Source: Hoplostethus atlanticus (Eukaryota; Chordata; Actinopteri; Trachichthyiformes; Trachichthyidae). Taken from it: a stretch of DNA of 64,000 nucleotides. A program made the position numbers and the translations under genes. The stretch's first letter is position 1, and every line of letters begins with the position of its first letter. The notes under the pieces are model-generated. The model saw nothing but the letters and a program-made list of their open reading frames with translations, had not been told where the DNA came from and did not search any database. Shown piece by piece: positions 1 through 64,000 of the stretch. The stretch is taken from contig JAXDDX010000014.1 of NCBI GenBank assembly GCA_034670405.1, positions 4,778,501 to 4,842,500 on the forward strand, read 5' to 3'.

Positions 1-2158
1 CTATGTGACTGTCTGGCAGTTTAGTAGTTTACAAGAGAATATGGAAAAATAGGAAAAATCAGTTCCAGGAGCTCCAGGGACCTCCTGTGTGTTCATTTGA
101 CAGAATTGTAACTTGAAATATAAGTTCATGAAAGATACACTGGAGATGAAAATGTTTCTCTCCAACAGCACCAAATACATTGGAGTTTGCTGCTGCCTAC
201 TGATCTCCAGTTGCCCATCAATGACTTAAATCCTGGGGGGCTCCGATCGATTGGCCACCAATCATAATCAGCCGATAGACATTCTAAATAGAGAAATATT
301 TCAAAATGGTGGATCAGGAAAGCGGTCAAACAATCTGGCATTGACGGTTCATTTTTTGACGTGTTCTGAATTTCACTGCCTGCGATCATAGATTAGAACC
401 TCTTTAATATATTAGACAGAAGGTAGAGCCTTTACTGCTGCAATGAAAAAGGTTTCATCCATTACCAGCAGCAATAGGTGACTAAACACCTCAGTCACCC
501 AGCACGCTAACATTTAATTACCATGTTTGGATAAAACCTATGATTTATGTACATGGATCGTCCAGCTATGTCATGCAGCCAGAAGAACAGTCTGTTAAAC
601 ACAGTGCTGCATTGAGATTTTACTATTTATACATTATTACATGATGTGCCTCCGTTAGTAGAATAAAGTCGGTAGTAGGAATCGGCCCCTACCTACATCC
701 TCATCATATCCTTATGTAATATTCAATACATTTCTAAAACGCACCTAGAATTTGTACAGGAACGTTTTCATCTTTTTTCTTAAGATGTGGATATCTATTT
801 ATGAAGGGACATAAGGTCTATGGTGATTCAGATAAGCAGGGCAACACGATCTGATAATGTCAGTGCTACAATATTGTTGATCTCTGCAACTTATGTGTCT
901 CCCTTCCAAGAATGTAGTGTATTGCAAAATTCATGGTTTGGCAGATTTTAAATCAATTCAATCAATTGTGATTCTGCAGTAAAGGAATCCATAGATATCT
1001 ACACAGTAAAAGTGCATGAAAATGCCATCTAAAAGTAACATTTACTCCTTTACCATGGCTGCAGGGATGTGTTGCATGCTTAAAACTGCAGTACTTATTT
1101 TCTGTGTCTGACCTGACACAATGATAAAACAAATACACGAGTTGTGACAGGAAGACGGTCAGGTTGGCAGAGGACATATGTTAACACCCCAAAACACAAA
1201 ACATTCACATACTGTATGTACACATTCATGCGTGCATACATACATGCACACACACATACTTGCACATACTATCACACCAACTGAAAGAAGAGAGAAGGGA
1301 GTGGGTGGCAGTGGGAGAAATAGATGGAGAAAGAGGCAGAGGGAGAGTAGGAGTGAGTGGCACATGGCTTTCAGTCTAAAAAAAGAAGAGCAACACGAAG
1401 CCAAAACCAGAATCTGGATTAGCTAGATAAGAAAGAGGAGGGGGAGAGGGGAGGCTGGAAGAGAAAATGTAGGTTTCCTCAGCATTGAAAATGGTGCAGA
1501 TGCATGCTCTTGGTTTCATGCTCATGAACGTCCTCTAAAATATGAATACTGAATGAGCGTGTGGGTAGCGTGAGGGAGGAGACCGGGAGAGAGAGTATGT
1601 AGATGGCAAGACGATAAGAAGAGGAGACAGGCAAATGGTGAGATGGAGAAGGAGAAGGCGAGACTCCGTAGGATGGACAGTCCAGATGGACAGAATACTG
1701 CTGTGGTATGACAGAATGGCAAGAAGAAAAAAAAAATAAAGACAGGAGGATCAGAAACAGCGAAGAATCAGGGAGCAGGATGTGACACGTGCTGGAGAGA
1801 GCCTCGATCTGGGTTGAGTGTAACATCGACCCAGGCAGAAATAGGGAGAGACTGAAGCAGATGGAGGCATGACTGTTCACAGAGGAGACTGCCGGAGAGA
1901 GATTGGACTGAGCTGTAGCCGTGCCACCCTGCCAGTCTGGCTTAACATCAGCACTGACTGGAGATATTCTCAGTAGCCTATCTGTCCACGATCGTGCCTG
2001 ACACCTCACTACATGCCAGCCCCTCTCAGCCTGCTTTGTCCCCTCTCAGCCTGCGTTGTCCCTCCTAAGCAGTTTCTCCTGCCACTCTGTTGATGCTGTC
2101 CCCGTCTCGCCTAACCACTTCAATATCGCACCAAAAACAACCTGCCCGTCAGATAACA
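1..2158. other. non-coding stretch, no gene recognised
   Basis: I see no exon with homology or convincing splice context. About 1,430-1,990 is strongly purine-rich (GAGA/GGAG), which makes long open frames on the minus strand by composition. The stretch 241-291 is an inverted relative of a block near 10,204-10,252, so at least part is transposon-derived. It may be intergenic or part of dagla intron 1, because the first coding exon of dagla has an upstream acceptor and needs a non-coding exon further left. Confidence 0.6.
241..291. repeat. dispersed repeat, copy A (inverted relative near 10.2 kb)
   Basis: The reverse complement of this block reads CTATTTAGAATGTCTATCGG and continues into GATTGGTGGCC. 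It closely matches 10,204-10,252, with a few substitutions. Two diverged copies in opposite orientation about 10 kb apart indicate a dispersed transposon-derived repeat; the family is not identified. Confidence 0.6.
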
Positions 2159-3680
2159 CATAACCTAGGAATATTACAGTACACTGATCCGAGTCCATCC
2201 TGGTCACACCGAGCCTTGAACAAGGAAATGTCACCCAACATTCACACCAGACAATTGTACGTTTTCTATAGGGTATCATCTGACAACGTCACCACAAGCA
2301 CATGTTTACATTCCGTGTGCAACGTGACATGGCACTCAAGACACTCGTGAGGGTGATTTTATTTACTCATTCACCAAATGAGTGAACATCTGTTGTACTG
2401 TTGACACTGTACAACCTCCACCCTTGTATAATGGGCCTTTAACGGCACGCCAGCGTGCCAGAAACGTAACTCTATCAGGGTTGTTTTGCCGGGTCGACTT
2501 ATATGGGTTAACCCTTTCGTACTGACTGTTTACCCGCAGATTTCCCGGGTCAGTAATTTGGTGCTAAAGGGGTATAACATGGGAAGATTTACTGTGTTTC
2601 AGACCGCACTAGGTTTAGAGTCACTTCTGTGGCTCGAGCTACAGTACGCACTTTTGAGTTCCACTTTTGAGTTCCACTTCTGACCCAGAGGAGGCAAGTG
2701 TGTGGAAGTTTAGGAGTTCCTCGAGTTGTAGGTGGGCGAAGGTCGATGCACTGGTTTAGTCATCCCTCCCAACATAGTGATGGAAAGTGTGATCACGGAT
2801 TGTCCATATTTTTCATTTGTTACTGTTGAGTCCATTCCTTTTCAGGCTTGTGTACTTGGTATGAGGAGGATGACACCACAATGAAAATGTCTTGGTATCA
2901 ACTTTAACATAAGATTCACATAACCTAGGAATATTACAGTACGCTGATCCGAGTCCATCCTGGTCACACCGAGCCTTGAACAAGGAAGTGTCACCCAACA
3001 TTCACACCAGACAAGTGTACGTTTTCTATAGGGTATCATCTGACAACGTCACCACAAGCACATGTTTACATTCCGTGTGCAACGTGACATGGCACTCAAG
3101 ACACTCGTGAGGGTGATTTTATTTACTCATTCACCAAATGAGTGAACATCTGTTGTACTGTTGACACTGTACAACCTCCACCCTTGTATAATGGGCCTTT
3201 AACGGCACGCCGGCGTGCCAGAAACGTAACTCTATCAGGGTTGTTTTGCCGGGTCGACTTATATGGGTTAACCCTTTCGTACTGACTGTTTACCCGCAGA
3301 TTTCCCGGGTCAGTAATTTGGTGCTAAAGGGGTATAACATGGGAAGATTTACTGTGTTTCAGACCGCACTAGGTTTAGAGTCACTTCTGTGGCTCGAGCT
3401 ACAGTACGCACTTTTGAGTTCCACTTTTGAGTTCCACTTCTGACCCAGAGGAAGCAAGTGTGTGGAAGTTTAGGAGTTCCTCGAGTTGTAGGTGGGCGAA
3501 GGTCGATGCACTGGTTTAGTCATCCCTCCCAACATAGTGATGGAAAGTGTGATCACGGATTGTCCATATTTTTCATTTGTTACTGTTGAGTCCATTCCTT
3601 TTCAGGCTTGTGTACTTGGTATGAGGAGGATGGCACCACAATGAAAATGTCTTGGTATCAACTTTAACATAAGATTCACA
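2159..3680. repeat. 760-bp tandem duplication (two units)
   Basis: Unit 1 is about 2,161-2,920 and unit 2 about 2,921-3,680, with a constant offset of 760 bp. By eye I find about six single-base differences and no indels, so identity is roughly 99%. Both junctions carry CACATAA microhomology: CACATAACCTAGG starts each unit, and after unit 2 the sequence goes from CACATAA into unrelated ATTGATTGG. Each unit includes an inverted repeat near its middle. No coding potential is recognised; the 65-aa open frame repeated in both units is a by-product of the duplication. This looks like a recent segmental tandem duplication or an assembly duplication. Confidence 0.93.
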
Positions 3681-6600
3681 TAATTGATTGGGCTGCAACA
3701 GGATGCAGACGTGCTACTGTTGCTTCTTGTGTTTTTATATCTGTTTGTATCCAATATTAAAATACCTCTAACAAATTTTGAATTACTTGCAGCCCATTTA
3801 TTGTCTTGTTGAACAATCAATCATCCCTCTAGGTTGCAGAATGAATGTAATTCATGTAAAGTATACAAAGATAAGGGGGCGGTCAATGCACTGTGGACGA
3901 CAAGTACTGTAATTATTCTTTTTCCACGACGGTGTGTGTACAAACAAGCAAACATTATTTTGCACCCATACTTTATCCAGTAGGACCTCTGCACCTTCTT
4001 TAAGCTAGTCTAGAGTCTCGTTGCTTTACCAATACAGGGTCAATTCAGTATGTAGGACAGCTGGCCAATATCAGACTGTAATTAATAGATATTTTCCTTC
4101 ATAAACTTAATAGGTTTGCCTGACTAATTGCAAGATTTAAAATGTCAAAGATGGCTGGTGTTTTCACTCACTCACAAGTCAAGGCTCGTTCGTTTGTTCA
4201 TCTGTGTTTTGTTGGACACACCTTCATTTGCACCTCAGGTGTATCTTGCTGCGGGCTGCTTATCTCAATGCTGACCTTTTTAAATTTCAAATGTTTGAAG
4301 AGTGGCACATAAGAAGGATGAGCAGGGAACAAGTGAAGGTCTGGATCACACCCATATTGACAGTTCCTGATTACTTTCTGCTTACATCTAGTTCCATAAG
4401 TGGCCTTTGTATCTGTAGGTTGGATATTTAGAAATGGTGGCTAGTAGTGGCTACTTACTATCCATACATGCTAAACACCAAAAAAAATTATTTCACACCA
4501 CTTGCCATCCCAGAAGATGCTGCATAGCTTTAAGGAATGTTGTTGATGACCTGTTTCATTCTGACACGTCAAAAGCATCAGTCACACGTACACGCATAGG
4601 CATACCACACATAGTGTATCAGAATGGCATCCAGTAGTATTACCCAGTTGACACAAAGAGGAAGAAAGTTGAATCTGCTGGTGCTAAGACACACAACACA
4701 TTTCTTCTAAAGTAGCACAGCTTCCCGGTTTGTAAGGTGACGAGACATCCTGTTTTTAGTATTTCAGACCCTTTTCAGGTGTGCACACTTCTGAAAAAAC
4801 CTCAGTTGTCTATTACAAAAGGTGGCTGTAGCAACAATTCAGCACAAGCTGTAATAATAAACAACAAGCCTTTGTGTGCAAAATGAATCTAATTTTGATG
4901 AAGTTGCAGCATGTAGGGACTCTGCTTATTATTAATTTGTGTTTGTTCATGGCCACAATTACATTTCACTCAAGTTAATTTTCCGTTGAATTGAAAGTTA
5001 TTTCTTTCAGGTTCAATTGAAATTAATTGATGGAAATTGAACTTAATTGGAACACAAAGGACTCTCACTCTGTTGTTCATGGCCACAGTTACAGATCTTC
5101 AAATTGTGCAGGTAAAATTATAAGTACCTTATTTACATGCCCACTCCAGTCTTTCCTGTATTTCAGCCTCATAAATCCTGTTACCTTTGCTATTTCATAC
5201 CCCATCCAAATCAGTGGGCCTCCTCTAAATGGAAAATGAACGAATTAACAAATCCATGTTATTGCTGGAAACAGTCTACTGTCTCTAGTGTTTTATTTTA
5301 ACTTGGTGGAGATTTCTAAAATCTGGATTAGGCCTGTTTGATTATTTGACTAAGAGCTACACATTTGGCATTTTGATTGCACATTCTTTTTAAAAGGTTA
5401 TCCTGTTTTTCATTAGTGTAATATTCTGGTAATTACAGAATAATCATCTGCCAGAATCTGTAGTTGGCCTTTGCATTGCCATGTAATGACAATGCAGTGT
5501 TACCTCAGTACTACTCACCTGTTTGTTTTCAAACCAGTTTTATTGTCTACTGTTTTCTGTTTGCTAAGACAGACAGACAGTAAATTTGTTTGAAGTTGAG
5601 TTTGGTTAAAGTGGTGAAACAAGGAGATGGGCTTAGAAAGGGAGAGAATGTGATGCAAAATGAAGAAGCCGTGACCCACTTACAGCCAGCTTGATGCTGC
5701 AAGTGTGAACAGTCTTGGACAGTGTGACTGAAACTGCTGCATACAGTATAGTTAGTGCTGGCATTCTCCTGTCTGCTGTCAGGCTAAATAGAGACAGTCA
5801 CAGCTTGGCTTGATATGCTGCTGTTGCTACAGCAGACCTACTGTGGCTGATATGGAAGAGTGTAGGTTCGCCTTGCTAGTAGAGGAGCAGCTGCCGCTAG
5901 CCATACCTGCTGTCTGTAAAATGGAACAGAGTGCAGGGTTGAGCTCAGATGAGACTTGAGTTTGGCATTCATGCAGATCCTAGGATCAGCTCCAGTACCT
6001 GTGACTTGAAATATAACGATATATTTTATAGGACTATCATGGATTTCAGAAGGCCATAGCTGGATTGGGCAGATGCATCAGACGTTTCAAAAACAATCAC
6101 ACTCTGTAAAGCATGTCAGATGGTGTTCTGCATGCACTACGCTGTGCCCTGTTGTGTTTCAATAAGTCCACGTAAAAGACAAGGCCATAAAGATGGCCCT
6201 GTCATTGTTCTTACATCATTGTTGTTACATCACATGGGCATGGGCCTGGCACACAGTAGCACACTGTGTGGAACACAAAAGCATTTCTCACATGCAGGGA
6301 CTTGTCACAGCCATTTCACAAAACACATGTCATTCTGATTCAGATGGAATCGCTGGCTTAGGATGATAGTGAGAGTTTGTATGAGTCATGCAAGAGGCAG
6401 AATGGAGAGAGCACTTTCATAGGGGAGGCCGGGAGAGAAGCATAGCCTAGCACAGCTTATGTGGTAGTGTTGCCCTAAAGGTCAGGTTTTATACTGTCTT
6501 TTGATCTCAGGTTACAAACACAGCAGGGCATTTGTTGTGTGCTAGGAAGCAGGTTGCGACACTTGAACTGAATATATTTGTTGTTTGAGGATGGGTTCTA

Positions 6601-9600
6601 GGAATTCAAACTTGTTGGGAATGCCTTCTCCATAATCTACAAGCTGCATCACAGTTCCCTCAACATAGTTAAGGGGTGGGCAACATGTTTTGGCTAGGCT
6701 GTGAAGACCTGCCAGCACCAAAAAAAGCATGAAAAGTCACTAGAATTTTGCAAGCAAGGAATAAATCTGTAATTAATCAATGTTCATAAAAAAGTATCAA
6801 ATCTGTCTATTTGGGGAGGCAGAAATAACAGACATTAATATAAAAAATGATTATAAATATGCAAGATATGCCTTTTTAAAAATCTGATTACAGCAGTTTC
6901 CATTTGCTGAGTGCATCAATACCACTATATCACTATATATCATATATTATATATCATATAATATCACTGTCAAGAGGCTTAGGTGGTGCCTAAGCGCGGC
7001 TGGTCTGGCTTTGTCATCGTGGCCAACTTAACACCCATACATACCTCTTCTATTCCAATTTTATGCTTTTATAGACAGCAGTTTTTGGCATCGACTAACA
7101 TGATACTGTCCTAGTTGAGTCATTCTTTAGCTTTTCAAATCCTATTTTATTCATTTTTCCACATCACAATCCACTCTCACGTCCTTAAAAATGTCCTAAG
7201 GTGGCTCTAAATTATCAGTAAATCAGTTTATTTGACTTGAAAAAACCCCAATATATATATTGTACTTTTACATAAAATAGTCCTCCTCACAATTGCACAA
7301 AATGATTGGCTCTGCAGGAACATTGCACACCCCATTTATAGTATAACACCAATTTGTGTTGGAGCTTGAGTCTTTTGCGTCTTCCAGATAGGACACGGTT
7401 TGCTCATCGCTCGCCACTTGACCAGACGTTAAGGAAGTCGTGATAGCATGAAAACAATAGGCAGAGTGTGAAATATTATCAGTATGTTGCCTCATGCTTC
7501 ACTATTGCTAGCTTTTTTGAAATGTAATACATTTATTTGGAAGAATTATTTTGCAGCTAATTATTTTAGGTAGGATTTGACAGTCTTTTGATACAGAGAT
7601 GTATTTTTCTATTTCCTTTTTAAGGTTGGACATTGACAGAGAACATTAGGCCTGGACTCTCACTCTCACCAATTACTGTCATTGGTCATGGAGTGTGATA
7701 TCTGACACTTTCAAATCTAGGTTGCCTAAATCAGTGGTTTTAGTTCTTTTAAATCTTGATGAAAATAAAATATCTTTTCCTGTCTAGTTTATTCACAAAT
7801 CATCACTGACTTGGATTAGGAAGTTAAGCTTACTTAACTCATGCAGCCGTAATGAACTTTTCACCTACTACGCGACTGTTGATGCACCACAATTGAGACC
7901 AGCTGAGCCCGTTACAAAAGGGAGAGTTGCAGAGCAAAACAGGGCTTGTTACTATGCAAGGATGAGTGTGATTGTACCTACTGAGCTGATGAGAATATAT
8001 TCTCCCCACATCTCCGTCTTTCATTCTTTACAATCCACAATCCACAATCAGTTAGCGACATTGCCTTGGATGGCCTGGAAGCTTCTGAGCAGTAGCTACA
8101 ATCAGGGTCATCTACAAGTTAAGTCATTAATCACAGTTTTTTCTAGTCCTTGGCTGTAGATAAAAACGGATAAAACATAAAGCAAGTGAGCATGATCAGA
8201 TAAGATTTCACTCTAGTGAAAAAAGTGAAAGAAACCTCATTCCCATGGTAAGAACATGGTAAAGAATAAATACGGGTGTACATTGATGAAGTTATTTCAT
8301 ATTAGACAACATTAAGGCAAACAGTCTTGGTGTATCTTGCATAACAGTGGGGAAGAAAAATTTATTTTTACTTTTTTTACAGTCATAATTTCCTCCCGTC
8401 CCATCGAGGCTACAGTATTCAAGCAAATTCATGTTCAAATCACAAAGAAAAAGAGGGCTTGGTCTAAAGCGTAGCCTGTACATATTACAGCCGCTACTCA
8501 GCCTAAGTGCATCTGCTAATGTCCACAGTAGAAGCTGCTGGACAACACCACTAATAGGCTACATCCCCGAGGTGATGGATAGGAATGCCCTTGAGGAGGC
8601 AAGTGCTATTAGTGGGGACGTAGAGTTAAGACTTGTACTGATGACCAAAGTCTGTTTCCATGAAGTGAGTCTAGCAGAACCTTGTTGCTTGCTGATTAGC
8701 TTGACACAGAACTGGTTATAAGCCTAATAGGCTGGATTTGGTGTATGTCACTGTGCAGTTTGATGGATTGAACCAGGATAAATGGGCTACCCTGCCCTCT
8801 ACTATAGGCTTGTACTGTATGAAACAAAAGGCAAGGTAGTCTTTTAACTGCAGACTATCAAGAGATAATGAATCTGGAGGAAAAACCCACATGTGTACTC
8901 TGTCTTACTCTGAGTGTTAAAGGGACATTTTTTTCTTAGCACATGCATCCCAATGTCAAACATGAATTGTCCTTGGAATCTGTTGTCACAACCAGCAAAA
9001 TTGCTTGAAAAATGAGACCCTGGACACAAATGAATTATTACCTAGATTGACCTGACCTGATTTGTTAGAATAATGATTTTGAGATTTAGATTTTCAAAAC
9101 AAAAGTAGTACGTGGCGATGTCTACGGGTTCCCAGAGAGGTCAATATTGATGGTCGACCATATTGATGGTCGACTTTCAGGTGATTTAACACACCCTCTG
9201 GCAGCCATAGCAGAGGTCCACTCTTGGCAACGGTGGCTGCCAACGTCTGATTGTGTTTCTAAACATACGACCTGGCTGTCTCAACAGAATTCAATAGACT
9301 TGGTTCATTTCAGGACTGTATTTAGCTGGGAACTAATAATGTGCCACTGATAAATTGTTGTGTGATTTTATGTTTAGATAGTAATAGAGATAGAGCTTGT
9401 TAGCAAGACAATCAGATAACCATCACAGTGTTGTAAACACATCTGATTTACCCACTAGCTAACAGATCTAGCAGAAGCTAGTGTTAGTAGCAGTAGTTTA
9501 CATTAACCTGCTGGCTAGTTAACTAGCTAACAAAACCAAAAGTCAACTGTTTGTTTAGGTGACTCTTCTCATGTTGCATGTTCATGTTCATGTTACATGT

Positions 9601-11101
9601 TCTGTTTCCTGTGTCACAGAAACCTAAATTTGGAAACAAATCTACCATATCACACTTCTCACTTTTACTTATTACATTACTGAATGGATCTACACTCACA
9701 CCACAACAAACATTTTCAGGTATCTCTCTTTTTTCTAGCATGGTTGTTATATATTTAGCAATTATTTTCACACAGCCAATTCTCCAGTGGACGTCCATGT
9801 TGGTGCCGCCCATGGTTGGTGATATGTGACGCAACTGCAAAACTGCAAAGCCATAACATTAAACATTAAAATACATATAACATTAAAAATAGCAGATGAA
9901 TGCAACCATCAAACGGGCTCAAGATGCCCTGTGAGACTGGAGCAAAATGAAATGACCAGGTGTCTCTGAGCTGCACCCCTGGCAGTTATGAAATTATTAA
10001 CAGCAAGGCCACTTAAAGAACGAACACGTCCATAAAAATTGCCAGATGGACGACGTGCTTATGCTGCTAACGTTCTGCTGACTGTCACAAATTGGATCAT
10101 ACTTTTTACGGAGTACGTTCGACCACTCTCCTGATCTGAAATTGTATTTATTTATTTATTTGGATTGGACAGTTGACATGCTGATTGGCCGAACACCAAT
10201 GACCTATTTAGAATGTTTATCGACAGATTATGATCGGTGGCCGATTGATTTAGTCATAATGTATTTTCCACTGTTGAGGTCTCTGTTGGGAGTTCAACCC
10301 ATATTTTAACAGCAGGCCTGGAGGAAAGTGCTGATAAAACTGTCCCTAGCGGTCTAGTCTACGACTCCTGCATCTGTGAGATCTGCTAGATTTCATTGAC
10401 CTGATTGTTTTGGTCTAAATGAGATAGGGGGGTATATTGAAACATTCTCTTGTTTCTTTCCCCCTCTTTCTCTCCTCCTTCCTCCACTGTCCTCGTTAAT
10501 GGGACTCAAACCCAGAAGGGAGTGTTACAAATAGCTGTGAGACCATTTCAGTGACTTGGACCCATTCACACGGCCTTGTTTCAGTCTCATTATGTCAAAG
10601 TAAAGAGTAAAGCTGGATATCAAGAAGTGGGAACCATGGGTCAAGAGTTACTTTATGCCCTAATCTAGCGTATATTCCTTAAATTCCCAGTCTGTTTTAT
10701 GAAGCTCTGGCTTTTGAGTTCACTGCCTTTTTCTCCGCCTGTGTTTGCTGCACTTTATGCATATACATGGCACATTCCCAGGCTTTCCATTCCCTGCAAT
10801 TAGCTGTTTGTAATGCTTTGCCAACCCAGTCAACGTTTGGTTTTATATGCCCCCATATGACTGTGTTGCACCGAGTCAACCAACTGAAAGGGAATGCTAG
10901 ATTATGTAGCTACGATACCTTGACAAAAGCGAACAAGTTGCAACGATGGCCCCTTCAAAGCCCTTCAGAGGATTCTACGGAGTGCAGGGTTGACATAAGA
11001 GAAATATGCGCCCTGGGGATGCGTGAGTCCTCTGTGTAAGATACAAAACATAAGTGGTGATTGTTGAGCCCTCAGAGTTCGCAAAGGCACAAGCCCCCAT
11101 A
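3681..11101. other. non-coding stretch, no gene recognised
   Basis: About 7.4 kb with only short, unsupported open frames and no exon-like block I recognise. Base composition is AT-rich. There are low-complexity stretches, such as the TATATCATA cluster near 6,930-6,965 and (ATTT)n near 10,145-10,160, plus probable decayed repeats. Read as intergenic DNA or dagla intron 1. Confidence 0.55.
10204..10252. repeat. dispersed repeat, copy B (inverted relative of 241-291)
   Basis: The block reads CTATTTAGAATGTTTATCGA and continues to GATCGGTGGCCGATTGATT. It aligns to the reverse complement of 241-291. The shared core suggests an old DNA-transposon-type dispersed repeat, family not assigned. Confidence 0.6.
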
Positions 11102-11198
11102 GTAGGGCTGGGCGATAAACCGAAGATTTACCGAAACCGACAGTAACGTCTTCTTACCGATGGAATTTTACTAGATACGATCATTTCGATAGACAGTG

Positions 11199-11234
<36 letters not shown>

Positions 11235-11600
11235 TATAATTAATTCCGTGAGATTTACCTAATATTAAACTGCTACCTTTTTGTTTTCCTCCTGAATAAC
11301 AACACTGGAACAAGGCATATACCTAATTCTGCTTTTCTTAAGGTTACTGTGTGCATCCTTATTGTTTTTTAGTGAAATAGACAGACGAAGCGAGTCGCGA
11401 GACAAGAGAAGAGAGAACTGAGCGGAAGCCCTGGTCACATTATCAGTCAACGTAGTCGCTGTACATTAAAATTTAAAATTTGATAATTAAATCCTTGAAT
11501 CAAATTAAATAATTAAGGCGTTAAGGCTTTTTACGTTAACAAATCTAGAATGATAGAGCTTCAATTTCTGGCAAAACGGGACGGTTAATGACAACCCTAC
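11102..11600. mobile_element. candidate non-autonomous hAT-like element
   Basis: The left end GTAGGGCTGGGCGAT resembles the 'AGGGCTGGGCGAT' start typical of many vertebrate hAT-type short elements. The right end GACAACCCTAC at 11,590-11,600 is its approximate inverted complement. Inside is an (ATT)n run. I could not find a clean 8-bp target duplication, so the boundaries are tentative. Confidence 0.35.
11200..11235. repeat. (ATT)n microsatellite
   Basis: About a dozen uninterrupted TAT/ATT units, lying inside the candidate hAT-like element. Confidence 0.95.
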
Positions 11601-11689
11601 GTGGAGAGCTTTCTCTGCCCTGACATTTGAGCGATTTGACTGAAAATTAGCGAATAAAGTGTGTCAAAAATGACAGTACTGGAGTAATT

Positions 11690-12157
11690 AAGCTTGTGAA
11701 TATCTCTGGGCAGGACTGGGGGCAATAAGGGATAAGGGAATCCCTTCTGACAACAAGTCTCTGATGTTTCTCGATTTGTAGTAAGAGAAAAGAAGGGGGT
11801 CCTTAAAAGTCTTTTCCTCCACCAGATCGGCACATAGGAAGTTCCAGTGTTTTCCAATAATACTACGTGCATCCCCACTGAGAGCTGTGTAGGTGGTGCC
11901 ACAAATGACTGAATGTTTTTTCTTCTCATTTGCTCCATTAGTTCTGCTGAGCTGAAACATATCCTTTTTAGTCTAAGGAACTGTTAACCCCACTTCAGTG
12001 CAGTAGCTTGCGCTGAGTTAGCATATATGGAAGACTGTTTTTGTCAGATGGTTTGGTATAGAGGGTTGGCGTGATTTGGCTGGAGTCAAGTCTTACCCGG
12101 ATGTTGAAGAAGGGAATCTCCTTCTGGTCTATTTCCATGTTCAACTTGATGGCCACG
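11690..12157 (-). mobile_element. decayed Penelope-like retroelement fragment
   Basis: Minus-strand translation of 11,961-12,157 gives VAIKLNMEIDQKEIPFFNIR and then TPTLYTKPSDKNSLPYML. This matches the end of a Penelope-like reverse transcriptase, where the pattern is 'I-FLD-x-I...T-LY-KPTD-N'. Further along, 11,688-11,960 gives RSIIGKHWNFLCADL and FSYYKSRNIRDLL, resembling the 'KHW..L..D...P...Y++++N+RD-L' linker that precedes the GIY-YIG domain. Stops (after ...QRKLLH) and frame shifts show it is dead. The clade is inferred from remembered family patterns, not from a search. Confidence 0.55.
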
Positions 12158-12279
12158 TATTATTAGTTATTTATGTTTTGTAGTGTGCAGGTTACCTCCT
12201 TTTTCCTCTTCAGTCATTGTGCATGTTAGTGCAAAACAATGGGGAAGCATCTAATTTCTCTTAATTCAGATTCAAATGC

Positions 12280-12319
<40 letters not shown>
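12280..12319. repeat. (ATT)n microsatellite
   Basis: About 13 ATT units. It creates artificial poly-Ile and poly-Leu open frames that should not be read as genes. Confidence 0.95.
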
Positions 12320-13740
12320 AAGGAATTGCTTCCACACTTGTGCCTTTTCCTCATTGTCTACAGTGGAAACATTGAGCTTACAGGGTATGGTGGAACACAA
12401 CGAGGCGCAGGGCTCAGTTAAGTGTTATTTTCTCAGCAAGTTGTTGTTTGGCAGCTTGCATTGCCACCTTCCAAAAGTGTCCCTGATTGATCCATACTAA
12501 CTAACTCAGCTTGTAGAACTAGGAATGGAATGGCTTGCATGTCATCTTGGTGCCTCATTGACCAACGGATGTGCAGCCACAGGAAATACAATATCATGTA
12601 TCACGAGACAGACATGAAAACAAACTCAAACAAAGAAATAAATACCAAATAAAGAGTTTTGTTCCCTTATCAAGTTCTTTGCCAGTATGCAATCTGGCTA
12701 TCTGGCAGATGCCTTTAATGCACATCACTGTGTTTGTTTTAAATTGGCTTGTCAGGTCTTGCAACTCCCACTGCACTGTCTGTCCACTACAAATAGGAAT
12801 TATTTGTAAGTCTTTTACAATGGTGGCGACTAGTGTTGAAGAGTGAAGCAAGGACGGTGCTGCCAATTTCTTAAAAACTGGAGAAAACAAAATTGTGTGA
12901 AAACGTACAGATGTCCTGAACAGAACCCAAGAGCACAGGAGTCCTGCTTAGTGACCAATAAAAAGCTTTAAGCTCCTGGATCCACGCATTATAGTTGAGC
13001 TGCTTTATGCATTGCTAGGCTCACCTCCACCCTATAGTTAGATTTTATGGCAATTTCCTTGGCAGGTTGTAAATGGTTGGCATATCTTTTTGTCAAAACT
13101 GGGAAACCAGTGCTGGGACCAGCAGCAGCACACCATACAGCCTGCATCAATCTCTCTTTTAGTGTCCTCTCCCTACCCTTACCATATCTTTTACAGTTCA
13201 TTTCAGCTTAGGCCTAAGGCCACTTGACTGATCACAGGATGCATTTTTGACAAAGAGAATAGAGAAAGAGAAGAGGAAGAAACCTTTTCACATAGCCATA
13301 ACCAGCATGGGGCCATCAGATATCAAAGCCGATTCTCATTCTTGCATTCATTACGTGGTGCATTTTCCCTGAAACGCCCCTTTACCCACTTAGTCTCATC
13401 TATTCTCATCTATTCCATCTCCCCTCATCTTTCACCCCTTTCCTCTCTCCAAGGCTCTCTATTTCCATTTCAGTCCTCCAACCCTCTCTGATTTTCCATC
13501 TGGAGAGTTTCCGACACAGGAATGAAAGTGAGAGTAAAGTACTACCCTATTCATATTGATGATGCTGAGCTTTGAGGAAGTTCTACCCTATTGTGCAATA
13601 TAGAAACGCATTATATCTGCCTGCATTTGTGCGTGTTTGTCTTCATTTCGCCCTTACATCTCTCTATGACTTGCTGTGGTGTGATTGCTTTCATAGACAC
13701 CTTCCCTGAAGTTGTCTCTCTCCCTTTGGCCTTCCCACAG
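12320..13740. other. non-coding stretch upstream of dagla coding exon 1
   Basis: No recognised exon. The last ~350 bases become pyrimidine-rich and end in CTTCCCACAG at 13,740, a strong splice acceptor. This stretch is therefore the 3' end of dagla intron 1, and the non-coding first exon and promoter lie upstream at an unidentified position, possibly outside the window. Confidence 0.6.
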
Positions 13741-13842
13741 GGCAGTGATGCCTGGCATGGTGATGTTTCGGCGGCGCTGGTCAGTTGGCAGTGATGACCT
13801 GGTGCTGCCCGCTCTCTTCCTTTTTCTATTGCACTGCGTCTG
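13741..13842 (+). CDS. dagla: dagla coding exon 1
   Basis: The acceptor CTTCCCACAG precedes seven 5' UTR bases and the ATG at 13,748. It encodes [20 protein letters not shown] and the first half of membrane segment 1, and ends mid-codon (phase 2) at TG|GTGAGT. The UTR bases after an acceptor imply a non-coding exon upstream. Confidence 0.95.
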
Positions 13843-14185
13843 GTGAGTCAGTGTTTCTCTCACTGTTTGTCCATTTTTCTGTGTATATTCAATTATCTCT
13901 TTCTCTGTGTGTCTCTGTATGTTTGCTTTTCTGTACCTTTACTACATTTCCCTTGTCTTTTCTACTCAGGTTGGTGGTTCTGTCTGTGGTTCTGTTCGGC
14001 CTCCCCTATGGCTCAGATCAGTCCTGTTCTGTCACGCTGGTGGACCATGGCCGAGGGTATCTGGGCATCCTGGTCAGTTGCCTCATCTGCGAGAGTGCCA
14101 TCATGTGGCTGAGCATGAGAGGCAGCATCCTTTACACACAGCCCAGGGAAGCTGTGCAGTATGTCCTCTATATACGGCTGGGTAA

Positions 14186-14248
<63 letters not shown>

Positions 14249-16702
14249 ATTCTGAAGCGCTCTTATATGCAGGATAACATTTTGATAGTTTGGAGATACC
14301 TTGTATTTCACTACAACGTGTGTGGTGTGCTCTGTTGACATATTTTAAAGATTTTTCTATCCAAGGGAGTTTTACAGGGTGTGAGGAATAGCTGTAGTTA
14401 TGGTTCCCACTTAAGATTCAAACATTGCCTAAATTGATTGGGTAGATATTGATCGTTGTTCTACTTAAACCCCCCTCTTTCTTTTTCCCTGTCTCCTTCG
14501 TTCCCATCTTTCCCCTTCTCTAGCTATTCTGCTGGTAGAGCTAGTGTACGCAGTGGTGGGGATTGTGTGGCTTGTCCAATATTACCAACCGTGCTCTGAT
14601 GTCACTGCCAAAAACCTGGCTTTGGGTAAGTGAAGGGGACCATGAAGGACAATGAAAATATCTTTTTTTAAAATGAGGGAATGTTGTTGACATTCAACAA
14701 TCAATACTGATTATCTGGCCTCTCCGAAGGAATCGTTGCATGCAACTGGCTAGTGATATTCAGCGTGTGCTTCACCCTCATGTGCACCTTTGATCCTACG
14801 GGACGGACGTTTGTCAAACTGAAAGCCACCCGCCGGCGTCAACGCAACCTCACCACATACACTCTCAGGTAACAGACCCAAAGAATTTTCTCTCTCTCGT
14901 TCTCTTCCTCTCTCTCTCTCACTCTCTTGACACAGAACATCGAGCCACGGCACATACACATCTCTCCTCTTTATCACTCTGATTCGATCTCAGCGCTGCC
15001 TTTTGTCTTTCTCGTTCCCTCAGACACAGGCTAGAGGAGGGCCAAGCCAGCAGCTGGAGCAGGAGACTCAAGTTCTTTATGTGCTGCACGAGAGCCCAGG
15101 ATACGCAATCAGTGAGTCACGACACACACTCCTTTTCTGTGTGTTAAGGGAAAAGGAGAAAATAATGGAACGAGAAATTTGACACTTTATTTTCAGCCTC
15201 ATCAATGACAAATCACACGTACTGTACCACCTAGAGTTGTTGTTTTGTTATTTTATCATGTTCCAATAACTGACCTTGTGCATGGCTGTAGTGTACTTTA
15301 GCAGTGAACGTCAACTGTCGCTAAAGAGGAAGACCTCATGTGTGTCACAGGCTTCTGTCACCTGTGCCATCATTTTCTGTTACTGTCCTTTGCCACCTTG
15401 CCCTGACGTCCGCTGCTCTCTTGTCCAGGACGCGTACTCAGAGGTGGCCAGCCTGTTTGCAGAGTTCTTCAGAGACCTGGACATAGTGCCTAGTGATATT
15501 ATTGCTGGTCTGGTGCTTCTCCGCCAGAGACAGAGGTCTAAGAGGTCTGCGATCCTGGACCAGGTATCTCATTCAACGATGTCCGTGCATGTCTCCGTGT
15601 TTGTGCTTTTGTGTGTAGGTCCTGTCGTGGAAATGATTTGCGATTCTGTTGTTTTTCTCCCGCAGGCCAACAACGACATTTTAGCCTTCTTATCCGGAAT
15701 GCCTGTCACTCGCAATACTAAATACCTGGACCTTAAGAACTCGGTGAGTTTCTGTCTGTGTGATCATGTTGTCTGATTTGTATGTATCTCCAGGTTGTAG
15801 GTTGACAGTCACAGTAGAATATGATTCATCTGAACCACATAGGGCTCTTTTTGAAAGTGAAATATTCAGAATTCTGCAATACATTAAAACGGTGGATCAC
15901 AGCTTATTCAAAAAAATAGACATGCACTCACTTTCGTTCTAAAAGGCTCTCTTCAGTCTTATTGGCCCTTGAAATGCTTTTAATTGCATATAATAATCAA
16001 ATGATCGGAGTTCCAATTCACTACATGAAGATAAAATATCGCAAATGATAGACTAAAACAGGTTTCTGCTAGCTAACAAATTGTTCAGAAGGACATCATT
16101 AATTCAAAGAGGTCAAAAAGAAATTGTGATACGTAGATCCAGACACCTCTGGCCTCATCGTACAGAGAGAACAGAGGCTCTCGTAGCTAAAGGGCCCTTC
16201 ATTTGTGAAGGTACAACTTGCACTATTGCCTCTTCAGCAATAGGAAAACTACTGATTGCTTTGTCCTAGATTGATGTAATATTATTACATCAAGGAATGT
16301 TTTATACATATGAATCAATACTACTGAACAAGTGCTGCCAGTTTGTTAGGCTAGAACCCGATTTCCCCCCCCCCCCCAAAGAAAATGCTTTGGATTTGCG
16401 CAACTGCTAACTGCTAACTGTTCTGTTCATGTTGCTGTTTGTATTTTTTGTGCATCTGTACACTTGTGTGTATTTACTAAAGGGTCTGAATGTGTTGTTA
16501 CTCTTGTTCCTCAGTCCTGTTTTAACTCTTGTCTGTCTGTCTGTCTGTCTGTCTGCCTCTCCCAGACTGAGATGACCATGTACAAGGAAGTGTGTTATTA
16601 CATGCTTTTTGCCCTGGCTGCATATGGTTGGCCCATGTACCTAATGAGGAAACCTGCCTGTGGGCTGTGCCGCTTGGCTAGCTCCTGCCCGTGAGGACAC
16701 AC

Positions 16703-16754
<52 letters not shown>

Positions 16755-19700
16755 TATCCATTTGCCTGTCTGTCTCTTGAGCTTGCAAATAGTGCTCACA
16801 TTTCATTTGCGTCAACACTGACCTAAGTTGTAACCCACTGAGACGATGCCCCTCTAGTCAGACCCAATCACTGACACAGGCAATGTAGACTAAAACACAC
16901 ACTCGTATCCAATTTACCTGCTTTCTGACTGTCTAATATTATCATTTTTTCTCCTTATCATTTATGTGTCTGATGCTCTCTCTTCAAACATTCTGTCGCA
17001 CCTCTTTTATCTATTCTTTGTCTTTTCGTGCCCTCATGTTCTCTTTTAACTTTCCTCTGTGTCTCTCACCCCAGCTGTACGTCAGTGTCTGGCTCTCGGT
17101 TGTCCCAGACAGTGACAGTGGAGGAGGACAACTGTTGCGGCTGTAACGTCCTGGCCATACGCAGGCACTTCCTGGATAGGGACCTCAAGCAGGTTCACAT
17201 TGTCTACACTTCCTGCCATGATGCTGTGAGTAATCTGACAATTGGTTGACAAGCAGTCTGAGGTCACTCAGACTAAATGACCTGGAATAACAAGGAAGAA
17301 TGGCTGAGCAACAGCATCAGGAAAGGCAGTTTTCACTTTATATCTGAACTGACGCTGGTCATTACACAAGAAATGCCATTTTTATCCTGGGCACCTAGTA
17401 TATGTTGTATCCCAGGGTTTGATCAGTCTGTTGTGATGTGTTATATTAACCCATAATGATCCATGAAACAAGATCACACAGTTCACAGTTTACAGCCAAT
17501 TAGTTGTTAAAATAGTTTCCTAATGACGTAGCATATTAAATGTTCTATTTCTGATTTTATGTTTTTATATTTCCACAGCAGTGCAGCTAGCACTTGACCC
17601 ACACAATATCTGTAATTTGTAAAGCAGAGTGCCTCTCAGTGAAGTTAGCCAGCTCTGAGTTTCCATCCATAAATCCCCTTCTTGCAGCGGCTTATATGAC
17701 TGTGTGGATGTTGTCCAGCAGAGAAAGGTTTGATGACAAAGACCCTCTGCAACAGCTCAGTCTACTAAGATAGTAGACTGAGAAGTGAAATGTGTATTTG
17801 TCTTCTACTTACTATCCCCCCCCCTTTATTTGTCTCTCCCTTGCTCTCTCCCTATATCTGTCTCACCGTCCCTCTGTATCTTTCATAAAGGTTTATGAGA
17901 CTCCGTTTTTTGTGGCAGTGGATCATGGGAAAAAGAAGGTAGTCATCAGTATCAGAGGAACCCTATCGCCCAAGGTGAGATTCAACAATCTGTGTTGTTT
18001 TCACAGTCATTTCACAGTTTCACAGACTTCCCAAACAGTAGTTAACTGCTCACAACATCGTGACTTCCAGAGCAGGTGAAGTTCTCACAGTTGGATGTGA
18101 AATTCCCAAACAAATTCCCACGCCCTCCTCACATGTCGGGGAAAACGGTTTCTCTCTTTCTTTGTGTGCTTTCCACTTGTCTTCTTCTACTTGTTTCCTC
18201 TCCATTGTACTGCGTTTTGTAGCGTGTTTAACCTGTCTCCTGTGTGTCAGGATGCCTTGACTGATCTGACGGGGGACTCTGAACGTCTACCTGTGGAGGA
18301 GCAGCATGGGAACTGGCTGGGCCACAAGGTCTGAGTTTACTGTTTTAAACCACTCTGCGGACAGAGAGGCTCTTAGGCCCATTTCATTCTCTCTGTTCCC
18401 ATCATCCTCTCCACTTTCTAAATCCCTCTCTTTTCCTTCCACTCTCAGGGAATGGTTTACTCAGCAGAATACATTAAGAAGAAGCTGGAGCAGGAAATGA
18501 TCCTGTCACAAGCCTTTGGAAGAGACTTGGTACATGAGTCAATATATCAGTGCAGTGGGCTGAATAATGGGCATTGTCTGCGTCGTATTGTGTATCGGTA
18601 TTATCACTAGTGTTTTATTTAAGGCTATACTAGCAACATTTCAACGAACCAAACACCGATAACAATAGAGTCATTTGCTCCTTTCTCTCCCAGGGTAAGG
18701 GCACCATGCACTATGGGCTGGTGATAGTAGGGCATTCTCTTGGTGCAGGCACTGCTGCTATTCTCTCGTTCCTGCTGAGACCTCAGTACCCCACACTTCA
18801 CTGCTACTCTTACTCTCCACCTGGTGGCCTTCTTAGGTGAGTGCATGTGCATTTTTTCCGTTTCTGTGTTTATTATGTTATATGTTATCGGGGCCTGATG
18901 TGAGAAGATGAGTACTTCTCACCACTTTTACATGGTTTGGGGAAGTACCTACAAACTTTCACATCACTTTGATGTCCTTGTGAAGGTATCTTCTGTATAT
19001 TATTCCATGTATTGCATTATTCCACAATTTTTTTTTTTTTTCAAGGGTTGGAAGTTCATTGGCAACTATCACCTACACTATCTGCTGACCTTTGTCCCGT
19101 CCCTACACACTGGAGCAAAGCACCTTGCCATAAAGCTGCAGCTTAAACTGTGCTTGCCTGTCATAGCAGAAGAAAGTCTGTATTAATAGAATATCAAATG
19201 CTCCGGTGCACTCTTGGTGCTTCAGTAAGATGAGGCAATTTGTGGTCAGATGGTATGCTGGTTTTGCAGCGCAGTTGCCATGGCTGCCAGTCATTATTAT
19301 ATAGTATAAAACAGAGAAGATTAAAAAAAACATTTTTGGATTGATGTACTTTTTGGTTTTGTTTAAATAGGCTTTATGTGTGAGTATTGTTCTCAAGCGA
19401 AATGTTCTCTCGTCATTTACAGCATTGCATCTATCAGAAGATGAATGTATTCTCGTCCATGAGCCCTCTTGTGGATGTGGTGATATGTGGATGAACCTTA
19501 AATATTTTATGTGGAAGAGCACATGATGGCGGACTGTGATGCCCATCACGCAGCACTATTTGCTATCGAGAGCTTTTGAATCACTTTGAATTAGAGTGTT
19601 TGAAAATGTGAGATGGAAATCTATACACATTCAGTATAGAAATGGATTTTTCCCCCCAGTTCACACCCATTACCGTCCCCACATTTCCCATTCACATAAC

Positions 19701-22700
19701 GTCACTTTCTCCATCTTGTTTTACCCAGTGCGGATGCCATGGAGTACTCCAAAGATTTTGTTTCCTCTGTGGTATTAGGAAAAGACCTGGTCCCAAGGTA
19801 CGTCCTCTTCTAGATGCAGTATAGCCTTTACTTCTCTATATTACAGCATTAGCAGGGTACACATATCTGCTGCTGGTCTCTCATAGGGTTGGCCTGTCAC
19901 AACTGGAGGGTTTTCGACGCCACCTTCTGGAAGTCTTGCAGAAAAGTAACAAGCCAAAGGTGACTTTACTTTCAACAGTATAGTAGACTGTCATCTGTAG
20001 GTAAACTCTAAAGCATCAAACTTGCTAGAAAAAAGGTTGTGCTCTTTTCAATGTCATGTACTAAATATAGTATAGTCAAATACTATTTTGTAGAATTTTC
20101 ATGAAAGTCAATTCTGCAAGAAGATTGCACAGATCCACATCATGCCACACACTGAAATACACCTTTCTCTGCGACAGTGGAGGATCATTGTGGGAGGCAC
20201 CAAGTGCATCCCTAAGTCAGAGCTTCCGCTGGAGGAGGATGGTCCCCAGTCTCAACCAGCAGCGCCATCCAACAGCTGCCTGTGGCTCCACCCCAGTGAC
20301 CTCAGCATTGCCCTGTCAGCCTCCACCCCGCTCTATCCCCCTGGCAGGATCATCCACGTGGTGCACAACCATCCCCCAGAGACATGGTGAGGCGAGAGGT
20401 TTGAAAGCTTGGGGTAGACTAGAGCAATTTAAACCCAGGAAGATGTTCTTTACTGTGATCATGGCTATGATGGTGATGTGGCTCGGTGCACCTGTAATTA
20501 TCAGTACTCTTACACTGCTATAGTCACAAACAACACAAGTATTATGTGAATACCTTGTGAAAGCGGACATGAGGATTCATTAATGTGCCATAGAGCTGTT
20601 CTAAAGCTTGTGTTTGGATATTACTGTATAAACCAAAGTTGTGCATAACCCTATTTCTTTGCCAGGAGTGAGATCTGTCTACTGTCCAGTGATATCATTG
20701 TCTCAATACTCTTTGAGAGACAGATTTTAGGGATACGTTCAACAGAGATGCCTAGCTTTCACATAACTGCAAACGACAATCTTTATTGCCGGTGTTATGG
20801 GATATTGGAATTCGATATCTGATACTGGTCCCGTCAGACACCAGTATCAAATGTAAACATCCTGTATCAGTTGGTCCTGACTCCAGGGTCAGAATGTATC
20901 TCAGTGTCCAGGTTAATTTCATAGTTATTTAACTGATAAAGGAAGCAAATATTTTGGTATTTTGATTTAGCGATCACAATCCTCACATAACATTGGCTAG
21001 TTTGAATAAAGTCTTTGTGGCTTCAACAGTGAAAGGAGGCTCGAGATGTGTCACTTGTGGTTTGGTAGTTCACCGCTGTTCATCTGAGAGTTATTGCACA
21101 GAGGCAAGTAGCCTTGTAATCTCTTAACTGCCCACTACAAGCTGGTGGAAAACCACCATGCGGAAGTGGTTTGGCTAGCTTAACAAGCCCATGTGGGTTT
21201 TTGAATGTGTGATAACGGCATTAAAAAGACACATTATAAATGCAGAAAAGAAATGATTTTACATTGCTACTGCATTGCCTGTTAGAATCAGTATTATGTA
21301 GGTTATATTTGATGTATTACATTGTAAGCTTTTTGCTGGAACCGTTAAAGAGAATTTCATATCTGTAACTATGACAAAATTCTCAAATACAGAATCTTAA
21401 ATCTTTCCATATTTTCTTGTTCTTGCAGATACATTATCAATGCACTATAACATTCAAGTTCAAGCTACATCATAGTGTTGCCTTGTCTTTTACAATCTCT
21501 CACTATCTCTCTCTCTCTCTCGCCCCCCTCTCTCTCCTCCACCCTCTCTCTATCACTCCCCACTCTCTCACTCTAGCTGTGGACAGGAGGAGCCCACCTA
21601 CTCGGCTCTATGGGGGGACAACAAGGCCTTTGACGAGGTCGTCATATCACCAGCCATGCTAAATGAGCACATGCCTCACATGGTGATGGAGGGCCTCAAC
21701 AAGGTCTGTGACTATCTGTGTGCATGTGGAGAGATTGGGGTGTTCCTGCTTGAAAAGGGTGGCACACTTCAGGCATTGCTGAAATGGCTTGTGGGTCCTT
21801 TTGCTGATTTTGAATGAATGGATATGTGTTTGTGTTGTTGTATCTCCATGTGGCTTATTGTATCTGTGTGACTAGCTTCTAACTGTCCATAACAAACAAA
21901 CAACAAACACAACCATTCATTCACAAATATTTTCTTAAAAGTTGTATTACATTTGTTCATAAAGGGGGATACTACTATTTAAAACTTCACATATGTTATA
22001 CTCTGACCTAGGACCGAATTCAGTATCATTGCTGATGTGTCTGACTGTGATATACATATTCATATATATACATACCCCTTCAAAGTCAGTTAAGAATAAA
22101 TATTCTTACTGAGGGATTTAAGATCAAATCTGTTTGTATGGACAATTTATGCATGTGACCCAGTCTTAACTTAACAACTAACCGCAGCATTTTTTTTTCT
22201 TCACATTGCTTAGCTGGGCATGGGGACTGTTCACCCCTGGTGGGCTTCATGGGGTTCTCTGGTCTCTGAGTGTCTCTGAGTCTCTCGCGGGCAGAGCTGC
22301 AAAACTGAGCAACATCTACTCAGATAAGGCGGTTGGAGATGTGTATGCTTGCATGTGATGGACTATGTTATGGGGGTGGCACTAAGGTTTCTTCTGATTT
22401 GAAGAGTCAAAGTTGAAGGTTTGCCTGTCTCTGTGTACATGTCATGTGTTATTACATAGTCTTGCATCAATGTTTGAGTGTCGGCGCTGTGTCTACATGT
22501 CTTTTGATGAATGAGGAATTTTGGGATGAATGAGAAATCGTGTGTGTGTGTGTGTGTGTGCTGTGCTGTGCCTAGGCTGTAGTATGATACCTCTGGTGTT
22601 TCTGCAGGTGCTGGAACCATTTTGTCTCCTGTCTGAGCAGGCAAACTCGGAACCAGAGGACCTGGAAGTCAATCAACCGACCTGCAATACTACTGTGCTT

Positions 22701-25700
22701 ATAACCTCCCAAACAGAATTACCCTCTAGTCCTCTCCTTTCTGACTCCTGCCTCAGCCACAGAGACCCGTCTTGCACTCCCCCTCTCCCAGAGACTCCCC
22801 CTGTCCCGCTGACTGTTTTGGCCTCTTCTCCTTTTTCAGATGCCCAGTCTGTTCTTCCTCCTCTTCTGTCAAATAATACTTCCGTCTGTCAGCAACCCTT
22901 GCTGTCTGTCCCGCCACTTTCTAACAGTCCTTCACAGTCAGGAGAGCTTTCAGTTGAACATGAGTCACACATTCCATCACATAAGCAGCCAGACTCACCC
23001 TGCTCTCCCCCTTGTGTAGAGGTGATTCCTACTCCTCTTTCTGAAATCCTATCTGATGGGTTGTCTGTTATATAATGCTCCTATTAACACATTAATGTCA
23101 AATACCTCTAGTAGTTTACAAGTGCCAAATAGTCCCCCTGTCTCACTTCTAGGCCTTGCCTACTGCCCTCAGGCCTCCCATATCTCCTGTGCACCATCCA
23201 TCATCACTCTAGTGCTGACTATTTATTAACCTTCAGACCCAACAAATAGCCTTTTGCAATCCCAATTCCTTCTCTCCCCTTCCTATTATCAGCAACAAAC
23301 AGTAGATTTGGTCAAGCACTATGGCACGCACTTTCTACATCCTTGTTACTGGAGTTAACACATTTTATTTCTATTTGTGAAGTTTCCATTTCCTCATTTC
23401 TTCCACATTAACCTCGTTCTCTCCGTTCTTGGCTGGCTTCTTTCAGGGTTGTCATTGGCTGAAGCTCCAGATGCCCTCTTCTCTTTGGATGTTTCTCCTC
23501 CTTCCTCCCTCTTGTTTAAAGCTCACATTCAGCATTTTCTCAGTCATAACCCCCTTGAGGAATTGTCACAAAGTGTTATACATTACTCATGAGGAGCAGA
23601 TGAGAAGGACAGCAACAAAGGAGGGAAAACCGTTCATTAGCTCTACTACTCTGCTGTAAATCTCTTACTATAGCGGTCTACAAAAATAAGTTCTCGTTTT
23701 CACTTCTGAAAGAATAGTCAGAAGGGATAGCTTTTATACTGGAACTGCATCAGAGAGCCATGCTATGTCGTCATTGTGTCTTCACGATGAGTGATGTGTT
23801 GAGAAATGATGTATGACTGTAGGGGTTTCATTGCATTTTGATTGTGGAGAGTTGGTCTGTACTCTCTCTCTGTCTTTCTCTGTGGGATGCTCTTCCTCAT
23901 TTGTGGGTGGCAGAGTATGCGGTCTCATGCTTTGTTTTGAGTCATTTGTTAGTTGTTGTGCCCTCAACTGCTGGTGATGTGTTTGATATTTTTTGTGCCA
24001 TTGTTTGCTGCAGGCGGTCACTTGCAGCAATCTAGCCTTCCTGTGTCTTTGCATCTGCATCTTCTAAATCTGTGGTGTCATGTGACCTACTGTGATCCAT
24101 ATCCATCACCTCCGTAACCCAGACATAATATCCATGTTTGTTTACTGCCATTTTTAACTTATTGTGTAACATGTGTTTCATTCATTTTTTTAATATAACT
24201 ATTACCTGTCATTTTCAGTTTTGACATTTTATGTTCCATTGTTACATAGATGTTTTTTGTGTCATGTCTTTTATGTCATGTCTTCTAACTGTATTTATAC
24301 CATTCTGTGCTTTCAGTAAGTGTTTTCACTCATTAAAGATAACCAAATATTAATTGTGTGTTGATGTGATTTGCCATTAGTGTTTGTTACCCTAAGTTAT
24401 TATTTTTTTCCCTGACCATTTACAGAAGGGAGTTTTTTTGGGATTTTGTGGGATAGGTTAGATCGATTTTCTTCTTTTTTCTAAATTGCGTAGTGTTATG
24501 GCTTGCCATTCCTTATGATGAGCATCCATGACTCCATTGTGGGTGTCTAATGTCAGAGTAGGTGTAAGCTCTCCTTTTGAATACACCTGCATTTATCTTT
24601 TTACTTACACTGTTGCTGCTTTACAGTAAAACATTTAAAAAATAGAAAACATAATCATATTTGCATTTAGATTTCAATGTAGTAGGTCCTGGTAATATTT
24701 CATTCAATATTTCATTTCATTTCAGTAGTCTGACGTAGCTTATTTCAATTATGTAACCAGATCGTAGTGACTGCATTTATTGTTCATTAAGCCTGAGAGA
24801 TGATGTAAGTGACTGGGTCTGTTGATGAAACATGCTCCAATAATGGCTGGTGGATTATACACTGGTTTTTATCTGCACCTTTTCTATGGCAACTCTGTTA
24901 TGAATTGTTGTTCATTTCCACCCACTGCTGACATAGAAGAGGGATGGGACACAATTATAAAAGAACGATGTATAAACTTATTCCGTTTCAAAAAGTCTAG
25001 TGCGCTGAGATGTGTTTGTATTTCCATTTAAAAAGCTAGTTTTCGAAAACATTATGTAGAACAATATTGAATTGGAGTAAGCCAATGAGCTTTTCTTTTT
25101 TTATTGCAGACCCATCTTTTTTCTATGTCATAATTTATTGGTTCTGTGCACCGAAAATAGAATTCTAGTCTTCAGAGATTGGGTGAGCACTGCAGTTTTT
25201 CCACTCAGAACTGGGCTGATAATACCTGTTGGCAATTATACCTCTCTGCATGCATTCTCAATCCCTACTGCTCATCCTTTCTTTTCCTCTCCTATTGAGT
25301 ACCTGTATGACTACTCCTTCTTGGGAGCAATCAAGTCTAGAAACAACATTTCCCATGCTGCTGGTGACTGTATTGATGTGCCCCCTGTGCATGTGATAGG
25401 TGCTGGAGAACTACAACAAAGGGAAAACAGCTTTGCTGTCAGCAGCCAAGATCATGGTGAGCCCCACAGAAGTGGACTTGAATCCAGAGACAATCTTCAT
25501 CGGTGCATCGACAACTTCCAAGCAGCCGACACCTTCAACCCACCACCGCAGGAACAGTAGTGTTCGGTTAGTGTACTAAGCACCACTGTGGGTCTGTTGA
25601 GGCTGAAGTATCATGTGGTCAAATAGATGGAGTCTGGATTTTAGAAAAACTATTTGATCCACTGTGTATTCAGTTCCCTCCGTGACCTTAATAGAGGTCA

Positions 25701-27428
25701 AAATTCTTCCTAAACTTCAGGAATAGTCAGTAAACTAACAGTACTATTTGTATTTGCTACACATCAGGGAGAATATACCTAAATTCCTTCAAATCATGTT
25801 TTTCTGTTTGTTGTCCTTTTTAAAAAAATAAAATAAAAGCCTATAAGCATTTTCACAGTAAGCAAAGCATGAGATCATTAACTCTTCATCTGTGCTCCTC
25901 TCTCTCATGCATGCACACTGTGTGACTACAGAGCAGTTGCAACGTATGGTAGTATCCAGTTCCCTCCTCGCCCTCTCTGGTTTAGCCCCTGCCCAAAACC
26001 AGTATAAACTCCTGATAGTGATAGTTGAATTATAATGTTGCCTCTCCTGTGTTAGACACTAATAAAAGATCATATACACTAGGATACACTCCTGCCCCCC
26101 CCCCCCCATTCCTCCACTTCTCCTTTCTCTCTTTCCTTTTTTCTACATGTTTTTGCTGGTATTAACCTAGTTTTTGTAACCCTGATGTGATTTTAATAGT
26201 AGCACATCCCCATTTTTCCATTTCTTGTGAATTTGTGTCTTGACCCATATTTTAATCTATATCTTGTGAATCTCCTCTCTCCCATCCCTCACTTTCCCTT
26301 TCCCTTCCCTTTCCCTTCCCCTCTAGTTCCTGTGCCCAATCTGAAATATCTCTGGATGGTTTCGCTGAGTGCCCTCCTCCCCCAGTGCCCATAGTGCTGC
26401 GTGGGGCACGGGAGCGCCTGGCAGTGGAGTTGAGGGACCGCAAAGCACCCCTGGCTGTCATGGAGAGTCTCTCGGATGCTGAATCTCTCTATAGTCTGGA
26501 CTCCCGACGCTCCTCAGCTGCACTAAGGGGTTCACCTATGCTGGGTTGCCTCCCTTTCCCTTTGGATGCCCCCATTCCCGAGGAGAACCCATCTCTTAGC
26601 TCTCGCACTGAACTACTGGCTGCTGACTGCCTTTGCCAGGCTACTCCAGAGCATCTGAGAGAGGCTGGATCCTTCTTTAACCCTCTGGAATCTAGATCCA
26701 CCCCTGATTACTCCATGCGTCTGTCCCCCGCTACACCTCACTACAGTGGACACCATTCCCCAGCTCCGCTAGGCCAGAGTGTCCTGGCTCAGCCTTTCAA
26801 GCCAGAGCCTAAGGCCAACCCAAAAATGCTTCCTGATGGGGAACACGAGATGCCTGCTGTCTACAGTCCAGGGACCACCCCTAATGCTCCCCTCAGTCCA
26901 CAGATCGGCTCTAGACTGGTGGATGGAGAAAAGGAGGAGTGGGAGTCGGAGACAGCAGAAAAACAGTTTAGTGTGGAGACCAGGCCGGCAGCCTCCACTC
27001 CTCCGCCCCAAATGTCCAACGGAAACCCCAGCCAGGCAGTATTGGAGTTTGCCCAGTATCTAGACTCTCTATTCAGACTGGATGGTAGCAGCTCACCACC
27101 TCTGGAGCTGTCTGATGGGGAGTCAGAGTCAGGGCGGGGCTCCTTCGGGCAGGGTGAGGGTCTGGGAGAAGGACAGCGGTTGGATGACAAACAACTTCTG
27201 GCCAGAGCAACAATGGAGCCTAACCTGGTACCCAAGCCCCCACGCACTTTTGCTGGATCTGCTGACCCCTCTTCTGGCATCTCTTTGTCACCCTCCTTCC
27301 CTCTCTCATCATCTGGGGAGCTCAATGACCTGTCCCCTGCCGACGGTGCTCCACTGGCCGCACACTCTCTACGAACATCTACCCCTTGCCACTATCCTGA
27401 AGAGAATACACTATCCTCTATGGTGTAG
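13748..27428 (+). CDS. dagla: diacylglycerol lipase alpha (sn-1-specific), whole coding span
   Basis: Nineteen coding exons join to 3,258 nt (1,085 residues plus stop; human DAGLA is about 1,042). The enzyme hydrolyses the sn-1 chain of arachidonate-containing diacylglycerol to make 2-arachidonoylglycerol at neuronal plasma membranes. Four N-terminal membrane segments are visible (about residues 18-43, 61-81, 102-124, 133-157), then a lipase_3 alpha/beta-hydrolase domain. The nucleophile motif is GHSLGAG (Ser ~471), the acid lies in LGKDLVPR (Asp ~523), and a likely catalytic His is in [10 protein letters not shown] (~652). The C-terminal tail keeps [19 protein letters not shown] and a PPRTF Homer (PPxxF) ligand at ~1023-1027. 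All junctions are GT/AG and the frame is unbroken. The start [20 protein letters not shown] matches the vertebrate N-terminus. Confidence 0.97.
13970..14181 (+). CDS. dagla: dagla coding exon 2
   Basis: Residues ~32-102: the end of membrane segment 1, the extracellular loop with [15 protein letters not shown], membrane segment 2 and the [20 protein letters not shown] region. The donor GTAAG is followed immediately by a long (AC)n run. Confidence 0.96.
14187..14244. repeat. (AC)n microsatellite abutting a dagla splice donor
   Basis: About 29 AC units starting five bases after the exon 2 donor GT. Intronic CA repeats are known binding sites for hnRNP L, so repeat length could influence use of this donor; that effect is inference. 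Confidence 0.97.
14524..14625 (+). CDS. dagla: dagla coding exon 3
   Basis: Encodes [20 protein letters not shown], membrane segment 3, and then the Cys-containing loop [12 protein letters not shown]. Acceptor TCTCTAG, donor G|GTAAG; it starts with two bases completing a codon and ends with one base of the next. Confidence 0.95.
14730..14868 (+). CDS. dagla: dagla coding exon 4
   Basis: Membrane segment 4 ([20 protein letters not shown]) followed by the cytosolic [20 protein letters not shown] block that leads into the lipase domain. Closely matches the vertebrate sequence. Confidence 0.95.
15024..15111 (+). CDS. dagla: dagla coding exon 5
   Basis: Encodes [20 protein letters not shown], then CTRAQDTQS, corresponding to the RHRLEEGQA...LCCTRTKDSQS segment of mammalian DAGLA. 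The exon ends on a codon boundary. Confidence 0.94.
15429..15563 (+). CDS. dagla: dagla coding exon 6
   Basis: Encodes [20 protein letters not shown], then [20 protein letters not shown], one of the most conserved segments of the family. Both ends are phase 0. Confidence 0.97.
15666..15743 (+). CDS. dagla: dagla coding exon 7
   Basis: Encodes [20 protein letters not shown], then LDLKNS, identical in pattern to mammalian DAGLA. Acceptor CCCGCAG, donor GTGAGT, both ends phase 0. Confidence 0.97.
16566..16690 (+). CDS. dagla: dagla coding exon 8
   Basis: Encodes [20 protein letters not shown], then [20 protein letters not shown] with the Cys-rich palmitoylation-prone stretch. A (CTGT)n pyrimidine tract precedes the acceptor and an (AC)n repeat follows the donor, so the exon is flanked by simple repeats on both sides. 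Confidence 0.96.
16697..16749. repeat. (AC)n microsatellite abutting a dagla splice donor
   Basis: AC repeat (one GC interruption) beginning six bases after the donor GT of coding exon 8. This is the second dagla donor with this arrangement. Confidence 0.96.
17075..17225 (+). CDS. dagla: dagla coding exon 9
   Basis: Encodes a variable spacer ([11 protein letters not shown]), then [20 protein letters not shown] and [11 protein letters not shown]. The EEDNCCGCN signature is diagnostic for DAGLA. Ends phase 0. Confidence 0.96.
17891..17974 (+). CDS. dagla: dagla coding exon 10
   Basis: Encodes [20 protein letters not shown], then IRGTLSPK: the central beta strand and the IRGT motif of lipase_3 domains that contributes to the oxyanion region. 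Phase 0 at both ends. Confidence 0.96.
18251..18328 (+). CDS. dagla: dagla coding exon 11
   Basis: Encodes [20 protein letters not shown], then NWLGHK. The donor is the less usual but valid GTCTGA. Phase 0 at both ends. Confidence 0.95.
18449..18529 (+). CDS. dagla: dagla coding exon 12
   Basis: Encodes [20 protein letters not shown], then QAFGRDL, the helix upstream of the nucleophile elbow. Phase 0 at both ends. Confidence 0.96.
18694..18836 (+). CDS. dagla: dagla coding exon 13 (nucleophile elbow)
   Basis: Encodes [20 protein letters not shown] and [25 protein letters not shown] is the GxSxG elbow, with Ser ~471 aligning to human Ser472. The adjacent SPPGGLL is also conserved. Confidence 0.98.
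19729..19797 (+). CDS. dagla: dagla coding exon 14 (catalytic acid)
   Basis: Encodes [20 protein letters not shown] then VP; the Asp in GKDLVPR (~523) aligns with the catalytic Asp524 of human DAGLA. Confidence 0.96.
19887..19959 (+). CDS. dagla: dagla coding exon 15
   Basis: Encodes [20 protein letters not shown] then NKPK, corresponding to [18 protein letters not shown] in mammals. Ends phase 0. Confidence 0.95.
20178..20386 (+). CDS. dagla: dagla coding exon 16
   Basis: Encodes [20 protein letters not shown], a variable spacer, then [20 protein letters not shown] and [12 protein letters not shown] near the active site. The spacer is the regulatory-loop region, divergent here as in other DAGLs. 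Confidence 0.96.
21577..21703 (+). CDS. dagla: dagla coding exon 17 (catalytic His; branch point of isoforms)
   Basis: Encodes [20 protein letters not shown], then [20 protein letters not shown] and LNK. The His in NEHMP is the likely triad residue. It ends exactly on a codon boundary (residue 663), so it can join in frame either to coding exon 18 at 25,400 or to the candidate alternative exon at 22,608. Confidence 0.96.
22541..22560. repeat. (TG)n repeat upstream of the candidate alternative acceptor
   Basis: About ten TG units 48-67 bases before the acceptor at 22,607. UG repeats near acceptors are known targets of TDP-43 and CELF proteins; relevance here is inferred from position. Confidence 0.9.
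22608..23075 (+). CDS. dagla: candidate alternative terminal exon of dagla (155 codons)
   Basis: The acceptor TTTCTGCAG at 22,599-22,607 is followed by GTG CTG GAA, the same three-residue VLE opening as canonical exon 18. The frame, phase 0 with coding exon 17, stays open for 155 codons to TAA at 23,073. The tail is Ser/Pro/Thr-rich and probably disordered. It contains [11 protein letters not shown] and ends ...DGLSVI, whose last residues S-V-I fit a class I PDZ ligand. A terminal exon fits, because an ATTAAA signal with downstream GT-rich sequence follows at 24,332. The product would be 818 residues, with an intact catalytic domain but no MESLSD block and no PPxxF site. I know of no homologue; a chance open frame in C/T-rich intron remains possible. 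Confidence 0.5.
   Translation: MLEPFCLLSEQANSEPEDLEVNQPTCNTTVLITSQTELPSSPLLSDSCLSHRDPSCTPPLPETPPVPLTVLASSPFSDAQSVLPPLLSNNTSVCQQPLLSVPPLSNSPSQSGELSVEHESHIPSHKQPDSPCSPPCVEVIPTPLSEILSDGLSVI
24332..24337 (+). terminator. candidate ATTAAA polyadenylation signal of the alternative dagla exon
   Basis: ATTAAA is followed within ~20 bases by TTAATTGTGTGTTGATGTG, a GT-rich downstream element. It would give the alternative exon a ~1.3-kb 3' UTR. Confidence 0.35.
25400..25566 (+). CDS. dagla: dagla coding exon 18 (canonical)
   Basis: Encodes [20 protein letters not shown], then [20 protein letters not shown] and HHRRNSSVR, matching the helix that closes the mammalian catalytic domain and the start of the tail. 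The donor CG|GTTAGT is weak-looking but in consensus. Confidence 0.95.
26101..26107. repeat. poly-C tract in dagla intron 18
   Basis: The run of C continues from the preceding bases (about 26,095-26,107). Within the 25,567-26,326 intron nothing else stands out except the pyrimidine-rich CCCTTT repeat just before the last exon. Confidence 0.8.
26327..27428 (+). CDS. dagla: dagla coding exon 19, regulatory tail (canonical)
   Basis: One 1,102-nt exon encoding residues ~719-1085. It starts with [14 protein letters not shown] (mammal SKSQSEMSLEGFSE). It keeps [19 protein letters not shown] and [18 protein letters not shown], and ends with [20 protein letters not shown] and [25 protein letters not shown] fits the PPxxF consensus for Homer EVH1 binding, which links the enzyme to group I mGluR complexes; the Ser-rich block corresponds to the region phosphorylated by CaMKII in mammals. 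The middle is divergent and low-complexity. The C-terminus SSMV also fits a class I PDZ ligand. Confidence 0.96.
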
Positions 27429-29935
27429 TGTGGCCCCCTAGACTCGTATCGTCCTTTGCTCTAACTTTATAGGTGCATCCATCCAATATTCTAAAACATA
27501 TCACAGTACATGCATGCGATGGAATGCAGTCTGCCTGTAGTCACTCATCGGAGACACAATGACAGAACATGACTAACCAGTTAACCACAAAACCTTTCCA
27601 TTTTTCAGGTGTCCCCTTTGAATGCTGTGTATAGCATTTTCACACTATTGCAATGACTGTAAAAAAAAAAAATACCTCTGTCTGCATGCCAGGGGGCTGT
27701 GCTGCTTTTGGGTGAATATAACTAACTGTATCTTCACAATGCCATTCCAAAACGATGCTGTCACGCTCATGTAGTGACGCGTCGGCATTACATCCATTCA
27801 CTGACGTAACATAATCAAGTGGAGAATAGATAACTGAGCAGGGATTAGAAAACAAACACTGTAGAAGAGGTTAGCATAGGCACATCATCTGAGTAGATGT
27901 ACTGTACACCTTCCTGCACCCTCAGCAGCTCCGGAATTTTGTCCCAACTTTTTTTTATCAGGAATGTGAAGATGGACACAATCGTGAATAGAAGTGAGAA
28001 GAAATTCTGAAATGTTCCTCAGGTCTATCAGGAATTGACTTTGTGGAAGAGAGGAAGTGTGTTTTATCAGTGAGAATTCATGTGTCTTAAAATAGTGATT
28101 GTGACAAAGTTATTACAGACGCCTATGGATGTTTTTGAGTCTTTTGGTTATCATTTGTAGTGCATGAAGAAGTGATTCATTTTTTCAAAAAGAGAAACTG
28201 TCACTAAGCCACTCAGATTTGCATTTGGATAATCTTGCACACATCCAAATGTGCTCAATTTGCCCCCTTTTGCCAAAAATTTCATGCAATGTATTGCCAA
28301 ATGTATTTATGAGATGTAGTTTTGTGTATGTATATGAATATTGCAAAATTTAGACACACCAATACCAAGTTAAGCTCACAGAGATTTCATACAATGTATT
28401 ATCTCCCCCCCAGCCATTCTGTCGATTCCCATACAGACTGTATTATACAGCAGCACCATGGAGAGGATGCCATCCTGAACTTACAACACTGCCATGGCTT
28501 TCATCTCCAAAACACAACCCCCTCGCCTAGGGTTTGCACCAGTCCTAGCCTCAAGACCCAAGCCACAATAACCAAGTTGCTAACAGCTGTCCAGGTCTAT
28601 TAACTACTGTACCTTTTCCCTTGGAGAGCTCTTAACAATGTGAATTATGTATTTCAGAGTAGTACAGCTGGTATAGAGTGAGTTTTTTTTTATTGGGTTA
28701 TTATGAATGAGCTGTAAAGATGCCCTGAAATGATCCTACATCTGAATGCAATTTTGAGAGGCTTGAGAAATACAGGCCCAGGTCACCAGGCAGGACCAAA
28801 CTCTCTGTATCATAAAAGCATCCCAGGAGATGCAGTGTAGGAGATTGTTTCTCTTGTTTTCAAGGTGCTCTCTCTTAATTTTATCATCTTAGCTGGCCCG
28901 AGTGTTTGTTTCCCTTTAAACTGGTTCATCTCAAGCATCCTCGGGGTTGGACTGGATGAATAAACGGGCTAATTTGAAGTGGCATACAAATATTCCATAT
29001 CACTTGGGGTGTAACAGTTGGCTCACAATTTGCATTATTTATTACCATTAATGTTATCACAATTATTGCTATATTTGATGGTATTATTATCCTTATTACT
29101 ACTCTTTTTATTGCAGTTGTTGGGAGAGTTTGGGGATTTTTTAGACTTACCCAGTGTAAGGAGATATGTGGGGAAGTTTTTCTGTCCAAGTAAAAAAAGT
29201 ACTGGACATTTTGTTATTGCATGGTGATAAGATCCTCTGTTCTCAAACAAAATCAAATCCATAGTAGTGCAACATGCTCTAGAGAAAGATGGGCTCCTCA
29301 CTGTGACCTTTGGTACAATGCCACCATTTAGATCGGCGTTACCATAGTGATCTGGGGAGTTGCTGTGTTTGGAAGCAGACATGTTCCAGCCGGTTTCCAC
29401 TCTGACACCATTAAATCACGCTGCCAGTCCCAGTAGTCTCTCAACAAGACACCCCAGGGTTGAGCCACCAGTGTTGCCAGTGGGTGATAAACTAAGCACT
29501 GCTGAAAGAAGGCACTACAGTACTTTTCACCACGATGTGTACAGCACCGTCTTCTTCGTGTAATTATTTATGCAGATGTCTAAAGAAAAAATAAAATGAA
29601 ACTCCAATAGGATAATGTAGAAAATGACTGTATTACGATAATGAGGTAATGGCTATATTATAATCTATATCTATATTGACATATAGAGAAATGTCTGAAA
29701 AAAATAATCTAGTTCGTCAGAAAGCTATTTATGACAGATTCAAACTATTGGCAGAATTTTGTTTAACAGATTTAGAAATTGGTCTATATTAAAAGAGGAA
29801 TAATTCAACTATGTCTTGTCCATGTTTACATGGTTTGCTTCCCTTCCTTTCCTGCCCCAGAATGAGAATGTATTTAATTCCTCCCCCTCATTGCCCTGCC
29901 TGTAATGGAATAAAGCAAAACCAACTACTGAGAAT
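27429..29935 (+). other. dagla: dagla 3' untranslated region
   Basis: About 2.5 kb of non-coding AT-rich DNA after the TAG, comparable to the long 3' UTR of mammalian DAGLA. The end is placed after the AATAAA at 29,909-29,914; another AATAAA lies near 29,590. No open frame is convincing. Confidence 0.55.
29909..29914 (+). terminator. dagla: candidate dagla polyadenylation signal
   Basis: AATAAA in GGAATAAAGC, followed by T-rich sequence. It is the last good signal before the intergenic interval. Confidence 0.45.
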
Positions 29936-31650
29936 TATTTTGGCTCTTCTGTCATATTTCTTTCAGTGTATTACAGAGATGCAGGTATCATCAGTGACTT
30001 GATGAAAGGCACTGTGTAAATGCTGTGGTCAGAATTGGAAACAAGCATTTTAAATGCTTCCTTCAGTGACAGTGTCTCTGATTTGTCAATAACCCAGGTT
30101 TGCTTGGTCTACTTTTCATCAAGGCTAGGAATTGTTATATAGGCTACAGTTTCACAATGCAAGCAAAATGTCAATGTCAAGCAAAATTATGCTGACTGGC
30201 TGAAAATAGAACTTAGAATGAAATGTTCCACTTATTAAAAATACATGTCATGGAAATTGTATTGAGCTCTTAAAAGTCATAGTGTAGACACCAAGAATAA
30301 CATAGACTGGCTCTATTATTGAAAGCTGTATGTTTTAAACCAGAGATGTTTCATGCCAAGTGTCTCCAAATGCATTAGGCAAGGCAGTCTGAGATTTTGC
30401 CAAAGGGGACCCCATCTGAAAATGTTTTACTTTGGGATTTAAAGATTTTGCTGATCACTCTTGGTATAATACAGTTTTGGAACTGCTGAGTTCAGGTGGA
30501 TTTTGAGTAAAGAAACTATGGCATTAAATGTTTTATGCTATATTTAGCCAAAATGTAGGTGCAGTGTTTGTATATTGTGAGTGTAGGTCTGATGGAGACC
30601 AGAATTACTGTTGAGCCTTATGGGGGTGTTGTGGGTTAAATTAAACATCTTTGATGGGAGTTATCTGCTTGATAAGACCAATGAGATACCTGCACTTGCC
30701 AATTCCCTTTCTTCCAACATCAAAGCCAGCTTTATTTATGAGCTCTTAATCTTTTCTTTGGGGGGTATTTTTCATATTTATTGAATAGTATTGTTGGCAG
30801 CAATAACCTTTGGCTTGTCCTATTGACAATTTGTATTATGCCTGGCATAGAGAAAGTTGTTTGGAGATAACATTTATTTTCAAACATTGCATCAAAATCA
30901 CATTTTATGTACGATACAAACAGCAAACACACTACTGAGTGCAGTGCCTGTTTAGATACAACCCACTACATGTATGCTTAACTAACCTTTCTAACCTTTT
31001 ATGATCAGTGTCCTTTAACGAGCGGTAGATTATATTGACAAGTAAACAGTTAACATTATGAATTTTCCACAGTAGAGCAAGCAAGGTGCATACATTGTGA
31101 GGCAAGCATTGATTTGGCACACAGCTAGGGTAGACTAATAGAAGTATGTTACTCTATCGCAGTTTTGTTTATACTAAACCCTCCTGTGTCCTGTGATTAC
31201 ACTAGTTTCCATCAACACAACTAACAGATAACAGATTGTTACGATAAGCACAATGGGGAGAGAATATGACAACCAACACCCTTGCTGGTCACTGACAATG
31301 TACAAAATAATTATTTGTGAAAAATTACTTGCATAAACTTTACCAGAACAGATGTTTTTGACAAGCTAAAGTTAGAACCTATAACCTACATTCATTAGAA
31401 TACAACACACTATTAGAAAACTAAATTTGGTCTTTAGCAGCTTTCAAATAATTATTACATTCAATACAGGGAGATTCTTTAACATGGGAATTGAAATCCT
31501 GTAATGTGGGATTCAATATAATATAATTTTATACCAAATTCCATATTATCTGGCCTTACTCGCTAAACTTTTGCATGTAACCACCAGAGGGCTACATAAT
31601 GATGCCTTTCCCTTCTGAGCCATAACAACTACAAGACCTAAGCGAAGAAG
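29936..31650. other. dagla-ext2 intergenic interval
   Basis: About 1.7 kb, AT-rich, with no recognised gene or RNA. The right end grades into the presumed ext2 promoter. Confidence 0.6.
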
Positions 31651-31793
31651 AATGAGATTTCCGGAAATCACAAAATACTAGAGAGCTAACGTTAGCTAGC
31701 TAACTTAACGTTAACGCTGAATTTACAAGTCTTGTTTTCAAAAGGTTGTCATGGATTAATACCGAGCTGTCAACGACTCCTTCAAACGTTTAG
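31650..31793 (+). promoter_or_regulatory. ext2: candidate ext2 promoter and non-coding exon 1
   Basis: TTTCCGGAAA at 31,658-31,667 is a palindromic ETS-type site typical of TATA-less housekeeping promoters. It is followed by palindromic GCTAACGTTAGC and TTAACGTTAA blocks, and at 31,793 by the donor TTTAG|GTAAAC. The ext2 first coding exon has an upstream acceptor, so a non-coding exon is required nearby. The transcription start itself is not visible. Confidence 0.35.
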
Positions 31794-31988
31794 GTAAACA
31801 TATATCGTCGTTATATGGTCTTCCTCCTCTTTAGGTTGTTTGAAAAAAAATACAAGCTAACATTAGCTAGCTATCAAGTATGTATCAAATATTAGAGACA
31901 GAGCAAGAGGTTAGCCACTGACGTTTGATGGTTACCGTTAGCTAGCAAACGTAAACTAAGCTTTTGGGCACTATACGTTCAAAATTCA

Positions 31989-32142
31989 ACCTTAGCTAGA
32001 TCTCCCAGAGCTGTTACCCTACCTAGGAAGACACCTAAATCATTGTATTTTGGATTCGCCAATGTTACCTTAGCTAGATCTCCCAGAGCTGTTACCCTAC
32101 CTAGGAAGACACCTAAATCATTGTATTTTGGATTCGCCAATG
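31989..32142. repeat. 78-bp tandem duplication in ext2 intron 1
   Basis: ACCTTAGCTAGATCTCCCAG opens both copies (31,989 and 32,067). They run identically through TTTTGGATTCGCCAATG, offset 78 bp, with no difference that I see. It lies just downstream of the presumed first exon. Confidence 0.95.
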
Positions 32143-32457
32143 GGGTAATGATAAGTTACATCCAGGTGTAGCCACCTAGCCCAACAGTCAAGGCTCTGAA
32201 TGTAATGTCTGATAGGGATTAATCAGAGGTGTATACACTGAACACTTCACTGGAGTCTGACTGTGATATTTTCTGCCCCCCCCCTTAACAGTGAAATGTT
32301 GTTGGCAACATGTTTATATTATTCTGGAAGGTTCAGAGATCAAACTCTAGTTGACGTAAGATAGCCTGTATAACATAAATAAGCAATGTATTTAATGTCA
32401 TTTTTTCCATTATTCTCTCTTAAAGAGGCTGGTTGGTTGGAAAGAGTGGAGTCAGGC

Positions 32458-52003
<19,546 letters not shown>

Positions 52004-53500
52004 CAAGCCTGTAACAGTTTGGACCTCGCCACAGCCTCCAGACATCCATATTCACCACCGTCTGCTCTTAGTCCTCCTGTTTAATTGAAGTGTTATATGC
52101 TCCCACCCTCTCTCAAGGCAATGGACTTTCACGTAAATTTTTGAGTTTAATTTTGATACTAGTAGGGTATGTATAGGTTTATGTTGTCTGTTCTGGTGTT
52201 GTAATACAGAATTCCCAAGGAAGTTATGTCACTGTGTCGGATGATTGATTAGACAGAGGCTATTGGTAGCTGCGGATGTGTTACGATCGACTAGTGTGAC
52301 ACAGTAACCTCAGGCTGGATGACTTAATCTGAGTACATGGCATTGAACATGTAATGACCGACTCTAAAGCATAGACTTTCTACTGTTACATAAAGTGCTG
52401 TTTGAAGGTCAGGCCAACGCTGATGTTTGAGGGACTGAGTGACTGATCAGAGGTTTGCGGTCCCCCAATGTTACGGTTTTGGAGCTGGAGACCTTGTGGG
52501 CTCTGGTTGCTCTGGAATGTATGGAGCTTGAGAGTTGTACAGATATACAGTATGGGAGAGAAGCTCTATGTACAGTATAATATGTTTGAAAACTAGTAAT
52601 AGTTCTAATTTATAATATTCCAATTGGGATTATTTTTATTTTTTATTTTTCAAAAAGAAAAAGGCTGACCCTACTAAAGATTTCTGTCTTGATGAGTTAT
52701 GCTGTTTAAACAGACAAATGAATAAATGTCTACCTTTAAATAATATAAGTAAATAAATGATACAGTAACGTGGTCAAGAGTGTACAGTTTTCCTAATGGT
52801 AAATGGAATACAATGTAATACACTGCATGGCGGCTAACGGATGATGCAAATGGCTCACACAGTTGCTGCTTTACACAATCAGATTGGACTGTTGGCGAAG
52901 GCCTGTTGCTCGTATTAACAATCACATATTTACAGTGAATATCTGCTGGTAGAAATTGACGACTGAGCTATTGCAGCATCTTGAATTGTAATTTATCACT
53001 GACTGAGCAAGCCTTTTTTATATATATATTAAAAAACAAGCTTACAGAGGTGCTCGTTCGTAGCGTGCACTGAGTCATTTCATGGCTTGAGTTATTTAAT
53101 TTGTGATATGTGTCTGAGCATATGGACAGTTATTTTTTGCTATGCATAGAGGATGTACAGTATTATCAATAGACTATTCCAAATCTACACGTTTTCCATA
53201 AAAGTGCTGGTATAAATGGACTGATGAATTTGGATGTAATGTTTTTATACTTTTCATTTTATACTTTATACTTCATTTTAGCTGTTGTCAGTACTTTTAT
53301 CCTTATCCTTTCTCTTTGTCATAGCTATGCAGGCTATAACATGGAAATCAACAAAAAATTGTAAGATGTTAATATTGCCTTTTTATTTGCCAATTTTTAT
53401 TTTCATAAGGTGTATAGTAAGTGATGAAATTATGTTTTAAAATGTATGTGAGTGAGAGAGACTTTGTAATACATGATAAATAAAGACTACATTAGTACAG
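52004..53500 (+). other. ext2: ext2 3' untranslated region
   Basis: AT-rich non-coding sequence of about 1.5 kb ending after the AATAAA at 53,479-53,484. No convincing open frame. Confidence 0.65.
53479..53484 (+). terminator. ext2: ext2 polyadenylation signal
   Basis: AATAAA within GATAAATAAAGAC, followed within 40 bases by T-rich TATCTTTTTGTCATG. Confidence 0.6.
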
Positions 53501-56030
53501 CTCATGTATCTTTTTGTCATGTTGGCCATTTGAAGTTTGTTTGATGTCTAACTAATGTGTTGCATTCATGTGCTGGTGGGAAAGTCTATCGTCCAGGATG
53601 TCCAAGTTGGCTGCTAAGCATTCACATGCTATTTTGCTGGAAAACAAACTATAAAACAAGCCATTACAGAGGCTGCAGCTTTGCAAGTTGGAGAGTTCAG
53701 CAGTTTGCACTCTACCAAGTACTGTAGGTTTGCATGTCTACTCTGCCTTTACTCCAAACTGTGACCATTCGATCCAGACCCTCTGTGACACAGCCAATCC
53801 GTTCACAGCACCACTATTCCCCCTAGCCTGTCACCTGTTGTTAATATACGCTGCCTAATCCATCCTGTACAATGTCAGCAGTTCAAAAGGGCGCAGTTCG
53901 TATTTTTGTCAACTTCAATTAGTGTGATATTCTTGTGGGTTGTGCGATCTCATTTCAGCACTCATGTCCCTTCAAAGGGACTAAAATGCATAGGGATTTC
54001 AGAATGTGACTACAGGAATGACACAATCATGGTATTCTTGCAGTGTGGTGTAATGCAATGAGATGCCCCCACTGCAATTCACAAGCTAGACTATTATGCA
54101 CATAATAGTAGGCAACTTTATTCTCAAGCTGTGGCTAACCAGTGGCTTGATCTGAGGACTTGAAAGACTTCTTTAGAAACTGGGAGTGACTGGTGAGACG
54201 ACAGTTGACTTGATTTCTTCTGTACTGTCTGGTAACAGAGTTATTATAGACTTTAACATAACGTTTGGTCTGCCGAGGAACTGGAGGGAATAAGCATCAC
54301 ACAGTTGTTGGTTTCCTGAAGTTTGGGTCAGTTTACAATATACTAATTTTCAGTTTCCTCACAATTGCAACAAATTCTGCCCTTTATATACCGAGTGTCG
54401 TCCTTCTCTTTCCCCCCTTCAGTGCTACTACATTTGACAAATACGAGAAAAGGTACTGAAACTTCATGGAAGTGCAATAACTTATTGTACTTTAATCACA
54501 CCCAAAACATATATGATAACACAAACATAAGTAAAATGATACCATCATTTCAAAAGACATATAGCTTAAAGCCATGAAAAGTTGGAAAAAACCTTTGCAA
54601 CTCATAATTATTGCATATCTAAAGAAAAACAAAATGTTCAAACACAACTTTGGAAACTCGATGCAATTAGTCCATACCCCACCAAAAGAAAAAGTGATAC
54701 ACTCAAATATGGTAAACTTCAATTGTCTCAAAATAAAACAATACATCAAATTAGTAACATTTCCAAGGGTCTTATAACACTACAAGTAAATCCATTTTGC
54801 ATGCACAAAAAATGTACATGCACACACAACAGCACACACATTTATATAATTATTAATTCCATACTGATTGCCTGACTTCAGTAGTATTAGAAAATGAAAA
54901 GATGACAGATGAAAGATGACATCATCACTCAGGGACAGGGAGCTACGCTGAGGGCGTCACCCTAGAAAAGGCAGCATTTGAGATGTTTGAAATCCAGAAT
55001 GAAGAAGCATAAATACATGTACACAGGACCGAGCAAAAGTGGTAAACTGAGTATTTATGGTGTAAACCTGAGCTACTGTATGTCCACGAGCTCCGTGCAG
55101 AAAGTGGTCAACCTTATCAAACCCCCGGAGACAACCATGCATCACGCAGACCAGAGCTGTTCCCAAAAGACTGACGGCTCTGTCTGTTCTGACACACAAT
55201 CCCACAATCCACAGCCTGCACACGGCCCAGTGTTAATTAAAAAGCCTGGCTCGGCCGCGCGGCTGTGCCTTGCCCCAGAGCCCCAGAGCCTCAGACCCTG
55301 TGGTGGGGGCTGAAGCTTTGGGCCAGTGGAAGAGAGCAAAGGCAGAGCCCCAGTGCAATTTTTTTTTCTTTGCGGGTGGAGGGGGGGGGTTCTTTGAAAG
55401 CAGAGCCATGACAGCTGAGGGGGAAGCATGTGTGAGGCATGTTTGTTTTGCATTTACCCCCTGAGCGCAGCTGTGTGCACTGTCCTTTTCCCAGAACACC
55501 GGAACACAGCAGACGCCCTCACGGCTCGCCCTTCTAGCAACCCCTCAACTAGGCCTGGGAGAGTAAAGAGGGCCCCATGGCCAGATTGCCAAAGAGACCC
55601 CTCTCAGTTTGGAGATATGTTACTGTGTAGTCAGGATCATGCATGTGCGTCAGATTTGAACTTGAGAGTAAAACTGGATGTAATTTGGAAGACCCCAAGG
55701 TGATCTGCAATGCTGACAGGTTGTACCCTGCATCCTGCTGGAGCGTACCTACCCAGAAGTAGAGTGAATGTGGTTCAGTTTAGGGAATTAGAGATGGTTC
55801 CTCTGCCTAAGGTGTAGTACAACGTATCAGGTTCCCTCTCCAAAACCATGAAGGCCTTTGTTATGATTTAGGCCCAAATCAGACCTTGCAAAAAATACAA
55901 AAACTCACGATGCCCCATTGATGAACCACATCTGCTATTTCTGTCACTGCTGGGAATCTGGATATAGTGTGATAGAGGTGAACGCAACGTTAAGGTGCTT
56001 CTCCCCTTCCCTCCCCTCCTCACACACACA

Positions 56031-56074
<44 letters not shown>

Positions 56075-56399
56075 TATGATTCCAAGCCCTGATAGTGGCA
56101 AACTGTGAGAGTGGAGGATGTAACAAGAGTTCAAACAGGGAACCTGATCCCGTATGATGCCTCATCCTGGCATGCTAGTGGTTTTACTAAAACCGGTCCT
56201 GCTCAGACCCCATGCCAAAAAAATGGATGAAGCTGGGCTCAAAAACCAGACAGCTCAACCCAGGTCTCCTGAAGCTGTGTACAGGAAGGGGGCATTGTCA
56301 CAGCATAGCAGCACTATCATGGCCATGTTCTCACGTTGTCTGTATACCATACTAACACACTGGGCTGAACTCAAGGCACCTACAGCATATAGTTCTAGT
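53501..56399. other. ext2-alx4 convergent interval
   Basis: No gene on either strand. It may hold the distal part of the alx4 3' UTR: on the minus strand an ATTAAA sits near 54,495. The GC-rich block around 55,230-55,360 and the stretch 54,895-54,965 are non-repetitive and could be regulatory. Open frames here are compositional. Confidence 0.5.
56021..56075. repeat. (CA)n microsatellite
   Basis: Near-perfect CA repeat, interrupted by CAAACA and TATA, in the presumed alx4 3' region. Confidence 0.95.
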
Positions 56400-58179
56400 T
56401 TTATTGTACTAGTGCCACTGTGACATCCTTCATTTAGAAATCCTCTTTACTCTTTCCACTCTGCTCTTCACTCTCCATGCTAAAATGATGGTTGTCATTG
56501 TCATTATGTTGGATGTAGGTGGTGAATAAAATCATGTTGCTTTTCTAGTGAAGTAGGACTAAGTGTCTTGGGTGGAGGATACAGTTCATATTTTCCCAAG
56601 CCTGTCAACCTGCAGTCTTGTGCCTAGTCTGCTGGAATACCACATCCAACTGGGATGTGGTCAAAATCGTACTCTCAGGGGCAAAACACTGGAGGTTTTC
56701 CATGAATAAAACTTGATTGATGGCTTTGAGAGAAAAAAAAAAATGTGAGAAAGAGAGAAAGGAATACAATAACACTTCTGCCAGTACTGCTCCAAGAGGT
56801 GCACCACAAAGACCATTTACCGGTGAGCCTTGACAGCCAGCCACGGTTACGGACGAGTCTGACATGGCTAGAATAGAAGAAGTTGTTGAACACTGACATC
56901 CTTTCAGCGTCTTAAAGTGTCAACACAGACTGTGTAATCTCCACCGGTCTCCTCTGTTTCAAAGGTGGCTGCTGCTGATTTGGTGTTATTTCTGGCAGAC
57001 TGACTGACTGGTGGGCACCTCTCTCCCCGAAACTCCTGAGAGAGGAAATGCAAGGGGCACGCAGGCATGTCCACTCTGAGTCTGTCCTCCTGAAAACAGA
57101 GCTGTGTCTGTCTGGAGACTGCCGCTCCCAGGCTCTTCAGCCCTAAGAGCAGCAGGCCTGCTGTGCCCCTCTCATACTCCCACACACCACTTCCTCACCC
57201 CCTCTTCCTCCAGCCCTCCATCCCTTCCTCTCTCTGGGCTCCAGACTGTGGACATCAGCAGGCCAAGTCAGTGTGGCAGGTGGATCTCTCACTCTGACCA
57301 TACTAAAACAAACCACATTTAATCTGTTTGACTTTTAAGCGATGGAAGACAGAACCAAAGCTAACTGTTTTAAAGATGGAAATGCAAACCAGAGGTGGTT
57401 GTTTCAGCTTTCCATTTTGTGTTGAATCTGAGAAAGTTCATAATATGACAGATATACTGGATATAGTTTTTTGTAGCACAATCTTTGCTCCATCTTGACT
57501 CAAGTTACATACCTCTGCTTGTGGTAATGCTGATAAAGATTGCCTTAGAATACTATTGGTATGGCATGTAACAACAATATCAGTATTTCAGTTTGTTTAA
57601 GGATGCTTGCTGAATTTTTTTTTGTCAAAATCAGTACCGAAATGATTGGAGGAAAAAAATAACACTGGAATTTAAATAACAAGATAACAAAATAATAAAA
57701 CAACACCTGAACAGGAAAACTACAATGACATTGAAAGCACTGTACAAACAGCATTTTCTGTATTTTAGCAAATAAGTGCACGGATTTGTTTGAAATAATT
57801 AAACTTTTTTTTCTCATTGTTTCCTTTTGCCTCTCTTTCATTGCTATACTGCAGCTTGTGTTCTACGGTACAGCATCGCCTCTCATGCAGCACTCCGCAA
57901 TGCTCGCTCGCTTACGGTAGTTCCTTTCTCCCACCAGAGGCATGGAGGATTTCAAATCGGTAATGTCATGTCACTTATCTTGCCACATGTCTTGCTGTTT
58001 TCTCTTCGAGTAATCATCACCCATCCACGCATTGCATAATGATTTTGTTGCAACATGTTTGAAGGTAGTCACCGTTGCCTTAATAGTTATACATTTTAGT
58101 GTCCCCCTCACCCTATGTTGGGTTTGTTTAGACATTTCAGGGGTCAAGAAGGCTCCCCTGTCCAGCAGGTATTAACACA
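56400..58179 (-). other. alx4: alx4 3' untranslated region (minimum extent)
   Basis: Non-coding sequence after the alx4 stop in transcript direction. A minus-strand AATAAA lies at 56,405-56,400. The mammalian ALX4 3' UTR is several kilobases, so it may continue to about 54,470. Confidence 0.4.
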
Positions 58180-63555
<5,376 letters not shown>

Positions 63556-64000
63556 CTGGAGAGACAGGAAGAGAGATGAAAGACCATTAGTATTGGTATA
63601 TATGTATTACCCTATGTCTAAAGATGAAGAAAACCATCATGTGATGTAGTACAAAACGTAGTATTATGACCTGGCTATTATTGACACCATATGTCATTTT
63701 CTGAGGACAGCGTATGAAAGTAAAATAAGATAGATTTGCATTCATGGCATCATGTTCTGCTGCAACAGGAACAGACTTTTCTTTGAGACCTTTCAGTTAT
63801 GAGGATTTAGCGATTCAGAGTTAGCTGACTTAAGTCACTGTGTAAGTTCTTCAGATGAAAAAGAAAATATGTGGGGAAAGCTGTTTATATTCAGTCTTGG
63901 GCTACACAGATGCTTAACTCCTACGCTATTCTGAGAAATTGGTTTTGGTTGATCACATTTTTTAGATCTTTGAGAAATGCCCATATGAAATTTAAATATA
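63556..64000 (-). other. alx4: alx4 intron 1, right edge of window
   Basis: No exon visible. The sequence just beyond the exon start is the pyrimidine tract (in minus sense) of its acceptor. alx4 exon 1 must lie past 64,000. Confidence 0.7.

Follow-up and report, generated by a model that had tools for sequence, protein, structure and literature searches.

Intron 17 of the dagla gene of Hoplostethus atlanticus probably contains an alternative last exon that would be selected by intronic polyadenylation, a reading to which a probability of about 0.72 is given on the basis of the sequence features described here. The gene, which encodes DAGL-alpha, an enzyme producing a cannabinoid-like signal of the brain, lies on the plus strand of the window, i.e., the whole 64,000-nucleotide stretch of DNA analysed, and has, once spliced, 19 coding exons that span 13,748-27,428 (located by tblastn with the human DAGLA protein as the probe, and numbered as coding exons with the ATG exon as exon 1). 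Joined at their splice sites, these exons give a canonical product of 1085 aa with the C-terminus SSMV and with PPRTF starting at residue 1023. No second dagla was found in the genome, the tail query matching solely the window's own two exons (E up to 0.001).

A preceding sequence-only reading of this DNA had placed within intron 17 a 155-codon frame in phase 0 with exon 17, a stop at 23,073 and an ATTAAA at 24,332, and all of these were correct when the coordinates were re-derived (Table 1). The last base of exon 17 is 21,703, in phase 0 (AAG/gtctgt). The acceptor ttctgcag ends at 22,607 and is followed by sense codons from 22,608 to 23,072 and by TAA at 23,073-23,075, so the frame has its own stop and poly(A) signal, both of which precede canonical exon 18. 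The spliced isoform would be 818 aa long, as had been proposed, and on the assembled exons S471, D523 and H652, which we take to be the catalytic residues, are all upstream of the junction between exon 17 and the alternative exon. When the terminal exon and the cassette exon discussed below are considered together, the stretch 22,608-23,075 is probably coding.

Table 1. Positions in the window of the dagla features discussed in the text (scores from a splice-site matrix)
Feature	Position	Strand	Evidence
dagla coding exons 1-17 (catalytic core, 663 codons)	13748..21703	+	tblastn; joined exons stop-free
Exon 17 donor gtctgt	21704..21709	+	matrix score 1.34; fifth weakest among 18 donors
Putative alternative acceptor	22593..22607	+	matrix score 5.12
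GTGCTGGA, same as start of canonical exon 18 (VLE)	22608..22615	+	sequence identity
Candidate alternative coding stretch, 155 codons + TAA, phase 0	22608..23075	+	frame, shuffle and model tests
LPSSP, reported atypical (type 2) Homer ligand in TRPC1	22719..22733	+	motif scan
Rival in-phase donor GAG/gtgatt, would give 138-codon cassette	23022..23027	+	matrix score 3.83
C-terminal S-V-I, class I PDZ-like	23064..23072	+	translation, motif scan
Proposed alternative 3' UTR (approximate end)	23076..24352	+	no second copy found in the 633-Mb assembly
ATTAAA	24332..24337	+	GU-rich stretch downstream
Canonical exon 18	25400..25566	+	joined exons; acceptor scored with the matrix
Canonical last coding exon (MESLSD block, PPRTF, C-terminus SSMV)	26327..27428	+	joined exons

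The first alternative to be weighed is that the frame is open by chance in a pyrimidine-rich intron, perhaps as the remains of an old CT-rich triplet repeat, and is not used by any transcript. The composition speaks for this, as C+T makes up 0.63 of the frame. However, among 3,849,435 dinucleotide shuffles of the same bases only 4332 were open (P 0.0011); the chance of such a run, first put at 6 in 10,000, becomes 1.1 in 1,000 for the actual composition. None of 3144 control acceptor-by-phase frames in the window reached 155 codons (longest 135), frames overlapping the listed exons or the alternative frame having been removed beforehand. The frame was also the longest among 96 in-phase candidate acceptors of the dagla introns (those scoring at least -0.04 and lying at least 30 bases past the donor); the runners-up were 144 codons, which is the same frame entered at the AG before 22,641, and then 141 and 114 codons, both of which traverse real dagla exons.

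Codon-position patterns provided further evidence against a chance origin. The period-3 statistic of the frame was 27.4, a value reached by 0.05% of the 4332 open shuffles (P 0.0005). The 125 codons that are not NCT keep a position bias (G 35/13/30, A 19/37/32), and G at codon position 2 was observed 13 times against 24 expected (P 0.0013). GA occupied codon positions 1-2 18 times in the frame, compared with 2 and 4 times in the other registers and an average of 9.4 in open shuffles, none of 775 of which reached 18 or more; the frame is therefore rich in Asp/Glu. A positional model of the dagla last exon gave +16.5 bits in the phase of the frame versus -21.3 and -23.9 in the other phases, and none of 3047 non-exon segments (465 bases each, overlapping, both strands) matched that score. 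Models from the two halves of the same exon gave 15.1 and 15.6 bits, which were matched by none of 5000 shuffles and none of the 775 open shuffles. As to the repeat itself, NCT codons number 30 of 155, which also counts in favour of the chance reading, and a decayed CT-rich triplet repeat could contribute to the codon-position pattern; the excess of Asp/Glu codons (GAN) is a feature for which a CT repeat cannot account.

On the other hand, three models gave no preference for the frame, and these too are on the side of chance. The codon model trained on the full set of dagla exons did not favour it (P 0.18; margin P 0.29), the positional model with the same training set gave 0.5 bits, a score that 14% of the 3047 segments equal or exceed, and a one-exon model (ext2), whose training stretch contained some non-exon bases, disfavoured it at -30.9, with 97% of open shuffles scoring as high. 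Since the last-exon model favours the frame and the all-exon models do not, it is likeness to a disordered Ser/Pro tail that supports the frame, not general codon usage. The first third of the frame was weak (G 4.2; held-out score -4.5, yet the best of the three phases). The stop-to-stop version, which adds 26 codons upstream of the acceptor, ranked second in period-3 among 126 non-exon frames.

The start of the frame also argues against chance, because it is identical to that of canonical exon 18. As had been noted, both begin with VLE, and their first bases, GTGCTGGA, are the same; AGGTGCTGGA occurs in the window, on both strands, only at 22,606 and 25,398, which are the alternative and exon 18 acceptors. 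The chance expectation of a match to the exon 18 start was about 0.002 over the 177 AGs of intron 17. By the matrix the alternative acceptor ranks fourth among these AGs, behind 22,792 and 22,840, both within the frame, and 25,110, stronger sites that count against the alternative exon. The exon 18 acceptor, at -0.04, is the lowest of the 18 between coding exons. Retention of VLE may be of use to the lipase domain at its end. Exon duplication was considered as the origin of the shared VLE and rejected: apart from the shared start, the two sequences agree at 7 of the 39 bases that follow (bases 10-48) and at 13 of the 40 that precede, which is the chance level, so no duplication is visible. Taking these results together with the models above, a chance frame is considered unlikely.

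A cassette exon from 22,608 to 23,021 (138 codons), joined in frame to canonical exon 18, is about as improbable, or marginally more so. It would insert a Ser/Pro-rich block between the lipase core and the tail and yield a product of 1222 aa with the canonical end. The donor at 23,021 is in phase 0, is the best-scoring one between 22,608 and 24,400 and outscores 10 of the 18 dagla donors, and the joined reading frame is stop-free until the canonical end. However, the frame pattern persists beyond 23,021 up to the stop and ends there: over the 17 codons past the donor, admittedly a short stretch, the last-exon model gave 3.2 bits versus -4.8 and -4.2 in the other phases, and the pattern disappears beyond the TAA. 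At 414 nt, the cassette would exceed every other internal coding exon of dagla, the longest of which is 212 nt. Moreover, ATTAAA at 24,332, the only AATAAA or ATTAAA between 22,608 and 25,399, comes after it with a strong GU-rich element, its downstream sequence being the GU-richest among 78 plus-strand hexamers of these two kinds (rank 1). A terminal exon thus appears to be the better of the two coding readings, preferred by about 6 to 1 from these features. Two U-rich motifs lie beyond the poly(A) signal, too few to claim neuronal regulators.

Protein and DNA searches of the 633-Mb assembly (1161 contigs) found no second copy of the candidate exon or its proposed 3' UTR; the DNA copy search passes over simple repeats and very common words, and the other DNA matches were five of 31-42 bases each, all GT-repeat. 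On these searches, an origin from a mobile element or a multicopy sequence was rejected. No relatives were found in a genome-contig collection (43 pattern matches) or among plasmids, neither of which is expected to contain fish genes. The alternative tail had no match in Pfam or in PDB; canonical exon 17 had none in either, nor had the canonical last exon in Pfam, so these blanks carry little weight. A relic coding exon, be it a retrocopy, a mobile element or part of a different gene caught in the intron, or else a disused dagla exon, might explain the weaker first third of the frame and the scarcely informative blanks, but it is very improbable given the lack of a second copy in the assembly beyond GT-repeat matches, the intact frame, and the correct order of acceptor, stop codon and poly(A) signal.

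Under the alternative last exon reading, the new tail of 155 aa would contain 18 Asp/Glu, 2 Lys/Arg, 18% Ser and 17% Pro. The S-V-I end that had been described as the gain of a possible PDZ ligand is present; calling it a gain was mistaken, as the canonical product already ends in the class I-like S-M-V. A terminal exon would entail losing the MESLSD block and PPRTF, whereas a loss of Homer binding is uncertain, as the tail has LPSSP (isoform residues 701-705). In the motif scan, PPxxF was absent from the alternative tail, as was the expanded Homer motif [PIALV]Pxx[FWY], given in an excerpt of PMC11237882. For TRPC1, a portion of PMC2666743 describes LPSSP as an atypical Homer ligand of type 2; the identical five residues would be a predicted ligand in the dagla tail. 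Given that 1.8% of the shuffled tails contained LPSSP and that the scan covered 13 motifs, LPSSP is treated as a lead. PEST-type instability was also considered for the new tail. The usual PEST cut-off is 5, and by our own version of the formula the new tail scored 2.3, 4.4 and -0.1, all under the cut-off, and this candidate was rejected; one segment of the canonical tail scored 12.4.

The proposed exon would be a skipped-type alternative last exon within intron 17. Use of the acceptor at 22,607 together with cleavage past the ATTAAA at 24,332 would join exon 17 to the 155-codon tail, which would substitute for exons 18-19. The product would be a membrane lipase of 818 aa with an intact catalytic core and a shorter, acidic, Ser/Pro-rich and presumably disordered tail. 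The choice of ending may be made by competition between the fair acceptor at 22,607 and that of exon 18, the weakest in the gene. Transcription, translation and function of the exon are all inferred here. Loss of the long tail should separate the enzyme from tail phosphorylation and PPxxF-Homer targeting with catalysis retained, and the short isoform may therefore be tethered differently. In a part of PMC12797192, deletion of the Homer site is reported to leave activity and disrupt targeting, and in parts of PMC11314389 (see also PMC12308783), patient C-terminal DAGLA mutations are reported to keep activity with the enzyme perinuclear in transfected cells; the short isoform should thus be active and differently placed. 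ELAV/Hu proteins repress proximal last exons in neurons, mostly in fly cases, according to a part of PMC10551640, so non-neural use of the alternative exon would be at least as likely as use in brain.

Alternative last exons are common to many genes, and the phenomenon proposed here is an ordinary one of a well-known kind. They are also reviewed in PMC10551640, and the intronic-polyadenylation last exons described in part of that source likewise have an intronic acceptor, their own stop and poly(A) signal, and a swapped C-terminus; the dagla site differs in being predicted from sequence only. Among the papers listed by searches of the open-licence PubMed Central literature, none reports an alternative last exon of dagla in its title or abstract opening. 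The same genome contains daglb, which we take to be DAGL-beta from its similarity to dagla. Its frame stops 24 residues past the core that matches that of dagla, which makes an end of the lipase core at this point a natural one. DAGL-beta has the lipase core without the long DAGL-alpha tail, like the short dagla isoform, but differs in that the alternative dagla tail is 155 aa long, Ser/Pro-rich and from a separate exon. A further likeness is to the human C-terminal DAGLA truncations of neuro-ocular DAGLA-related syndrome, in which, as portions of PMC11314389 and PMC12308783 describe, the core is kept and the tail with the phosphorylation and Homer sites is affected or lost; those are mutations, whereas in the fish the new tail would belong to a normal isoform.

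A further, rather doubtful reading is that one dagla gene makes two differently tethered lipases, a long one with the tail phosphorylation sites and PPRTF and a short, DAGL-beta-like one with LPSSP. If it were true, the choice of intronic polyadenylation would set the site of 2-AG production, and the disease-causing human truncations would have a natural counterpart in the short form. The DAGL-alpha tail controls the location of the main 2-AG-making enzyme, as stated in parts of PMC11314389 and PMC12797192. A normal isoform that swaps this tail would allow tail function to be tested by deletion of a single exon, and, if the isoform is real, antibodies or knock-outs directed against the canonical last exon would miss part of the enzyme.

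A second acceptor-like AG, within the alternative dagla frame, is likewise in phase and gives 144 codons. The same genome carries a daglb-like gene (sequence L016); in its frame that matches dagla exon 17, a stop lies 24 residues past the core common to the two genes. The canonical dagla product terminates in SSMV, which is a class I PDZ-like end.

Elsewhere in the window, three other frames were recorded, two of which resemble ext2 (exostosin) and an alx4-type homeodomain, respectively. The sole Rfam match at gathering scores in the whole window was to UnaL2 (gathering score 55), and this match is the tail of a LINE copy.

Features of the window and of L016
Feature	Location	Strand	Remark
188-codon stop-to-stop frame	1482-2045	-	outside all mapped exons
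Further acceptor-like AG	22641		score 4.31; 33 bases inside alternative dagla frame
Canonical dagla C-terminal SSMV	27414-27428		
ext2-like frame	32440-32870	+	
UnaL2 LINE 3' element	50310-50364	+	65.5 bits
alx4-type homeodomain-like frame	63179-63586	-	
daglb-like gene	L016, about 907-7822
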